Shown in pieces: positions 1-60,726 of a stretch of 60,726 nucleotides of DNA. The notes below the pieces were generated by a model, which was given only the letters and a program-made list of their open reading frames with translations, ran no database searches and was not told the origin of the DNA. A program made the translations under genes and the position numbers. Where the stretch lies: the IMG/VR virus record IMGVR_UViG_3300045131_000496, positions 1 to 60,726 of that record. One strand, given 5' to 3'. Position 1 is the stretch's first letter. Each line of letters opens with the position of its first letter. Origin of the DNA: a virus.

Positions 1-389
1 AAGTACCTCTAGATGATATGGACATTGAGTTTAAGTACAAGACTAATACATATAAAGGTCTTTATGTTAAAAGTGTTGCAGTAAACGCGTATGTGGTTTT
101 AGGTGACTATCCTGGTGACGAGGTAGAATTGCTATTCCACTATATGGCATCACCTGAACCTTTAAAGTATACAGATGTCCTACCTCTGCCATTCAGCTAC
201 CATGAAGCCCTAATTCATTATATCGCCTACAGAGGGTACTCTGCTATTAAATCAGTAACACCTGTAGGTGCAGAAGATCTTTCATATAAGAAGAGGTTTG
301 AAGATAGTTGTATGCACCTAAAGGAAATTACAGATAATCTGTATGAATACATTGACTACTCTAGGTTATTTAAAAGGTGCTTTGTGTAG
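1..389 (+). CDS. Adaptor-like (DUF6682-type) head-tail connector, 5' end outside window
   Basis: The reading frame is open to the left edge: the five codons before the first ATG at 18 contain no stop, so the gene probably starts outside the window. At least 123 residues are visible. The middle (around residues 55-70) has the pattern of a hydrophobic strand with 'LPLPFSYHEALIHYIAYRGYS', shortened here to its key part PxxYHxALxxYxxYRxYS, which is typical of small podovirus head-to-tail adaptor proteins of the DUF6682 kind (T7 gp11-like role). The family match is from memory of the pattern, so the functional call is an inference. A sigma70-like promoter follows directly, which fits the end of a transcription unit. 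Confidence 0.5.
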   Translation, partial: VPLDDMDIEFKYKTNTYKGLYVKSVAVNAYVVLGDYPGDEVELLFHYMASPEPLKYTDVLPLPFSYHEALIHYIAYRGYSAIKSVTPVGAEDLSYKKRFEDSCMHLKEITDNLYEYIDYSRLFKRCFV

Positions 390-418
390 TTTACTTAGTG
401 TATAAGATATAATATAAT
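390..418 (+). promoter_or_regulatory. Sigma70-like promoter before 465 gene
   Basis: TTTACT at 390-395 and TATAAT at 413-418 are separated by exactly 17 bases; a second overlapping TATAAT lies at 408-413. The predicted start is near 425, leaving a leader of about 40 bases before the gene at 465. The same TTTACT-17-TATAAT arrangement recurs at 35022-35050, so it is probably a genuine host-polymerase promoter type of this phage. Confidence 0.65.
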
Positions 419-464
419 AGCACTACAAGCTTTTCTATTACGTAATAATGAAGGATTTTATAAT

Positions 465-1115
465 ATGGCAACTAATAATGCTTTATCTAACTTTATGGAA
501 CATAAGTTCCTTGACCAGTTTGTATCACCTATTGCCGTAGGAGATATTTATGTAGCAGTACCTTTTACAGGCGCTGTAGTTAACGCAGAGATGGAAGTAG
601 GGTTAGCTCTAGACGGCACTAGTTTTGATAATGTAGTAAACGATACTAATTCTTTGGATGAAGCAGTTACAGCAGGTAACCCTAAGTCTTTAGCTTCTTA
701 CACTACAGGAGACAATATCTTAAGTTCTGCGGTAGTAGATGCAGGATCATTTAAAGTAGTACCGATCTTCTTTGATCGTCCTGGTTTATCGAGCACTGTG
801 CAAAATACGTATCAACTAGACTTCGGTGTACTTGGTGACGGTACTGTTAGCGGTACAGAAGGTACAGGTGTATCACTGACTGGTTACTACGTGTACACTG
901 GCGTTATTAAAGATTTAAGCAATAACCTAGTAGACATTACTACACTAGGTAATGATGTTCGTGCTGCTATTACTGATGGCACATCTACAAACTATGTCAT
1001 TACAGTTGACCTAGCAAAACCTGCTTTTTACGGTACCTTATCTAAATCACAGCAAATTAACACAGGTATTGATATTCTTATCAAGAAAAATGACATTAAG
1101 TTCAGCATGGAATAA
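465..1115 (+). CDS. Uncharacterised structural protein, 216 aa
   Basis: Begins with ATG after a good ribosome binding site (AAGGA, 451-455). The protein is acidic, Gly/Thr/Val-rich and strand-rich, with almost no charged helices, as expected for a beta-structured virion or fibre protein. I do not recognise a family. It is the first gene after the promoter at 390 and is followed two bases after its stop by the Ser/Thr repeat protein, so the two are probably co-transcribed. A role in the tail or as a head-surface component is inferred only from the surrounding structural genes. Confidence 0.6.
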   Translation: MATNNALSNFMEHKFLDQFVSPIAVGDIYVAVPFTGAVVNAEMEVGLALDGTSFDNVVNDTNSLDEAVTAGNPKSLASYTTGDNILSSAVVDAGSFKVVPIFFDRPGLSSTVQNTYQLDFGVLGDGTVSGTEGTGVSLTGYYVYTGVIKDLSNNLVDITTLGNDVRAAITDGTSTNYVITVDLAKPAFYGTLSKSQQINTGIDILIKKNDIKFSME

Positions 1116-1117
1116 TC

Positions 1118-3601
1118 ATGACTGAAGACCTGCCTTTATTTATTGTAGGGAGCTATTCCTATGAAGCTGGACTTATCTCAGGAAAGATAGGTACAGCTGA
1201 AATAGGTAAAATGTCTATAGGCGTTAACCCTGCAGTAGCCAATGAGTTAGGTACTACTGGAGCACCACTGAATAAAATCGGTAGTGCTAAAGTAGGTAAC
1301 TTTGCTATCGGTAATTACCCAGAATATTACCATGAGTTAGAAATTAATACAGTAACATCATGTAGTGTAGCTATTGTATTAACTTCTGCATTAGAAATTG
1401 ACAGTGCTACAGAAGCATATAAAGATAACACATTTGTATTAGGTGAGACTGTTATCGGTAGTGGTAGTCCGCTTGGTGTAGATCACATACCATACAGAAT
1501 CTCTTTAGCTAGTTATCATGATATTGATGTAACCTCTATAGTGAATCTTGCACAGTCTGTGTACCTAGATTCTATAGAAGACATATTCATACCTAGTTCA
1601 TCTTACCTGCTAGGTAGTATAGCTAGTCAGTACTCAACATACGTTAATAGCGATGTTTATTTATTAGGAAGTATAGCTACTAACCATGATGTAGCTATTC
1701 AAGGTATAGTTGACTATACTGCCAGCATAGCGTCTACCTATGATATATCTTCTATATCTGTTGTGAACCTAGTACAGTCAGTATATACTGATTCAACAGA
1801 AGATATTGAAATTATTACAGAATCCGATCTACTAGGTTCTATTGCAAGTAGTTATGACTGTAATACTGTAACTGTATCTGATGTAACATACTCTATCGCA
1901 TCTAGCTATGATACCAGTACTATTACTGAAGTAGCACATACTACATCTATTAGCAGCCTGTATGATGTGTCAATTACTACAGCAGTTTATCTAGTAGGTT
2001 CTATTAGTACAGATTATACTTGTACTACTATAACTACTACAGAAATTATACCTAATATATCAGGGCATGTAGGCGAGTTCTTAATTCATGCCGATACCGT
2101 ATGTGATATTACTTCTGTAATAGCTACTAGTTACGATACATCTCTAGATACAGTAGCAAGTATCACAGCCTCTATAGCTACAGATTACGACACACGTGCA
2201 CATACTGAAAGTGAATTACTAGTTTCATTAGCTGGACATGCTGAGTCTGAAGCACACAGCGAGACGTACGAAATACCTCACATATATGGAGCTCATAGAA
2301 AAGCTATAGGCTTAATGAGTACCTATTCTAGCGAAGTAGTTACACTAACTACAGTTCAAACAGCTAAGACAAGCAGTAATAGTGCTAGTACATTATCAGT
2401 AACAATACAGCCATTACCAGTAACAATTAATAGCGGTTCCTCTACTACACTAGATAAAGTATATGCTACTGTAGCAACAATAGAAGAAAGTAAAGTAGTA
2501 GCTATTACTGACAGCATTAGCAATGTAATAGGGTTTGTACAAGGATCTACTTCTGGTGCAAATAGTAGTACTGAAACCGCAACAGTTATATGTACAAGTA
2601 CTGACACTAGCAGTACAGCAAGCATTGAACATATGCCTTTATGGGGTATGCTAACAGTATATACTACTGAATCCACAGCTACATCTACAGCAAGTAGTGT
2701 AACGCCTATCACACCTACACTCATTAAACCTTCAGTAGTCACTACTCTAGGTGTAGTGCGTAATGTGTACAGGATTAAGTTTGTTTCTGCTGAAGGATCT
2801 TGCAGTAGTAGCACTACTATAACTAGCAGCATAGGTACAGCTGCCTACGGTTTAGATGATAGCGGTACAACAGATATTACATCTTCAGTGTCTATAATCA
2901 CTAACCCAACAAGTACATGTGAAACTAAAGACGTAAATATAGCTCGTAGTATTAGTACTACAGTATCCTCAGCTACTAGCTATACTGAAGATGTACCTAA
3001 AGTATTTATGGTGTTCTTCGCTAAACCTATTACTAAACTGACTAGTGCAGAAGTTCAGTTTATATATCCTACACTAGGTCTATTTGAGAATGAAGAAGTA
3101 GGCAGTACAGCTAATATGCTAGATAGTCAAGTATTTGTTACTATGACTACATCACTAGATTCAGATAATTACACAAAAGCGTATGACGTACCTAAAGCCT
3201 ATGGTATTATTGGAGCATATGTCCATAATACTGTAGAGCTATCTACTATCAGCTTTACTTTTGTAGACGATCTACAAAATACTACACTAAGTATTACTAA
3301 ATTTAAAGAAGTAGAAGGTAAAGATTCTACTGCTGAAGTAGTTACAACCTTAGCTTCTACATATGCTACCAGTAGTGATTCTATACTAGATTCCATAACT
3401 TCTATGCGGTTTGAAGGACCTACTACTACAAAATTAACTTGTGATGCTGTTGACAGCTCACCTAAAGTACTGGTAACTTGCTCTAGTGCAGCAAGCAGTT
3501 CACAAGACTCTACTGATATACTTATCTTAGATTTCATATACCCTAGCCCTAAGATTAGGACTTGGGTCTTGCCTGTAACAAATAGAACATTTAAGGTGTA
3601 A
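1118..3601 (+). CDS. Ser/Thr-rich repeat structural protein, 827 aa
   Basis: The N-terminal ~90 residues contain spaced 'IGxAxIGxxxIG' elements (around residues 22-35 and 56-66), seen in phage structural proteins. The rest is extraordinarily rich in Ser, Thr, Ile and Val. In residues ~130-380 a degenerate unit of roughly 20-25 residues repeats, centred on S-I-A-[ST]-x-Y-D and followed by a T/V-rich stretch. This suggests a repetitive beta fold, perhaps a fibre or whisker. There is no recognisable enzyme motif and almost no Trp. The next gene begins five bases after its stop. Function unknown; an exposed virion appendage is an inference from composition and context. Confidence 0.6.
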   Translation: MTEDLPLFIVGSYSYEAGLISGKIGTAEIGKMSIGVNPAVANELGTTGAPLNKIGSAKVGNFAIGNYPEYYHELEINTVTSCSVAIVLTSALEIDSATEAYKDNTFVLGETVIGSGSPLGVDHIPYRISLASYHDIDVTSIVNLAQSVYLDSIEDIFIPSSSYLLGSIASQYSTYVNSDVYLLGSIATNHDVAIQGIVDYTASIASTYDISSISVVNLVQSVYTDSTEDIEIITESDLLGSIASSYDCNTVTVSDVTYSIASSYDTSTITEVAHTTSISSLYDVSITTAVYLVGSISTDYTCTTITTTEIIPNISGHVGEFLIHADTVCDITSVIATSYDTSLDTVASITASIATDYDTRAHTESELLVSLAGHAESEAHSETYEIPHIYGAHRKAIGLMSTYSSEVVTLTTVQTAKTSSNSASTLSVTIQPLPVTINSGSSTTLDKVYATVATIEESKVVAITDSISNVIGFVQGSTSGANSSTETATVICTSTDTSSTASIEHMPLWGMLTVYTTESTATSTASSVTPITPTLIKPSVVTTLGVVRNVYRIKFVSAEGSCSSSTTITSSIGTAAYGLDDSGTTDITSSVSIITNPTSTCETKDVNIARSISTTVSSATSYTEDVPKVFMVFFAKPITKLTSAEVQFIYPTLGLFENEEVGSTANMLDSQVFVTMTTSLDSDNYTKAYDVPKAYGIIGAYVHNTVELSTISFTFVDDLQNTTLSITKFKEVEGKDSTAEVVTTLASTYATSSDSILDSITSMRFEGPTTTKLTCDAVDSSPKVLVTCSSAASSSQDSTDILILDFIYPSPKIRTWVLPVTNRTFKV

Positions 3602-3606
3602 TACAG

Positions 3607-4224
3607 ATGGCAATTATAGGAACTATCATTCAACAACCTAATGAGCTTATTGACTACACTGTAGACTTCTCAGAGTTTTTGAATACTAACGAAGAGAATA
3701 CTGAAACAGAGACTTATTACATTACTAAAGTACATGCCGAAGTAAGTGAAGGCACTACTGCAAAGGTAATAGCTAATGGCTTATCGTATGACTGGTCTCA
3801 GATATCAGGAGAAAACGGTTATTATTTTGATATGGAAGCTGCGGTAAGTAAAGTTAAGTTTTACCTTTACGGAGGTACTGCAGGTGATAGATTTAAGGTA
3901 ACTATTCGTATCACAGCAGCTTCTTACCATTATTATACTAACCAGATGACTGGTGACTTTATGGTGAATAATGATACAGAGAAACTGATTACTTTTGATG
4001 AAAGTAGCTCTGCGTCTACACTAACAATAACACAAGACGGTAAAGAAGTAGCACCTCCAACGTTTACACCTATTGCAGGTACAAATAGCTATAAGGTACC
4101 AGAAGGGTACGCTTACGAGTTTAAGACTTTTAGTAAGCTAACAGTTGCAACACCAAAAGCCTACTCTGCTTCAGGCTCTATTGTTAAAGAAGTTGAATTT
4201 AAAGTTAAGATTAAAGAGTATTAA
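3607..4224 (+). CDS. Uncharacterised structural protein, 205 aa
   Basis: The ORF starts at ATG 3607, close behind the repeat protein. It looks beta-rich throughout, with a middle Tyr-rich patch (around residues 75-125) and a C-terminal segment ending in repeated Lys-Val/Ile alternation typical of a final beta strand. No family recognised. It sits in a run of small tightly packed genes (3607-5227) that probably form one operon of virion or appendage components. No signal peptide or membrane segment is visible. Confidence 0.55.
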   Translation: MAIIGTIIQQPNELIDYTVDFSEFLNTNEENTETETYYITKVHAEVSEGTTAKVIANGLSYDWSQISGENGYYFDMEAAVSKVKFYLYGGTAGDRFKVTIRITAASYHYYTNQMTGDFMVNNDTEKLITFDESSSASTLTITQDGKEVAPPTFTPIAGTNSYKVPEGYAYEFKTFSKLTVATPKAYSASGSIVKEVEFKVKIKEY

Positions 4225-4227
4225 TAA

Positions 4228-4551
4228 ATGTCAGTTACCTTAATAGATGATAAGTACCACATTGAGTATAGAGCAGGTACAACTCAAGAGCTCATACTAG
4301 ATTTAACATACTACCCAGACGAAACCAGCACTGTAGGCACACCTATGGATCTGTCTAGTGCAAAGTTTAAGTTTGTAGCGTTTGACGAAGAGTCAGGTAA
4401 AACAAAGTTTGAAATTCCTATGAATACACTAGATAATACTGTATCGTGTCTTATTGACCATAGAAGAAAATTGACCTGTAGTTTCTCTGTAGTACTAACC
4501 CAAGGCAGAAGTGTAACAGATTTCTTAACCGGTATTTTGAGGGTTTACTAA
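4228..4551 (+). CDS. Small beta-rich phage protein, 107 aa (BppU/Ig-like?)
   Basis: A short protein with the pattern 'AGTTQELILDLTYYPDE...PMDLSSAKFKF', which resembles the N-terminal beta-sandwich of phage baseplate or fibre-attachment proteins (BppU-N type, where a 'D-L-[ST]-G/S-A' turn precedes a strand). That comparison is weak. The stop codon overlaps the start of the next gene (TAATG at 4549-4553), so translation of the two is probably coupled. A similar-sized, similarly patterned protein occurs at 22763-23125 just before the large S74 fibre, hinting at a shared connector role. Confidence 0.5.
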   Translation: MSVTLIDDKYHIEYRAGTTQELILDLTYYPDETSTVGTPMDLSSAKFKFVAFDEESGKTKFEIPMNTLDNTVSCLIDHRRKLTCSFSVVLTQGRSVTDFLTGILRVY

Positions 4552-5036
4552 TGGCAGCTATAGTAACAACAACAGCCAATACCTCATCAGTTACTGCATC
4601 CTCTATTACTAACGGGCAAACCTTAAATGGTGACTCTTTATGTAGATTAGAAATTGCTATACGTCCAGTAAAAGTAGTAGTAGGGATAAAGACTTCTGTT
4701 ACAGCTTTAGAGGTAATGAATGCTTTTAGTTCTAGTACCTCAGTGTCAGGATTAGCTGGACCTATTAAAACTAGCTACATAGAGAAAAGCTTAAGCGGTG
4801 ATTTTCTAGTACCTTCAAACATTTACGGTGATCTTATTCTTAATATGGTACTAGCAAAGCTGGAAGTAGAGGACGAAGATGGTGGTATAGAAACTATTAC
4901 AGAAACTTTAATTGATATAACCTATGATAAGTCTTCTCTAGTTATACAACTACCAGAAGAAGATCTAGATTATTTAGAAAACATCGGTACATTAAAAGGA
5001 TTAACTATTAGTTATGCAACTAGGATTACATCATGA
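4551..5036 (+). CDS. Uncharacterised small structural protein, 161 aa
   Basis: The start overlaps the previous stop (TAATG) and the stop overlaps the next start (ATGA at 5033-5036), so this gene is embedded in a coupled operon. The first 25 residues are Thr/Ser-rich and low complexity. The remainder alternates short predicted strands with an acidic loop near residue 105 (EVEDEDGG). I recognise no family and see no membrane segment. The likely location is the virion, judging from neighbours only. Confidence 0.55.
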   Translation: MAAIVTTTANTSSVTASSITNGQTLNGDSLCRLEIAIRPVKVVVGIKTSVTALEVMNAFSSSTSVSGLAGPIKTSYIEKSLSGDFLVPSNIYGDLILNMVLAKLEVEDEDGGIETITETLIDITYDKSSLVIQLPEEDLDYLENIGTLKGLTISYATRITS

Positions 5037-5227
5037 TAAAAACAAAAGTTAGGGATTACGGTTTTATTGCATGGCTACGACTACAAGGGTTCATAGTACA
5101 TAATGACCTCACTACAGCTTTAACTATCAAAGAGCTAGCAAAGCTTAACGTTGAATACAAACAATCTCAATTTTATTTATTCAATGAAGAGTTAAAGGCT
5201 ATTGTTAGAAGTAAAGATAAGCTATAA
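5033..5227 (+). CDS. Small basic protein, 64 aa, unknown
   Basis: A 64-residue, lysine-rich protein whose ATG overlaps the preceding stop (ATGA). It contains the segment 'YGFIAWLRLQGF', a predicted amphipathic helix, and further short helices; there is no recognisable domain. It is the last gene before a promoter-like gap and a highly expressed fibre gene. It is kept as real because of the tight coupling and the clean reading frame. Confidence 0.5.
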   Translation: MIKTKVRDYGFIAWLRLQGFIVHNDLTTALTIKELAKLNVEYKQSQFYLFNEELKAIVRSKDKL

Positions 5228-5233
5228 TATAAT
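5202..5233 (+). promoter_or_regulatory. Possible promoter for the 5296 fibre gene
   Basis: Two overlapping TATAAT hexamers (5223-5228 and 5228-5233) lie at the end of the 64-aa gene. The best upstream partner is TTGTTA at 5202-5207, but the spacing (15 or 20) is poor; a second possibility is TTTACT at 5238-5243 with an AT-rich region near 5262. A promoter here is expected because the next gene ends in its own terminator, but the exact elements are uncertain. Confidence 0.35.
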
Positions 5234-5295
5234 CTAATTTACTAGCTGTAATAAGCTACTGTTTATATCGTTTCTATTACAGAAGGAAAATTAAA

Positions 5296-6264
5296 ATGGG
5301 TATTTTAGTTCGTTCAAAAAGTTCTATCTATGGTTTGAATGCTGATCTTGCTGCGTTGCAAGCTGCTGATTCTGCAGAACAGTCTCGTGCTGAAGCTGCT
5401 GAGTTAGTACTTACTAACAACCTAGCTACTGAGCAATCACGTGCAGAAGCTGCTGAATTGGTATTAACTAACACTGCTGCTGCTATTCAATCTGAACTTG
5501 ATGCTACTCAAGTAGGTGCTGGTTTAGCTACTGATGGTTCATACGTAGTTAAAGCTGACGCTAGTTATATCGCTACTGCTACTAGCTTGAACAGTGCTAC
5601 TATCAAGTTAGATGCTGCTTTAAAAGCTGAAGAGATTGCTCGTTTAGCTGCTGAAGCTGCTTTAGGCGTACGTATTGATAACGTATTGTCTAACACTGAC
5701 GGTACTGCTATTGATTCATTGACTGAAGTTGTTACTGAGTTCCAACGTGTTGATGGTAACTTACAAACTGCAATTACTAACTTGAGCAATGCTGCTGGTG
5801 CTGGTTTAACTCAAGAGATTGCTGACCGTGAAGCTGCTGACGTAGTATTACAAGGTAATGTTGATGCAGTTGCTGCTGACCTTGCTACTGCTGATGCTCG
5901 TGCTGTTGCAGCTGAAGGTGTATTGACTGCTGACTTAGCTCAAGAAGTTTCAGATCGTGAAGCTGCTATTGCTCAAGAAGTACTAGATCGTAACGAAGCT
6001 ATCCGTGTTGGTGGCTCTAACAACAAGATCGAATCTCGTACTGTAGCTTCTGGCAAAATCACATTGTCATTTGCTCCAAAAGGTGGTACTGCTGGTATCA
6101 TGAACTTTGCTACTGTTCGTTATACTGACGGTAACGGTGTATCTTATGATGCTCCTTTGACTGCTGGTTCAAGCGACAAAGAGTTCATTGTTAACACCGA
6201 TACTGCTGGTCAGTGGGATGGTAACTCTGTACTTGTACAATACATGTACGTAACTCCAGTTTAA
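5296..6264 (+). CDS. Ala-rich coiled-coil fibre protein, probably abundant, 322 aa
   Basis: Residues ~20-230 are almost entirely helical and contain repeated units: 'EQSRAEAAELVLTN' occurs twice in tandem (about residues 28-41 and 46-59) and related 'QE[IV][AS]DREAA' units recur further on. This is typical of a trimeric coiled-coil shaft. The last ~75 residues turn Gly/Thr-rich and beta-like, a probable globular tip. The coding style differs from its neighbours: GCT, CGT, GAA and TTG dominate and CTA leucine codons are scarce, as in the capsid gene at 20901. With its own strong terminator downstream, this suggests a highly expressed virion protein. Starts at ATG after AGAAGGAA. Confidence 0.7.
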   Translation: MGILVRSKSSIYGLNADLAALQAADSAEQSRAEAAELVLTNNLATEQSRAEAAELVLTNTAAAIQSELDATQVGAGLATDGSYVVKADASYIATATSLNSATIKLDAALKAEEIARLAAEAALGVRIDNVLSNTDGTAIDSLTEVVTEFQRVDGNLQTAITNLSNAAGAGLTQEIADREAADVVLQGNVDAVAADLATADARAVAAEGVLTADLAQEVSDREAAIAQEVLDRNEAIRVGGSNNKIESRTVASGKITLSFAPKGGTAGIMNFATVRYTDGNGVSYDAPLTAGSSDKEFIVNTDTAGQWDGNSVLVQYMYVTPV

Positions 6265-6278
6265 TTACTGTGGTATTG

Positions 6279-6304
6279 GGGACGGGGAAACCTGTCCCTT
6301 TTTT
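6279..6304 (+). terminator. Strong intrinsic terminator after 5296 gene
   Basis: GGGAC-G-GG pairs with CC-T-GTCCC around a GAAA tetraloop (6279-6298; one G.U pair), followed immediately by six T (6299-6304). It is the GC-richest hairpin I saw on the + strand and should stop transcription of the fibre gene before the next gene at 6328. Confidence 0.9.
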
Positions 6305-6327
6305 ATTTATAATCGGAGTTACTAAAC

Positions 6328-6945
6328 ATGGCTATTTTAATTTATAACGACGGTGATAAACTTGTAGATACAATCCCAGACCGTAATATGCTTACTAAAC
6401 GATTTGACGGTATGCGTGTACGAGTTAAAGATGCTACAGGTGATATTCAAGTAGGTGGCGGTAGTGCTGAGTACTTATGGGATACTTCAGTAGTAGGTGG
6501 ACGTTGGGCTATTACTTGGGCAGATACTTACCCTACAATGAGTTTTGCAAATGAAACTTTACCTATTACAGGTAGTACAATTACACTAGGTAATGTGCCT
6601 GCTAATGGTGTTTTATTCAGTGCTGTAATCATTGACGATAATGGTGTAATTATGGGTGATGCAGACGTTGCTTCTGTTAACCTAGGTGTAGTTACTTTAT
6701 CTAGTTCTAACTACTCTGGTAAGCAGTTAAAAGTAAACTATGCTTACGGATCTATGGCTTCTCAAATTCAAGTAGTGTATGACCAAATCAATGAACGTAT
6801 TGATGCAGTAGTAGGACCAGCTCCTGAAGACATGAATACACTTAAAGAGTTAGCAGATGCAGTTACCAATCTAAGTACCACTCTAGATTCAGCTTCTACT
6901 AGTTCTACAGAAGCTTCAAATTACGTCAATACCGTACTAGTTTAA
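6328..6945 (+). CDS. Tail-fibre component, 205 aa
   Basis: Starts with 'MAILIYNDGDKLVDTIPDRN', then a short Gly-rich turn and a beta-rich body with a single Trp-rich patch (YLWDTSVVGGRWAITW, about residues 50-65). The last ~65 residues form a helix of the 'INERIDAVVGPAPEDMNTLKELADAV' type, a motif recurrent in phage tail fibres just before a coiled-coil or collar repeat. It lies between two fibre-like genes. The family call comes from this motif and from context; it could be a truncated fibre base that docks the following small proteins. Confidence 0.6.
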   Translation: MAILIYNDGDKLVDTIPDRNMLTKRFDGMRVRVKDATGDIQVGGGSAEYLWDTSVVGGRWAITWADTYPTMSFANETLPITGSTITLGNVPANGVLFSAVIIDDNGVIMGDADVASVNLGVVTLSSSNYSGKQLKVNYAYGSMASQIQVVYDQINERIDAVVGPAPEDMNTLKELADAVTNLSTTLDSASTSSTEASNYVNTVLV

Positions 6946-6982
6946 TTGGTATTATTTGGTATATAGAAATTAAGTATTGTAG

Positions 6983-6988
6983 TATAAT
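6983..6988 (+). promoter_or_regulatory. Possible -10 element before 7028 gene
   Basis: A TATAAT hexamer stands in the 82-base gap between 6945 and 7028, 40 bases ahead of the gene. I see no convincing -35 at the right distance, so this is a weak call based on the hexamer and on the otherwise unexplained gap. Confidence 0.3.
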
Positions 6989-7027
6989 AACTATAAACTT
7001 AAAGTAATTATACATATAGGAAATAAT

Positions 7028-7399
7028 ATGAGTGAATACGTTTCAACTTTAACAAAACCTGCAACACTTCAATCATATGCAGAAGCAGTTACAGCAGGTA
7101 CTGCCCATAACTGGGTAGACGGTCAAGTAGGTACTGCAGATAGGTTTAATAAGAATGTACAGGTAGTATTTTCTATGGTTAATGATCTGTATACTGAATT
7201 AGACACAACAGCTACTAGTAATAAAACAGTACTAGATAGTACTTTAACTAATTTAGAGGCTAACAATGTTATTGTTGATCAATCTTTATCAACAATAGAA
7301 ACCAATTTTTTAGCCTTAGGAACAGCACTAGAAGGTACAGGGTCTGTATCAGAAACACTAAATGACACAGCAAATTACGTAACTACACTATTAGGATAA
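7028..7399 (+). CDS. Small tail-fibre-associated protein, 123 aa
   Basis: Starts at ATG after ATAGGAAA. The middle and end are predicted amphipathic helices with many Thr, Asn and Leu ('LDTTATSNKTVLDSTLTNLEANN'), and the C-terminal 'ETLNDTANYVTTLLG' closely echoes the end of the preceding 205-aa protein ('TEASNYVNTVLV'), suggesting that the two share a coiled-coil tail segment. No catalytic motif. It probably belongs to the same appendage as its neighbours. Confidence 0.55.
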   Translation: MSEYVSTLTKPATLQSYAEAVTAGTAHNWVDGQVGTADRFNKNVQVVFSMVNDLYTELDTTATSNKTVLDSTLTNLEANNVIVDQSLSTIETNFLALGTALEGTGSVSETLNDTANYVTTLLG

Positions 7400-7404
7400 A
7401 CAAT

Positions 7405-8304
7405 ATGAGTTTACAAGATTCTTTTGATGCTTTTTCTACAGGTATCACTAACCTAAGCGGAGCAGTTAAAACAATTGCGGACAAGGTTAAGAGTACTAGT
7501 GATGACTTAGCATCTCACGCTCACGGTGATTCTTTGGTATTTAATACTAACGATAACACGTTAACATACACCAAAACAGACGGTACTACACAGGTAATCA
7601 GTTTATTAAAGTACCTAGATAACAATGCCTCTGCTTTAGCTGGAGCTACTTACGATTCTGCTAACAAACAACTAGTATTTACTCGTGAAGACGGTACTAC
7701 TTTTAACGTAAGCACTGCAGTATTTTTTGATGACACTAATTTAGTTATTAGTGTGGCTGGTAAGTCAGGTGCAGTAACCTTAGATAAAACAGACGTAGGT
7801 TTAGGTAACGTAGATAATACAGCTGATGCAAGTAAAGTAGTATTAAGTGCTACTAAGCTAGATACTGCTAGAACTATTAATGGTATTGATTTTGACGGTA
7901 CTGCTAACATTACTGTAGCTGACGTTACTAAATTGCCATTAGCTGGTGGTACTATGACTGGTGGCTTAACAGTTAAACAACTAGTAGAAACACATACAGC
8001 TATCACAGTTACCTCAGGTACTGTAGGTATTGACCTATCTTTAGGTAATAGCTTCGGCTTTAGTACGGCCCTTACAGGTGCAGTTACTTTAAATTTCACT
8101 AACGTACCAGCTTGTGGTGTATTCAGTGTTACTGTTCCTTCTGGTTCTACTGCTTATGCAGTTACGCTAGGTACTGGTGGTACGCACCATGCTGCAGGTG
8201 GCTTAAGCAAATTGACTCTAACAGCTAGTTCAAAAGACAAGTTAGTATGCGAAGTACGTAATGGTACATTTGAATGGTCAATCATTAAAGATATCAAAGC
8301 ATAA
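7405..8304 (+). CDS. Tail fibre protein, 299 aa
   Basis: Contains two hallmarks of phage tail fibres. One is the 'GKSGAVTLDKTDVGLGNVDNTAD' repeat, of which the core is VGLGNVDNT (around residues 130-145). The other is 'LPLAGGTMTG' (around residues 177-186). Both are common in receptor-binding fibres of T4, lambda-like and N4-like phages. The N-terminal 40 residues are helical and could trimerise, followed by strand-rich repeats and a C-terminal beta domain. It ends just before an AAGGAG site for the LamG fibre, with which it is probably co-transcribed. It likely forms the shaft or adaptor of a tail appendage. Confidence 0.75.
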   Translation: MSLQDSFDAFSTGITNLSGAVKTIADKVKSTSDDLASHAHGDSLVFNTNDNTLTYTKTDGTTQVISLLKYLDNNASALAGATYDSANKQLVFTREDGTTFNVSTAVFFDDTNLVISVAGKSGAVTLDKTDVGLGNVDNTADASKVVLSATKLDTARTINGIDFDGTANITVADVTKLPLAGGTMTGGLTVKQLVETHTAITVTSGTVGIDLSLGNSFGFSTALTGAVTLNFTNVPACGVFSVTVPSGSTAYAVTLGTGGTHHAAGGLSKLTLTASSKDKLVCEVRNGTFEWSIIKDIKA

Positions 8305-8315
8305 GGAGTTTCATT

Positions 8316-10139
8316 ATGATGAGACGTAATTTGCTGAGTGAGTCGGTAGCGAGTGTAAGCTCGTTACCTGCTAACACAGTCTTTAAATTGGGTACTGACG
8401 GTTTAGTTGGTGCTCAGAATAATATCTTTCTAGATACACCTACTAATAGCAGAACTGCTAATACTATTACTAGGTACGGTAATGTCACACAAGGTACATT
8501 CAGCCCTTATACGAAGGAAGCTGGGAAGTGGAGTAATTATTTTGATGGTGCGGGTGGTATTAGCGTCCCTTACAGCAGCGCCTTTGATTTTGGTACTGGT
8601 GAATTTAGTATAAAATGTGACGTGTTTGTTACATCTTACCCGACAAATAGGGGTGTTGTATTTGGTCGAGTTAATGATTGGACAGGATCTCAGTATTGGT
8701 TGGAGGTTACTTCATCTGGGAAAGTTGCACTAACTCGTTCTGGTGGTGCAATTATCACGTCCACACAAACTATCCCACTAAACTCTTGGTGTTCTGTAGA
8801 GGTTTATAGAATAGGTACAACTGCGTATATCGACATTAAGGGTCAAATTACAACTTTCACTAATACCACGTGGAACCTCACTGCCGGTGACCTAGGTGGG
8901 GAGTTTACGATAGGTGCTGATCAAGGCGTTAACTCGTTTTTCTTCAAAGGTTACATCTCCAACCTCAAAATCACCAAAGCAGGTACAGTAGTCCTCGACA
9001 CCTGCAAAGACAACCGCTTCAAAGACAACTCAATTTACAACCACACACTAACCCCGTCAGGTAATGTGAAAGTAAGTCCGTTTAGTCCTTATGCGAATAG
9101 TGCAGATTATGATGCTAGTGTGTATGGTGGTAGTGGGTATTTTGATGGGGATAATAAGTCGGATAGATTGTGGTCTAACGGCTTAAATCAGCAATCAACT
9201 GAGCCTTTAGATATTACGTTTAATACTTATTCAACAGGTACGTCTATATCTAATGGTGTTACTGCTTTGTTTGGTAGAAGGTATCAGGGTAACGGTGTTT
9301 GGGTGCGTATGACTGCCCCAACCTCACTAAGCTTTAACGCATCTGTGGTTAACGAGTTCATGACTTTACCTAGGTCTGTTATCAATGATAACCAGTGGCA
9401 TACTTGGCGTTTTTATCAGACAGCAGCAGGTGGTAAAATGTCTGTTGAGTTAGATGGTAGTTTGGTAGGTACAACAGTAGCAAATATTCCATTATTTGAT
9501 ATGGACAAGTTTGGTATTGGTGGTACAGATGATAACAACTATACCTTCAAAGGTTACATATCAAACTTTGTAGTAAAGAAAGCAGGATCAGAAGTCCTTA
9601 ATCTAAAATTCAACAATGCAGGTATTCGCGACGAATCAGGTATGAACTGTATTGAAACTGTTGGTGATGCAAAGGTTAGTAGTGATGGGCAAGGGGTTGT
9701 GTTTGATGGGGGTGGGGATTATTTAGCTATAGCCGATTCTACAAATCTAGCACTAGGAACTGGTGATTTTGAAGTTAGTTGTGACGTTTTTCTAAACTCG
9801 TATGCGAGTAATGCAGGGATAGTAATTCTTAATAGTGGATCAACTTCACAGTCGTTGTTCCAATTTAAATTTCATGGATCAACGTCATGGGGGTTGGCTG
9901 ACTATACTACTTGGCTTATCGAATCGACAACACTTCCAGCGTTAAATACGTGGCAGAAGTTAACTGTTTTTAGAATTGGCGGTCAGTTAGGTTTAAAGTT
10001 GAACAGTAATCAGATTGGCGCAACCGTAGCTAACACAAACAACTTTGCTAGTGGTACTAACGTAGTAGGCGCTTATGTTCCCACTAATAATTACATTAAC
10101 GGCACAATCAAAAATCTCACAATTACAAAAGGAGCATAA
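8316..10139 (+). CDS. Triple LamG/concanavalin-like tail fibre, 607 aa
   Basis: Three related beta-sandwich modules are visible. The first is around residues 75-225 (opening 'YFDGAGGISVPYSSAFDFGTGEFS'; core YFDGxGGIxVPxxxxFDFGTGxF), the second around 270-430, and the third around 465-605 ('VFDGGGDYLAIAD...LALGTGDFEVSC'). Each ends with a 'F.GYISNLxIxKAG' or 'INGTIKNLTITKGA' strand, as in LamG/concanavalin A-like lectin domains of phage fibres. A carbohydrate-binding host-recognition role is inferred. Base usage differs from its neighbours: CTAG is rarer and C-rich patches occur near 8950-9060, suggesting modular acquisition. Start at 8316 is supported by AAGGAG at 8302-8307. Confidence 0.75.
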   Translation: MMRRNLLSESVASVSSLPANTVFKLGTDGLVGAQNNIFLDTPTNSRTANTITRYGNVTQGTFSPYTKEAGKWSNYFDGAGGISVPYSSAFDFGTGEFSIKCDVFVTSYPTNRGVVFGRVNDWTGSQYWLEVTSSGKVALTRSGGAIITSTQTIPLNSWCSVEVYRIGTTAYIDIKGQITTFTNTTWNLTAGDLGGEFTIGADQGVNSFFFKGYISNLKITKAGTVVLDTCKDNRFKDNSIYNHTLTPSGNVKVSPFSPYANSADYDASVYGGSGYFDGDNKSDRLWSNGLNQQSTEPLDITFNTYSTGTSISNGVTALFGRRYQGNGVWVRMTAPTSLSFNASVVNEFMTLPRSVINDNQWHTWRFYQTAAGGKMSVELDGSLVGTTVANIPLFDMDKFGIGGTDDNNYTFKGYISNFVVKKAGSEVLNLKFNNAGIRDESGMNCIETVGDAKVSSDGQGVVFDGGGDYLAIADSTNLALGTGDFEVSCDVFLNSYASNAGIVILNSGSTSQSLFQFKFHGSTSWGLADYTTWLIESTTLPALNTWQKLTVFRIGGQLGLKLNSNQIGATVANTNNFASGTNVVGAYVPTNNYINGTIKNLTITKGA

Positions 10140-10141
10140 TA

Positions 10142-10618
10142 ATGCTAGTAGCTAAAATGGTAAACAAGAAGTTGGTAGTTAAAGACCATACTGAGTTTTT
10201 CCCTAACACAATCTTTGGGTCTAACCCAACTATTGATTCAATGCCAGAACCTGTAATGCAGGTACAAGGTTGGATTGAACATGATCGCACTAAACAACGT
10301 CTAGAGCCTTGCGATGCTTACCAGAAAGATGGTACAGTACTTGTAGTAAAAGTAGTTGATCTAACAGCAGAAGAGATTACAGCTATGAATAAAGTACCTG
10401 TACCTCAGTCAGTATCACCTAGACAAGCTAGACTAGCTTTATTGGCTGCTGGTTTACTAGACGATATTGAAGCTGCTGTTAAGTCTAACCGTGAATGGCA
10501 GATCAGCTGGGAGTATGCTACCGAAGTTAGTCGTAACTCACCGCTAATTCAAGCAGTAGGTAAAGACATGACTGAAGAACAGCTAGATCAGTTATTTATT
10601 GACGCTAGTAAACTATGA
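10142..10618 (+). CDS. Tail-fibre-associated small protein, 158 aa
   Basis: The C-terminal half carries 'SPRQARLALLAAGLLDDIEAAV' (core SPRQARLALLxAGLLDxIEAA), followed by 'WEYATEVSRNSPLI' and a final 'LDQLFIDASKL'. This arrangement is widespread in small proteins encoded directly downstream of phage tail fibres, where it is thought to help fibre assembly or form the fibre base. Here it directly follows the LamG fibre, with an AAAGGAG ribosome binding site located in the end of that gene. Its stop overlaps the next start (10615-10618). An assembly role is inferred, not shown. Confidence 0.6.
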   Translation: MLVAKMVNKKLVVKDHTEFFPNTIFGSNPTIDSMPEPVMQVQGWIEHDRTKQRLEPCDAYQKDGTVLVVKVVDLTAEEITAMNKVPVPQSVSPRQARLALLAAGLLDDIEAAVKSNREWQISWEYATEVSRNSPLIQAVGKDMTEEQLDQLFIDASKL

Positions 10619-10863
10619 AACAGTTTTTAATTGCTGTAGATCAGTTAATCAATACCATCATCTATATTAAGGGTGATGGTTGGGGTTACGCTGATGAAAC
10701 AATTAGTGCTAGAAGCTGGAGACTGAGAGATCAGTCTTCATTCTACAAATTTGTTAATGCTATATTCTTTTGGCAGAATAACCACTGCAGAGGAGCTTAT
10801 ATTTCTGAATTGTCTAGAAAGCAGCTACCTAAAGAGTACACTGAAAGTACTGTAGATAAGTAA
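10615..10863 (+). CDS. Conserved small phage protein, 82 aa, unknown
   Basis: A compact protein with the pattern 'IYIKGDGWGYADETISARSWRLR...FFWQNNHCRGAY..E..RKQLP'. It matches a small phage protein family that I remember as often lying next to lysis genes (key residues GWGxADETxSARxWRLR and HCRxAYxxE). Its biochemical function is unknown; database names for it are unreliable. Translation is coupled to the previous gene by an ATGA overlap. The lysis cluster begins about 780 bases downstream, which fits the usual neighbourhood. Confidence 0.6.
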   Translation: MKQFLIAVDQLINTIIYIKGDGWGYADETISARSWRLRDQSSFYKFVNAIFFWQNNHCRGAYISELSRKQLPKEYTESTVDK

Positions 10864-10885
10864 CACAAACTTCACTTGTAATCCC

Positions 10886-10995
10886 CCTAGTTATATGTGA
10901 CAATGAATGTATAACTAGGTAACTAGTACTATAATTTACTATTCGGTAAATAGTCCGTCTGTACTACACAGACAAATAATCTCGTAAAGGAGATT
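10886..10995 (+). other. String of four hairpins in the leader of the 10999 gene
   Basis: Four successive perfect inverted repeats fill this gap. The first is CCTAGTTATA/TATAACTAGG (10886-10895 with 10910-10919). The second is ATTTAC/GTAAAT (10934-10939 with 10946-10951), the third GTCTGT/ACAGAC (10957-10962 with 10968-10973), and the fourth AATCTC/GAGATT (10978-10983 with 10990-10995). The last one partly covers the AAGGAG ribosome binding site at 10987-10992. None has a T-tract, so they are not simple terminators. Confidence 0.6.
10930..10935 (+). promoter_or_regulatory. -10 element of a putative promoter for 10999 gene
   Basis: A TATAAT hexamer 64 bases ahead of the start codon. The -35 region is poor (ATGTAT at 17-base spacing). 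Transcripts starting near 10942 would include the third and fourth hairpins of the leader. Confidence 0.4.
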
Positions 10996-10998
10996 GAT

Positions 10999-11556
10999 AT
11001 GAGTGATGCAGTTGTTGGAACAGGTTCAGTTGTTGGTTTTACTGATGGCTACCGTAATGATCATTTATTAGCTACTACGATTGATCGTGCTGAACAGACA
11101 CGAGATATTATGCAGAGTGGACGATTTGAAGCAGAACAGTTACGTGATGCTATTGCAGCTTCCGAACTAGCTACAGAGAAGACAGGTGCTGCTAACCAAG
11201 TGACAATGGAAAAGATTGGTGCTGCTACTCAAATCGCTGCAGAGCGTTTAAGTACTAATAGCCAATTATCTGCTGAAAGGTTAGGTGCTGCTAGTACACT
11301 AGCTGCTTACCAAAACTTTGCAGCATTGCAATTACAAGCTTCACAAAACCATGCTAGTGCTATGGCAGCTGCAGCAGAGTGTTGTAGTTCAACTAAAGAG
11401 CTAATTCGTGAGGATGGTACTAAGACTCGTGACTTAATTAATGCTATTGAACGTGATAGACAGGCGGTACTATTAGCTGACGCTAAGAATGAACTGTTAC
11501 TAGCTAAGATTGCAGCTGCACAAGGTGCATTTATCAGCAGTAACAGTGTTTGCTAA
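10999..11556 (+). CDS. Ala-rich helical protein, 185 aa, unknown
   Basis: After a Gly/Val-rich start, residues ~25-130 form one long predicted helix rich in Ala, Glu and Gln, with repeating 'AExLxAA' type steps (for example AEQLRDAIAASELATEK and AERLGAASTLAA), ending in a Cys pair (ECCSS, about residue 128). The C-terminal part is again helical. This composition suits a rod-like coiled coil. It is preceded by a structured leader with several hairpins and followed by the lysis genes. I recognise the style from many phages (an Ala-rich protein before the endolysin) but not a defined function. Confidence 0.6.
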   Translation: MSDAVVGTGSVVGFTDGYRNDHLLATTIDRAEQTRDIMQSGRFEAEQLRDAIAASELATEKTGAANQVTMEKIGAATQIAAERLSTNSQLSAERLGAASTLAAYQNFAALQLQASQNHASAMAAAAECCSSTKELIREDGTKTRDLINAIERDRQAVLLADAKNELLLAKIAAAQGAFISSNSVC

Positions 11557-11570
11557 TACCTACTAGGTAT
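11556..11570. repeat. 15-base odd palindrome after the 10999 gene
   Basis: ATACCTA-C-TAGGTAT: two 7-base arms around a single C. As RNA or extruded DNA it would be a 6-bp stem with a 3-base loop (ACT). It begins on the last base of the stop codon of the preceding gene. No T-tract follows, so it is not an obvious terminator. Confidence 0.5.
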
Positions 11571-11580
11571 AAAAATATCT

Positions 11581-11608
11581 TTTAAAATGTACTAACAGAT
11601 AGTACAAT
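11581..11608 (+). promoter_or_regulatory. Putative promoter inside the endolysin leader
   Basis: TTTAAA (11581-11586) and TACAAT (11603-11608) are separated by 16 bases; each matches the sigma70 consensus in four to five positions. The expected start is near 11615, inside the 5' arm of the hairpin described at 11608-11641, so that transcripts from here would lack half of the stem. Confidence 0.4.
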
Positions 11609-11641
11609 ATACCCATTTAAATAATAGTTTAGGTGGGTATA
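11608..11641 (+). promoter_or_regulatory. Hairpin sequestering the endolysin ribosome binding site
   Basis: TATACCCATTTAAA (11608-11621) pairs with TTTAGGTGGGTATA (11628-11641): fourteen consecutive pairs including two G.U, with a 6-base loop TAATAG. The 3' arm contains the whole Shine-Dalgarno AGGTGGG (11631-11637), and the start codon follows three bases after the stem. Such a structure should strongly reduce translation from transcripts that contain both arms. Confidence 0.7.
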
Positions 11642-11644
11642 CTT

Positions 11645-12142
11645 ATGAACTTAACTGCTAACATTACAGACAAAGAGATGGGTGTAGATGTACTACCTCA
11701 TACTGACTTACCTTACCAAATGGCTTTACTAGTTGCTGATAATCTACAAGCAATTAGAGACTACTATAAAAAACCTATCAGTATCCATGTTGGCTATCGT
11801 AACCCTGAGCACAATAAAGCTGTAGGCGGTGTAGCTACATCTCAACACTTATACGGCGAAGCTGCTGATTTCCATATTGACGGTATTTCCATGGAGCAGA
11901 TCGTTAATGATATTCGTAACAGTAAAATCAAGCTACCTCATAAGATTAGTCAAGTAATCCTTGAAGAATCTAAAGCACGACCAGGTTCATGGGGCTGGGT
12001 TCACCTAGGTGTATTTACTACTAGATGGGAAAACCAACGTAAAGAAAATGGTAAATCTCATGCAGGTAATGAGTTTTTAAAATGTATTAAAAATAGTTAT
12101 TATGCAATGACTAAAGACGCTACGGGGAAAGTACTTGTATGA
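11645..12142 (+). CDS. Endolysin, peptidase M15-type (D-Ala-D-Ala-cleaving fold), 165 aa
   Basis: Zinc peptidase of the M15 (VanY/M15_3) fold, expected to cut peptide cross-links of host peptidoglycan. The motif 'GYRNPEHNKAVGGVATSQH' leads to zinc ligands H68 and D75 (in SQHLYGEAADFH), and the third ligand is H120 in 'GWVHLG'. The start is placed at ATG 11645, seven bases after AGGTGGG, rather than at the in-frame GTG 11633 that has no ribosome binding site. There is no signal peptide, so release should need a holin; the next gene overlaps its stop (ATGA, 12139-12142) and is holin-like. Its leader folds into a hairpin hiding the ribosome binding site. Confidence 0.85.
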   Translation: MNLTANITDKEMGVDVLPHTDLPYQMALLVADNLQAIRDYYKKPISIHVGYRNPEHNKAVGGVATSQHLYGEAADFHIDGISMEQIVNDIRNSKIKLPHKISQVILEESKARPGSWGWVHLGVFTTRWENQRKENGKSHAGNEFLKCIKNSYYAMTKDATGKVLV

Positions 12143-12531
12143 ACCTCTCTTACTTTGTACTACAGTTGATGGGGCTTGTAGCTACCATCGCTGTACTGGG
12201 TAAGATGTACGTATGGGTTGATGATCCTAGTACTATGAGAAGAAATAAAGATAACTCCATTCATTGGCTACATAACATTTTAGAAGTAGCAATACTTGCA
12301 GGCGTAGGAGCTGCACTAGGTTATATTGTTTACATATCAGCATTAGCGTATGTAGGTGATATCAGTAAGTTGGACCAAGCAACCTTATCAGCAATATCAG
12401 CAGGAGTAGGTATGATGGCAGGTAAGGCTTGGAAAATGACTACAGAAACGGTAGAAATAGTTTTTGAATATGGTTCACAGAAGGTACGTGAAATGTTCAA
12501 AAAGAAAGTAGATCAGTATGACGATGACTAA
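12139..12531 (+). CDS. Putative holin, 130 aa
   Basis: Two clear hydrophobic segments are visible (about residues 3-27 and 45-73), with a third weaker one around 80-100 rich in Ala/Gly (TLSAISAGVGMMAGKAW). A charged C-terminal tail follows (MFKKKVDQYDDD). Size, multiple TM helices, charged end and tight coupling to the endolysin (ATGA) all fit a holin that would permeabilise the inner membrane. I do not recognise a specific holin family. The PAS-domain gene begins 14 bases before its stop, so the three genes are translated as one unit. A second, different holin-like gene lies at 15516, so either one could be the effective holin. Confidence 0.6.
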   Translation: MNLSYFVLQLMGLVATIAVLGKMYVWVDDPSTMRRNKDNSIHWLHNILEVAILAGVGAALGYIVYISALAYVGDISKLDQATLSAISAGVGMMAGKAWKMTTETVEIVFEYGSQKVREMFKKKVDQYDDD

Positions 12532-13654
12532 TAGTCCACTAGATACATTATTAGAGGAGCTAGAGTCTAATAGTTCATCTAACGTAGAGTACTGTTTAAG
12601 ACCTACAGATACAATAACATCTACTACTTGTCCTAGTATGATAATAAAGTCTTATAACAGTACCTTTCTACGTGCTTCTGGTTACTCTCCTGAAGAGTTA
12701 CTAGGAAGACGACATAACGTATTACGACATCCAGATATGCCACAAGAAGTGTTTGATGACTTACGTAAAACTATTGCAGCAGGAAGACCTTGGCATGGGG
12801 TAGTTAAAAACAAACGTAAAGACGGTGGGTTTTACTGGGTAGACGCTACAATAACACCAGTAATAGAGAATGGAATGATAATGGGATACCAAAGCACTAG
12901 GTTCCCTGCCAGTGAGGCACAGAAGTCAAAGCATGAAAAGATGTATAAAGATATAAGAGAAGGCAACAGAAGACCACCTAACTCATTAGAAGACCTTACA
13001 CCTAGATCTAAGAGTAGGTTGGAGTTATATACCTCACTAGGTTTAATTACCCTGTTTGAGGGTATATCTCTTACACTAGGTTTACTAGGATACCTAGATG
13101 TATACATGATGATATTTACTGTACTACTAACTATGGTATTTATAAATAAGATTAGAAATCTAATACTAATAGACGATGACACAAGAGAACTTAAAGCTGT
13201 AAGAGAACTAGCTAGAGGTAACTTTAGAATACGAGTACCTAAACATACAGTATTTACAGAACCACTAGAGTTACTTCGTGCAATGATAGCTAGTAGTAAT
13301 TCTAGCGATATTGACTGTAAAACTAATGAAGCTGAACTTACTGCTCTTATGGATACCATAGATGGTATGGCTATATTTGTAGACATGGAATTTAAAGTAG
13401 TTAAATACAGCTTATCTGCGCTAAGACTTGAAAAAGTATTTAATTTACCGTTGAGTCAGATTAGCTTAGTGGACTACATTGAACAACCTATATATGTAGG
13501 GCTAACTAGAAAACATGATAAACAACTAACAAGCATACTTGTTAATGACTGCTTGTTAAGTGCTAGAATTACACCCATAGTTGTTAGGGGTGATACTAAA
13601 GGTTACTTATTTTTATTTTATTATTCAAAGGCAAACACAGATGAGTTTAGATGA
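12518..13654 (+). CDS. Membrane-bound PAS sensor resembling aerotaxis receptor Aer, without a signalling domain, 378 aa
   Basis: Residues ~40-130 are a PAS domain very close in pattern to the FAD-binding PAS of E. coli Aer. They have 'YNSTF', then 'GYSPEELLGRRHNVLRHPDMP' (core HNxxRHPDMP; R70-H71-P72-D73), 'GRPWHGVVKNKRKDGGFYWV' and a closing 'GYQSTR' strand. The Trp corresponding to Aer W70 (from memory) is Arg here. Two TM helices follow (about 171-190 and 193-212), then a HAMP-like segment (VRELARGNFRIRVP). The methyl-accepting coiled coil of Aer is absent; instead there is a second, degenerate PAS-like region (~260-370). It overlaps the holin-like gene by 14 bases and a 34-aa membrane peptide by 14 bases. 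Sensing of redox or energy state is inferred. Confidence 0.75.
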   Translation: MTMTNSPLDTLLEELESNSSSNVEYCLRPTDTITSTTCPSMIIKSYNSTFLRASGYSPEELLGRRHNVLRHPDMPQEVFDDLRKTIAAGRPWHGVVKNKRKDGGFYWVDATITPVIENGMIMGYQSTRFPASEAQKSKHEKMYKDIREGNRRPPNSLEDLTPRSKSRLELYTSLGLITLFEGISLTLGLLGYLDVYMMIFTVLLTMVFINKIRNLILIDDDTRELKAVRELARGNFRIRVPKHTVFTEPLELLRAMIASSNSSDIDCKTNEAELTALMDTIDGMAIFVDMEFKVVKYSLSALRLEKVFNLPLSQISLVDYIEQPIYVGLTRKHDKQLTSILVNDCLLSARITPIVVRGDTKGYLFLFYYSKANTDEFR

Positions 13655-13745
13655 GTTAACAAACATTGCTATTGCTGTTGCAGCGTTACTGACTTTTATT
13701 AGTGCATGGGGACTACTAGATTACTTTACGGGTGGTAGTAAATGA
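13641..13745 (+). CDS. 34-aa single-TM membrane peptide
   Basis: ATG at 13641 lies 14 bases inside the end of the PAS gene, and its TGA overlaps the next start (ATGA, 13742-13745), so it fills the gap exactly. The peptide opens with an acidic 'MSLDELTN', has one hydrophobic helix of about 20 residues (IAIAVAALLTFISAWGLLDYF) and ends in a short polar 'TGGSK'. The perfect fit between two coupled genes argues that it is real. It could be an antiholin or a partner subunit of the PAS protein; neither can be decided from sequence. Confidence 0.65.
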   Translation: MSLDELTNIAIAVAALLTFISAWGLLDYFTGGSK

Positions 13746-14251
13746 TTCTTAAAACATTACTTATTACTAAGAAAAATACAGACGAAGAGGGTAAAGTAAA
13801 AGCTAAAAAAGTATTAGAACAATTTCAACAAGCTGATAGCAGTAATGACTTATTTGCTATACAGTTCTATGAAAATGGCTCTAAGCTGCAATTAGCTTTT
13901 TCTGATAAGGCTGTAAAAAGTAATGGACTAACTCAGCAATACTTTGATATTGCTTCTGGTGATTTTATTACACAGGTAAGTACCTCACTAGATACTCTAG
14001 GTAAACAATACACTGATCTAGTTAATAAAGTAGCAAGTACGCAATTGGCTAGTGATACTAACACTAGTAACATAAATAAGCTAAACTTAGTGTATAATAC
14101 TGTTAAAGATGTAGTAGATAAACATGAAGTAAAACTGTCTTCACTAGATAGTAGAGTTACTACGCTAGAGAATGCTGTTAAGAACCTAGGTAGTACACCT
14201 AGTTCATCTAGCAGTGATGCAACTAATGTGACTACTGGTTTTACTTTTTGA
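13742..14251 (+). CDS. Coiled-coil protein, 169 aa, unknown
   Basis: The first ~70 residues are mixed (a basic start, MILKTLLITKKN, then a small folded segment). Residues ~80-150 form a heptad-like coil ('LDTLGKQYTDLVNKVAST', 'VVDKHEVKLSSLDSRVTTLENAV'). The last 20 residues are Ser/Thr-rich and disordered. Its start is coupled (ATGA) to the 34-aa membrane peptide. A membrane segment is not evident. No family recognised; it may belong to the lysis operon or be a virion appendage piece. Confidence 0.5.
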   Translation: MILKTLLITKKNTDEEGKVKAKKVLEQFQQADSSNDLFAIQFYENGSKLQLAFSDKAVKSNGLTQQYFDIASGDFITQVSTSLDTLGKQYTDLVNKVASTQLASDTNTSNINKLNLVYNTVKDVVDKHEVKLSSLDSRVTTLENAVKNLGSTPSSSSSDATNVTTGFTF

Positions 14252-14264
14252 TTAGAGGTTTAGG

Positions 14265-14732
14265 ATGGCAGTATTAAAAAATGTAAAGTCACAGGTAATC
14301 GCTAAATGTTGGTATAGTAGCTTAAAGAATGCTGATAGCTTATCAGTATTACTTACACCAACTGCGAGTAATAGAGTAATTACAGGTATTAACCTAGGTA
14401 CATTAAACTTAAATATAACATCGTACAGTGTTAATGAATTACTGTCGTTAAGGTTTTATGTACTGCCTAAAACCCATACAGCATTTACAGCTAATAAAGG
14501 TTCAGCATTACTTAGTGAAGTACCTGTGCTTGATCACACCTTTAAATGTATTACAGGTAGTACTAGTGACCCTACATACAGCTCTATTAGAAACTCTCGT
14601 GATTCCTACACAGGACTACAGATACTGATACCTGCTGACCATGTACTAGCTGCTGTTGCCTTTACTGACAAATACGGTAATCCACAACTAGAGTCTCCTC
14701 CACAGTGGGCTAATGTTTCTTATTTAGAATGA
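14265..14732 (+). CDS. Uncharacterised protein, 155 aa
   Basis: Beta-rich protein of Leu, Ser and Thr with two Cys (about residues 15 and 95) and a C-terminal stretch typical of a fibre-tip strand ('DHVLAAVAFTDKYGNPQLESPPQW'). It is preceded at short distance by the coiled-coil gene and followed by another helical gene; all three may form one structure. There is no membrane segment, signal peptide or catalytic motif. I do not recognise it. Confidence 0.45.
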   Translation: MAVLKNVKSQVIAKCWYSSLKNADSLSVLLTPTASNRVITGINLGTLNLNITSYSVNELLSLRFYVLPKTHTAFTANKGSALLSEVPVLDHTFKCITGSTSDPTYSSIRNSRDSYTGLQILIPADHVLAAVAFTDKYGNPQLESPPQWANVSYLE

Positions 14733-14757
14733 TTTAAATTTATACGAGGTAATAACT

Positions 14758-15507
14758 ATGTATCAACATAACGCAGCGTCAGCAACTTTAATTTTATCTA
14801 AACGACTTGATATGAAAGTACGTGCACAAATTGTTAAAGCTGTTAGCGATAAACAAACACAAGCACAACTAGGTATGTCACAATCGCAAGCTGATCAAGT
14901 ATCTGCACTTAATGCTAAGATGGATCAGATGATTGCAGATAGTAAGAAAATCAATGAGCAAGAGATGGCTTACATTGAAAACACGATGCTAGATGTACTT
15001 AAGAACTTGGAGGCTAAAGGGTTATTCAATCTAGTTGTATCTGTCAATGGTAAGAACTATTCATTGCGTGACATTGTAGAATCTATTGCTAATATGCCTA
15101 CAATTGTTAAAGAGAAATCGGAAGACGACTCTTCTGGTGAATGTGTTGGTATGCGTTATACTTTCAACGATGGAACTGAAGCCGTATTACCTTTGACTGT
15201 AACTGAAGATGATCAGTTTCTTACACAGACATTTGCTGGTAGTTTCAATGGTATTCAATCTAGTTTTAATGTTGTACATCGTAAACAGCCAATTGTTGTA
15301 GAAGGTCAGACTATTACAGATTATGTATTTGTTCAACAAACTAATATGACATTTGACCCTACAGCTAAACTAAAAGAAGCTAGTTCATTCACAGCTAAAG
15401 AAGTAGCTATTGATATGAATGGTGATGGTAATGTTGGCAACGTCTCTACTGAAGCTCCAACATCTGCACCTACAGTAGCTCCACTAGGTGATGGTGCTGT
15501 AATTTAA
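14758..15507 (+). CDS. Uncharacterised virion-like protein with N-terminal helical region, 249 aa
   Basis: Residues ~15-105 are helical and Gln/Ala/Lys-rich ('AQIVKAVSDKQTQAQLGMSQSQADQ'), followed by a small beta domain (about 105-215, with 'SGECVGMRYTFNDGTEAVLPL') and a Pro/Thr-rich tail containing a DxNGDGNVG loop (about residues 221-229) that looks like an EF-hand or dockerin type calcium loop. Good codon usage and an ACGAGGTAATA leader suggest solid expression. Function unknown; a structural role is inferred from position between fibre and holin genes. Confidence 0.5.
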   Translation: MYQHNAASATLILSKRLDMKVRAQIVKAVSDKQTQAQLGMSQSQADQVSALNAKMDQMIADSKKINEQEMAYIENTMLDVLKNLEAKGLFNLVVSVNGKNYSLRDIVESIANMPTIVKEKSEDDSSGECVGMRYTFNDGTEAVLPLTVTEDDQFLTQTFAGSFNGIQSSFNVVHRKQPIVVEGQTITDYVFVQQTNMTFDPTAKLKEASSFTAKEVAIDMNGDGNVGNVSTEAPTSAPTVAPLGDGAVI

Positions 15508-15515
15508 GGTAGTTA

Positions 15516-16046
15516 ATGATGAGTGATTATATTAAGTTTATTAAAGATATCGCTCCTACTGTGGCAGGGTTCTTAGGAACTCCTGCTATGGGTGTAGCAA
15601 CTAAAGCTTTACTAGATGCTTTTGATGGTGATGAAGAAACCGTAACTGCTATTACTAATGGTACTAAAGAGCTTAGTTCTGAGGATATTGCAAAGATTAA
15701 ACTAGCAGAGATTGACGCTAAAGCTAAAGCAGATGAACTAGGTTTAAAGTTCTATGAAGCTGAAGTAGAAGACCGTAAGTCTGCTAGAGAAATGCAAGTA
15801 GAAGCATTACACCAAGACGATAGATTTAGTAAAAGATTTATTTACTACTTTGCTACTCTATGGAGTATGTTTGCTATGCTTTATATTGCAGGTATTACTT
15901 TTATCAATATACCTGACGATAATACACGGGTAGTAGATACTGTACTAGGTTTCATTCTAGGTACTGTAATTGCTACTATTTTAGCGTTCTTTTATGGAAC
16001 TAGTGCTAGTTCTATGAAGAAGACAGAAATGATGAGTAATAAGTGA
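15516..16046 (+). CDS. Holin-like protein of the three-TM (GTA-holin-like) family, 176 aa
   Basis: The N-terminus 'IKDIAPTVAGFLGTPAMGVATKAL' forms one amphipathic or membrane helix. A charged helical stretch follows (about residues 55-110, including 'AEVEDRKSAREMQVEALHQDD'), then two TM helices (about 112-134 and 142-165), and an end 'FYGTSASSMKKTEMM'. This 'ED+xSAR' plus 'FFGSSxxSxxKTE' arrangement is characteristic of a widespread phage holin family (GTA_holin_3TM type). It lies next to a peptidoglycan-binding-like gene. With the other holin-like gene at 12139 the phage may encode a holin pair. Confidence 0.65.
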   Translation: MMSDYIKFIKDIAPTVAGFLGTPAMGVATKALLDAFDGDEETVTAITNGTKELSSEDIAKIKLAEIDAKAKADELGLKFYEAEVEDRKSAREMQVEALHQDDRFSKRFIYYFATLWSMFAMLYIAGITFINIPDDNTRVVDTVLGFILGTVIATILAFFYGTSASSMKKTEMMSNK

Positions 16047-16054
16047 GATAGATA

Positions 16055-16444
16055 ATGAGTAATGATAATTTGTACAGCTACGCTAATGCAGCTGCAGACC
16101 CTTTAGGTGCTAACTTTAACTACTACGCACCTACACATAGAAGCGATAAGAAACCTGTGAATAGTGATGTTCTAAACTTTCAAAGGTACTGGAACAGTAA
16201 TTTACCGAAAGGTGTCACGCCATTGGCTGAAGATGGTATTAGAGGCCCTAAGACAGAGTTTGCTGAAAAGCAATGGGCTAATAATGCAAGAGCTCTAGAG
16301 TACGGCAGTTCTAAACCTACAACCATTGCACAGCCTATGGCAGTTCCTGCAGCTTCAGAAAGTTTAGCAGCACAAGCTCCACGAAAAGAAGTACCTGATT
16401 GGGCTAGAGGAACTATCCTAGAATTTACAGGGCAGTATAATTAA
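16055..16444 (+). CDS. Small protein with peptidoglycan-binding-like motif, 129 aa
   Basis: Residues ~38-75 read 'NFQRYWNSNL...PLAEDGIRGPKTEFAEKQW', similar to the repeat of PG_binding_1 domains (helix, then DGxxGPxT, then helix). The rest is low-complexity Ala/Pro/Ser-rich and includes 'ESLAAQAP'. Peptidoglycan binding is therefore possible but uncertain. It is the last gene before the portal promoter. A role in lysis or as a virion protein contacting the cell wall could both fit. Confidence 0.45.
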   Translation: MSNDNLYSYANAAADPLGANFNYYAPTHRSDKKPVNSDVLNFQRYWNSNLPKGVTPLAEDGIRGPKTEFAEKQWANNARALEYGSSKPTTIAQPMAVPAASESLAAQAPRKEVPDWARGTILEFTGQYN

Positions 16445-16466
16445 TATAGTAATTATTAAAATACTT

Positions 16467-16475
16467 TGGTATACT
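16467..16475 (+). promoter_or_regulatory. Extended -10 promoter for the portal operon
   Basis: TGG-TATACT (16467-16475): a TGn extension directly before a good -10, which can work without a clear -35. It lies 30 bases ahead of the portal start, in an otherwise non-coding 60-base gap. A very similar TGG-TATAAT occurs at 29871-29879. Confidence 0.55.
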
Positions 16476-16504
16476 AATAGCACATATTATTAACGGATAA
16501 GGTT

Positions 16505-18616
16505 ATGGTAATTAATAAACAAGAAATTATAGCTAATCTTAAAGCTGATTTGAAAAAAGCAGAGATCTTGAAAAAGGACATCGATGCTAAAATCGACTCA
16601 TGGAGTAGACAAGCAAATGGATTGCCCTACGGAAATGAAGAAGCAGGTAAGAGTGCTATTGTATCTAAAGATATTAAAAAGCAGACTGAATGGCAAATCC
16701 CTTCTATTATTGACCCATTTGTATCAGCACCACAGATTGTAAGATGCCTACCTATTACTTATGAAGATACTCTTGCAGCTAGGCAGAATGAGCTAGTTTT
16801 AAACACTCAGTTCTGTAGACAGTTTGACAGATATAACTTCATGAATAAAGCAATTAGGGTTTTAGAAAATGAAGGTACTGTAGTAGTACAAACAGGTTGG
16901 GATTATGAAGATGAAGAAATTGAAGTAGATGGTCAAGGTATTGAAGTAGATGAATATGGTATGGAGCATATTGTTCCTACTAAAGTAAAAGAACTTATTG
17001 TTAAAAAGAATAAGCCTACTGCTCGTATTTGTCGTAATGTTGATATCTATATTGATCCTACATGTCAAGATAATCTAGATAATGCACAATTCGTTATTTA
17101 TAGGTATGAATCTGATTTATCATCACTAAAGAAAGATGGTAGATATACTAACCTAGATAAGATTCAAACAGGTGGTGGAGATAATGTACTATACAGAGGT
17201 GATTATATCTCACCTGATAGAACATACTTTAGCTTTGCTGATAAGGCTAGAAAGAAGCTTATGGTGTATGAATACTGGGGTAACTATGATGTGGATGGTG
17301 ACGGTATTGCAGAAGCCATTGTATGTGCTTGGGTTGGTGATACTATCATCAGACTAGAAGAGAACCCATACCCTGATAAGAAACCTCCATTCCTAGTTGT
17401 ACCATTTAATAGTATTCCGTTCCAGATGCATGGTGAGTCTAATGCTGAACTAATCGGTGATAACCAGAAGGTTAAGACGGCTATTATTCGTGGTATTATC
17501 GATAATATGGCTCAATCTAACAATGGTCAGATCGGTGTACGTAAAGGTGTACTAGATGTAGTAAACAAGAAGAAGTTCTTACAAGGACGAAGCTTTGAGT
17601 TTAACGGTACTCCTAACGATTTCTGGCAAGGTAGTTATAACAATATTCCTGCTTCAGCATTTAATATGCTAGAGCTAATGAATAATGAGATTGAGAGTTT
17701 AACTGGTGTTAAATCCTTTAGCGGTGGTATCAATGGTAATTCACTAGGTTCATCAGCTACAGGCGCAAGGGGAGCCTTAGACGCTACCTCAGTTAGACGT
17801 ATGAACATTATTCGTAACATTAGCGAGAACCTAGTTAAACCGTTACTGCGTAAATGGATGTCATATAATGCAGCATTCCTACAACCAGAAGAAGTTATCC
17901 GTATTACAAATGAAGAGTTTGTACCTATTAAACGTGATGACTTACTAGGTAATGTAGACATTGATATTACTGTAGCTTCATTAGAAGATAACTCTGCTAA
18001 ATCACAAGAGTTAAGTTTCCTATTACAGACCCTAGGTAACAGTGTACCATTTGAGATTACACAACACCTAATGGGTGATATGCTAGAGCTTATGCGTATG
18101 CCTGAACAAGCTAAACGTATTAGAGAGTTCCAACCTCCTAAAGATGATATGCAAGAACAGATGAAGCAACTAGAGCTACAACGTATGCAGTTAGAACTAG
18201 CTAAACTACAATCTGAAATTGAACGTAATAAAGCTAAATCTGCAGAAGATCAAGTAGACGTAATCTTGAAGCAAAACAAAGCAGAACTAGAAGCAGCTAA
18301 GGCTAGGTTAACTAATAGTACAGCTGACCTTAAAGACATGGACTTCCTTCGTGCAGATGAAGGTATTGACCATCAGCAGAAGATGGCAGAGTTTAATGCT
18401 AAACAACAGGCTACACTAGACAGTAAAGCACTAGATGCTTACCACAGAAGTTTAGATAATGATAGAAAACATCAGTCTGATCTAGATAAATTAATGGTAC
18501 AGCTTGCACATCAGAACAAGCATAAAGAAGTAGACCACTTATCTAAACTAGATATGGCAGCCTTTGAAGCTATGCAACGTGACAAAGATAGGAAGCATAA
18601 AAATGGGTCTAATTGA
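16505..18616 (+). CDS. Portal protein (N4 gp59-like), 703 aa
   Basis: Forms the dodecameric ring at the capsid vertex through which DNA is packaged and ejected. Pattern support: an early 'GNEEAGKSAIVSKDIKKQTEWQIPSIID' (core G+SxxVxxDxxxxxEWxxPxIxxxF), the 'YRYESDLSSLKK' region, the 'LGSSATGARGALD' loop and the following long helical clip and crown; together these match podovirus portals of the P22/N4 type. Length (703) is near N4 gp59 (about 760, from memory). The C-terminal ~160 residues are a highly charged coiled coil (crown or barrel). It precedes the scaffold and capsid genes, the normal order. The next gene overlaps its end by 14 bases. Confidence 0.85.
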   Translation: MVINKQEIIANLKADLKKAEILKKDIDAKIDSWSRQANGLPYGNEEAGKSAIVSKDIKKQTEWQIPSIIDPFVSAPQIVRCLPITYEDTLAARQNELVLNTQFCRQFDRYNFMNKAIRVLENEGTVVVQTGWDYEDEEIEVDGQGIEVDEYGMEHIVPTKVKELIVKKNKPTARICRNVDIYIDPTCQDNLDNAQFVIYRYESDLSSLKKDGRYTNLDKIQTGGGDNVLYRGDYISPDRTYFSFADKARKKLMVYEYWGNYDVDGDGIAEAIVCAWVGDTIIRLEENPYPDKKPPFLVVPFNSIPFQMHGESNAELIGDNQKVKTAIIRGIIDNMAQSNNGQIGVRKGVLDVVNKKKFLQGRSFEFNGTPNDFWQGSYNNIPASAFNMLELMNNEIESLTGVKSFSGGINGNSLGSSATGARGALDATSVRRMNIIRNISENLVKPLLRKWMSYNAAFLQPEEVIRITNEEFVPIKRDDLLGNVDIDITVASLEDNSAKSQELSFLLQTLGNSVPFEITQHLMGDMLELMRMPEQAKRIREFQPPKDDMQEQMKQLELQRMQLELAKLQSEIERNKAKSAEDQVDVILKQNKAELEAAKARLTNSTADLKDMDFLRADEGIDHQQKMAEFNAKQQATLDSKALDAYHRSLDNDRKHQSDLDKLMVQLAHQNKHKEVDHLSKLDMAAFEAMQRDKDRKHKNGSN

Positions 18617-18842
18617 TAACCTAGTTAACAAACAGAAAGAACAACAAGCTGTACAGCAAGTTAAACTAGCTGAGAACTTAATTAATTCAGCTAGACAACA
18701 GCAACAACAAATTCAACGTCCTGTATACCCAGTACAGGATAGCCTCGCATATGCAGTAAATAGAGACTACAATCAACCTTATTTAACTGGTCCTCTAGTT
18801 ACTGCACCTAATCAACAACAAACAGGATATTACTATGGATGA
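18603..18842 (+). CDS. Q-rich small protein, 79 aa
   Basis: Start chosen at ATG 18603, eight bases after AGGAAG, within the end of the portal gene (14-base overlap); the longer frame to 18564 has no better ribosome binding site. The protein is a Gln-rich helix (QKEQQAVQQVKLAEN, SARQQQQQIQRP) with a Tyr/Pro-rich tail. No family recognised. Small Q-rich genes between portal and capsid occur in related phages and may be head-assembly accessories; this is inferred from position. Confidence 0.5.
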   Translation: MGLIDNLVNKQKEQQAVQQVKLAENLINSARQQQQQIQRPVYPVQDSLAYAVNRDYNQPYLTGPLVTAPNQQQTGYYYG

Positions 18843-19137
18843 GTCTTTAGCAGGAATGGCACAATCAGGTGGTCAACAACAAGGACAAATGCCTACTGTA
18901 CAGCAGGTTGTACAAGCACTAATGCAAGGAGCTACCCCTGAACAGTTAATGCAAGCAGGTGTACCTAAAGAGCTTATTGAACAGGCTATTGCTTTGTTAC
19001 AACAAGCTATGGCAGAACAACAAGCAAGCGGTCAACCACCACAACAAGGTGGAGCACCAGTACAACCTAGTCAACCAATGTCTCCACGTCCAGCAGGTAA
19101 TCCAGCTAGGGGCGAGAGTCTAGCAGCTATGGGGTGA
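18835..19137 (+). CDS. Q/P-rich small protein, 100 aa
   Basis: Begins 'MDESLAGMAQ' and ends 'RGESLAAMG', so the short motif ESLAxM stands at both ends. The middle has a helical 'VVQALMQGATPEQLMQAGVPKELIEQAIALLQQAM' segment (a UBA-like helix-turn-helix pattern, GVPxELIxxAI) and then a disordered Q/P/G-rich stretch. It overlaps the previous gene by 8 bases. Its N-terminus resembles that of the next short gene. Function unknown; a capsid-assembly or portal-associated peptide is possible. Confidence 0.5.
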   Translation: MDESLAGMAQSGGQQQGQMPTVQQVVQALMQGATPEQLMQAGVPKELIEQAIALLQQAMAEQQASGQPPQQGGAPVQPSQPMSPRPAGNPARGESLAAMG

Positions 19138-19141
19138 TAAC

Positions 19142-19294
19142 ATGGATGAAAGTCTAGCTAATATGTCACCAACTACTAACACTTACGAAGGTAGTAAAGA
19201 CCAACAGAATACAAAGCACTTTTACGACAAGAGTACTATTAAGAATAGCCCTAAAGTAAAAAGTAAACCACGTAAAGTAACAAAGGATAAGTGA
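19142..19294 (+). CDS. Short basic protein, 50 aa
   Basis: ATG at 19142 comes four bases after the previous stop and after a GGGGTGA-type site. The peptide starts 'MDESLANMSP', nearly the same as the preceding protein, then becomes polar and ends in a lysine-rich tail (SPKVKSKPRKVTKDK). The shared N-terminal motif suggests that this is a real gene using the same docking sequence. No domain recognised. The last codons run into the promoter region of the next gene. Confidence 0.45.
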   Translation: MDESLANMSPTTNTYEGSKDQQNTKHFYDKSTIKNSPKVKSKPRKVTKDK

Positions 19295-19317
19295 AGTGTG
19301 TAAGAAAAAAGTTAAAA

Positions 19318-19331
19318 AGTAAGTACTTACT
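19318..19331. repeat. 14-base perfect palindrome
   Basis: AGTAAGTACTTACT is a perfect 14-base palindrome, preceded by an A-rich run and located about 15 bases upstream of the -35 of the promoter at 19344. It has the size of a dimeric protein binding site, but I know of no matching operator. Confidence 0.4.
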
Positions 19332-19343
19332 GCTATTTAAGTA

Positions 19344-19372
19344 TTGTGTTTATATTACTAAATACTTATAAT
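19344..19372 (+). promoter_or_regulatory. Sigma70-like promoter for the scaffold/capsid genes
   Basis: TTGTGT (19344-19349), a 17-base spacer and a perfect TATAAT (19367-19372) lie in the 148-base gap before the gene at 19443. This would drive the small 93-aa gene, scaffold-like gene and major capsid gene, whose transcript ends at the hairpin at 22174. Confidence 0.6.
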
Positions 19373-19442
19373 AATGTTATAGACTATTACAATTAAGTCT
19401 TTAAACAACTTGTATTATTAATTAAATTAGAGGAATCATAAA

Positions 19443-19724
19443 ATGATTAACCCAGTAGATCGTGCAAATCCAGAATATGCAACTAAGGTATTAGAAGCTT
19501 TTGAGCGTTTACAAAATAACGAAGATTACAAATTGGTAATTGTTAATGGATACTGTAAAGATGAAGCATTACGTTTAGCTTCTTTGCTGTCTAACGATTA
19601 CTTAATCAGTCAAGGTAAACGTCAACTAGTTATGGAAGGTTTAACTTCTATTAGTTACTTTGATCAATACTTACGTGATATTGAAGGCTTACGTCCTGCT
19701 CCTGATGACGATTCAGAAGAATAA
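19443..19724 (+). CDS. Small acidic protein, 93 aa, unknown
   Basis: Start after AGAGGA. A compact helical protein ('YATKVLEAFERLQNNEDYKLVIVNGY') with a very acidic C-terminus (DDDSEE) and codon choices typical of well-expressed genes. It lies directly ahead of the scaffold-like gene with an AAGGAG site overlapping its end. Position suggests a head-assembly factor, but I do not recognise the family. No membrane or signal sequence. Confidence 0.55.
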   Translation: MINPVDRANPEYATKVLEAFERLQNNEDYKLVIVNGYCKDEALRLASLLSNDYLISQGKRQLVMEGLTSISYFDQYLRDIEGLRPAPDDDSEE

Positions 19725-19734
19725 GGAGACGTAA

Positions 19735-20865
19735 ATGGAAGACCTATACTCGCTCTCAGACGAAGAGTTAGAAAAAGCTTTTAGAGAAGTACGAGCTACT
19801 GAGGATGTTCAGTCAGCTACTTTAGATAATAGTACAGAACAATCAACCACTCAGCATGAAGTTGATGATGTACAAGAACATACCTCCAGCTATGATGCTG
19901 GGGGTGCTGATGTAGGACAACTTGAAGGTAATCAAGATCCTAATCAGGATGAAGGTGAAGCAGACAATAGCGACCAAGCTACTAGGCAGTCAGCACAAGA
20001 TATGCAACAACCTCAAACGATGCAAACTAGACGGGTTAAAGCATTAGGACAAGAGTTCGAGTTTAGTGAACAGGAAATGATTGAGAAGTTCCCACAGGCG
20101 TTCTCTCAAGCCATGGACTACACTAAGAAGATGCAAGCAATCAAACCTTACCGTAAGATTGTAGATGCTATTCAACAAGAAGGATTGTCACAAGATGACG
20201 TTAACCTAGCTATTGATGCGTTGAAGGGTAACAAAGATGCTATGGCAGTATTAATGAAGCGTAATAATCTAGATGCTTTAGATATTGATACTGAGAAAGC
20301 TGAAAGTTACAGACCTTCTGATTACGGTCGGCATGAGTCTGTTATTGCTATTACAGATGTAGTAAATGAAATTAAAGATGACCCTGAATACCCTAGAACT
20401 TTTAAGGTATTAAACGATCAATGGGATTCAAATTCTTGGGATGCAATTTCTAAGAACCCTAAAATGATTAAGGGTTTACATACAGACATTAAGTCTGGTT
20501 TGTTTGATGTACTAGCTCCAGTTGCTGAAAAGATGAAAGTCTATGACGAATGGAATGGTGTATCTAAAAAATCTGATTTACAGTACTACTGGGCAGCAGC
20601 AGATCAATACCGAGAATACCAGTATATGCAGTCTCAACAAGCACAACAGCATGCTTCGGTTCAGTCTCAACAACAGCAGGTACAACAGGTTAAACAACAA
20701 TCTGCTAATAGACAAGCCGCACAACAGCAAGCAAGTGTACGTAAAGCTGCAGCTCCTACATCCGCTAGTATCAACGGAAATGGGAAAAAAGGTCCTGTAA
20801 ACTACTTAGAGATGTCTGATGATGAGTTTGAACAAATTTATCGTGAGCAAATGAGTAGGGCGTAG
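19735..20865 (+). CDS. Scaffolding-like protein, 376 aa
   Basis: Immediately precedes the capsid gene. The first ~95 residues are very acidic, Gln/Asp-rich and disordered. A folded helical stretch follows (about 100-300, with 'LGQEFEFSEQEMIEKFPQAF'), and then a Q-rich, basic tail ending in 'DDEFEQIYREQM'. This acidic start, helical middle and interacting C-terminus is the usual make-up of phage scaffolding proteins that guide capsid assembly and are then removed. No protease motif is visible. Position and composition support the call; sequence similarity alone would not. Confidence 0.6.
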   Translation: MEDLYSLSDEELEKAFREVRATEDVQSATLDNSTEQSTTQHEVDDVQEHTSSYDAGGADVGQLEGNQDPNQDEGEADNSDQATRQSAQDMQQPQTMQTRRVKALGQEFEFSEQEMIEKFPQAFSQAMDYTKKMQAIKPYRKIVDAIQQEGLSQDDVNLAIDALKGNKDAMAVLMKRNNLDALDIDTEKAESYRPSDYGRHESVIAITDVVNEIKDDPEYPRTFKVLNDQWDSNSWDAISKNPKMIKGLHTDIKSGLFDVLAPVAEKMKVYDEWNGVSKKSDLQYYWAAADQYREYQYMQSQQAQQHASVQSQQQQVQQVKQQSANRQAAQQQASVRKAAAPTSASINGNGKKGPVNYLEMSDDEFEQIYREQMSRA

Positions 20866-20900
20866 GGTGTTAAGTTTATTTAATTTTTAAAGGTAAAGAT

Positions 20901-22154
20901 ATGTCTACTCTAAATTTAGGTCCTGCTAATAACTTCTACGGTGACGGTATTAACTCGTCAGCTGGTGAAAATACGGTACGTCATTATTATGATCGTGTAG
21001 GTATTCGTGCAGCTACTGCAAAAAACGTATATGGTCAGTTTGCTTCTCGTAAAGAGATGCCTAAGAACTCAGGTAAAGAATTTAAAATTTCTAAATTCTT
21101 GAATGGCTATGACCGTAAATTGTCTGATGCTGATTTTGCTAAGTACGGCTATATGACTGGTCGTAGTTTAGCTGACTACCAAGCTACTCTAGCTTCTGCA
21201 GTTGCTTTGACTGAAGGTGCTGGTGCAGTTAATAAGCGTAAACTAGAGAAAATCACTGTATCTACTAAACTAGCTCGCTATGGCGAGATGTTAGAATATA
21301 CTGATGAAGTTGATATGTTCTCAGAAGACGTTATGCAAACTCGTTACCATGAGTTCATGGGTAACTTAGCTAACGAACGTAATGAATCATTGATTCAAAT
21401 GGACATGTTGGCTACTCCTACAGTAATGTTTACTGGTGGTGCTACTGCTCGTACACAAATCGGTCAAGATGCTGGTGCTACTGGTACATTCGATTCTAAG
21501 TACAAAGTAAGCTGGGATTTGATTCGTCAAGCTACTCGTCGTCTTGTAGCTAACCGTGCTAAGAAAAACACTGAAATCGTAACTGGTACAGTTAAGATTG
21601 ATACCCGTACTATTGCTCCTGCATACTACGCTATCATCGGTGCTGATGTTAAAGCTGACTTAGAAAACGTAGTACGTGGTACTGTAGCAGCTAACGGTAA
21701 AACGGATAACGTATGGATTCCTTCACATCAATATGCTTCTGGTACTACCTTAGCAGAAGGTGAAGTAGGTTTAATTCATGAAGTACGTTTCATCGAAGCT
21801 GAGTCTGCATTCGCTTACCGTGGTAACGGTGCTGCTGTTCCAGCTGGTTATACTGGTACATTGTCTTACACTACTTTTGCTAACAATGCTGACGCTGTTG
21901 TTGCTCGTGGTGCAGGTGCTACGGCTGGTTCATACTTTGACGTATTCCCAATCCTATTCCCTACTCAAGACGCATTTGCTACTGTAGGTTTGAAAGGTGT
22001 TGGTAAGATCACGTTCAACTCTAAGCCACCTAGTGATGTAAGTATCATTAACCCTTATGGTACACAAGGCTTCTTCAGCTACAACTTCTTCTATGCTGGC
22101 ATCATTTTGGAGCCAGAGCGTTTGTTGAAACTAGAAGTAGGTGCTAGTCGATAA
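20901..22154 (+). CDS. Major capsid protein, N4 gp56 family, 417 aa
   Basis: Forms the icosahedral shell (HK97 fold expected). The pattern 'TVRHYYDRVGIRAATAKNVYGQFA', then 'MPKNSGKEFKISKF', 'ATVSTKLARYGEMLEYTDE'-like elements (here VSTKLARYGEMLEYTDEVD) and the long spine helix region match the N4-gp56 family of major capsid proteins. Length 417 is close to N4 gp56 (about 400, from memory). Codons are strongly biased to GCT, CGT, GGT and AAC with few CTA leucines, as expected for the most abundant virion protein. An intrinsic terminator stands directly downstream. Confidence 0.88.
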   Translation: MSTLNLGPANNFYGDGINSSAGENTVRHYYDRVGIRAATAKNVYGQFASRKEMPKNSGKEFKISKFLNGYDRKLSDADFAKYGYMTGRSLADYQATLASAVALTEGAGAVNKRKLEKITVSTKLARYGEMLEYTDEVDMFSEDVMQTRYHEFMGNLANERNESLIQMDMLATPTVMFTGGATARTQIGQDAGATGTFDSKYKVSWDLIRQATRRLVANRAKKNTEIVTGTVKIDTRTIAPAYYAIIGADVKADLENVVRGTVAANGKTDNVWIPSHQYASGTTLAEGEVGLIHEVRFIEAESAFAYRGNGAAVPAGYTGTLSYTTFANNADAVVARGAGATAGSYFDVFPILFPTQDAFATVGLKGVGKITFNSKPPSDVSIINPYGTQGFFSYNFFYAGIILEPERLLKLEVGASR

Positions 22155-22173
22155 CTAGTTCCTTATACTGTAG

Positions 22174-22205
22174 ATACCCTTTGATTATTCAGAGGGTATT
22201 TACTT
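22174..22205 (+). terminator. Intrinsic terminator after the capsid gene
   Basis: ATACCCTTTGA (22174-22184) pairs with TCAGAGGGTAT (22189-22199), 11 pairs with one G.U, around the loop TTAT; TTACTT follows. The T-tract is short, so termination may be partial. Confidence 0.65.
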
Positions 22206-22271
22206 ATAAGGTAGTTCCAAGTATTATATATGTATTAACAACCAAATAAGCAACCCAAGAGGACTTACGTA

Positions 22272-22754
22272 ATGAGTAAATTAGACGAATTAAAAGCTGA
22301 AGCTACTGAACTAGGTATTACATTCAGTGGTAACATTGGCGAAGAAGCACTACAGAAAAAGATCAACGATCATATGGATGCTCGTGGAGAAGCTGCAGCA
22401 CAAGTAGTAATGCAGTCAGTAGAGGTAGTACCTTCTACAGATAAAGATAAGCTAGAATTAGAGTGGCGTAAAATCGTTAAGAAACGAGAAGAAGAAGCCA
22501 ACAAAGAAGTAATGGTAGTAATCGTAGATAATGATCCACGAGAAAACCATTTAACAACCTCAGTTACCGTAACTTCAGGTAATGCAGAATTTACACTAGG
22601 TACATGGGTGTATCCTTTAAATAGTCCTACTATGATCAAACAAGGTCATCTAGATGTACTTAAAGATGTTACTATTCCTATGCATGTACTAGATAACGCA
22701 TCAGGGCAAGCACATGCCGTTATGCGTAAACGTTATTCAATCTCTAATCAATAA
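22272..22754 (+). CDS. Structural protein with HeH/LEM-like N-terminus, 160 aa
   Basis: Residues 1-33, 'KLDELKAEATELGITFSGNIGEEALQKKI' (core LxELxxEAxxLGIxFxGNxGExxLxxxI), match the short helix-extended-loop-helix (HeH/LEM/SAP-like) domain common in small phage head proteins. The rest is a beta-rich domain with a conserved-looking 'NDPRENHLTTSVTVTSGNAEFTLGTWVYPLNSP'. Position right after the capsid gene suggests a head decoration or head-completion protein. Which of these cannot be decided from sequence. Confidence 0.6.
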   Translation: MSKLDELKAEATELGITFSGNIGEEALQKKINDHMDARGEAAAQVVMQSVEVVPSTDKDKLELEWRKIVKKREEEANKEVMVVIVDNDPRENHLTTSVTVTSGNAEFTLGTWVYPLNSPTMIKQGHLDVLKDVTIPMHVLDNASGQAHAVMRKRYSISNQ

Positions 22755-22762
22755 GAAATGTT

Positions 22763-23125
22763 ATGGCTGCGGTACGAAGACTATATATAACTAGAGATGC
22801 TACTAATGAGTACATTTTTACTGTTAAAAAGTCTGGTAGTTCTGCAGCTATTACTATTAATTCTTCTGATGTTTTTAGAGCTAAGCTTGTAAACATATCT
22901 TCACTAGATATTATAGCCTTAGAAAAAGAACTTACCGTAGTATCTGCTGCAGAAGGGGTAGTTAAATTAACTATTACTCCTGGTGAAGCTAATACCTTAA
23001 CCTATGAACTAGGTGCTAAAGAAGATTATTACTACCCTAAAGCTGTTTACAGGCTTATCATGGTGTATGATACTGTAGATAATGGTCCGATGGTTGTTAA
23101 TGTAGGAAAAGTATATGTCAAATGA
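22763..23125 (+). CDS. Small beta-rich protein ahead of the S74 fibre, 120 aa
   Basis: An all-beta pattern ('RDATNEYIFTVKKSGSSAAITINSSDVFRAKLV', then strand pairs to 'MVVNVGKVYVK') resembling the N-terminal domain of fibre-attachment proteins. Its end overlaps the start of the large fibre gene by 11 bases, so the two are translated together. The gene at 4228 is similar in size and style. A connector between the fibre and the particle is a reasonable inference. Confidence 0.5.
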   Translation: MAAVRRLYITRDATNEYIFTVKKSGSSAAITINSSDVFRAKLVNISSLDIIALEKELTVVSAAEGVVKLTITPGEANTLTYELGAKEDYYYPKAVYRLIMVYDTVDNGPMVVNVGKVYVK

Positions 23126-26100
23126 CTTACCTGTTATTACTAATGAGTACACCCTAGTTAATGATGACGTATATCTAGGTAGCACAGGCTTACCTGCAAT
23201 AGTTCAAAGTCAAATAGTTGACCTAGTTACGAATGCTTTTGGTAGTAAATTTGCAGGTATAGATACACTCTCTGGTAACTTACTTACTGCATTAGATAGT
23301 TTGCAAGTGGCAGAAAATACGTATGCTAAATTTATAGTAGATAGGCAGACTGACTATGATTCTATGGTTGCTACTTATGAAACTTGGAATGCTACATTTG
23401 CAAGTAACAGTGCGACAATACAAAAATTAGACTTTGCGTATGCTAATATAAATAGTGTAATAGCTGGTTCATTAGAGGCTTATAAGGCAGAGTTTAATAA
23501 TAAAATTAAGTCTGAAGTAGACATGGCTAAATTAGCTTATGCTTCAAGCATAGGGGCTTTAGCTACTTCTATCGATAGTTTAAGTTCCGTATGGGAATCT
23601 CAAGACGGTAGGATAGACGGTTATGCTAATGCAACACAGACTATCTCCACCTACATAGGGTATGATCCAACAGCGTCAAACAGGACGTTGGCTGAATCTA
23701 TGTTCTCATATAATAGTACACTTAAACTAGGTGAGTACTACTACGATACAGGGTTTGGTTTAAAATCTTCAATCAAACTTAGCGGTAAGGGTACAGCTAA
23801 AGAGCCGTTCTCTTCTGAGTTTTGGATAAAAGCAAACTCATTTAAGCTAGTTGACCCAGATAATAACAACCATTCTCCGTTCTACGTTGATAATGGGGTT
23901 GTTTACTTACAAAACGTTGTTATAGGTAACACTTCAGATGCTATAGCAGATAGAGTACAGTGGAACTCTAATACACAGTACCGCAAGTTAGATAAAGTAA
24001 AATACAATGGTTTGAATTACGTAGTAAGTGTAGACCATGTTAGCTCATCTACATTTGACAAAAGTAAAGTAAGACCAGATTTTGTTCCTAGAGGATCTAC
24101 TGGTGTTACAGTATCCATGGCAGTAGATACCCCACTAGTTATCGAGTACAACAAAGACGGCAGTATTACAGACAATACTATTACAAATGTCACCTATACC
24201 GCAAGTACAGTAGGGTACGTAGGCACTGTGTACTACGAATGGTATGTAAATGAGGTGTACAATTCTACTACAACAACTAACACATTAAGTTTGGTTGTAC
24301 CTAGTAGTTTTAAATCGTCTATAGGAAAGGTACGAGTATATGCTAAAACTGTACAAGATCAACTACCTGCTAAGAAGTACTACTTAGGGTATGAAGAGTT
24401 AAACGTAACAGGGTATAGAGAAGGAAGTACAGATTACTCTATTGTTTGGGATAACGGCACTAACTCAGTATCAGCAAGCGCTGCTGGAGAAGTAGAACCT
24501 AGTGGATATACAGGTACAGGGGTTAGGGTATCAGTATTTCACGATTCTAGTTACCTTACCCCAGAAATAACCTCTGATGGTGTACCTACACAGGCTAACC
24601 ATTTTTCAGTAAAATATGCAGTTAAAACAGGTAATGTAACCATAGGTACTCGATCTATAGTAGGTAACGAAATAGTATATAGTGACATAGCTAACTTAAC
24701 TACTAACTCATGCATTGTAATTTATACTATTACTGTTAAAGATTCTGACGGTGATTTACTAACGTTTGACAGACAACAAACTATTGTAAAGTCAAAAACA
24801 TCTAGGAGTACTTTAAAATCTACTGTATTCGCTAGAACTAAACTAGAGACATTGCCTGTACCTACTGGAGGTAATTTTAAGTCACCTATCCCTACATCCG
24901 TAAACAGTGACGGTAGTGTATGGAGGGGTGGTATTCCTGACGGCAAAAAACCATTATGGAGCTGTACTAGAATTTTTACTGATGATGGTTTAGGTACTCA
25001 ACAAGAAGTGTGGACTACTCCACAGCTTATTGCTAACACTCTACAAAGTAAAACACAGTTTAGTGTAAATGGGGCTAATGGATGGCATGATACAGCTAGT
25101 TCAGGTGATTACTTCATGCGTACTTGTACTAGCGATGACGGAGGTGAAAGTTGGTCCTGCAACAGTGCAGTTAAGGTTAAAGGTGAAGATGGGTCAGATG
25201 GGGCACCAGGAGCTAACGGTAAGAGCGTATCTACCGGTTTTGTATACTGGACCAGTACAACTACCACACCTAGCAGTAAGCCTAGTTCAGGGTCATATAA
25301 CCCGACTACAGGTGTAGTTACTGCTTCCGTAGGTTGGAATATGGAACCTCCTACAGTAACGGCAGGAGCTACACAAGCAAGCATTTACTACTCTGCGTAT
25401 ACTGTGCTTGAACAAGATGACGGTTCATTCTACGTTACGTTCAAAGATCTTAAAAAAGGTACAGAGTTTAGCGGGTTGGTTACATTTACTTCTGCTGACG
25501 ATAGGTACGCTGATAAGAACTTAGCCGGTGTTACTACTATTGATGGTGATAAAGTAATAACAAACCATATTACGTTAGGTACTAATGGGCAGATAAAGTC
25601 TAATAATTTTGTCTCAGGTTCTGCTGGTTGGTGTATTAAAGGTAACGGAGATATTGCTGAGTTTAAAGACGTAAAAATTTACGGAAACATAATAGACTCT
25701 GATACTGACCCTAGATTTATGTTAGGTGATGGCGGTAGGTTTTTAACTGCAGCAAGTATACATGCAGGTGTACCTTCAGGAGACGTAAAGTTAAAAATAG
25801 ATAGTAATGCAAATATACGGTTAAATTCAGACGGTACGGCTAGATTTACTAAGCATTTAAATGTAGGCCCTAAGGGAGCCTTTTATGCTTCAAAAGAGGG
25901 CACTATAGGGTGTATGTATTGGACCAGTAGCACACAAGAACTGAAACCTTATGGTACTAGTGGTACATATAATCTAGGGTCACCTAGTAACCAATGGGGC
26001 ACAGTGTTTGCTGATACTTCTTCTATTAGTACTTCAGACGCACGTAAAAAAACAGATATAAATGCATTAAACAGTAATGAGTTGAAGGCTTCTATACAGC

Positions 26101-26381
26101 TATCTAAAGAATTTGGTACATTCCAGTTCTTAAATGCTATTAAAGATAAAGGTAGTAACGCTAGATTGCATATCGGTATGACAGTACAGCGAGCTATTGA
26201 AATAATGAAAGATAATCACCTAGATCCATTTGCTTATGGTTTTATATGCTATGATGAAGCTGGTGTAGATGAGTTAGGTAATAACTACCCTGACAGCTAT
26301 GGATTTAGGTATGAAGAACTTCTAGCGTTTATATCTATAGGGTTTGAGGCTAGATTAACACAACTAGAAAAAGGTATTTAA
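23115..26381 (+). CDS. J-like fibre with C-terminal S74 self-cleaving chaperone, 1088 aa
   Basis: N-terminal part (1-~270) is a helical, J-like attachment region ('LPAIVQSQIVDLVTNAFGSKF', and 'TNHITLGTNGQIKSNNF' at about 815, as in lambda J/DUF1983). The middle has several beta domains and a short collagen-like Gly-x-y run (GEDGSDGAPGANGKS, about residue 695). The last ~115 residues are a peptidase S74 intramolecular chaperone, with the Ser-Asp dyad S974-D975 in 'STSDARKKTDI'. S74 domains help the fibre trimerise and then cut themselves off just before that Ser. Host-receptor binding is inferred. Confidence 0.78.
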   Translation: MSNDLPVITNEYTLVNDDVYLGSTGLPAIVQSQIVDLVTNAFGSKFAGIDTLSGNLLTALDSLQVAENTYAKFIVDRQTDYDSMVATYETWNATFASNSATIQKLDFAYANINSVIAGSLEAYKAEFNNKIKSEVDMAKLAYASSIGALATSIDSLSSVWESQDGRIDGYANATQTISTYIGYDPTASNRTLAESMFSYNSTLKLGEYYYDTGFGLKSSIKLSGKGTAKEPFSSEFWIKANSFKLVDPDNNNHSPFYVDNGVVYLQNVVIGNTSDAIADRVQWNSNTQYRKLDKVKYNGLNYVVSVDHVSSSTFDKSKVRPDFVPRGSTGVTVSMAVDTPLVIEYNKDGSITDNTITNVTYTASTVGYVGTVYYEWYVNEVYNSTTTTNTLSLVVPSSFKSSIGKVRVYAKTVQDQLPAKKYYLGYEELNVTGYREGSTDYSIVWDNGTNSVSASAAGEVEPSGYTGTGVRVSVFHDSSYLTPEITSDGVPTQANHFSVKYAVKTGNVTIGTRSIVGNEIVYSDIANLTTNSCIVIYTITVKDSDGDLLTFDRQQTIVKSKTSRSTLKSTVFARTKLETLPVPTGGNFKSPIPTSVNSDGSVWRGGIPDGKKPLWSCTRIFTDDGLGTQQEVWTTPQLIANTLQSKTQFSVNGANGWHDTASSGDYFMRTCTSDDGGESWSCNSAVKVKGEDGSDGAPGANGKSVSTGFVYWTSTTTTPSSKPSSGSYNPTTGVVTASVGWNMEPPTVTAGATQASIYYSAYTVLEQDDGSFYVTFKDLKKGTEFSGLVTFTSADDRYADKNLAGVTTIDGDKVITNHITLGTNGQIKSNNFVSGSAGWCIKGNGDIAEFKDVKIYGNIIDSDTDPRFMLGDGGRFLTAASIHAGVPSGDVKLKIDSNANIRLNSDGTARFTKHLNVGPKGAFYASKEGTIGCMYWTSSTQELKPYGTSGTYNLGSPSNQWGTVFADTSSISTSDARKKTDINALNSNELKASIQLSKEFGTFQFLNAIKDKGSNARLHIGMTVQRAIEIMKDNHLDPFAYGFICYDEAGVDELGNNYPDSYGFRYEELLAFISIGFEARLTQLEKGI

Positions 26382-26383
26382 TT

Positions 26384-26788
26384 ATGGCTAGTACTACTAC
26401 CACAGAAACTACTAAACTAGTAGGGTTTGAAAACGTTACTAAAGGTAAAGTTGAAAATAATGAGTGGACAGGTGATGGTATTTTTGACACCTTAATGTAT
26501 GCTGCTAATAAGAACATCGAAATCCAATTCAACAAAGGTAGGATTGTAGGTAAGGAATACGCAGAGGCTTATACTGATGTAATGAATACTATTATTACAC
26601 AAGCTATTCAGTACTACTTACAGAAAGATGGTCAAGATGAACAAGCAGCCCTAACGTATGCACAACGAGTTAAAGTAGATAAAGAAACTGCTATGTTAGG
26701 TATGGATACTGTTATGAAACAGTCCGAAGAAAGTAAGGCAAATGATCCTACATTCGTATACAAACCAAGATATGTTAAAGGAGTATAG
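26384..26788 (+). CDS. Uncharacterised virion-associated protein, 134 aa
   Basis: A Thr-rich start, then a small domain with 'GKVENNEWTGDGIFDTLMYAANKNIEIQF' and a helical end ('TYAQRVKVDKETAMLGMDTVMKQSEE'). It lies between the J-like fibre and a helical protein with only two or three bases between the genes, so it is part of the same transcript. No family recognised and no membrane segment. It is probably a tail or connector component. Confidence 0.5.
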   Translation: MASTTTTETTKLVGFENVTKGKVENNEWTGDGIFDTLMYAANKNIEIQFNKGRIVGKEYAEAYTDVMNTIITQAIQYYLQKDGQDEQAALTYAQRVKVDKETAMLGMDTVMKQSEESKANDPTFVYKPRYVKGV

Positions 26789-26790
26789 TA

Positions 26791-27684
26791 ATGGCTGTAC
26801 AAGTAAATATAACGCCAACTGTAGATGTTATTGACAAGCTAGAACAATTAGTAGGATCACTTATCGAAGATGATTCATCTGTATACATTCGTACTAAAAT
26901 GACGTTAGAAGCATTGCTGTCTGATGGTAACATTACTAGTGCAGAGAAAGCAGATTTGACTGCTAAGATTCTTTCAGAGCTTAATACAAGTATTGTAAGT
27001 GCTAGTCTTCAAACTGCATTACAATGGGCTTTAAAAGAAAAAGAAGTAGAAATAAAAGTACTAGAACTGGGTAGAGAACTAGCCATCCATGATGCAGATA
27101 TCCAAGTCAAAACTGCTAGTATTGATAAGATGAAAGCAGATGCTAATTCTGCAGAAGCAGCGTATAGAGCTACCTACGGTACTTTAAGCAGAGATGCTAA
27201 TGGTAATGTGATTAACTTTACTACTATTGGTAGTAAGACAGCAGCAGAAATTAAATACACACAAGCACAGACAGCAAATACTACTAAAAATACTGGAGTG
27301 CTATCTGCTAAAGAGCTAGAGATTAGGGCAGGTACATACAAAGTACTAGCGGACACTAGAGCTAACTTTGGTAGTGTAAGTTCATACACCCTAACAAATA
27401 ATGCTATGTTAGTTACCTTAGCTGACACGGAAGATACTTTAGGTAAATGGCAAAAAGAATTAGCACTAGAGCAGAGTAAAGGATACGGCTGGAACGCTTG
27501 GTCTAACGCTGTAACTTCTGCTGCAGGTATGGTCTCTACGCTTATTGCCTCTGAAGCTCCTGATATTTTTGGTAAAGATACAGATGGTAATGATAGGGTA
27601 GGTACTAGAGCACTAAATCAAGTAAACACTGGTATTTACAATTTATTAAAACTAGGTGAGCCTAGTTTACAGCCTACTATGTAG
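26791..27684 (+). CDS. Helical virion-associated protein, 297 aa
   Basis: Starts at ATG two bases after the previous stop. It is almost entirely helical: a first helix bundle (about 1-60), a long coiled-coil stretch (about 75-130, 'LQWALKEKEVEIKVLELGRELAIHDADIQV') and a further helix pair around 170-240. The end contains a Trp-containing amphipathic segment ('GYGWNAWSNAVTSAAGMVSTLIA') that could touch membrane. I do not recognise the family. The fibre upstream and the membrane-rich protein downstream suggest a tail or infection-machine component. Confidence 0.5.
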   Translation: MAVQVNITPTVDVIDKLEQLVGSLIEDDSSVYIRTKMTLEALLSDGNITSAEKADLTAKILSELNTSIVSASLQTALQWALKEKEVEIKVLELGRELAIHDADIQVKTASIDKMKADANSAEAAYRATYGTLSRDANGNVINFTTIGSKTAAEIKYTQAQTANTTKNTGVLSAKELEIRAGTYKVLADTRANFGSVSSYTLTNNAMLVTLADTEDTLGKWQKELALEQSKGYGWNAWSNAVTSAAGMVSTLIASEAPDIFGKDTDGNDRVGTRALNQVNTGIYNLLKLGEPSLQPTM

Positions 27685-27686
27685 TT

Positions 27687-29861
27687 ATGAAAAAGCTCTC
27701 TGTAGACTTAGCTTCTGTTACTAAACAAAGTTATTTAAATAACATAGGATGGATAAACAAGTTTATCCGTCTGTGGGGAACTACAAACGTAAATGGTGAA
27801 GAAGTCCTATTAAGTAGAAGGTATTTTTATAGTAATACAGAAGCTGCTTGGTGTAGAGCTAGAGGTGAAGATGTAGACAAGGGTGACTGGGTAGAACCTG
27901 CTCCGTGTGAGCCTGAGTTTACAAAGGAAGAAGCAAAGGCTAAGAACCAGACTTGGTATCCTACATACTTCGCTCCCTACTATACTAAAAAAGACTCTAA
28001 CGGTAATTACTCTACAGATGAAGATGATCTAGGTATGGAAGTGTTTAGGTTTTTAAACATAGATAAAGACCTAGCTTCTACTAAATGGAAACGAAGTCAA
28101 ATAAAATATGCTTGGTTTCTACTAAATCCTGATAAGCTGGCTGAGTTAGAAGCCACTACAATAACTTCACTACTAAACGCTGCGGTTAAGCAACGTTCTG
28201 TAAGTGGTAAGTTGACGTTACAGGTTATGATAGACTTAAATGGAGATTTGCTTACAAGAACTACAAGCTGTGAGTATTTAGACGCTGGTTATGTAGCCTG
28301 TAAAGAACAGGCAATTGATGCTTTAGCTCCTTATAAGGCTTATACAGAAAGTACTACCAAAGACCTAGGTAAAATGTATAAGGACTATGAAGTTTGGTTT
28401 AAAGATAATTTTGAATTTATGATAAGCAGTAATAGCATTATCGATTCTTCAGACGAAATACCCTACCTACGTCCTATAGCTATGTATGCTTTCTCTGATA
28501 TGGACAGAGTAAAAATAACAGATGTTAAACGTATACCTGTAGTAGTACCTAGGCAGCAAACTTACACTGATGAAATTAGCGGCTTTTACGAAGATGTAAA
28601 CGTAGTAAAAAACACATTAACAGTAACCTTTGAGCTAAACACATACCAGCTAGATCAATCTGTTATATACTCAAGAATTATAGAAGCTGCTACAGCCAAA
28701 CGTATATCATTTTTTAGTCTTAACAATGTACACGAACTAGTCAAAAAGTATCTGGCAAGCTCATATGTACCTGACGAAGGAGAAATGACTGAAGCTGAGT
28801 CTATGGAATTTATAGGGTTAAACAACAGTAAAACTCAAAAAGACGCAGATATGTGGTTATACGACCCTTCAGTTAAGAGATACCATTTAAGAGTATCATG
28901 GTTACGTAATGGGTTAATGGGTGATGGTTCAATAGTTAAAGCAAAAAAACGAATAGACATAGTACAAAAGCTACTAGATATGGACTACAAAAAACAATCA
29001 CAGAGTACTAACTGGATTCAAGCTATTATAATTATTGTTATTGTAGTGATAATAAATTACGCTTGCAATGGGTGTCTTACCGACAAAATAGCTACAATGA
29101 TAGCTGCTGAAGTAGGTGTCAGTACAGCGGTTGCTGCTGCCGTAGCTTATACTATAGTTATCTCTACTGCACTTAACCTAGTAGCAGTGGTGGCATCTCT
29201 GCTAGGTATGTATCAACTGGCAATGAGCATACAATCGTTCTTAAAGACTATCCAGCCTATAGTGATACTAGCTACTATTATTTATGCTTATGCAGCTATT
29301 GCTCAAAGATTTGCAGCAGAACGTGCTGCTGATGCAGCTATGCAAGCAACAGAAACACAAGTAGCTTCTATGGGTGGTAGTACATTTGAGTTTGTACCAA
29401 GAACAAACATCGAAATAGCAGTAGACTTAGTAAAGGATAGTGTAAGTTCTACTATCAATAACTTTACGAGTAGTATTACCAATTTTAGTGATTTTAGTAG
29501 TATGACTTATGACAAAGCTATTAAGATGATAGATACATCTACTAAAGTAGCTATGCAGATATACGAAAACTACGCTAAGACAGAAATGAAAAAACTTAGC
29601 GATGAAATGAAGTCTATACAACAAGAAAACGCAGAGTTAGCAGAAGCTACAGAAAAGTCAGAATTATCTATAAACTTACTGATAGCTACACAGAATGCTG
29701 CTTTCAATAATCTTACTAATGATATGAGTAAAGATGTATCTATGTTTGATACGCCTTATATGCCTGCTATTAGACTAGGACACATAGGTAATACACAAAC
29801 AACTAGTGCTATAGCTTTGATGGGTGAAGCTGGTGATAACTACATGAATCGCTACTATTAG
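27687..29861 (+). CDS. Virion protein with membrane-spanning C-terminal third, 724 aa
   Basis: Residues 1-~430 are a mixed, Tyr/Trp-rich soluble region with several Cys (for example 'WCRARGED', 'APCEPE', 'TTSCEYL'), unlike the Cys-free proteins that follow. Residues ~443-545 contain three long hydrophobic helices (WIQAIIIIVIVVIINYA at ~443-460, a 30-residue Ala/Val-rich helix at ~470-505, and ~525-540). The end is a coiled coil (~620-680). Such a protein could insert in the host envelope during DNA ejection or sit in the tail. I recognise no family; N4-like phages do have several large uncharacterised tail proteins in this position. Confidence 0.55.
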   Translation: MKKLSVDLASVTKQSYLNNIGWINKFIRLWGTTNVNGEEVLLSRRYFYSNTEAAWCRARGEDVDKGDWVEPAPCEPEFTKEEAKAKNQTWYPTYFAPYYTKKDSNGNYSTDEDDLGMEVFRFLNIDKDLASTKWKRSQIKYAWFLLNPDKLAELEATTITSLLNAAVKQRSVSGKLTLQVMIDLNGDLLTRTTSCEYLDAGYVACKEQAIDALAPYKAYTESTTKDLGKMYKDYEVWFKDNFEFMISSNSIIDSSDEIPYLRPIAMYAFSDMDRVKITDVKRIPVVVPRQQTYTDEISGFYEDVNVVKNTLTVTFELNTYQLDQSVIYSRIIEAATAKRISFFSLNNVHELVKKYLASSYVPDEGEMTEAESMEFIGLNNSKTQKDADMWLYDPSVKRYHLRVSWLRNGLMGDGSIVKAKKRIDIVQKLLDMDYKKQSQSTNWIQAIIIIVIVVIINYACNGCLTDKIATMIAAEVGVSTAVAAAVAYTIVISTALNLVAVVASLLGMYQLAMSIQSFLKTIQPIVILATIIYAYAAIAQRFAAERAADAAMQATETQVASMGGSTFEFVPRTNIEIAVDLVKDSVSSTINNFTSSITNFSDFSSMTYDKAIKMIDTSTKVAMQIYENYAKTEMKKLSDEMKSIQQENAELAEATEKSELSINLLIATQNAAFNNLTNDMSKDVSMFDTPYMPAIRLGHIGNTQTTSAIALMGEAGDNYMNRYY

Positions 29862-29870
29862 TAATAAATA

Positions 29871-29879
29871 TGGTATAAT
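29871..29879 (+). promoter_or_regulatory. Extended -10 promoter for the ejection-protein genes
   Basis: TGG followed directly by a perfect TATAAT (29874-29879) in the 48-base gap between 29861 and 29910. The extended TG motif makes up for the weak -35. Transcription would start near 29886 and run into the genes at 29910-35021. Confidence 0.6.
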
Positions 29880-29909
29880 TGTTCTAACTAATTTTTATGA
29901 GGTGATGAT

Positions 29910-30584
29910 ATGGCTAGTTTATGGGGTAATGATTCTTCAGGTAAAAAAATTGATAACTCTGATAATGCGGTAGATAAAGCTTTTGATGAATTTGACTTGG
30001 ATTTGATTGCATCTATGCCTAATGCCTGGGATGTAAATAACAACCCTAAAAGCGACTTTGGGTTTGGTAAGGGCTATAATAGCACGTTCTCTAACCAGTA
30101 CAAAGACTTTACTACCGCTTACAATCCTACATATAATAACTTCAGTAAGAATGCTGGCTCATACTACAACATCTTAGATAGCAATAATGGGTCAAGTAGC
30201 TTAGCTGATATGCGTTCATACGCTGCAGGACAGCAAATGAATGACTGGCTAACAAAAAATCCTGGAGCTAAGTTAAGTACTGACCAGTCTAAAGAAATGT
30301 TTAATAACTTCTATAATAGTGCTGATTTTAAAGCTAGTGATCCTAATGGCGGTATTAAAGGATTTATGAATGACTATGGTCAATCATTAGGGTTAGGGTT
30401 GGGGTTAGTTAATAACGCCGCACAGTTATATGGCATGAACAAGCAATGGGATTTCATGGATGATAGATTAAAAATGATGAAAGAAGACCAAGGTATGAAA
30501 CGAGAACTATTTAATCAACAAAACTCTCGTAACAAAGCTCTAGGTAACTATCAGTTTAACCCTAACAATACTGCGGCAGTTTAA
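29910..30584 (+). CDS. Internal virion protein, T7 gp14-like, 224 aa
   Basis: Residues ~1-130 are Asn/Ser/Tyr-rich and disordered. The C-terminal third is a Gly/Leu-rich hydrophobic helix ('SLGLGLGLVNNAAQLYGMNKQWDFMDDRLKMM', about 158-190) followed by 'FNQQNSRNKALGNYQF'. A glycine-rich membrane-active helix followed by a '+LxxMKEDQxxxRxxFNxQNxRNKALxNY' tail is shared with the small internal proteins (gp14-like) of many podoviruses. It is expected to be packaged and inserted in the outer membrane during infection. No Cys. It lies first in the ejection-protein series. Confidence 0.65.
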   Translation: MASLWGNDSSGKKIDNSDNAVDKAFDEFDLDLIASMPNAWDVNNNPKSDFGFGKGYNSTFSNQYKDFTTAYNPTYNNFSKNAGSYYNILDSNNGSSSLADMRSYAAGQQMNDWLTKNPGAKLSTDQSKEMFNNFYNSADFKASDPNGGIKGFMNDYGQSLGLGLGLVNNAAQLYGMNKQWDFMDDRLKMMKEDQGMKRELFNQQNSRNKALGNYQFNPNNTAAV

Positions 30585-30595
30585 GGAGTTACACC

Positions 30596-33500
30596 ATGCC
30601 TATATCTGATTTACTAAGAGGAAGCAATGCAGGTAGTAACATTGACTATGTGTCTGCTATACCTAGAGAGGGTCTAGGCTCTGTATTCCTTAATTATGCT
30701 AAAGAACAAGAAGAAGCTAAAGCTAAAGCTGCACAGGAAGCAGAAAAGATTCGTCAATTTAACGTGACTACTGATACCTCTAATAATAGATATGAAGCTG
30801 AACAAGCTAGATTAGCTGCTAAAGATGCAGAAGATTTGCGTAGATATAATTTAGAAAAAGAACAGTTGAAGCTGGATAAAGAAGAAAACCAGAGACGATG
30901 GGATACAACAAACAATAGAGAAGAAGCTAAGTACAAGTATGACGTAGGACAAGATACTATAGGAACAAAAGCAACAGCACTTGCAGGTTCACTAGATGCT
31001 GCTACACTAGGTACAGACTATGCATTTGGTCAATTAGGGGCTATTACAGCTAAAGCAGCAGAGGAGAAAGGCTATAACGCTGCCTATAATAAGTTTGCAG
31101 AAGAGCAGATTAGTCAAGGCAATTTAGATGCTTTTAACGCCAAACAAGCAAGTACAGATAGAAGTGTACTAGTTAAACCTATGTCACAAGCAGAAGCTTT
31201 AACTGAAGTAATATCAGACGGTAAAGTAACAGATAGAACTAGAACATTGCTAGGTATGTCACAAGCTAGTGATGAGGAAGTAGGTAAACGGCTAGGTGAA
31301 CTAAGCGGTGGTAAAAATCAGATTTATAAGCCTATTACAGATGCTTTATATGATGAAAAGAAACTCAACGCTCTAGTTAAAGATGTTACAGACAATATGC
31401 AACAGAGTGAGTATGCATCTCTACTAGGTAGTACAGTCAAGGAATCAGGACTTCTAAGGGGTGCTGATACAGACACACAAAGAAAAGTTACTAATGTACT
31501 AGAAGATCAGACTAAAAATTCTGGTACTGACACACCTGAACAAGTAAAAGCTCAACGAGATACAGCACAACAAAGACTTACTAATACGCTATCAATGCTT
31601 ACTGCATTTAGCCAAAAGGTGCGTGACAGCTCTAGCAAAAAAGGAAATACCAGTCTAAAACTAGATTCTGCAGACGCTCAAGCTATTACTGACGGTACAC
31701 CAGAGGGTATTAGAGGTGTAGTACATAAGATGGTAGCTGGTTTTTCTGGTGGTAACATCATGAAAGATGCTGATGGTGACACTTTTGATGCTGTGGCTAA
31801 CTTTTTCACAGGTAATAAAGCTTCAGATGTTAAGGCTAATATGGAAGAAGCTTTCTTAGAGCTTAATAACAGTAAGTATGCAAATCTTACACCAGACCAA
31901 AAAGCTAATATAGTAAGGACTGCCTCTATTGCTAGTAGTGCTTATGGCAATGCGGATGATAAATGGTTTAGTAGTAGTAACAGTATTGCAAACATAACGA
32001 AGAATCTTGCGGATAATGCTATAAATGGCAAAGGCAGTACTGACGAAGCTTCAATGATTACTCAGTTAAAAGATAACGCACAAAATGCTTATAATGCTAC
32101 ATTAAACCAAGGTGGTTCATCAGCCTCTAGTACACTTGCTAACTATATAGATACAGGTAAGCAAAGATTAACTCCACCTCCAACCATTACTACACCTACA
32201 CAGACACCTGCCGTACCTAGACAGCAAGCAGTAGTAAACCAGACTCCTGTAGCTACACCTAGTAGTACTGCCGTAGTGGAACAACCTACTGCTCCAGTTA
32301 CAGCTATACAACCTACTGATACAAAACAAGTAATACAGCCTAATACAGGCAGTACAGGGACTAGGCTACCAGTAGATAACAATCCTTCTGTAACAGACGG
32401 AACTGCTGGTAATCTACCTAAAAGTTACACAGATCAGATGAAGTTGGTTGATAGGATACGAACTACTGAGGGTGAAGATAGAGAAGCTGCCATCGCAGAA
32501 TACAACAGTAGATATAGAATGCCTGCTCCAACAAGCTCATCTAACCTTACCTCTAGTTTACCAACAAACTATGGTGAGACTTCACTAGATTTACAAAAAA
32601 GTATATTACCTACATATAAGAAAGATATTACTGATAACGGATCTACTACTGACTACAATAATGAAGCAGCAGTAAACGCTACACATGAGTTAAGGGACTT
32701 GTATCAGACAGCAAGAATGTCTGGTAAAGAAGGTGAAGAAGCTAGAGCATCACTAAAAGAAGCTATACCTAGGTTTATAGAAACTTATGGGGTAAAGGCT
32801 ACACCTGAAGAAGTAGTTAAAGACCTAGATAAGTATAACCTTACATGGGCTACTAACAATGATAAAGCTGAGGCTATTGAATATATCGGTAATGCTGTGG
32901 TAGGTTCTGTAGCAGCCCCTGCAAGTTTACTGGGTGCTTTAGGTGTTGGGGCTTTAAGTGGTGGTGCTATAGGTACTTTAGCATCCCCATATAAGAAGAG
33001 TAATGACGGCAACTTTAACATTAATGATACTGCTCATGGTGCTGCCGAAGGTGCTGCAGCCGGCTTACTTCCTGCTGTAGTTTTACGTGGACTAGAAAAA
33101 GCTTATTCCAATGAAGTAGTTAGAGGGGCGTTGTCTGGAGGATGGAAAGAAAGAGAAACTGCAGGTAGTGCATATAACATACTGATTGACAACAATTTAC
33201 CAAAGAACGTATCAGATATTGTAGCTACAGACTACGCTAGAGCTGGCTACGGAAAGCCAACAGACCCTACTACTTTGATTAGTGCTGCAGAATTAAAACA
33301 AAGTATGATAAACCCTAATACAGGTAAAAAAGACTTAAGTACCTATATGCCTAGAGAGGTTAAGGACAGCCTTACTGAAAGCAAAGCCGCACTATCCTCA
33401 GCTAAAACTGATTTAGGTAATTTAACTTTAGCTATTAAAGAAGGAAAACAAAAAGAGGCTGAGCTAGATAAGGCTATAAAGATAGGAGAAAATAGGTTTA

Positions 33501-34234
33501 GAAGAGGTGGAGTATTCCCAGAAGCTGAAGAAAAAGAGCTTGCTAGGCTTAAAGCAGAAAAAGCAGCACTAAGTAGTATGCAGACTATTAGAGAGGCTGG
33601 TCTCAAGCCAGCACAAGCTGAAATAAATAACGCTAAAGTTGCACAGAAAGCAGCAGTAAACAGCTACAAAGAAACAGAAGCAACTATAGGTGCACAACTT
33701 AATAAAGATTATCAAGAGCTGTTATCTGGTAAACATTTGAGTAATGCAGCACCTGCAAGGTTAGCTCTACCCCCAGCAAGTATAAAAGTACCTCCTGGAG
33801 GGTTTTCAACTCCGGCAGGTCTAGCTTCTACATCTTCTGGAAGTAATTCAGCTATTGCTACTGCAGTGGCTACAACTGCACCTAAAAGTAGTCTTGCGCC
33901 AACGGTAGTGCCGACACCTCCTCCTACTCCTGTAACAGCTGCTGCTCCTACTGTAGCCACTACTATACCGAAAACTGTACTGTCTGTACCTGGCACAGTT
34001 GAAGATCTTACTAAACTGGGTGCTGCTGATGTAATTAGTATTGTAAATAGCGGAAATAAAGATAGCCTTCTCGCTAGTTTAGATGCCGCAATAAAAAGTA
34101 ATATACCAGAAGTTGATAAGAAATTACTACAAGAAAAAAGAGACGCTGTAGCTAATTGGACTCCATCATTAGATTTAGATAACCTAACTGCTTTATTAGA
34201 TGGAGCGGAATTGGTACAAAGTATAGGTAAATAA
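30596..34234 (+). CDS. Large internal/ejection protein, 1212 aa, Cys-free
   Basis: A long helical start with coiled coil (about 35-110, rich in KAxEE). A helical body follows, then a Pro/Thr/Gln-rich linker (about 520-600), a glycine- and alanine-rich hydrophobic stretch around 765-795 ('GNAVVGSVAAPASLLGALGVG'), another coiled coil (~920-1030) and a second Pro/Thr-rich linker (~1070-1130). There is not a single Cys. This make-up resembles the big internal proteins of podoviruses that travel with the DNA into the host. I see no recognisable enzyme motif. The start follows AAGGAG; it is followed one base after its stop by the transglycosylase-like gene. Confidence 0.6.
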   Translation: MPISDLLRGSNAGSNIDYVSAIPREGLGSVFLNYAKEQEEAKAKAAQEAEKIRQFNVTTDTSNNRYEAEQARLAAKDAEDLRRYNLEKEQLKLDKEENQRRWDTTNNREEAKYKYDVGQDTIGTKATALAGSLDAATLGTDYAFGQLGAITAKAAEEKGYNAAYNKFAEEQISQGNLDAFNAKQASTDRSVLVKPMSQAEALTEVISDGKVTDRTRTLLGMSQASDEEVGKRLGELSGGKNQIYKPITDALYDEKKLNALVKDVTDNMQQSEYASLLGSTVKESGLLRGADTDTQRKVTNVLEDQTKNSGTDTPEQVKAQRDTAQQRLTNTLSMLTAFSQKVRDSSSKKGNTSLKLDSADAQAITDGTPEGIRGVVHKMVAGFSGGNIMKDADGDTFDAVANFFTGNKASDVKANMEEAFLELNNSKYANLTPDQKANIVRTASIASSAYGNADDKWFSSSNSIANITKNLADNAINGKGSTDEASMITQLKDNAQNAYNATLNQGGSSASSTLANYIDTGKQRLTPPPTITTPTQTPAVPRQQAVVNQTPVATPSSTAVVEQPTAPVTAIQPTDTKQVIQPNTGSTGTRLPVDNNPSVTDGTAGNLPKSYTDQMKLVDRIRTTEGEDREAAIAEYNSRYRMPAPTSSSNLTSSLPTNYGETSLDLQKSILPTYKKDITDNGSTTDYNNEAAVNATHELRDLYQTARMSGKEGEEARASLKEAIPRFIETYGVKATPEEVVKDLDKYNLTWATNNDKAEAIEYIGNAVVGSVAAPASLLGALGVGALSGGAIGTLASPYKKSNDGNFNINDTAHGAAEGAAAGLLPAVVLRGLEKAYSNEVVRGALSGGWKERETAGSAYNILIDNNLPKNVSDIVATDYARAGYGKPTDPTTLISAAELKQSMINPNTGKKDLSTYMPREVKDSLTESKAALSSAKTDLGNLTLAIKEGKQKEAELDKAIKIGENRFRRGGVFPEAEEKELARLKAEKAALSSMQTIREAGLKPAQAEINNAKVAQKAAVNSYKETEATIGAQLNKDYQELLSGKHLSNAAPARLALPPASIKVPPGGFSTPAGLASTSSGSNSAIATAVATTAPKSSLAPTVVPTPPPTPVTAAAPTVATTIPKTVLSVPGTVEDLTKLGAADVISIVNSGNKDSLLASLDAAIKSNIPEVDKKLLQEKRDAVANWTPSLDLDNLTALLDGAELVQSIGK

Positions 34235-34235
34235 C

Positions 34236-35021
34236 ATGACATACGCTATACCAAATCAATACTTTGATACTATCGTAGGTAACGGTAAGTACAGTATCCC
34301 TTCTAAACCACTCACCAGTATGACCTTTGGTGAGTACATGGCTTATGCACCTCAGCTAATTGAGGCAACTAGAGGAAAGAAAGAGCTAGGTTTAGAGGGC
34401 ACAGGTAAAGGTACTAGTGCTTCTGGTGCTTACCAATTTACTGCAGAAACTACTAAAGATATAGCCCCTATGGTACTAGGTGAAAACTGGCAATCACAAA
34501 AAATGACACCAGAGAACCAAAGGCTGATGGCTTCTAAGTTATTTGATATCCGTAAAGGAGGTAATTTAAAAAAGACATGGTCTAGTTTACCTAATGCCGA
34601 AGAAGGTGCGTATTCCAATATGACATTCGACGAAGTAGAGCCTATTATCGTAAGAGGTGAGGTAGGTTATACTGGTGATTCTAAACCTATTACTGCAGTT
34701 GCCAACAATACAGCCCCTTCTAACGAGTATATGAATATGTATAAAGACATGTCAGATAGGCTAGATAGAAGAGAGGCTTTACTGGATGAACGATATAAAC
34801 AATCAATGGCAGATAGGAAATATGCAAATAGTTTAGCTTCAATGGAGCCTGTTGTGCAAGCACCTGCTATGCAAGAAGAACAAGCAGAGCCTATAACTAG
34901 ATTAGCATTACCTAGTTATAATCCACAACCATTAGACTTGAGTGTAGCTAAACCATATGTACCAAATAGACTAGCTAAAAGCAGGCTAGGTAAGTTACTT
35001 TTACAAGGAAGTGCAGGATAG
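34236..35021 (+). CDS. Virion-associated transglycosylase-like protein, 261 aa
   Basis: Residues ~28-115 contain 'MTFGEYMAYAPQLIEATRGKKELGLEGTGKGTSASGAYQF' (core TSASGxYQFTxET), with a following 'LGENWQSQKMTPENQRLMASKLFD'. This is the lysozyme/lytic transglycosylase fold seen in phage virion hydrolases that open a local hole in peptidoglycan during ejection. The catalytic Glu is most likely in the 'KKELGLEGTG' segment, but I cannot fix it. The C-terminal half is charged and helical and probably anchors it in the particle. No Cys. It lies directly ahead of the virion RNA polymerase. Confidence 0.55.
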   Translation: MTYAIPNQYFDTIVGNGKYSIPSKPLTSMTFGEYMAYAPQLIEATRGKKELGLEGTGKGTSASGAYQFTAETTKDIAPMVLGENWQSQKMTPENQRLMASKLFDIRKGGNLKKTWSSLPNAEEGAYSNMTFDEVEPIIVRGEVGYTGDSKPITAVANNTAPSNEYMNMYKDMSDRLDRREALLDERYKQSMADRKYANSLASMEPVVQAPAMQEEQAEPITRLALPSYNPQPLDLSVAKPYVPNRLAKSRLGKLLLQGSAG

Positions 35022-35050
35022 TTTACTGTACCATACTTTATTGATATAAT
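35022..35050 (+). promoter_or_regulatory. Sigma70-like promoter for the virion RNA polymerase genes
   Basis: TTTACT (35022-35027), exactly 17 bases, then TATAAT (35045-35050). The TTTACT begins on the base after the stop codon of the preceding gene. The predicted start near 35057 lies just after the 5' arm of the small hairpin at 35050-35078. Confidence 0.7.
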
Positions 35051-35078
35051 AGTACCAAAGTTAACTACTGAGGTACTG
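35050..35078 (+). promoter_or_regulatory. Small hairpin over the vRNAP ribosome binding site
   Basis: AGTACC (35051-35056) pairs with GGTACT (35072-35077), with a further T.G pair outside. The 3' arm includes GG of the GAGG Shine-Dalgarno (35070-35073). Read-through transcripts from upstream would carry both arms, whereas transcripts starting at about 35057 would carry only the 3' arm. Confidence 0.45.
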
Positions 35079-35080
35079 TC

Positions 35081-38000
35081 ATGTTATCCAACTACTACAA
35101 TAATCCATATATCGCATCAGCTACCTTAAATGAACCTGCTCAAGGTGTCGAGGATACAGATGAAACAAGTTTAGCTGCTGCTAAAGAAGATAAGCTCCGT
35201 AAGCTAGCTGAGAAGAAGGCTACACTTACAGCCGATAAACCTTTCACCTATGAACAGGCTGATTACGCAGACTTGACTAAGGGCACGTACACAGTAATGC
35301 CTGACGGTAGAAAAGAAGATAACTCTAATAAGATCTACAATGAGTTGTCACCTACCGAGTTGCAAGCAGTAAAGGGACTAGGTATAGCTAAGTATGCGCT
35401 AGAGCCTGATAAAGCTACCGGCAAGGTGTATATGACTGACTTAGAAGGAAATAAGCAGGAGTATAACGGCCCTACTGAAAGACTCTACATGGGTAAGGGT
35501 AAAGGGCCGAATGGAGAGGATATATTCAAGCTGGGCATTAGCGCCCCAGGACCTACCCCTGAAGCTATGATTGGCACTAAGTGGGAGGGTATGGACCCTT
35601 CTATAGTTCGCTATGATTCAGAAGCGGCTAAGTACTTTAAACTAGGGAGTGAGCGTAAGCCTTATGGTTGGGCATCTGGTCCTGAAGGGATAGATACATC
35701 TACTATGCAGAGTGTACTGCTACCCTACAACGTAGCTAAGGTAATGGAGGCAACGGATCACGGTAACAAAAGTGCTATGGCTAACCGAGCAGTTCCAGGA
35801 CTTAGTTCTGAAGGTAAAGAACGCTTCGGTCAAGGGTACGGTGAGTACTACAAGAACGGAGTTAAAGGTATGTTTGGTGATGTTAACCAAAACCTATCTG
35901 CCGAAGAGTACGATAAGGTTATGGGTACAGCTGATAAATTCCTGGCAGAGCGGATAGCACAGCAACAAGCTTTAGATCCACGTAACGGTATTGTAGATAA
36001 AGCAGCGTGGGAAAAGCACGTAGCTAATAAGCAAGCTGAGTACAAGTACAACACAAACAGTCTAGCAGATAACTGGGGCAATGCATTTAAAGGGGCAGCA
36101 GCATCCGCAGGTACAGGTGTACTGAAATTAGTTGATGCCTTACAAGAAGCCGCTACATTACCTTACCAAGCTGCTACAAATGCTATTGGACGATCATTAG
36201 ACCCTAAGTATAAAGATAGGGATATAGACCTAATAAAAGATGAATGGGTAAAAGCAGGAGAAGGTAACTTAGATAAGTTATTTGGGCATGATAGAGCACT
36301 TACTGATTACGCTTCACAGAGGGCTAAAGAGGAGATGGAGAAGGCTAAAATAGACCTCACTAGTCTTGACAACTTAACTGATCTAGCTACTAACAAAGAA
36401 AGGCTTTCTCATGTAGGCGATGTAGCAGGTATAGCTGCTTATAATCCTGCAGTAGTTACTAACTCTATAGCAGAAGTGCTAGGCGAAGGAGGTGGATTAA
36501 AAGCTATTGGTAGCGTTGCACTAAAGACTATGGCCGCAGTCGCCCCTAACCTAGCTAAGTCCGTAGAAGGCGTACTAACTACTAATAGATCGGATGTCAT
36601 AGCTAAGGCAAAAGAGATTAAAAGTAGAGAAGATCTTACAGATGATGCTAAAAGAGCTGCTATAAAAGAGGTAGAAAAGGAGTACACAAAAGGTAAACTA
36701 GCTGTTGACTTACTTAAAGGTAGTGCTTTCAGTAACGCTGACGCTATGGTACGTATCGATAATGATATCGATAAGTACAAAGAGAATAACGAAGGAGAGT
36801 CCCCTACTGCCGGTAAGCTACTTCAAATTGCAGTTACGGATAAAATTCTTGCCGAGATGAACGTACTATCCGCTAAAAGTGCTGTAGGACTTGATACACC
36901 AGTCAGTTCGTTATCTAGTAGTGCTATAACTGGAGCTATTAAACAAGCAGGTGCTGCTGTACTGCATGTAACAGGCAGTATCGGTAAAGAAGCTATTCAA
37001 GAAACGATTGATAGCATAGGGGAGCAAGTAAACCAAAAGTATAACAGTAAGGAGTTCAAAGACGCTACTGTAGGTGACATTATCAGAGAGAGCAGCACTG
37101 AGATCGCACTAGGTACAGTACTAGGCGGTGTAGGTGGCGGTTACATGGGCACTGTAGGGGCCATAAAGAATAATGTAATAGGCCCTTTGGTTGGCCAGGC
37201 AGCGCCTACGGTAAGTGCTGCTTCCTCTGCCGAGAAATCAGTAAAAACAGACATTTCGCAAGCAAAAGAGCAAGTAGGGGAAGAAGTTACTCCAGCTGTG
37301 CAGTACTTTAGAACTTTAGCAGAAGTAGACAAAGATTTTAAATCGGGAGTTATTACTAAGGACAATGTAGTTGACTATATTGATAAACTAGAATCAATGC
37401 AAGAGTTACGTTATGGTTTAAAGGATGTTCCAGAAGGTTTAGTTGCATACCAAGACGCTAGGTACTTAAACTTAGCTAATCATATTAATTCGTTTATGAC
37501 AGATGAAAATGCTACTGATGAGCAGTTAAAACTACAACGAAAATTACCCACAACGCTTCCCGACCCAAGTACAGCGTCTGCCCCTACGGATGCGACATTA
37601 GGTTCAGAAGAAACTACAGTAGTAGGTGCAACTGCAAGTAGTATATATTCAGATGCAGATAGAAAAGCTGATGCAGAGAGGCTACTTCATTTTGCTATAG
37701 ATTCGCTAGAGTTTACACCAGATCAGGCAGACATTATTGGCAGTCGCTACAGTAGATTTGCTAAAGCAAATGGGGTAGAACTAGAAAGATTAAATACGAT
37801 TATCAAGAGTTATGCAGCAGTAGAGGAAGAAGCATCTATAGGTAGACGTAGCTGGTTATCGTACGAGAACAAATTAGACGCTCTGATGAGTGCTACTGTG
37901 CCTAATACTAAAGCTATCGAAAGACAGTATAGACAGCTGAATAACTGGTTAGCTACTACAAATAATGCAAAGTTAGATTTAGAAGAAGGTATCGCTGCAG

Positions 38001-41000
38001 CAGAACAACTAGCTACGGATAAGAACAAAAAGAAAATTAGTTTTAGTTCTAGTACAGAAGCCTTCAAGACCCAGTATAGGAAGATTGGAGGAAAGCAATT
38101 TGAGATCAATATTAGTTATGACCCAAGCACAAAGAAATGGGTTGCAGATACTACACAAGCCCAGAAACTAGTAGAACTTAAGCAGCATAATGCAGAAGAG
38201 TTAACTAGAGTGTTAACGAAGTACAATACAAAAGCTTCTCAGCTGATTGGGGAGCTACGTAATGAAGGTACTCTAATTATCCCAGAAGCTGGTATTAATA
38301 CTTCTACAGGGATGAGTAAAGCTAGAGCTTTAGACACAGGGCATATCAAAAGTGCCATGACTAGGTTAAGTAATGTTACTGGAACTGCCCCGGGAGTTAC
38401 TAAAGTAATTTTAGATACTCAGAAGAGAAAGAATGAGACTCCTCATAGCAGTAAGTGGGATAATAAGTACGATTACTATAGGGTTAATAGACCTCTTATT
38501 AATAGAGGAGAGTATCACGAAGGTGAAGTAGTATTGCTTAATGCAATGGGTAGTGTAGTGCATAGCAAGTCTAAACGTAGTATTAGTAGTTTGTATCTAG
38601 CTGATTCTATAGCTGCTAAAGAGTTAGGAAAAGCTTTAGATGCCAGATCTACTATTCTACTAGATAGGGATTACATTGCCAGTAAAACCAAAGGATACAA
38701 GAATAAAGAAGGCGTATTTAAGGTTAGTGAACGTGCTGGAGGGTTAAACTCCAAAGGTCAACAAGTCAGTAATTATTTAGAGAGTAAAGGGTACGTACAA
38801 GTCCCTGGAAATCCCGCTCTATTTGTACACGCAGAGAGTAACAAGAAAGCGATAGAGGCTGCAGAAGAGTCACTAAAAGCAGCACAGAAAGAAGCTGCTG
38901 CTTTAGCTAGAGACAAGAAAGCATTAGTAGCGACATCTGCACAGCTAGATTGGTTGTATACTTATAGAGACTCTTTAGATGAGGTAGAGCAAGCTTTAGT
39001 AGATATTATTAGAGTGGCAGAGAAAAAGTATGAGGATCTTCGCAGTAAGTTAGAAAGCAAATTTCAACCTTCAGTACTAGAAGAGTTTAAGCACATGGCA
39101 AGTGTAGAAGAAGGCAGTGTTGAAGAAGATACCGCAGCAGTAGAAGGAGTAGAGTTTGACGGAGATGTCAAAGAAAGCAGCACAGAGCACGAAGATCTAG
39201 ATACCGCACTAGGTAGTGTAGCAGTAGACACTAGGTTAGTTACTGCAGCAGATAGAATGAATAGATATATAGAACGACGTAAAAGAGAGTTAATCGAACA
39301 AGCTGATGACACTTTGAGCATTACCAGTATTGACTTAGGGGTAGAGACCAGAGACGGTGTAGAGTATGTAAAAGGTTTGGATGCTTCCTATAAAGCTATG
39401 ATGGCAGACCTTAAGCGACAAGGTAAAGAGCATTTCCAGGATGTACAAGAAGAAGTACAAGAAGTGCTGAACAAGTGGAAAAAATATGTGGCAGATGGTT
39501 ACAGAGGGGAAGAACTCAGTAGTAAGATTGACAATGACCTAGACGCTATTTCAGACCTAGGTATTGCAGTAGGTAGTGTAAATATCTCGGAAAGTTTACT
39601 AGAGTTATGTATGGGTAAAGGTAAGCCTCAGATATATGAAGTAGTTATGAACGTAATGGGTAAGGATAAAGAGGGTAAGTATACAGTACCCAAAGGTAAA
39701 AGAGTTAGAACAGCTCTTACACAAAGTAGGGCAGATGAGTTAAAAGCAGAATTTGGTACTGTAGTAGACGGTCATGCAGGGAAGATTGTAAAAGAAGAAA
39801 GACTTACATATATTACTACAAGGGCAGTAAGTTTAGATCCTAATGAATATTTAACAGTAGGTAAAAACCCTACACTACTAAGTAAGTTTGCGGTAAGAGT
39901 ATTTGACGCTATTGACGGTCCTACCCAGACTATTATTAAGACTATCGAAAAAGTGCTGGTTAAACCTAGTGGGGTAGAGAAAGGGGATGTAGGGTTTGAG
40001 GTTGTAGATAAAGATGATAACAGTAAGTTCAATATTTACAACTCACCTGCTAGAGCTATCATTTTCAGTACTGCAGGTAAAATATCTCCACAAGTAGCAG
40101 CAGCTATGCATCTAGCCTTAGCAAGCACTATCGTAACGGATAAAAGTAAGCTAGTTAAAGGGTACAAGGATGATGAAGCTATTGCAGCTATGTTTGGTCT
40201 TAATTCAGTTGCTGCGGTTACAAATAGAATGAGAGCTATAGCAAAAGAACACGGAGCACTACGGAAAACAGTAGCTAACTCACTAGGTAAGGAGATATTA
40301 TCTCAGCTAGGTATTAAGGCTAAGAGAGGAGATGATACAGCAATTGGCATGTACGAAGCTATGGCTACAGACCTAGGTAATACAGCACTAGTTATTGCAG
40401 AAGAGATGGGCTTAGTATCTAGCAGCGAAGTTGCTTCCAAAGATATCGCAGAGATGAAGAAAGGGGGTACTAGTGTAGGGTTTACAGGAGAAGAAGTTAC
40501 AAAGTTTGTAAACTTAACTAGTGGTGCAGATGGTAAAAAAGTAAGTGTTAAGGTACAGAAGTACGAAGAAGCTTACCTAGAGTATGATAAGGATATTCCA
40601 GGCATTACTACGTTAAAAGTAGGACCAGAGTTTAGTCCACATACTGATGCAGAAGTAGGTAGAATGGTATCGGAAGTAAGAAACGATATGACTCACAATT
40701 TAGAGATAGCACCTGCTGCTAGAAAAGCTTTAGAAGGCATGATTAACACTAAATTTAAGATAGATGTGGAAGGTGCGGTAGAGCTGATAGAACTATACAA
40801 AAAAGGTGAGGGCATAAAGAGGCAGCTAGGTTGGCTTCCTTTAGAAGGAGAAGAATTTGATAGACTGTCATATGCTAAGAAAGAAGTACAAGAGGCTATT
40901 AACAGAGGTATCGAAAAAAGCTTTAGCAGTTTAGAAGAGCTTATTAAAGCGAAGAATGAAGGTCGTAACGAGCATGATCATGAGAAGGATATCAACGTAT

Positions 41001-43306
41001 GGTTTAGACATTTTTATGCTACCAACGGTCGTTATATGATCGATAGTAACACAGTAAACCCTCATACAGATAAGATACATAGGTTCTTAGTGCAGCCTGC
41101 ATCGTTTAGAGTTACTCATGACATCGAAGGTACTGGTGGGGCTAGGAAGTTTAGCGTTATTAAAAACGGAAAGGTGTATCGTACTAGCCTATACGTTAGA
41201 TTTGCCTTAGCTCAAGCATTTGGTTACGATATTGATAAAAAAGATCCTAATGAGACAGTAGAGTTTGGGAATATGTTGTTGTCGTTGGGCAAGGAGCAAT
41301 TACTAGCGATAAAGAAGACTATTACAGAGAATGATGGTAAAGAAGGAGCAGCAGTAGCAGTTGTTACAGTTAACGGCAAGGCTACTAAATTAAAGGCAGA
41401 CCACATTAGCCATACACTACAAGCTTTAAATTTCTTGATTAAAGCTTCGGGTACTAATAAGGTAACTAGTTCTCTTACAGCAGAGTATGACTCCATTACA
41501 AATGGTTTTGGTAATAAGTTACAGCAGATGCCTATATTAGGTGTAGAAGGGTTTGATGCCAATGTTATGAATGAGCATTTCGCTCGTACAGGAGTATTAG
41601 CTAGTTCGCTTATAGAGAATAAAGAAGAGTTTTTTACTACCTTTCAAGGAGCTATCGTTGGGGGTATTAACTCTATGTTAGGTAATGATAGTACGTTTAA
41701 AGATTCGTACCAGAATCTAGCAGTTACTGTCGGTGAGTATATACAAACGCTAGTAGATAAAATCAAACATGAGGATTTCTGGAAAGAAAAAGGTAAAGTT
41801 AGCCCAGGTAAGCCTACGTCTTCCGTAAAGGTAGCTACTGCTATATTTAACCTACTACCAACCAAGATGGATAGTGAAGGCAAAGTATCTAAAGAGCTAC
41901 GTACGTTGTTCAAAAATCCGTTTATGGTGTTTAACTACGCTGCAGGTATTGCTACTATTAGAGAGAATCTAGGTGAAGAAGTAGTGATGGAATTTTTTGA
42001 AAAGTTATCGAAAGGAGATCAAGAAGTAATAGATGCCTTTGTACAAATGGATACTACTATAACTAAAGCTGACGGCACCAAAGTAAAGATTACTAAAGAC
42101 AATAGCGGGCTTTTAGTAGACTTTGCTAGAAATAATCCTTTTAATAGTTCTAAGCTAGCAATTATGGATAGTACAGCTTCTACGATTTTATTATCAGTAG
42201 TGGATAAGTTGTTCGGAGAGTCTGTAGAAAACACATTTAAGAAAAACTTTGGAGCCTTTATTGAAGTACAGGAAGCTACCAATGATGCGTTTAGGTTGAG
42301 TTTCTTTAGATTTGAGACTAAGTTTAATGAAGCTTTCAAAGAGGTGTCTAAGAAAGGGTATGTTACCGCAGAAGAGGAGAAAGCGATTGTCTCTAATCTA
42401 TGGGATGAATTTCCTTGGATTATGGGACCTCTTAGTGAAGGGAGCAAAGATGTAATTGCGGTAGTTAGTAAAGCAGCTATTACAGATCCTTTACGTGCTG
42501 GTAGAGCTAGTCCATCAGTAAAAGCTATTAAAGGTGGTAAGGAAGTTTCTATTAGTGCTAACACTATTATGTACAAGATGGTAGCTGCTGCGAGTGCAGG
42601 TGCAGTAATTCCTTTCCACTACATAGATGGCGCAGAAATGGCTAAGATGTATAATAGTTTTAAGGATGGCTTAGTAAGTGAAGAGATGGGTATATTAACT
42701 ATCCATGATGCAAAAATGGCTCCTATCCACCATACAGGAGAAACAGGCTGGATGTACAACAGGAGCTTTCATGAAGTAGGTAGAGACTATAATCTTTTAG
42801 ATCAGTTAGAAGAAATGACTAAAAGATGGAAGACGGATGACATGCCAGAAAATACTACAGTTACAGGTTTGAAGATTAGTAAAGGTGATGGCAAGGAGAT
42901 GAAAGCGTTACTTTACGAAAAAGCAGTATTAGATTTACAAAGTAAAATAGCTAGGTTGGCAGATGCTAATAGGAAAGCCAGAGAAGTGTATCAAGCGAAT
43001 AACAAGGAAGGCTCTACTACTAAGTACAAGTATCAGAACCTGATAGGGACTCCTGATCAAATTTACACACCTGGGGAAGAGAAGTATAATGGAGACAAGG
43101 TACTTGACTATTTTGACGGTAGATATAGTACGGTAACGGGTATTGGGGTAGATTCTATGAGTGGAGTTAACGCTGAACCTACAACAGACATACAAGCAAG
43201 GTATGCCTTTATTATGCATCAGTACAATAGTTTAGGTGATAAAGAGCTTATAGCTTATCTAGAAGAAAATTTTAAAGTCGAAAATATTATCAGAGGGTGT
43301 TTCTAA
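35081..43306 (+). CDS. Virion RNA polymerase, first polypeptide (N4 gp50-like), 2741 aa
   Basis: All four motifs of a T7/N4 single-subunit RNA polymerase are present in order. TNGR (T1981-R1984) is followed by a T7-like 'NPHTDKIHRFL'; motif A has catalytic D2137 in 'EYDSITNGFG'. Motif B is R2274-x3-K2278-x7-Y2286; motif C is H2542-D2543-A. Spacings (153, 141 and 265 from R to D to K to D) follow N4 vRNAP (about 135, 111, 281 from memory). The polymerase domain should cover ~1560-2660, after a ~1550-residue N-terminal region with coiled coils and a Gly-rich hydrophobic stretch near 700. It is packaged and ejected to transcribe early genes. Only two Cys: C1510 and penultimate C2740. The stop overlaps the next start (TAATG). 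Confidence 0.88.
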   Translation: MLSNYYNNPYIASATLNEPAQGVEDTDETSLAAAKEDKLRKLAEKKATLTADKPFTYEQADYADLTKGTYTVMPDGRKEDNSNKIYNELSPTELQAVKGLGIAKYALEPDKATGKVYMTDLEGNKQEYNGPTERLYMGKGKGPNGEDIFKLGISAPGPTPEAMIGTKWEGMDPSIVRYDSEAAKYFKLGSERKPYGWASGPEGIDTSTMQSVLLPYNVAKVMEATDHGNKSAMANRAVPGLSSEGKERFGQGYGEYYKNGVKGMFGDVNQNLSAEEYDKVMGTADKFLAERIAQQQALDPRNGIVDKAAWEKHVANKQAEYKYNTNSLADNWGNAFKGAAASAGTGVLKLVDALQEAATLPYQAATNAIGRSLDPKYKDRDIDLIKDEWVKAGEGNLDKLFGHDRALTDYASQRAKEEMEKAKIDLTSLDNLTDLATNKERLSHVGDVAGIAAYNPAVVTNSIAEVLGEGGGLKAIGSVALKTMAAVAPNLAKSVEGVLTTNRSDVIAKAKEIKSREDLTDDAKRAAIKEVEKEYTKGKLAVDLLKGSAFSNADAMVRIDNDIDKYKENNEGESPTAGKLLQIAVTDKILAEMNVLSAKSAVGLDTPVSSLSSSAITGAIKQAGAAVLHVTGSIGKEAIQETIDSIGEQVNQKYNSKEFKDATVGDIIRESSTEIALGTVLGGVGGGYMGTVGAIKNNVIGPLVGQAAPTVSAASSAEKSVKTDISQAKEQVGEEVTPAVQYFRTLAEVDKDFKSGVITKDNVVDYIDKLESMQELRYGLKDVPEGLVAYQDARYLNLANHINSFMTDENATDEQLKLQRKLPTTLPDPSTASAPTDATLGSEETTVVGATASSIYSDADRKADAERLLHFAIDSLEFTPDQADIIGSRYSRFAKANGVELERLNTIIKSYAAVEEEASIGRRSWLSYENKLDALMSATVPNTKAIERQYRQLNNWLATTNNAKLDLEEGIAAAEQLATDKNKKKISFSSSTEAFKTQYRKIGGKQFEINISYDPSTKKWVADTTQAQKLVELKQHNAEELTRVLTKYNTKASQLIGELRNEGTLIIPEAGINTSTGMSKARALDTGHIKSAMTRLSNVTGTAPGVTKVILDTQKRKNETPHSSKWDNKYDYYRVNRPLINRGEYHEGEVVLLNAMGSVVHSKSKRSISSLYLADSIAAKELGKALDARSTILLDRDYIASKTKGYKNKEGVFKVSERAGGLNSKGQQVSNYLESKGYVQVPGNPALFVHAESNKKAIEAAEESLKAAQKEAAALARDKKALVATSAQLDWLYTYRDSLDEVEQALVDIIRVAEKKYEDLRSKLESKFQPSVLEEFKHMASVEEGSVEEDTAAVEGVEFDGDVKESSTEHEDLDTALGSVAVDTRLVTAADRMNRYIERRKRELIEQADDTLSITSIDLGVETRDGVEYVKGLDASYKAMMADLKRQGKEHFQDVQEEVQEVLNKWKKYVADGYRGEELSSKIDNDLDAISDLGIAVGSVNISESLLELCMGKGKPQIYEVVMNVMGKDKEGKYTVPKGKRVRTALTQSRADELKAEFGTVVDGHAGKIVKEERLTYITTRAVSLDPNEYLTVGKNPTLLSKFAVRVFDAIDGPTQTIIKTIEKVLVKPSGVEKGDVGFEVVDKDDNSKFNIYNSPARAIIFSTAGKISPQVAAAMHLALASTIVTDKSKLVKGYKDDEAIAAMFGLNSVAAVTNRMRAIAKEHGALRKTVANSLGKEILSQLGIKAKRGDDTAIGMYEAMATDLGNTALVIAEEMGLVSSSEVASKDIAEMKKGGTSVGFTGEEVTKFVNLTSGADGKKVSVKVQKYEEAYLEYDKDIPGITTLKVGPEFSPHTDAEVGRMVSEVRNDMTHNLEIAPAARKALEGMINTKFKIDVEGAVELIELYKKGEGIKRQLGWLPLEGEEFDRLSYAKKEVQEAINRGIEKSFSSLEELIKAKNEGRNEHDHEKDINVWFRHFYATNGRYMIDSNTVNPHTDKIHRFLVQPASFRVTHDIEGTGGARKFSVIKNGKVYRTSLYVRFALAQAFGYDIDKKDPNETVEFGNMLLSLGKEQLLAIKKTITENDGKEGAAVAVVTVNGKATKLKADHISHTLQALNFLIKASGTNKVTSSLTAEYDSITNGFGNKLQQMPILGVEGFDANVMNEHFARTGVLASSLIENKEEFFTTFQGAIVGGINSMLGNDSTFKDSYQNLAVTVGEYIQTLVDKIKHEDFWKEKGKVSPGKPTSSVKVATAIFNLLPTKMDSEGKVSKELRTLFKNPFMVFNYAAGIATIRENLGEEVVMEFFEKLSKGDQEVIDAFVQMDTTITKADGTKVKITKDNSGLLVDFARNNPFNSSKLAIMDSTASTILLSVVDKLFGESVENTFKKNFGAFIEVQEATNDAFRLSFFRFETKFNEAFKEVSKKGYVTAEEEKAIVSNLWDEFPWIMGPLSEGSKDVIAVVSKAAITDPLRAGRASPSVKAIKGGKEVSISANTIMYKMVAAASAGAVIPFHYIDGAEMAKMYNSFKDGLVSEEMGILTIHDAKMAPIHHTGETGWMYNRSFHEVGRDYNLLDQLEEMTKRWKTDDMPENTTVTGLKISKGDGKEMKALLYEKAVLDLQSKIARLADANRKAREVYQANNKEGSTTKYKYQNLIGTPDQIYTPGEEKYNGDKVLDYFDGRYSTVTGIGVDSMSGVNAEPTTDIQARYAFIMHQYNSLGDKELIAYLEENFKVENIIRGCF

Positions 43307-45231
43307 TGAATTGCGAAGCAGATGCTCTAGTAGGGGCTATTGATTGGTTTTATAAGAATAAAGCCAATAACGGGGAAAAGGTTAATGAAAGTAATAAGAA
43401 AAAAGCCGAAGATTTTATTAGTCTTTTGCGAGCTACCTTTCCAGAACCTTTTGAAAAAGGTGCTAATGCAGTAGCGAAGGCATTAAAAAACAAAAAAGAA
43501 AACCCGTCTCTGTCTGTTAACTATAAAGGTAAAAAGTCAGGCATATCTAAAAAAGAGGCTATGGAAATAGTGTCTGGTATGTCTTTAGAGGCTAAAAAGC
43601 TAGTAGAGAAGGGTAAAGTACAGTTTGTAGATAATACTTTTATTGCTAATCTACTGCAACATACTGCCGATAATTTTGGGTTTAATTCAAGAACCCTAGA
43701 TGATATAAAAGAGGATTTTAGACTTTCGATTATTGGAACTAGCTCTAGGAAAGCAAGAAATGAAGGCTTATCAGCAGCAGTAAACGGAGGTAAAGACACT
43801 GGTTGGGAGCTAGGTTTAGACGGAAATTTTAAGTATAGGATAAAATCTAGACCACAATTAAAAGTAGCTAATTTCAAAGCCGGTGTTTACGTGTTACCTG
43901 ATTTAGTGGACTATCCAGAACTGTTCAAAGAGTACCCTTATTTAGAAAAATTAAAAGTACGCTTAATAGAAGATAATCAAACAGAAGTTACTGGAGAATA
44001 TAGTGTATTAGATGACGTTACAGTCAATATAGCTAGGCTTAATACTAATTCTCTAGACCAAAGTTTTTTAGAGGCGCTTGGTCACGAAGTTCAGCATTCA
44101 ATTCAGTTTACAGAGATGTGGGATAGCGGTAGTAATATCAATTCTTTTAAAACAAGTAGCAGAACTTCTGTTATTGCAGAAGATTACCAAAAGATTTTCA
44201 AAGCTCTTGATAGGTTAAAGGCAGATCGTCCAGAGCTTTACGATAGTTTAGTAGGTTTGTTGAAAAATGCAGATTTACAAAAGGTAGCAACTAGTGATGT
44301 AGGTAAGTTACTACTTGCTTACTCAGGACGTACTAGTGAAGAGTTTGTTACAAGATTAGGTAAAAGGCTACAAAACATAGTCACCAATGAAAATGGTACA
44401 GAACTTATGGGCTGGGTTGCTCAAGAGGTTTACTTAGAAGGTTATGGTGAAGTTGAAGTTAGAGCTGCAGGAAGGCATTGGTCAGGATTAGATAATTATA
44501 ATGTAACAGATGCTAATCCTTCAGTAACTGTAAATAGAAGCGCTAGAGAGCTGCCTGTTGTAAGTGCAGTGCAAGGTGCTTACGTAAGAAGTGATAATGC
44601 AGGTTTAGGAGATCCTAGAACTAGTTACATCAATATTAATGCGGTAGATAAAGATAGTATTAAAGGCGTATTTTTACATGAGGTAGGGGTGCATGCTTTT
44701 ATCGATATGCTGAAAAGTAAGCGTTACGATAAAGAAGTAGCACAAGTGCTAGATTTAGCTACTAGATTGTTAGAAAGAGGATCAGCAAGCAGTAATAAAA
44801 AAGTAAGAGATTTTTTTACTGGGGTAGAGCTACGGTTAGCAAAAAGTAAAAGTTTAGGCAACTTAGAGGAAGTATTGGCGTACATTATAGAAGAAGCAGT
44901 AAATGTGCTAAAAGAAGATAAATTAGTAGATATTAACAGTACTATGGAATCAGTAACGGCTCAAATAAGTAAGTACATATCACCAGTAGTAGCAAAATTA
45001 ATCGAGGAAGTAGTGAAACTAGTGGATAAGTACTGGAAAAAAATATCAGGAGATATAGGTGATATACAAATTCAGTTGGACCTAGATAACTTATTACTGT
45101 TTGCGCAAGAAGGGGTAAGATCAGTTAGTGAAGGTAAAGTAGTAGAACTAGTATCCTTGGATAGAGCTTCTAGTGACAACGCTTTAGCTAGACTGTATAA
45201 TAGTATCATCAATAATACTTTATGCGAGTAA
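43306..45231 (+). CDS. Virion RNA polymerase-associated second polypeptide with zincin motifs, 641 aa
   Basis: Start taken at ATG 43306 (TAATG overlap, AGAGGG at 43292-43297); a GTG nine bases upstream is the alternative. Two zinc-peptidase-like signatures stand out: 'LGHEVQHSIQF' (H260-E261-x2-H264), typical of zincin domains in large phage polyvalent proteins, and 'FLHEVGVHAFID' (H458, E459, H463). In N4 the polymerase is one ~3500-residue chain with a C-terminal domain after the catalytic part; this protein and the next occupy that place as separate chains. The only Cys are C3 and penultimate C640. Proteolytic activity is inferred only from the motifs. Confidence 0.65.
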   Translation: MNCEADALVGAIDWFYKNKANNGEKVNESNKKKAEDFISLLRATFPEPFEKGANAVAKALKNKKENPSLSVNYKGKKSGISKKEAMEIVSGMSLEAKKLVEKGKVQFVDNTFIANLLQHTADNFGFNSRTLDDIKEDFRLSIIGTSSRKARNEGLSAAVNGGKDTGWELGLDGNFKYRIKSRPQLKVANFKAGVYVLPDLVDYPELFKEYPYLEKLKVRLIEDNQTEVTGEYSVLDDVTVNIARLNTNSLDQSFLEALGHEVQHSIQFTEMWDSGSNINSFKTSSRTSVIAEDYQKIFKALDRLKADRPELYDSLVGLLKNADLQKVATSDVGKLLLAYSGRTSEEFVTRLGKRLQNIVTNENGTELMGWVAQEVYLEGYGEVEVRAAGRHWSGLDNYNVTDANPSVTVNRSARELPVVSAVQGAYVRSDNAGLGDPRTSYININAVDKDSIKGVFLHEVGVHAFIDMLKSKRYDKEVAQVLDLATRLLERGSASSNKKVRDFFTGVELRLAKSKSLGNLEEVLAYIIEEAVNVLKEDKLVDINSTMESVTAQISKYISPVVAKLIEEVVKLVDKYWKKISGDIGDIQIQLDLDNLLLFAQEGVRSVSEGKVVELVSLDRASSDNALARLYNSIINNTLCE

Positions 45232-45234
45232 CCT

Positions 45235-48200
45235 ATGAGCTCATGCCGTTCACAAACTAAACAAGAGATAGAAGCAGTAAAAAATGACTACAAAGCTAAA
45301 CTAGTCGAAGGTAGGGTATTAGCTTCTGACGGTACTTCTTACGAAGCTAGTTACAAGGCTATAGAGAGTGCGGACTCAGTAGATTCTTTTATTAAAGGAT
45401 CTAATCTTAGACTAGGTAGAAGTACTATTACCAACAACTTCATAGAAGAGCTAGGAGAAGTTCTAGCTATAGATAGAACTAGTTCTAATGGGACCAAGAG
45501 AGTTAAGGCAGAAGTTCTTAACGTCAAAGTAATAGACGATGTTACTATTCTAGCAGCTAAAGTTGATAATGAAGTAGAAGTTATTAGTTTTAATAGGTAC
45601 GGAGAATCTACCGAAGTAGGCGGTATAAAATATGAGATTCCAGGATTAAAAGCAGCAGTAGAGTCTATCAAGAATAAAGGTAGAAGAGTAAAGCTAAGTA
45701 GTGAAGCAAAGGAGCTGCTGCAAGGGAACATAGATTTAGGCAGTAGTTCACAAAAAGGGTTAGTAGATTTACGGGACTATGTAAAACAAGAAGATTATGA
45801 GCATGGTAACGTAGAGCATATGGTAGGTATGCTGCATAAGTTGAATGGTATTAGTAGAAACCCCTCTACACAAGAGTTTATACAACACGCAGAAGGACTA
45901 TTAAAAGGGTTACATAACCATTTTTTACGTGGTATGAATTTGTACCTAAGAGAGAACGCAGATACCAGTTCAGGGGTAGTCTCCTTGGCAAATAACGCTA
46001 TTGCTATCAAAGTAGGAAAAGATAAACCAAAAAGTACCTATGCTACTGATGCAGAGGTGTACCTAGAAGAGGTACTACATACAGCTACAGCTTTTGCTTT
46101 TAGAAATAACAGTAATGAATCTAATAAGTTAATTAGAGAGTTACGTTACTTAGTTACTACAGCTCAGGCTAAAACTAGTTGGAAAGATTTACTTAGGGTG
46201 CAGGAAAGTACGGCTACAGAAGAAGACATTAAAAACGCTAAGGAGCTGTACAAGTATGTATTTAGTAGTGAGAATGCAGATGAAGAGTTCTTAGCTAAGG
46301 GTTTATCTAACCCAGCAGTATACAAGCATTTTCAGTCTATTAATGTACTAGGTTCAGAAGGTAAAGCTACTACAATGTATCAGAAGATTATGGATTTCTT
46401 TTACAAGTTGATGGATGTAGTACTAGGTAGGTATAACTTTGCAGATAGCAGTAAGAGTGCAGCAGACAAATTGACAGAGTTAGCTATTGGGCTCAGTGAA
46501 GTTAACTGGAGAGCTCAAAGCAAGGTAGAGGATATTGGCGTATTAGGCACTATTAATGATAGTATTAATGACCTAGATAATGCTATTGCAGGTAAGCTAA
46601 AAGAGTTTTACGATAATGTACTATCTAATGATGATCCTATAGAGAGACTGCCTCCAGACGCTAGTGTAGTAGAAAAAACATTGTTTATGGCTAAATTTAT
46701 TGGTAAAGCAGTAACTAACAAAGAGTACAGAAAAGCTATGGCTTTAGTTGCTGATGGGTTAGGACTGAAACAAGAAGGTACAGTACAGGAGTTTTTAGCT
46801 ACACAATTTGAAGAGAGCGAGTCCAAACAAGCAGCAAACTGGTTAAAGTTAGCTAATGATATGATTGATAATCAAAGAAACTTAGTTATATCAAGTACAG
46901 AGAATCACATTAAGAAAGCTTTTACTAGACCACTGTCAGAAGCAGAAGAAGTAGCTATTACTAGAGCGTTAATCGATACTAACCTAGGGCATTTAGCGTA
47001 TTATAGAGATAATGATAAAGGAGTTACTAACGCAAGACTACGAGAGTGGTTGACAGATGATAAAGTGTTGTTGAATCATATATATGAAGTACGGCAGAGG
47101 GTTCTAGACTCTTTATCCAAAACACCAGAAAGAGCTAATTGGGTAGCTAATCAGGCGCATGGTTTAGGGTATTATATGGCTACAGGTTTGACTAACGAAC
47201 AACAAAACCTTAGTGGCTTAAACATTGTAAGAGGTATTGGTACTAACCAAAGATTTGAAATAGACGATACACTACTAGCTAATGTAAAAGAGTTAGCAAC
47301 ACTAAATGCTGTTAGATATACTAACCAAGAATATAGGAATACTCTTGCTGAGTTGTTAAAGACAGAGTACGAAGGAGTTAAAAGAGTAGCTAATATCTAC
47401 GAAGCTTTCAAAAACGACTCTAGTAACAAGTTATTTAGTAAAGATCCTATTCACATGATTGATGGATACTCTAAGGAACTATTTGACGATACGGTAGTAC
47501 AAGCAGTAGTTCCTATTAGCAGAAAGCAAGAGATGGAAGATGCAGGGTATAGATACGTAGGTAAGTTGCCTAAGCATGCTTCTATAGTAGATGGTGATGC
47601 CTTAGGGGTGTTTATCTCAGAGGGGTATACTAAGGTAGAGAGGCTTAGAGGAGCAGTAAATCTAGGGGGGCTATCAGCTAAGGGTAGCTCGCTTAAAGAG
47701 CAGAAATATAACGAAAATCCAGTATTAGCAGGTGCTTTGTTTGAAAGAGATTTAATACGTTTACAGAGAGCTTCAAACAAAATAGCCATAGAAATGACTA
47801 AGAGTAGTTATGACCCAGCCAAACACGTTACTGGAGTTTCCCCAGTTTACGATAATATGGGAGAAGTAACAGACTTTAGGTATGTAGCCAGCAAACGTAA
47901 TAAAGAAGAGTGGTTAGGTCAGAACCTCAAAGTTTCAGAAGTACTAGCTAGAAGTATGGGATCGGTAGTAGATAAGACACATAAAGAGGTACAGAACAAA
48001 AGAGTACTAGAGTTTCTTAAGAAAACAATGGAAGAGCAATGGGAAGGAGGAGAACTAGGTAAAGATACGATTACCAAGTTTACACTTATAGGTCCTAGAG
48101 TTGCAGATCGTAAGATGAGAGAAACTTATCAGATGCTACCATCTAACATTAGAGAATGGGTATCTAACAGACCAGATCAGACATTAGCAGTTCCTAGTGA

Positions 48201-49371
48201 ACTGTTGAATATACTTTTCGGGTATCCTCATATGTCTTTAGCTAACATAGAGGTATTAAAACAGCTACCTAAGCTAATCTCTTCTGTAGTTAAAATAGCA
48301 GAAAATTTTTGGTTTGATTTTATAAAAATACTCAAAAGTACTATCTTGATTAGAATACCTCAGATTTTAATTACTAACATTATATCTAATGCTATTTACG
48401 TCATGAATACAGGTACTCTCAGTATTCCAGAGCTAGTTAGGATGCATAGTGAGAGTTACAGAGACGTAAAAGAGTATATGAACAACCATAAGGAAGCTGT
48501 ACGTTTATCTGTTATGATCAAAGAACTACAAGCTCAATACAATAGAGCAGGTAACAAACCGGCTATTACCGCAAAGATCAGTTCATTAAAGGCAGCTTTA
48601 GAAATTAAAGAACGTCATATGAAAAGCAGTAAAATCCATGAGTTAGTAGAGGCAGGGATGTTTCAGACAGTAGTAGAAGACGTAGAGACCTCTTCTCTTA
48701 ACACCAATAACAAGATCACTAGTTTTCTAGATGAGGTTACAGGAAAACTGCCTGGTGTTATTAGAGAGCCTGCAAGAATATTATACCTAAGTGACTCCAC
48801 AGCTTACGCAAAAATATCTAAAGAATTTCTGCAACTATCAGATTTAATGGCACGAGATATGGTGAATAGAAGACAGAAAGTGCTAGAGATGCAACAGGCA
48901 GATGGAAAGAAACCCCTACCTAGAGAGTTCCTTAGTTGGTACGAAGAAACTTACCATACTGAGTTAAACCCTCAACAGAGGTTGGTAGGTGAAGTTAGAG
49001 AGGTGTTTCTGAAAAAGGCTAAGGAATCTAGACACTATAATTTACTTAAGAGCTTTATTAACTATAACCAACCTAACGGCAGATTTGAGGAGTGGTTAAA
49101 TAGAGCAGGGTTGTTTATGTTTACTAAGTATGTTAAGAATATTCAGAGGATTATTACTCAAACTTCAGTAAACCATCCAGTCAAAACTATTTTGTCTTTG
49201 CTAACTTTTCAGTTTTTGTTTAATCAAGATATTATTCATGATCAAGCGTTTATGATAAAAGGGTTTGGTCAAGACGGTGAGTTTGGCTTGACCAATATAT
49301 TCCCATTTTATAATCCTTTAGATAGTATATTAACGGTAGTAAACCCACCGTTAATTCAGCTTGTTACCTGA
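45235..49371 (+). CDS. Virion RNA polymerase-associated third polypeptide, 1378 aa
   Basis: In the same frame as the previous gene, separated from it only by TAA and one codon. Length matches the C-terminal domain of N4 vRNAP (about 1400 residues, from memory). It has a decayed zincin-like 'LEEVLHTATAF' (E278-E279-x2-H282, first His replaced by Glu). A hydrophobic stretch lies near 1022-1065 ('FWFDFIKILKSTILIRIPQ', then 'LITNIISNAIYVMN'), and the end carries a conserved-looking 'AGLFMFTKYVKNIQRI', as in C-terminal domains of large phage polyvalent proteins (LPD38-like). The single Cys is C4. There is only weak ribosome binding (GAG), so translation may depend on coupling. Probably ejected with the polymerase. 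Confidence 0.65.
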   Translation: MSSCRSQTKQEIEAVKNDYKAKLVEGRVLASDGTSYEASYKAIESADSVDSFIKGSNLRLGRSTITNNFIEELGEVLAIDRTSSNGTKRVKAEVLNVKVIDDVTILAAKVDNEVEVISFNRYGESTEVGGIKYEIPGLKAAVESIKNKGRRVKLSSEAKELLQGNIDLGSSSQKGLVDLRDYVKQEDYEHGNVEHMVGMLHKLNGISRNPSTQEFIQHAEGLLKGLHNHFLRGMNLYLRENADTSSGVVSLANNAIAIKVGKDKPKSTYATDAEVYLEEVLHTATAFAFRNNSNESNKLIRELRYLVTTAQAKTSWKDLLRVQESTATEEDIKNAKELYKYVFSSENADEEFLAKGLSNPAVYKHFQSINVLGSEGKATTMYQKIMDFFYKLMDVVLGRYNFADSSKSAADKLTELAIGLSEVNWRAQSKVEDIGVLGTINDSINDLDNAIAGKLKEFYDNVLSNDDPIERLPPDASVVEKTLFMAKFIGKAVTNKEYRKAMALVADGLGLKQEGTVQEFLATQFEESESKQAANWLKLANDMIDNQRNLVISSTENHIKKAFTRPLSEAEEVAITRALIDTNLGHLAYYRDNDKGVTNARLREWLTDDKVLLNHIYEVRQRVLDSLSKTPERANWVANQAHGLGYYMATGLTNEQQNLSGLNIVRGIGTNQRFEIDDTLLANVKELATLNAVRYTNQEYRNTLAELLKTEYEGVKRVANIYEAFKNDSSNKLFSKDPIHMIDGYSKELFDDTVVQAVVPISRKQEMEDAGYRYVGKLPKHASIVDGDALGVFISEGYTKVERLRGAVNLGGLSAKGSSLKEQKYNENPVLAGALFERDLIRLQRASNKIAIEMTKSSYDPAKHVTGVSPVYDNMGEVTDFRYVASKRNKEEWLGQNLKVSEVLARSMGSVVDKTHKEVQNKRVLEFLKKTMEEQWEGGELGKDTITKFTLIGPRVADRKMRETYQMLPSNIREWVSNRPDQTLAVPSELLNILFGYPHMSLANIEVLKQLPKLISSVVKIAENFWFDFIKILKSTILIRIPQILITNIISNAIYVMNTGTLSIPELVRMHSESYRDVKEYMNNHKEAVRLSVMIKELQAQYNRAGNKPAITAKISSLKAALEIKERHMKSSKIHELVEAGMFQTVVEDVETSSLNTNNKITSFLDEVTGKLPGVIREPARILYLSDSTAYAKISKEFLQLSDLMARDMVNRRQKVLEMQQADGKKPLPREFLSWYEETYHTELNPQQRLVGEVREVFLKKAKESRHYNLLKSFINYNQPNGRFEEWLNRAGLFMFTKYVKNIQRIITQTSVNHPVKTILSLLTFQFLFNQDIIHDQAFMIKGFGQDGEFGLTNIFPFYNPLDSILTVVNPPLIQLVT
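49330..49354. other. Hairpin at the convergent gene ends
   Basis: TTAACGGT (49330-49337) pairs with ACCGTTAA (49347-49354) around a 9-base loop. It lies in the last codons of the + strand gene and covers the stop codon of the - strand gene. There is no good T-tract on either strand, so termination is uncertain. Confidence 0.35.
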
Positions 49372-49524
49372 TTTAGTTAGGTCTAGTAGTTGCTTTATTA
49401 CGTATACAGCACCTAGCAGTAAAATACCAATAGCTACTATATACGAGATGTATAAAGTAGCTATGGTAATAATTATTAGGATTATTACAGTGAAAACAAT
49501 GCCAATAGAGTGGAAGTAGTTCAT
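49351..49524 (-). CDS. 57-aa two-TM membrane protein
   Basis: Short - strand frame whose ATG overlaps the stop of the next upstream gene (TAATG on the - strand). It is very hydrophobic: one helix around residues 7-24 (IGIVFTVIILIIITIATL) and a second around 26-45, then a short basic tail ending 'KSGNKLN'. Its 3' end overlaps the end of the 1378-aa gene by 21 bases, tail to tail. The overlap and hydrophobicity support a real gene. Function unknown; a role in the inner membrane (lysis inhibition or superinfection exclusion) is only a guess. Confidence 0.55.
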   Translation of the reverse strand: MNYFHSIGIVFTVIILIIITIATLYISYIVAIGILLLGAVYVIKQLLDLTKSGNKLN

Positions 49525-49847
49525 TAGTACCTTCTTCTATAGGAAGTGGACCTTCTAGACTGTTCCTGCTTTTTGACTCTGTCGAACTCTTCTTTAGCTT
49601 TTGTAGCTAAGGGTCCTATAAAATTAGGAGGACTCGCATAGAAGGCGATACTGATTACTAGGGAAGCAACCATACCTACGACTAGTGCACCAAAAGAACC
49701 ACTAAATATTATGGTAATTAGGATGAGTAAGGCCATATCAAAGAAGGCATCTTCATACCGTTTCTTATCGAATTTTTTCTTAATAAGTAAAATGTTTAAA
49801 GCAGTTACTATCCCTATTATAGCGAAACCAATACCGTCCACACGCAC
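49524..49847 (-). CDS. Membrane protein, 107 aa
   Basis: Three hydrophobic segments (about residues 5-22, 37-52 and 53-70, including 'ALLILITIIFSGSFGALVVG') with a basic region between the first and second and a long, very basic C-terminus ('RRSTSYRRRY'), which by the positive-inside rule should be cytoplasmic. The gene is coupled to the 57-aa membrane protein by a TAATG overlap. I know no family. Together the two could form a small membrane complex made before lysis genes are active. Confidence 0.55.
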   Translation of the reverse strand: MRVDGIGFAIIGIVTALNILLIKKKFDKKRYEDAFFDMALLILITIIFSGSFGALVVGMVASLVISIAFYASPPNFIGPLATKAKEEFDRVKKQEQSRRSTSYRRRY

Positions 49848-49858
49848 CTCTAAAATTG

Positions 49859-50206
49859 TTATGTTAGTCTACAATTACTGTAGTCAGCTTTGTATAAAGT
49901 AAATGGGTCTTGGTTTTTATCCTTTACCCATTTACCAGTTTCTAGGTTGATCTGCCCTTTACGAGACGTAATTTCTTTTACTGTCTCTGCTAATGTAAGG
50001 TTAGGATCATACCCTAGTTTAAATAATGCACCTGTTGCTAGAACTATCATATCGTTTAAAGCATCCACTAGTTCATATTCATTATTACCAGCATCTTTAA
50101 ACTCCTCTAGTTCCTCATGCAACATGTCATATTCTGCTTGCTTATTAAAAGAGAACAGGTTACGTTCTCTATTAAAAGCAATAATGTTAGCTACATTGTC
50201 ACTCAT
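49859..50206 (-). CDS. MazG-like nucleotide pyrophosphohydrolase, 115 aa
   Basis: All-alpha NTP pyrophosphatase pattern. An 'HEELEEF' helix carries the metal-binding ExxEE-like acids (E31, E32, E34, E35), followed by 'EYELVDALNDMIVLATGALFKLGYD' with E45, D48 and D52, then the typical 'ITSRKGQINLETGKWVKDKNQDP'. Such enzymes hydrolyse (d)NTPs to monophosphates and are common in phages that remodel nucleotide pools, in line with the nearby nrdA/nrdB. The start overlaps the previous gene (ATGA). Substrate not predictable. Confidence 0.7.
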   Translation of the reverse strand: MSDNVANIIAFNRERNLFSFNKQAEYDMLHEELEEFKDAGNNEYELVDALNDMIVLATGALFKLGYDPNLTLAETVKEITSRKGQINLETGKWVKDKNQDPFTLYKADYSNCRLT

Positions 50207-50412
50207 TCGTAATCCTTCGAAAGTTTACGTAAGTTTAACAAAGCCTCACTATCCTGTAATGTAACAGTGTTACCTCTAGATTTAATAAACTTAGCAATAG
50301 TTTCTTCAATAAGATTGTACATATCTCTATTAGTAGCGCCTTTAGGTTCTTTATTGCCGATACCTTGCAACATTTTAAGCATATCTTGTGCTTGTTTCAT
50401 TTGTTCGTCCAT
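50203..50412 (-). CDS. Small helical protein, 69 aa
   Basis: ATG at 50412 after AAGAGG; helical throughout, with a Met-rich N-terminal segment (MDEQMKQAQDMLKMLQGIG) and a second helix pair in 'NLIEETIAKFIKSRGNTVTLQDSEALLNLRKL'. The stop overlaps the MazG-like start. No family recognised; it may be a small regulator or subunit co-made with the MazG-like protein. Confidence 0.5.
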   Translation of the reverse strand: MDEQMKQAQDMLKMLQGIGNKEPKGATNRDMYNLIEETIAKFIKSRGNTVTLQDSEALLNLRKLSKDYE

Positions 50413-50423
50413 TGTTAACCTCT

Positions 50424-50726
50424 TTAGTTTTTAAATTTTTGATTTACAAAATCTGTGTAGAATTTGCCTGTATGGTCTTCTATAGGTACTTCGGATACGT
50501 TTACACCATATAAAAAAGAAATATGTACGGTGTAGATATAAGATTCAAAGCTGTCTAATGCAGGATTTACACCTAACAAGTAAGCAAATATACCTTTATT
50601 GATGTCATACAGTAGTTTATCGTATGCCCAGTCATACTCATACACACCTGTATCGTCTTTACCTACCCAAGTGTCAACTAGTTCATGTAATGAGTTGTAC
50701 TTATTAACCTCAATTATGTCGTACAT
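50424..50726 (-). CDS. Uncharacterised protein, 100 aa
   Basis: Start set at ATG 50726, which overlaps the upstream stop (TGATG), rather than the GTG nine bases before it. The protein is rich in Tyr, Asp and Val ('KDDTGVYEYDWAYDKLLYDINKGIFAYLLGV'). It has no recognised domain or membrane segment. It is part of the small-gene group between the nrdA terminator and the MazG-like gene. Confidence 0.5.
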   Translation of the reverse strand: MYDIIEVNKYNSLHELVDTWVGKDDTGVYEYDWAYDKLLYDINKGIFAYLLGVNPALDSFESYIYTVHISFLYGVNVSEVPIEDHTGKFYTDFVNQKFKN

Positions 50727-51067
50727 CACACCCACCCTTCTTCTGTTTTAGTAACAATAGTTACTTGAGCGTCTGTAGCTCCATTAACTGTCATTAAATA
50801 ATCTTGTACTAGTTTCATATATCCACTAATATCTCTAACGGTATCAATGTACAGTGGATCACCATTAGCAATTCGTGCTAACTTATGAAACACCATATGT
50901 ACACCTTCAGCAATTACTGGATCTAGTGGTTTACCGTCTCTATGCACACCGTAGTAGTGCTGATTAAACGTATTCATAAAGACTTGCGTTAGCATAGCTT
51001 GAGTACGAAAATCACCGTAGCGGTTTCCACGTTCGTTTAAAGTAGCTTCAATTGTTTCGTCACTCAT
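50726..51067 (-). CDS. DUF6378-like small phage protein, 113 aa
   Basis: Start at ATG 51067 (MSDETIEATL), seven bases after AAAGGG; longer starts are possible but badly spaced. The central 'ERGNRYGDFRTQA' near the start and 'GVHMVFHKLARIANGDPLYIDTVRDISGYMKL' are the conserved parts of a small phage family that I know as DUF6378-like (key residues RYGDF and HKxARIxNGDPxxxDxxRDIxGYxxL). Function unknown; the two conserved helices could bind nucleotide or nucleic acid. It is the first gene after the nrdA terminator. Confidence 0.6.
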   Translation of the reverse strand: MSDETIEATLNERGNRYGDFRTQAMLTQVFMNTFNQHYYGVHRDGKPLDPVIAEGVHMVFHKLARIANGDPLYIDTVRDISGYMKLVQDYLMTVNGATDAQVTIVTKTEEGWV

Positions 51068-51080
51068 ATTCATTCCCTTT

Positions 51081-51110
51081 AAAAAAGTAAGAGGCATAAA
51101 ACCTCTTACT
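51081..51110 (-). terminator. Intrinsic terminator downstream of nrdA
   Basis: On the - strand AGTAAGAGG pairs perfectly with CCTCTTACT (nine pairs, 7-base loop; 51086-51110), followed by six T (51081-51086). It separates the nrd genes from the small genes to the left. No obvious promoter stands between the hairpin and the next start at 51067, so some read-through is likely. Confidence 0.85.
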
Positions 51111-51124
51111 ATATTTGTTAGTAT

Positions 51125-53794
51125 TTAAGCACTACAAGCCACACATTCAATGTTCTTACTACGAAGTAGTGCTTGTGCAGCATTAGTACCGTGCTGATAG
51201 TACAAGCCTTTTAAACCTAACTGCCATGCACGTATATGCAAAGCGTTAATCTCTTTAGCAGTATAGTTTGCAGGAATCATTAGGTTAATTGACTGACCTT
51301 GGTCAATGTAGTCTTGACGTACTGAAGCTTGATCAATAACAACTTCTTGGTTAATCTCACCAAAAGTTAAAAACACTGCTTTCTCTTCTGCAGTGAGAAT
51401 AGTGTCAGGCAAACCTAGTACAGATCCATCATTGTTAATGATAATGTCCCATACCTCTGCAGTATTATGACCTTTAGACTCTAGCAACTCTTCAAGATAC
51501 TTATTTTTGATAACTGTCTTTACTTTAGCTAGGTCTTTGATATAACAATTACTAAACGGAGGTTCAATAGACTGTGATACTTGACCTAGAATGAAGGCAG
51601 AGCTAGTTGTAGGTGCTACTGCAAATAATGTAGCATTACGTCTACCGTATCCCACTAGGTTTTCTGGCTCACCGAAGAGTTCAGCTAGTTCTTTAGAGGC
51701 TTTATTACCTTTAAGGTTTATAGTCTTGAAGATTTCTAGGTTTAGTTTAGCTGCTTCTTTAGACTCAAATGGTATCATTTTAGACTGTAGATAACTAACC
51801 CAACCAAGAACACCAAGACCTAAAGCCCTATTATTTCGGGTAAATGTATGAGAGCGTTTCATGTATTCCCATACTAGATTATCATCTCTACTAGATGAAT
51901 CTCGGTATGCTTCTAATTTAGCTATAAACTCAGAAGCTACAGCATCCAGGAAATAAACCATAGTTTCTACTGCGTCAGTATCTTTCCATTCGTCATAGTG
52001 AAGTATATTCATAGATGATAGGATACAAGTAAAAGACTCCTCTGGTGTAGACGGGAGATTAATTTCTACGCACAAATTTGAACTATTAATACGTTGATTT
52101 TTATCTCTAAATACGTCAGGAGCTTTATTGTTAGCGTTATCTCTGAACATTACGTACGGATAACCAATTTCTTTACGGGACTGTAAAAGCTTTGCCCATA
52201 CCTTACGTTTTGCTGTATCACCAGCGATCATTTCTTTCATCCAGTAGTCGTCAATTACCACGCCAGTATTCATGTCTTGGATTGCATGACCATCTGTACC
52301 TACTTCAAGAAATTCCATAATATCACCGTGATCAATAGGCAAATATGGAGCCATACGTCCTCTACGAGCTGAGTTACCACACACAAGAGAATGCCCATTT
52401 CTGCGAACGATCAATCTATGTGTAGGTACTTCAACACAGTATACATTACCTTCATACTCAACCTCTTTAGGTGTTACCTTTTCAACACCGAAGTATTGAC
52501 CTAGTGATAGGTATGCTTTGTATATTGGTTGTTTATTAGGGTCTTTCTCCCTTAAGTCTAGAGTAACAGTGCATTTGTACTTGCATAAAGCAGCAATACT
52601 CTGAACAATGTCTACATTAGACTTAATTATAGATGCGTATAAGAAGGAAGAAGGAGCTCCATGTGAATCCCAATTAGATACCTCCTCTAGGAACTCTGTA
52701 GCCCACTCATATGAAACATTAGTAATGTCTACCCAGTCTTCAAATGTCTTAGGTAAAACTTGTCCGACATTAACATAGAAGTTATGTGTTTGGTCAGTCT
52801 CATAAAAAGAGTAGGAGTAAGGAATACCTGCAGTTTCTAGTATCCACTCTAAGCGTTCTTTCTTGCGTAATTTAGCAAATCGGAACTTAAGGGCTTCTTT
52901 ATAGTTAGTTACTATAGCACCGTCAGCTTGCAATGCAATCAACAAACGCTCAAATGGTGTTAATCCTACACCGGAAGATTGTTTAGCTGAGTGTAGGAAT
53001 TTTACGTCACGATGCAATGGTACCTCATCTGCACGTTTAGTTACTAATTCTTGCTTTACTGTACGAGTGTAGCTAGTTACTCCATTCTCTGTAGTAGTAA
53101 TCTTTTTATCATAACTAAATATCATATTGTGATTTTTAGTCACTAATAAATCGATATTCTTAGAGTCTTTAAAATGAAGTAAAGGTTCATTCACAGGGTA
53201 CTCTATATAATCTAGCGGGAGAGTAAACGATACAGAATGGTCATCATGTACCTGTGCTACTTTGACATCACGAGTCATCATAAGCTGAGGGAAAGGCATC
53301 CAACCGGCTTCTGTTAAAATCTCAGTGTCTTTATCATAACAACCCTGAGAAACTACATTAGTGGTAGCCTGAAATAGCTCTAGGAAGTGTACTACACCTG
53401 TGGACTTACCATTATCAGTAATAGCAGCACCACGAGGACGAAGTTCCCCAAAGTAACCAGATGTACCTCCCCCTAGTTTAGACATCATCCCTACTTCGCT
53501 CTGTGCATAGAGAATACCACCGATATCATCTGTCACATGGCTATTAAAGCACGAAATCGGCATTCCTCTTTGCTTACCGAAGTTAGTCCAAATAGGTGTA
53601 GCTAGTGAATACCAACCTCTAGACATATAGTCATAAAACTTATCCGAGAAGCCTTCTATACCTAGGTACTTTTCTGCTGTATCTGCAATATGCCTAATAC
53701 GAGATTCTGCAGTCTCGCCTTCTGATAGATACCCTCTAGATAAAAATGTTCTAGATTCGTCTGTCAACCAATAAAATTTATCATATGTACGCAT
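51125..53794 (-). CDS. nrdA: Ribonucleotide reductase large subunit with intein, 889 aa precursor
   Basis: Class I ribonucleotide reductase catalytic subunit, reducing ribonucleotides to deoxyribonucleotides. After removal of a 323-residue intein (152-474) the mature protein is about 566 residues. Active-site Cys C82 is in 'MPISCFNSH'. Further motifs are 'NLCVEI' (radical Cys and its Asn/Glu), 'FTCILSSMNI', the 'GLYYQHGT' Tyr pair and the C-terminal redox pair C884/C887 (CVACSA). The chain begins right at the catalytic region (DESRTFLSRGYL), so the usual N-terminal ATP-cone is missing; the partner NrdB carries one instead. It lies 11 bases downstream of nrdB. A terminator follows. Confidence 0.92.
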   Translation of the reverse strand: MRTYDKFYWLTDESRTFLSRGYLSEGETAESRIRHIADTAEKYLGIEGFSDKFYDYMSRGWYSLATPIWTNFGKQRGMPISCFNSHVTDDIGGILYAQSEVGMMSKLGGGTSGYFGELRPRGAAITDNGKSTGVVHFLELFQATTNVVSQGCYDKDTEILTEAGWMPFPQLMMTRDVKVAQVHDDHSVSFTLPLDYIEYPVNEPLLHFKDSKNIDLLVTKNHNMIFSYDKKITTTENGVTSYTRTVKQELVTKRADEVPLHRDVKFLHSAKQSSGVGLTPFERLLIALQADGAIVTNYKEALKFRFAKLRKKERLEWILETAGIPYSYSFYETDQTHNFYVNVGQVLPKTFEDWVDITNVSYEWATEFLEEVSNWDSHGAPSSFLYASIIKSNVDIVQSIAALCKYKCTVTLDLREKDPNKQPIYKAYLSLGQYFGVEKVTPKEVEYEGNVYCVEVPTHRLIVRRNGHSLVCGNSARRGRMAPYLPIDHGDIMEFLEVGTDGHAIQDMNTGVVIDDYWMKEMIAGDTAKRKVWAKLLQSRKEIGYPYVMFRDNANNKAPDVFRDKNQRINSSNLCVEINLPSTPEESFTCILSSMNILHYDEWKDTDAVETMVYFLDAVASEFIAKLEAYRDSSSRDDNLVWEYMKRSHTFTRNNRALGLGVLGWVSYLQSKMIPFESKEAAKLNLEIFKTINLKGNKASKELAELFGEPENLVGYGRRNATLFAVAPTTSSAFILGQVSQSIEPPFSNCYIKDLAKVKTVIKNKYLEELLESKGHNTAEVWDIIINNDGSVLGLPDTILTAEEKAVFLTFGEINQEVVIDQASVRQDYIDQGQSINLMIPANYTAKEINALHIRAWQLGLKGLYYQHGTNAAQALLRSKNIECVACSA
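52373..53341 (-). other. Intein in NrdA (323 residues, degenerate LAGLIDADG type)
   Basis: The insertion starts at Cys 152 (junction VVSQG/CYDKDTEIL) and ends at Asn 474 (NGHSLVCGN/SARRG); the +1 residue is Ser. Splice-block A is CxxxxTxIL, block B contains 'TKNHNM', and block F/G is 'VYCVEVPTHRLIVRRNG...CGN', with Gly in place of the usual penultimate His. One dodecapeptide-like element is clear ('LLIALQADGAI', about precursor residue 283-293) and the second is worn ('EFLEEVSNWDSH'), so homing activity may be lost. It sits in the conserved loop VSQG/SARRG that many inteins choose. Confidence 0.88.
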
Positions 53795-53805
53795 ATATAC
53801 TTCCT

Positions 53806-55035
53806 TTAAAATAAATCTTCTTCAGAAAACGAAATCGCATTCTTGGTATAGTTAGTATTATGCCCTGTAAAAAAGTCTCTATGAATTGTGGTTTTAATTT
53901 GAATTTCAAACCATTCAGAAACTTTAAGTAAGTCTTGGTTAAGGTTATCTTTAATAGCAGGAAACCCAGCCATTACTAAACCTTTATTAGCTCTAAAGTA
54001 CATATACTCTAGTACAGATGCTTTAGATAAAAACTCAAGCTCACCTTCCTCAAAAATCCAATCGATGATTTTAGTCTCAGCTTTAAGTGCTTCTTTTACC
54101 ATTTGACGAACTTCTTGATTAAGTTCTTTAGTAAAAAACTCAGGCTGCTCTCTACGAATTACTTGAATAATATCTGCACCTACTTGACTATGAAGTACCT
54201 CTTCCAGCGCCGTGGCAGAAATTCCCTGAGCTAAACCCATGACTTGGTTACGTTCTTTATTAAACACGCTAATAGTTAAAAATTGCGTAAATAAGGACAC
54301 ATTCTCTACGAATAGGCTAAAAAAGATCAAAGCTTTTAAGTAATCTTCGTTACTTCCTGAATGACCACGTAACGATTCATTCATATACGCAATACGACCC
54401 TTCATAGCAGGTGTAGTTAATACTTCTTTAAACAAGTCGTTCAAGTTCAGTAACTCTAGTACTTTAGCGTAAAAATGCGCATGATATACTTCGTTAGAGC
54501 CGATAGTAGCACCTAGTTCTTCAAACTCTGCTTTAGGAAACCTATCACCTAGCTTGGACCAAAAAGACTTAACCTTAGCCTCTACACTTGCAATAGATAG
54601 AATAGACCTGATAACGGCAGATGAATGATGTTTAGGCATATTTACTAAAATATCTTGAACACTACTGTCTAGGTTAAATGAGTTATGTGTCCAAAATGAT
54701 TGATGAATAGCATCAATGTACTCAATAAACTGAGGGTACTCATACGGACGATATGAATCTCTACGTCTAAAGATATCTGGCTTGTGGCTAAACCTGTATG
54801 TGATATACTCTCTTGCAGTATTATGTGCTTTCATATCCATTAGGATATTCTCTACTGCAATATGAATGTCATCAACTTTTACAACAGCACTGCCATTGAA
54901 TGTAGTTAGCACAAGTTCGAGAACTTTAGAAGAGTCAATATTCTCTTTTGTCCTAGATGTAGCAAGCTTTACCGCTCTGATGACCTTATCATTATCCCAT
55001 TGTTGCGTAGTACCATTACGTTTTTCTACTTGCAT
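53806..55035 (-). CDS. nrdB: Ribonucleotide reductase small subunit with N-terminal ATP-cone, 409 aa
   Basis: Ferritin-like radical-generating subunit. Ligands in class I spacing are E152, E182 and H185, then E244, E279 and H282; the radical Tyr is Y189, four residues after H185, as Y122 is to H118 in E. coli. Residues ~1-92 are an ATP-cone, the allosteric activity domain ('VEKRNGTTQQWDNDKVIRAV', then 'IHIAVENILMDMKAHNTAREYI'), normally at the N-terminus of NrdA. NrdB with a cone is known in a few bacteria (for example Leeuwenhoekiella blandensis), where dATP makes inactive small-subunit complexes. The acidic C-terminal 'SFSEEDLF' should bind NrdA. Adjacent to nrdA. Confidence 0.9.
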   Translation of the reverse strand: MQVEKRNGTTQQWDNDKVIRAVKLATSRTKENIDSSKVLELVLTTFNGSAVVKVDDIHIAVENILMDMKAHNTAREYITYRFSHKPDIFRRRDSYRPYEYPQFIEYIDAIHQSFWTHNSFNLDSSVQDILVNMPKHHSSAVIRSILSIASVEAKVKSFWSKLGDRFPKAEFEELGATIGSNEVYHAHFYAKVLELLNLNDLFKEVLTTPAMKGRIAYMNESLRGHSGSNEDYLKALIFFSLFVENVSLFTQFLTISVFNKERNQVMGLAQGISATALEEVLHSQVGADIIQVIRREQPEFFTKELNQEVRQMVKEALKAETKIIDWIFEEGELEFLSKASVLEYMYFRANKGLVMAGFPAIKDNLNQDLLKVSEWFEIQIKTTIHRDFFTGHNTNYTKNAISFSEEDLF

Positions 55036-55054
55036 AATACTCCTTTAATTTTAT

Positions 55055-55465
55055 TCATTTAATTTCCTTTATTGGTATTACCTTAATCTCTGCTCTAGGT
55101 TCAAGTTTATCTTGACCTGCTATTGCCCATGTTGTTCCTATATGGTGTATGACATTGTCTTGTAAGATAACACCACTAGATTGAAGAGCATCTAGTAGTG
55201 TTTTAGATATAAGAGGTACTACATTAGAACCATCACAAGACGGATTTTTGTAGTACAGCTTAATATCTAGGGTGAACTCACCATTTACAGTGCCTGTAAT
55301 ATCAGTTTGATTTTTTACTAACTCTTCAAAATCACGCTTAAACTGGTTTTGATCTACGAAATGTGCATTCCTATACCAATTTAATGATACTAAAACGGTT
55401 TTATCACCTTTCTTGCTATTCTTTGTCCAATATATAGGAAGTGTGAATAGTAATTCTTTACTCAT
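55055..55465 (-). CDS. RusA-like Holliday junction resolvase, 136 aa
   Basis: The start 'LLFTLPIYW...KTVLVSLNWYRNAH' and the central 'SCDGSNVVPLISKTLLDALQSSGVILQDNVIHH' match the RusA-like fold (strand, then conserved Asp before the NVxxLISKxLLDAL helix, then DN at the end). RusA-type enzymes resolve four-way or branched DNA and are frequent in phages before packaging. The Asp residues in CDGSN and QDN are candidates for metal binding. It lies between the HU-like gene and nrdB, in the replication and nucleotide block. Catalysis not provable from sequence. Confidence 0.65.
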   Translation of the reverse strand: MSKELLFTLPIYWTKNSKKGDKTVLVSLNWYRNAHFVDQNQFKRDFEELVKNQTDITGTVNGEFTLDIKLYYKNPSCDGSNVVPLISKTLLDALQSSGVILQDNVIHHIGTTWAIAGQDKLEPRAEIKVIPIKEIK

Positions 55466-55468
55466 GTG

Positions 55469-55738
55469 TCACAATACACGAGCTTTTAATACACCGTACT
55501 TACGGAAACGTACACGGTTTACCTTATCGCCTTTTGCAGGGCTGGAAGTATAGCGTTCAAAAGCACCAAAGTCTTTTACTTTAACTCGCTTACCTGCAGC
55601 AATATTATCAGCAATAATCTTGAAGGTATCAGTAACCAAACCTACTGCTTGCTTCTTAGTCATTAAAGCATTACGTTTTTGTAGTTCCTCAGCTAACATT
55701 TTTACGTTAACAATTTCTACATTAGTTGTATTATCCAT
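55469..55738 (-). CDS. HU/IHF-like DNA-binding protein, 89 aa
   Basis: Start at ATG 55738 after AAGGAAA; the longer frame to 55870 overlaps rIIB and runs through the terminator, so it is rejected. Pattern: helical start ('MLAEELQKRNALMTKKQAVGLVTDTFKIIADNIAAGKRVKVKDFGAFERY') with the HU core 'VxxFGxFE' and a shorter beta arm ending 'VRFRKYGVLKARVL'. HU-like proteins bend DNA and could shape replication or packaging complexes. Length fits the family (~90). The proline at the tip of the arm is not evident, so bending ability may differ. Confidence 0.75.
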   Translation of the reverse strand: MDNTTNVEIVNVKMLAEELQKRNALMTKKQAVGLVTDTFKIIADNIAAGKRVKVKDFGAFERYTSSPAKGDKVNRVRFRKYGVLKARVL

Positions 55739-55761
55739 TCTATTTCCTTTTAGGTTAGAGT

Positions 55762-55794
55762 AAAAACAAACCCGCAGAACATAAGAACTGCGGG
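55762..55794 (-). terminator. Intrinsic terminator downstream of rIIB
   Basis: On the - strand CCCGCAG pairs with CTGCGGG (seven GC-rich pairs, 10-base loop; 55771-55794), followed by TTTGTTTTT (55762-55770). It stands between the rIIB-like gene and the HU-like gene and should end the rIIA-rIIB transcript at least in part. Confidence 0.85.
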
Positions 55795-55802
55795 GTGGTA
55801 CA

Positions 55803-56870
55803 TTAACAAAGTGTATTTTTCTTAACTTTGTATTGTGTTTGGTGTTGTGTGAAGATGCCAAGCTCTTCATAGTTAAGGTTGCCTAGTACCCATGCACCAT
55901 TATCGTCTTTGACTGCAAATAAAAACACATCATCTAGCGAGCAATAAGCAAGACGTGCTTTACGGTTCGTCTCAGTTCTCGCTACTTGCAACATGTTTTC
56001 TTCATTACGGTATAGATAGTCAATTACATCTTCAACAGATTGTAATTTAATCTTACTAGATACATCTTTCATTACAGCAGTTCCTTTTAGTTCTTTATCA
56101 CGTTCTACTTCACGTAGGATTAGGTATTTACAAGCACGACCTTTCATGTCTCTGTAATCATTAGGAATAGACACTACGTCCGTAGGATTAATTTTAACTA
56201 GTACAGTCTTATTACTGACAGCACTTGCGTAACTATCTAGGTAGTCCCATGCAGCAAAGTGTAAACCTTTAGCACATGTCTTATTAGGATCTTTTTCGCA
56301 GTAGAAACGCTCTTCTTCAACTACTTTACCAGGACTGTTATCCATAGTGCCTGAGTAGATGTCTTTAAAGTCACTACGAACTCGCTTATAGGCTAAGAAA
56401 TCACCATCCTCTGCAAGAGTCATACCACAAGCTTGGATAAACCCAAATAGCTGTGAGTGTACGTCCTTATCAGGATTATCTGCTAGTTTACCTAGGAACT
56501 TGCTGAATGGCGTAATGTCACCGTTATCGTCTGCTACCCGTAAAATCTCAAAACGTAAATCGTTAGGGATATTAAACTCATAGCCATTCACTGTAAACTG
56601 TACAGCACTATTATCAGGGTCTACTACAATTTTGTAGTTTTTATCGATATGTTTAAGTGTTACCTCTGCACCATCTGCAATTTGTCGTAGACGTGCTGCA
56701 GGTGACATCAAGCTTAAGATAGTGTCAATATCTTGTGAGCCTTGATGGATTACCAAATCTACAACCTTACCGAAGTAAGGGTGTGATGATTCGATCATAT
56801 TAGGACTGCCGTCTAAACCCATAACAGTTAGGGAGTTGCCAGTATATAGATAAGTTAATGGAGTAGTCAT
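55803..56870 (-). CDS. rIIB-like protein, 355 aa
   Basis: The middle region 'MTLAEDGDFLAYKRVRSDFKDIYSGTMDNSPGK' (core EDGxFLAYKxVRxDFxDIxSGxxDNSxGxxV), followed by 'CAKGLHFAAWDYLDSY' and 'VLVKINPTDVVSIPNDY...KGRACKY', is the conserved body of rIIB-like proteins found in T4-like and N4-like phages. In T4, rIIB works with rIIA in lysis inhibition and exclusion phenotypes; its biochemical role is unknown. The start overlaps the rIIA stop (ATGA, 56867-56870). The gene is followed by a strong terminator, so rIIA and rIIB form one unit with upstream genes. Confidence 0.8.
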   Translation of the reverse strand: MTTPLTYLYTGNSLTVMGLDGSPNMIESSHPYFGKVVDLVIHQGSQDIDTILSLMSPAARLRQIADGAEVTLKHIDKNYKIVVDPDNSAVQFTVNGYEFNIPNDLRFEILRVADDNGDITPFSKFLGKLADNPDKDVHSQLFGFIQACGMTLAEDGDFLAYKRVRSDFKDIYSGTMDNSPGKVVEEERFYCEKDPNKTCAKGLHFAAWDYLDSYASAVSNKTVLVKINPTDVVSIPNDYRDMKGRACKYLILREVERDKELKGTAVMKDVSSKIKLQSVEDVIDYLYRNEENMLQVARTETNRKARLAYCSLDDVFLFAVKDDNGAWVLGNLNYEELGIFTQHQTQYKVKKNTLC

Positions 56871-59482
56871 TGTTGGTTTCCTTTTTGGATGAATAATTTA
56901 ACTGCTGCGGCTAGATTAGCTTGCAACGTAGGTAGTAGTTCTAATTTTTCTAGGATAGGTGAAACTTTAGTAGCACTGAATGCACTCAGCACAGTACGTA
57001 GAGTTTCATTGTCCTCAATCTCTTGTTTAGTGATAGTAATACCGATAGAAGTCATGTAGTCTTTGTAACTAGTTGAGAAGTACTTTTTAAGTACATCTTC
57101 TGACTGACGTAAGTCTTGGTAATAAGCGATGTTACCAGACCAGCCATCACGATATTCAGAAATATATGATAAGTTATGAGTATCATCCTTATAAAGCTTT
57201 AACACTTCTTGTGCTTCAGGTGACAATACCTTAAGCCCTAGTTGGTACACAGCATCGTAGTGCCCAGTCAATATTATAGCTTGGCGAAGAGCAGTAACAA
57301 GTAAGTATAGTTCTGCATATGGTGCATATTCCTCACGAGTATATTTATTAATTTGATACTCAGGCTTCTCTGCACCATAGGCTTCACAGATAACTACTTT
57401 GTCACCTTTACTCTCTACGAATTTAGAAAAACGTGAAGTACGCTTTTCAGAGCTGCGTGTAAGTACTAGAACACAAACATTTTCTTGAGGTTTAACTACT
57501 TTCATCCCTTTAAGAATATGCAACGGATTGTATCCACTTTTAGCATCATCTGCTGAATGGAAGATATAGTACTTATCGTAATCAGACTCATAAAAGTCAC
57601 TAGATGTAGCATACTTACTAGTAGTTTCATCACCTGCAATATCATAGATATCGCCTATTACAGTTTCAGAGGCTGGAGTACTGGTTGTTTTACCTTTACT
57701 GCCAGCTACTTTAGTTGTACTTTGGGTTTTAGGAATCAACTTACGAATTGCTTTGACATCTTCAGTAGTTACACTAGGTAATACAACTGAACCTGCATAG
57801 TTAATTGCCCACTCTGTAGTAGAGTTGTACTCTTCTACTACTAGCACTTTATGAATATCTGCAGTGCTATAAGGAACATCCCCATAAACTTCCGCCTTCT
57901 CTAAAGCATTTAGATAAGATGCAAAAGTGTTAGCACAGACATCTTTTACAATATGCTTATGATCAAACATATCACTATACGTCAAGTTACCTTGGTATGT
58001 TCTAGCCTTATAACTACCTTTACTATAGTAGATCTCACGGTAACGAGCTTTTAAGTGATCTTCAAAACGAACAGCAGTAATCATAGCCAGGTAACGAGCT
58101 TTTAAGTGATCTTCAAAACGAACAGCAGTAATCATAGCCAAACGTCTATGCTCGTTTATATCCCTATCAAACATTTGCTTAATTACGTAATCAGCATCTA
58201 CGGAGTCTGGTTGTCCAAGTAGCGACCTCAAAGACGTTAAATACTGCACTAGATTAGTGGTACGTTCGGCATCAACAAATGTTTTAATAACATCATCATT
58301 AGATTTAGGATATTGTTCATAATCCTGTACTCGATATACGATACTATTAATCAACATATTTAGTACACCTAGGTTAGGTGTTGTGTCTAGTTTATCGTTA
58401 AACTTCACTAAAAAGTCTGCAAAAGTATTATTATCATTAACCATAGCAATAACGTCTTTAACATGGCTTGTAATAGCCTCACAATTTTGTGTTAAGCTGT
58501 TAGACAAATACGTTAGGTACTCTTTCAAACCTTTCAAGATAACCTGCAAGTTATTGGCATTATCAATAACTGTCTCTCTAGACGGAGCTAGTTTAATGCT
58601 TCCAGTACTAAATAGTAGCGAAACATTGATGGTTTGTCTAGATCTGCTAGTTAGCTGTACTAGTGTACTATTAAACAAGTCATTAAGCTCTTTGTCTGAT
58701 GCTAAAGCATTGTCAATCTTTTTGCTTAACGCTGTTGGTACAGTATATGCAAAATCACCAATAACTAGCTTATTGATAATGTTAAGACGATCATCGCTAT
58801 AGTAGACAGACTTAGTAACTACATCACCATTAGGTACTCCAGCAGTACGTACAAAAGTGTTAATACGAATAGGGTTATCAACACCTGTAAACTTAGGAGT
58901 AACTTCCCAGTATGTAAATAGATCAGAACTAGCCTCAGTAATTAAACGACTAATAACGTCTGAATCCGATACAGGGATACGGATAGTAGTACCACTAGGT
59001 TCAGTAGTCTCTTCTGAGCCTACAATAGAGTAGTCAGGTTTGCCTTCATCTAGGTAAGAGATAATTGTAGTCTTTACACCATTTTTTACTGAAATAGTAG
59101 TGAATGATTCTGCGATAGAAAACGGGCTCTTAGATCCAATACCGAAACCACCAATGAACTCATTAGAGGTACGTTTAGAAGAACTGAAGAAGTTTGTGTA
59201 AAGGCTTACTATATCTGCTTTGCTCATACCGATACCGCAGTCACTAATGACAAGGTAAGGATCGAATGAGCTAGGTAATTTAATAGTGACAGGAATGTGA
59301 GCAGTACCGTTAGCTCGTTGGCTATCTAAAGCATTAGCCGCTGCTTCACGTAGTACTGCACGTTCTTTGTTAGTGTATAGTGAACTAGATAAGATCTCGA
59401 AGCTTACTTCTGATACTTCCATACCATACTGTTGAGATGCTCCGATAGTGTTAACTGCACTTGAAGATTGTTCTAAAATCAT
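56867..59482 (-). CDS. rIIA-like GHKL ATPase, 871 aa
   Basis: The N-terminal ~180 residues are a GHKL ATP-binding fold. N-box 'REAAANALD' (45-53), G1 'DCGIGM' (D81-M86) and G2 'GGFGIGSKSPF' (about 107-117), where ATP and Mg would bind. This is the typical start of rIIA-like proteins of T4- and N4-like phages, membrane-associated partners of rIIB. A direct in-frame duplication of 17 residues (LAMITAVRFEDHLKARY) occurs at about 448-482 and is an exact 51-bp tandem repeat in DNA. The gene overlaps its neighbours on both sides (ATGA), so it is part of a coupled operon. Confidence 0.82.
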   Translation of the reverse strand: MILEQSSSAVNTIGASQQYGMEVSEVSFEILSSSLYTNKERAVLREAAANALDSQRANGTAHIPVTIKLPSSFDPYLVISDCGIGMSKADIVSLYTNFFSSSKRTSNEFIGGFGIGSKSPFSIAESFTTISVKNGVKTTIISYLDEGKPDYSIVGSEETTEPSGTTIRIPVSDSDVISRLITEASSDLFTYWEVTPKFTGVDNPIRINTFVRTAGVPNGDVVTKSVYYSDDRLNIINKLVIGDFAYTVPTALSKKIDNALASDKELNDLFNSTLVQLTSRSRQTINVSLLFSTGSIKLAPSRETVIDNANNLQVILKGLKEYLTYLSNSLTQNCEAITSHVKDVIAMVNDNNTFADFLVKFNDKLDTTPNLGVLNMLINSIVYRVQDYEQYPKSNDDVIKTFVDAERTTNLVQYLTSLRSLLGQPDSVDADYVIKQMFDRDINEHRRLAMITAVRFEDHLKARYLAMITAVRFEDHLKARYREIYYSKGSYKARTYQGNLTYSDMFDHKHIVKDVCANTFASYLNALEKAEVYGDVPYSTADIHKVLVVEEYNSTTEWAINYAGSVVLPSVTTEDVKAIRKLIPKTQSTTKVAGSKGKTTSTPASETVIGDIYDIAGDETTSKYATSSDFYESDYDKYYIFHSADDAKSGYNPLHILKGMKVVKPQENVCVLVLTRSSEKRTSRFSKFVESKGDKVVICEAYGAEKPEYQINKYTREEYAPYAELYLLVTALRQAIILTGHYDAVYQLGLKVLSPEAQEVLKLYKDDTHNLSYISEYRDGWSGNIAYYQDLRQSEDVLKKYFSTSYKDYMTSIGITITKQEIEDNETLRTVLSAFSATKVSPILEKLELLPTLQANLAAAVKLFIQKGNQQ
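58039..58140. repeat. Perfect 51-bp tandem duplication inside rIIA
   Basis: A 51-base unit beginning GGTAACGAGC and ending ATCATAGCCA (+ strand) occurs twice with no difference: 58039-58089 and 58090-58140. It adds 17 residues in frame. Perfect identity indicates a very recent duplication or an assembly error. Confidence 0.95.
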
Positions 59483-59868
59483 TTTGTTGCTCCAATAGGG
59501 CGTTTATTAATTTCTGTTTTTGAGGAAATGGTTATTTCAATATTTTTAGGTAGTAGTTCTTTATCAATGATTTCATATAAATCTTGAGCAACTAAGTTGT
59601 CTTGTTGCTTGAATATATCCCTAAAATACCTAACAGCTTCATGCTTTTTAGGTAGTATTTTTACTTCTGTAGTGGTATATGTTTCAATAACATTACCATC
59701 AGATGTATCTACTGTTTCTGAATTTGTATCTGTTCTATCTGTACTTAGATCAGCAAGCATTGCTTCATACAGTCTTCTAGCTGTATCTTGAGACTTTCTA
59801 AAGACTTCTGCTTGTGATTTAAGTAATTCCAGATGATCAGTGTTGAATGAAGTATACTGATTTGACAT
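59479..59868 (-). CDS. Uncharacterised protein, 129 aa
   Basis: The ATG at 59868 lies 32 bases inside the end of the GP88-like gene and the stop overlaps the rIIA start (ATGA). It has a helical N-terminal half ('DHLELLKSQAEVFRKSQDTARRLYEAML'), a disordered Thr/Asp-rich middle and a C-terminal domain ('EAVRYFRDIFKQQDNLVAQDLYEIIDKEL'). I do not recognise it. Its overlap with rIIA suggests production in a fixed ratio with it. Confidence 0.55.
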   Translation of the reverse strand: MSNQYTSFNTDHLELLKSQAEVFRKSQDTARRLYEAMLADLSTDRTDTNSETVDTSDGNVIETYTTTEVKILPKKHEAVRYFRDIFKQQDNLVAQDLYEIIDKELLPKNIEITISSKTEINKRPIGATK

Positions 59869-60403
59869 CTGCTTGTCCTTTAGTCATACAATGAGTACAA
59901 TCAAAACCGCACTTTACATGTGAACCTTTTACATGAGGACATATAAAGGCGTTAGGAGGTGCTTTCTCTCTTGTACCGTAGTTTAACCTACCAAAGTGAA
60001 AAGAATTGATTAAAACAAAGTTAGGTAGTTTACCTATCTCTGTAAAATCTAGTTCTTTAATTCTCTTTGTATAGGCGTAAAAAGTAATTTCTGGAAAAGT
60101 TGAAACAATCCTATACCAGCTTTTTATATATTCGTTGTTATAGAACTCGCCTGCAGAAGCATGGATTCTAACGTATTTAAAAGGTCGCCTAAAGGACTTT
60201 AACTCTTTTTTGATACGTGATACAAAGTCAGGCTGTAAAGTCGCTTCATAACGTTTTTGCTGTGCTACAAGGATGCTAGGCCATATCCTATATGCTTTAT
60301 GGCTATAACATCCTGAGCAGGTTCTACCGCATATCTCTTGAGATGCAGGTATGTTAAACACAGGGAAATCTAGTTTAGCGTTTCCCCATTGTAAAAGTTT
60401 CAT
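59837..60403 (-). CDS. GP88-like Cys-rich protein, radical-SAM-like motif, 188 aa
   Basis: C25-x3-C29-x2-C32 ('ICGRTCSGCYSHKAYR') is the CX3CX2C arrangement of radical SAM iron-sulphur sites, here in a short phage protein resembling the GP88 family (conserved 'FNIPxxxxxC', 'RIHASGxF'-like 'RIHASAGEFYNNEYIKSW', and 'FYAYTKR'). A second cluster, C155, C165, C169, C172 (again CX3CX2C), closes the protein. It is shorter than a full radical SAM barrel. It might bind one or two Fe-S clusters or zinc; substrate unknown. It lies upstream of the rII genes and overlaps the next gene by 32 bases. Confidence 0.6.
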   Translation of the reverse strand: MKLLQWGNAKLDFPVFNIPASQEICGRTCSGCYSHKAYRIWPSILVAQQKRYEATLQPDFVSRIKKELKSFRRPFKYVRIHASAGEFYNNEYIKSWYRIVSTFPEITFYAYTKRIKELDFTEIGKLPNFVLINSFHFGRLNYGTREKAPPNAFICPHVKGSHVKCGFDCTHCMTKGQADVKSVYFIQH

Positions 60404-60419
60404 AAATAATAAGATCCCT

Positions 60420-60644
60420 CTAAAAAGAATGGGTAGTAGTGAGATCTACTTCATCTAGGTATACTTGTAACCTACCTAGTAAACCATCATGGATAGAGTT
60501 TAGATGGTCTATAGCTTCATCCGTCCATTGCACTTGACCGTTAATACGATCTAGCTCTTTTTGGTAACTGCGATAGGTTGATACCCAATCAGTTAATACT
60601 GTACCTAGTATATGAGGTATAGCTGTTTTAGGTAGTTTACTCAT
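60420..60644 (-). CDS. Small helical protein, 74 aa
   Basis: The ATG at 60644 overlaps the end of the preceding gene (the last codons GAT GAG TAA). Two predicted helices ('ILGTVLTDWVSTYRSYQKELDRINGQ' and 'AIDHLNSIHDGLLGRLQVYLDEVD') suggest a small helical hairpin. No family recognised, no membrane segment. It belongs to the same leftward operon as the GP88-like and rII genes. Confidence 0.5.
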   Translation of the reverse strand: MSKLPKTAIPHILGTVLTDWVSTYRSYQKELDRINGQVQWTDEAIDHLNSIHDGLLGRLQVYLDEVDLTTTHSF

Positions 60645-60726
60645 CTAGTTTGTCCATAACTTGTTGTACTTCCTCTAAGGTTGCGTTGTTGGGTAGTCTT
60701 AGCATTGATTGCCTAATTAGCAAATC
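60637..60726 (-). CDS. 3' end of a gene cut by the window edge, at least 29 aa
   Basis: An open - strand frame enters from the right edge and stops with TAA at 60637-60639, overlapping the start of the 74-aa gene. The visible residues (DLLIRQSMLRLPNNATLEEV, then QQVMDKLDE) form a short helix. Too little is visible to name it. It shows that the leftward operon continues beyond the window. Confidence 0.5.
   Translation of the reverse strand, partial: DLLIRQSMLRLPNNATLEEVQQVMDKLDE

Follow-up and report, generated by a model that had tools for sequence, protein, structure and literature searches.

Introduction

Phages of the N4 family have to move protein cargo of megadalton size through a tail channel that measures about 35 angstroms across. 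The near absence of Cys from intact virion RNA polymerases (vRNAPs) has already been noted and tied to the avoidance of disulphides (PMC2784036, PMC3715699, PMC3915230), and a Cys-free vRNAP has been linked to passage through the tail and through the disulphide-forming periplasm (PMC3715699, PMC3915230). The RNAP of N4 is inhibited by the CTD and is not released when the promoter is bound, the RNAP-CTD linker (residues 2102-2123) is flexible by cryo-EM, and the passage of the vRNAP through the tail and its activation still call for an explanation (PMC12633501). For AD45-P1 and pSb-1, both of which lack a full-length vRNAP, mis-calling or read-through has been suggested and the ORFs concatenated (PMC10654107); the AD45-P1 split is also flagged in GenBank as a potential frameshift. 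Interchain disulphides between virion proteins have been described in Agrobacterium phage Milano (PMC10811340).

Results

The stretch of DNA analyzed here, referred to as the window, is the 60.7 kb virus record IMGVR_UViG_3300045131_000496 (positions 1 to 60,726), in which N4-like phage genes are recognizable, including those for the portal, the major head protein, a tape-measure-like protein, and ribonucleotide reductase. Downstream of three neighboring genes lie the ORFs of the three chains under study, all open over their full coordinates (Table 1). The coordinates and lengths given for these chains in a first-pass annotation of the same DNA proved right, as did, by Cys count, its statement that the three upstream neighbors contain no Cys.

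Table 1. Polymerase chains, upstream neighbors, and Cys codons in the window
Feature	Position	Strand	Evidence
Neighbor, 224 aa, Cys-free; "ejection protein" is the first-pass label	29910..30584	+	no PHROG match
Neighbor, 1212 aa, Cys-free; "ejection protein" is the first-pass label	30596..34234	+	no PHROG match
Neighbor, 261 aa, Cys-free	34236..35021	+	matches virion structural protein family
vRNAP chain 1, 2741 aa, NTD + single-subunit RNAP catalytic domain	35081..43306	+	phrog_2206, hhalign, Cys count
Middle chain 2, 641 aa counted from the ATG	43306..45231	+	phrog_13543 match, Cys count
vRNAP chain 3, 1378 aa, N4 vRNAP CTD equivalent	45235..49371	+	phrog_2206, hhalign
Cys1510 codon, chain 1; sole off-junction Cys in the ten split genomes	39608..39610	+	
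Cys2740 codon TGT, penultimate in chain 1, faces chain 2	43298..43300	+	
Cys3 codon TGC, chain 2, faces chain 1	43312..43314	+	
Cys640 codon TGC, penultimate in chain 2, faces chain 3	45223..45225	+	
Cys4 codon TGC, the only Cys of chain 3, faces chain 2	45244..45246	+	

Both outer chains match phrog_2206, the virion RNA polymerase family, chain 1 with E 3e-62 (best stretch at profile positions 781-1958) and chain 3 with E 3e-117 (positions 2280-3282), and hhalign to the N4 family returns E values of 2e-49 and 1e-99, respectively. The homology of these two chains supports the earlier proposal of a divided virion RNA polymerase. In the profile alignment, R1421, D1556, K1667, Y1675, and D1948 of N4 correspond to R1984, D2137, K2278, Y2286, and D2543 of chain 1, an identity of five out of five for the catalytic residues of the TxxGR, A, B, and C motifs as listed for N4 vRNAP in PMC2784036. 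Given that all five are present there, the polymerase is complete within chain 1. Chain ends were placed on N4 by hhalign, replacing a MAFFT placement that was unreliable, and the joint lies between N4 residues 2041 and 2228, an interval that brackets the flexible RNAP-CTD linker. Instead of a single chain of about 3500 residues, the window has three separate ORFs, and it departs from the Cys-free state of N4-type vRNAPs in having five Cys, four of them at ends that face another chain. The first-pass annotation had counted six Cys with five at facing ends; its observation of end-facing Cys is confirmed with the count corrected, and the residues that it listed (GCF, MNC, LCE, MSSC, and C1510) themselves sum to five. 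Homology and gene position suggest that the polymerase of the window would be packed into the virion and ejected.

The one PHROG match of chain 2, over residues 163-277, is to phrog_13543 (F116-like), a family of polyvalent phage proteins. Chain 2 carries an HExxH at residue 260, a Pfam search with it gave no match, and its AlphaFold model, built alone, has a pLDDT of 34, too low for a fold to be read from it. The first 450 residues of chain 3 were modeled with a pLDDT of 70; residues 1-62 are placed with little certainty, as would suit a flexible tether, and a PDB fold search with the model found no significant match. F116, one protein of which matches chain 2, has a giant adjacent ORF pair, which was rejected as a counterpart because it lacks the facing-Cys pattern: the upstream chain has several Cys at its end (in the part examined), and the beginning of the downstream chain is free of Cys.

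IMG/VR yielded homologous loci to alignment-based scans but nothing to exact peptide patterns taken from single proteins of the window. The split set comprises ten genomes, namely the window, AD45-P1, L009, L010, L015, L016, L017, L109, L110, and L119, all judged from DNA only, and the nine other loci all divide the vRNAP at the same RNAP/CTD joint as the window. AD45-P1, from a cultured Alteromonas phage and the first homolog found, has one ORF of 2481 aa (272.6 kDa) and one of 1409 aa (159.1 kDa), and the only Cys in the pair are C2479 and C4. Likewise, in each of the five loci from L009 to L017 the sole Cys of chain 1 lies at its end and the sole Cys of the CTD chain at its start. Three loci, L109 and L119 with two chains and L110 with three, were fetched after the rule had been formed, and all obey it; chain 1 of L110 is cut off at the locus start, and the L119 contig, which sits in a metagenome bin labeled as an archaeon, is probably a phage contig.

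Taken together, the ten genomes provide 22 chains, 12 junctions, and 40,894 residues, with 25 Cys. Every facing end (24/24) has exactly one Cys within four residues, leaving one other Cys in 40,894 aa, and outer ends have none (0/19), a distribution that supports the non-random placement claimed earlier. The difference between facing and outer ends gives a Fisher P of about 1e-12, a significance overstated by the treatment of related genomes as independent, and the occurrence of 24 of 25 Cys in 96 facing-end residues gives a naive binomial P of about 2e-62, which ignores kinship and is overstated as well. For comparison, Cys occurs among the final four residues in 8.9% of the remaining ORFs of these phages and at positions 2-4 in 2.7%. 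The 55 unique unsplit vRNAPs total 190,131 aa and contain six Cys; 50 of these proteins are Cys-free, and none of the 110 ends carries Cys. The alignment of homologs that the first-pass annotation had put forward as a check thus returns junction Cys in every genome with this split and none at unsplit ends. More distant unsplit relatives have two internal Cys (L113), five (L114), or none (L115).

In the tree, the split genomes fall into one clade with support of 100/99, to which L113, whose Cys are not at the joint, is sister. On this topology the clade appears to have a single origin, and the ten genomes are therefore not ten independent events. Over the ~180 columns of the chain 3 start, Met1 and Cys4 alone are invariant across the ten sequences, the others being 21%-28% identical to the window; chain 3 identity across sublineages is mostly 31%-39%. 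Since Cys4 is invariant amid such divergent starts, the alignment indicates strong purifying selection on this one residue. Cys is also invariant in chain 1 tails that are otherwise unalignable. The middle chain of L110, of 776 aa, has Cys only at C3 and C774 and shares no detectable homology with that of the window (E 0.26); because the tree does not pair the two genomes as sisters either, middle chains have probably arisen more than once, each time with Cys at both ends.

The DNA at the junctions is far from uniform. Spacing across the split genomes ranges from a 1-nt overlap to a 26-nt gap, TAA, TAG, and TGA all occur as stops, frame offsets are 0, 1, and 2, and both Cys codons are used. 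Given that junction DNA, stop codons, gaps, and frames vary while the Cys stays, selection acts on the protein. The consistent frame relation and open downstream frame of a programmed frameshift or read-through are not found at these junctions.

Other broken vRNAP genes were set aside as error-type breaks: pSb-1, with three ORFs, has no end Cys, and its second annotated start is preceded by 40 codons of open frame; L069 is 99% identical to the intact L046 and has no end Cys; and the split gene of L087 was classed with them. The split gene of L076 is ambiguous. A candidate split at the NTD/RNAP joint, in L097 (1092 + 2164 aa), has no end Cys and may be a real split at another joint. In view of this candidate, not every divided vRNAP has end Cys; the rule is stated for this clade and its RNAP/CTD joint, not for divided vRNAPs in general.

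Discussion

The simplest reading of these data is that thiols join the ends, because the Cys-free rule is reversed exactly where chains meet. Since only partner-facing ends carry one Cys and middle chains carry two, the pattern supports, indirectly, the view that end Cys join the chains. The sequences show the split, the homology, and end Cys that are conserved and confined to facing ends. We consider it likely that the facing Cys of this split N4-type polymerase serve as interchain disulphides of the virion, giving a head-to-tail strand that is reduced in the host; beyond the residues, we infer the disulphide itself, which ends it pairs, passage as a single strand, and release by reduction. 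In this clade the vRNAP is encoded as two chains (NTD + RNAP, and CTD), or as three with an inserted chain, cut at a flexible joint. Disulphide formation in the virion, the likeliest mechanism, would tie these chains into a strand ejectable through the narrow tail. A single-Cys chain cannot loop onto itself and a loop would hinder threading, so such a bond would keep the strand threadable. Against such a bond stands the assembly of phages in a reducing cytoplasm: oxidation would have to wait until the cell has lysed, take place inside the particle, or accompany the crossing of the periplasm. Reduction in the host cytoplasm would then break the bonds and part the RNAP chain from the CTD; given the inhibition by the CTD in N4 and the lack of release upon promoter binding, a breakable bond could free the polymerase. 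Further points count against the disulphide strand: middle chains with two Cys could cyclize or pair with themselves, chain 1 of the window has an extra Cys, 1510, the split clade seems to go back to one origin, and the candidate split in L097 does without end Cys.

Among the alternatives, the one that survives best, albeit unlikely, is that the facing Cys bind a metal such as zinc, or that they are free thiols in a non-covalent interface that holds the ends. The facing-end pairing fits this equally well, and with about four vRNAP copies per N4 virion (PMC12633501), the four thiols of two junctions could meet. A metal site is hard to reconcile with two thiols per junction and no consistent His or Asp beside them: the tails at the junctions read GCF, LCE, HCKQ, NSC, ICK, GCK, ECK, LCKGK, TCK, KCVG, TCKGK, and HC, with no residue besides Cys in common. 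Slightly less probable again, in our judgment, is that the Cys make homotypic links (chain 1 to chain 1, chain 3 to chain 3) or bind a third protein instead of joining facing ends. Several vRNAP copies are packed per N4 virion (PMC12633501), and sequence cannot tell the pairing partners, both of which leave room for this; yet Cys lie at exactly the partner-facing ends and never at outer ends, the inserted chain has Cys at both ends in two lineages, and the upstream neighbor proteins examined, as candidates for a third protein, lack Cys.

Far less credible is the idea that sequencing or gene-calling errors, or stop read-through or frameshifting, conceal one chain. Fragmented vRNAP genes of the error type do exist, as in pSb-1 and L069, but the split considered here recurs in ten genomes at roughly 31%-65% identity, four AD45 isolates included, the start codons of the downstream ORFs and the frames differ between genomes, and a read-through product needs no conserved Cys on either side, just as error-type breaks carry none. 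The error reading of PMC10654107 fits pSb-1 but not the AD45 type. Equally remote is the idea that the end Cys are a side effect of nucleotide signals where genes end or of weakened selection at protein termini. The 8.9% of other ORFs with Cys in the last four residues could speak for it, but it is contradicted by 24/24 facing against 0/19 outer and 0/110 unsplit ends and by the variation in spacing, stop codon, and Cys codon. Neither frameshift error nor read-through nor ribosome-site bias can account for the set.

Returning to the disulphide-linked strand, a wider proposal, which we hold tentatively and at somewhat short of even chances, is that of a redox-cleavable, ordered polymerase string in which reduction lifts the CTD inhibition and links can be added by means of Cys at each end. 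The added links would be cargo domains, for example putative metallopeptidases, each with Cys at both ends. If true, a strand built from separate chains whose joints can be undone would solve ejection in a new way, would point to how the inhibition by the CTD is relieved, and would reveal how phages can bring further passengers into the ejected set; it also suggests a simple, general way of joining proteins end to end reversibly. The interpretation of the AD45 split in PMC10654107, namely gene-calling error or read-through, is corrected here, and the passages of that paper that were consulted make no mention of the Cys pattern of AD45. No description of end Cys in a split vRNAP was found in the open-licence literature.

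Comparison with known systems

The closest described system is N4 gp50 (Schitoviridae), with which the window shares homologous NTD/RNAP and CTD, the five catalytic residues, the near absence of Cys, and a gene position after the ejection-protein genes. In contrast, gp50 is one Cys-free chain of 3500 residues, whereas the window has three chains and the split clade two or three. AD45-P1 to P4 (Alteromonas phage vB_AmaP, Efbeekayvirus) have the same joint, with C2479 of 2481 and C4 and no other Cys, but two chains rather than the three of the window. pSb-1 and L069 resemble the window in having the vRNAP as several ORFs and differ in lacking end Cys and in having near relatives that are intact or frames still open across the break. 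Milano offers a precedent for virion interchain disulphides, which have to be broken before or during infection (PMC10811340), whereas the split vRNAP is known from its conserved end Cys; the bonds of Milano hold the tail sheath, tube, and baseplate, where numerous Cys sit within folded domains, and not ejected proteins joined end to end.

Motifs in the chains of divided polymerases

HExxH motifs are found in the middle chains of the three-chain virion RNA polymerases (vRNAPs) of the window and of L110, and also at the chain 1 tail of the two-chain locus L109, which suggests a putative metallopeptidase cargo in the ejected strand. Besides HExxH, the L110 middle chain carries HLTVLGF...HISLA, a putative counterpart of the motif pair that marks 2H phosphoesterases; some anti-defence proteins have this fold. 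A further HExxH motif, that of the C-terminal domain (CTD), occurs in N4 and in 37 of the 59 unsplit vRNAPs; among genomes split at the RNAP/CTD joint, it is intact in L015, L016, L109 and L110, while the window and five others have the degenerate form EExxH.

Features and their positions
Feature	Locus	Position	Detail
Middle chain	Window	43306-45231	HExxH
CTD motif site	Window	chain 3 (45235-49371), residues 273-282	Degenerate, EExxH
PAS-domain ORF	Window	12518-13654	378 aa
Middle chain	L110	7226-9556	HExxH; HLTVLGF...HISLA
Chain 1	L109	2196-9530	HExxH at tail
Candidate split vRNAP	L097	3699-13468	1092 + 2164 aa
Unsplit vRNAP	L113	761-13399	4212 aa
Unsplit vRNAP	L114	74-13258	4394 aa
Small protein	L120 (Alteromonas phage AD45-P1)	47327-47572	Annotated as thioredoxin

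Other genes and loci

The PAS-domain ORF of the window has a gene for an M15-type peptidase on one side and the portal region on the other, and such domains are an odd presence within a late gene cluster. AD45-P1 encodes a small thioredoxin-annotated protein, which may be linked either to ribonucleotide reductase or to the thiols of the vRNAP. The phage-like vRNAP locus L119 was probably misbinned, as its metagenome bin carries the label uncultured Sulfolobales archaeon.

Other vRNAP architectures

A candidate split at the NTD/RNAP boundary was observed in L097, placed in another clade than the RNAP/CTD-split genomes; its two ORFs overlap by 4 nt (stop/start), and neither chain has end cysteines. 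The unsplit vRNAPs of the distant relatives L113 and L114 contain two and five internal cysteines, respectively, and most of the family differs from them in this and in their unusual length.
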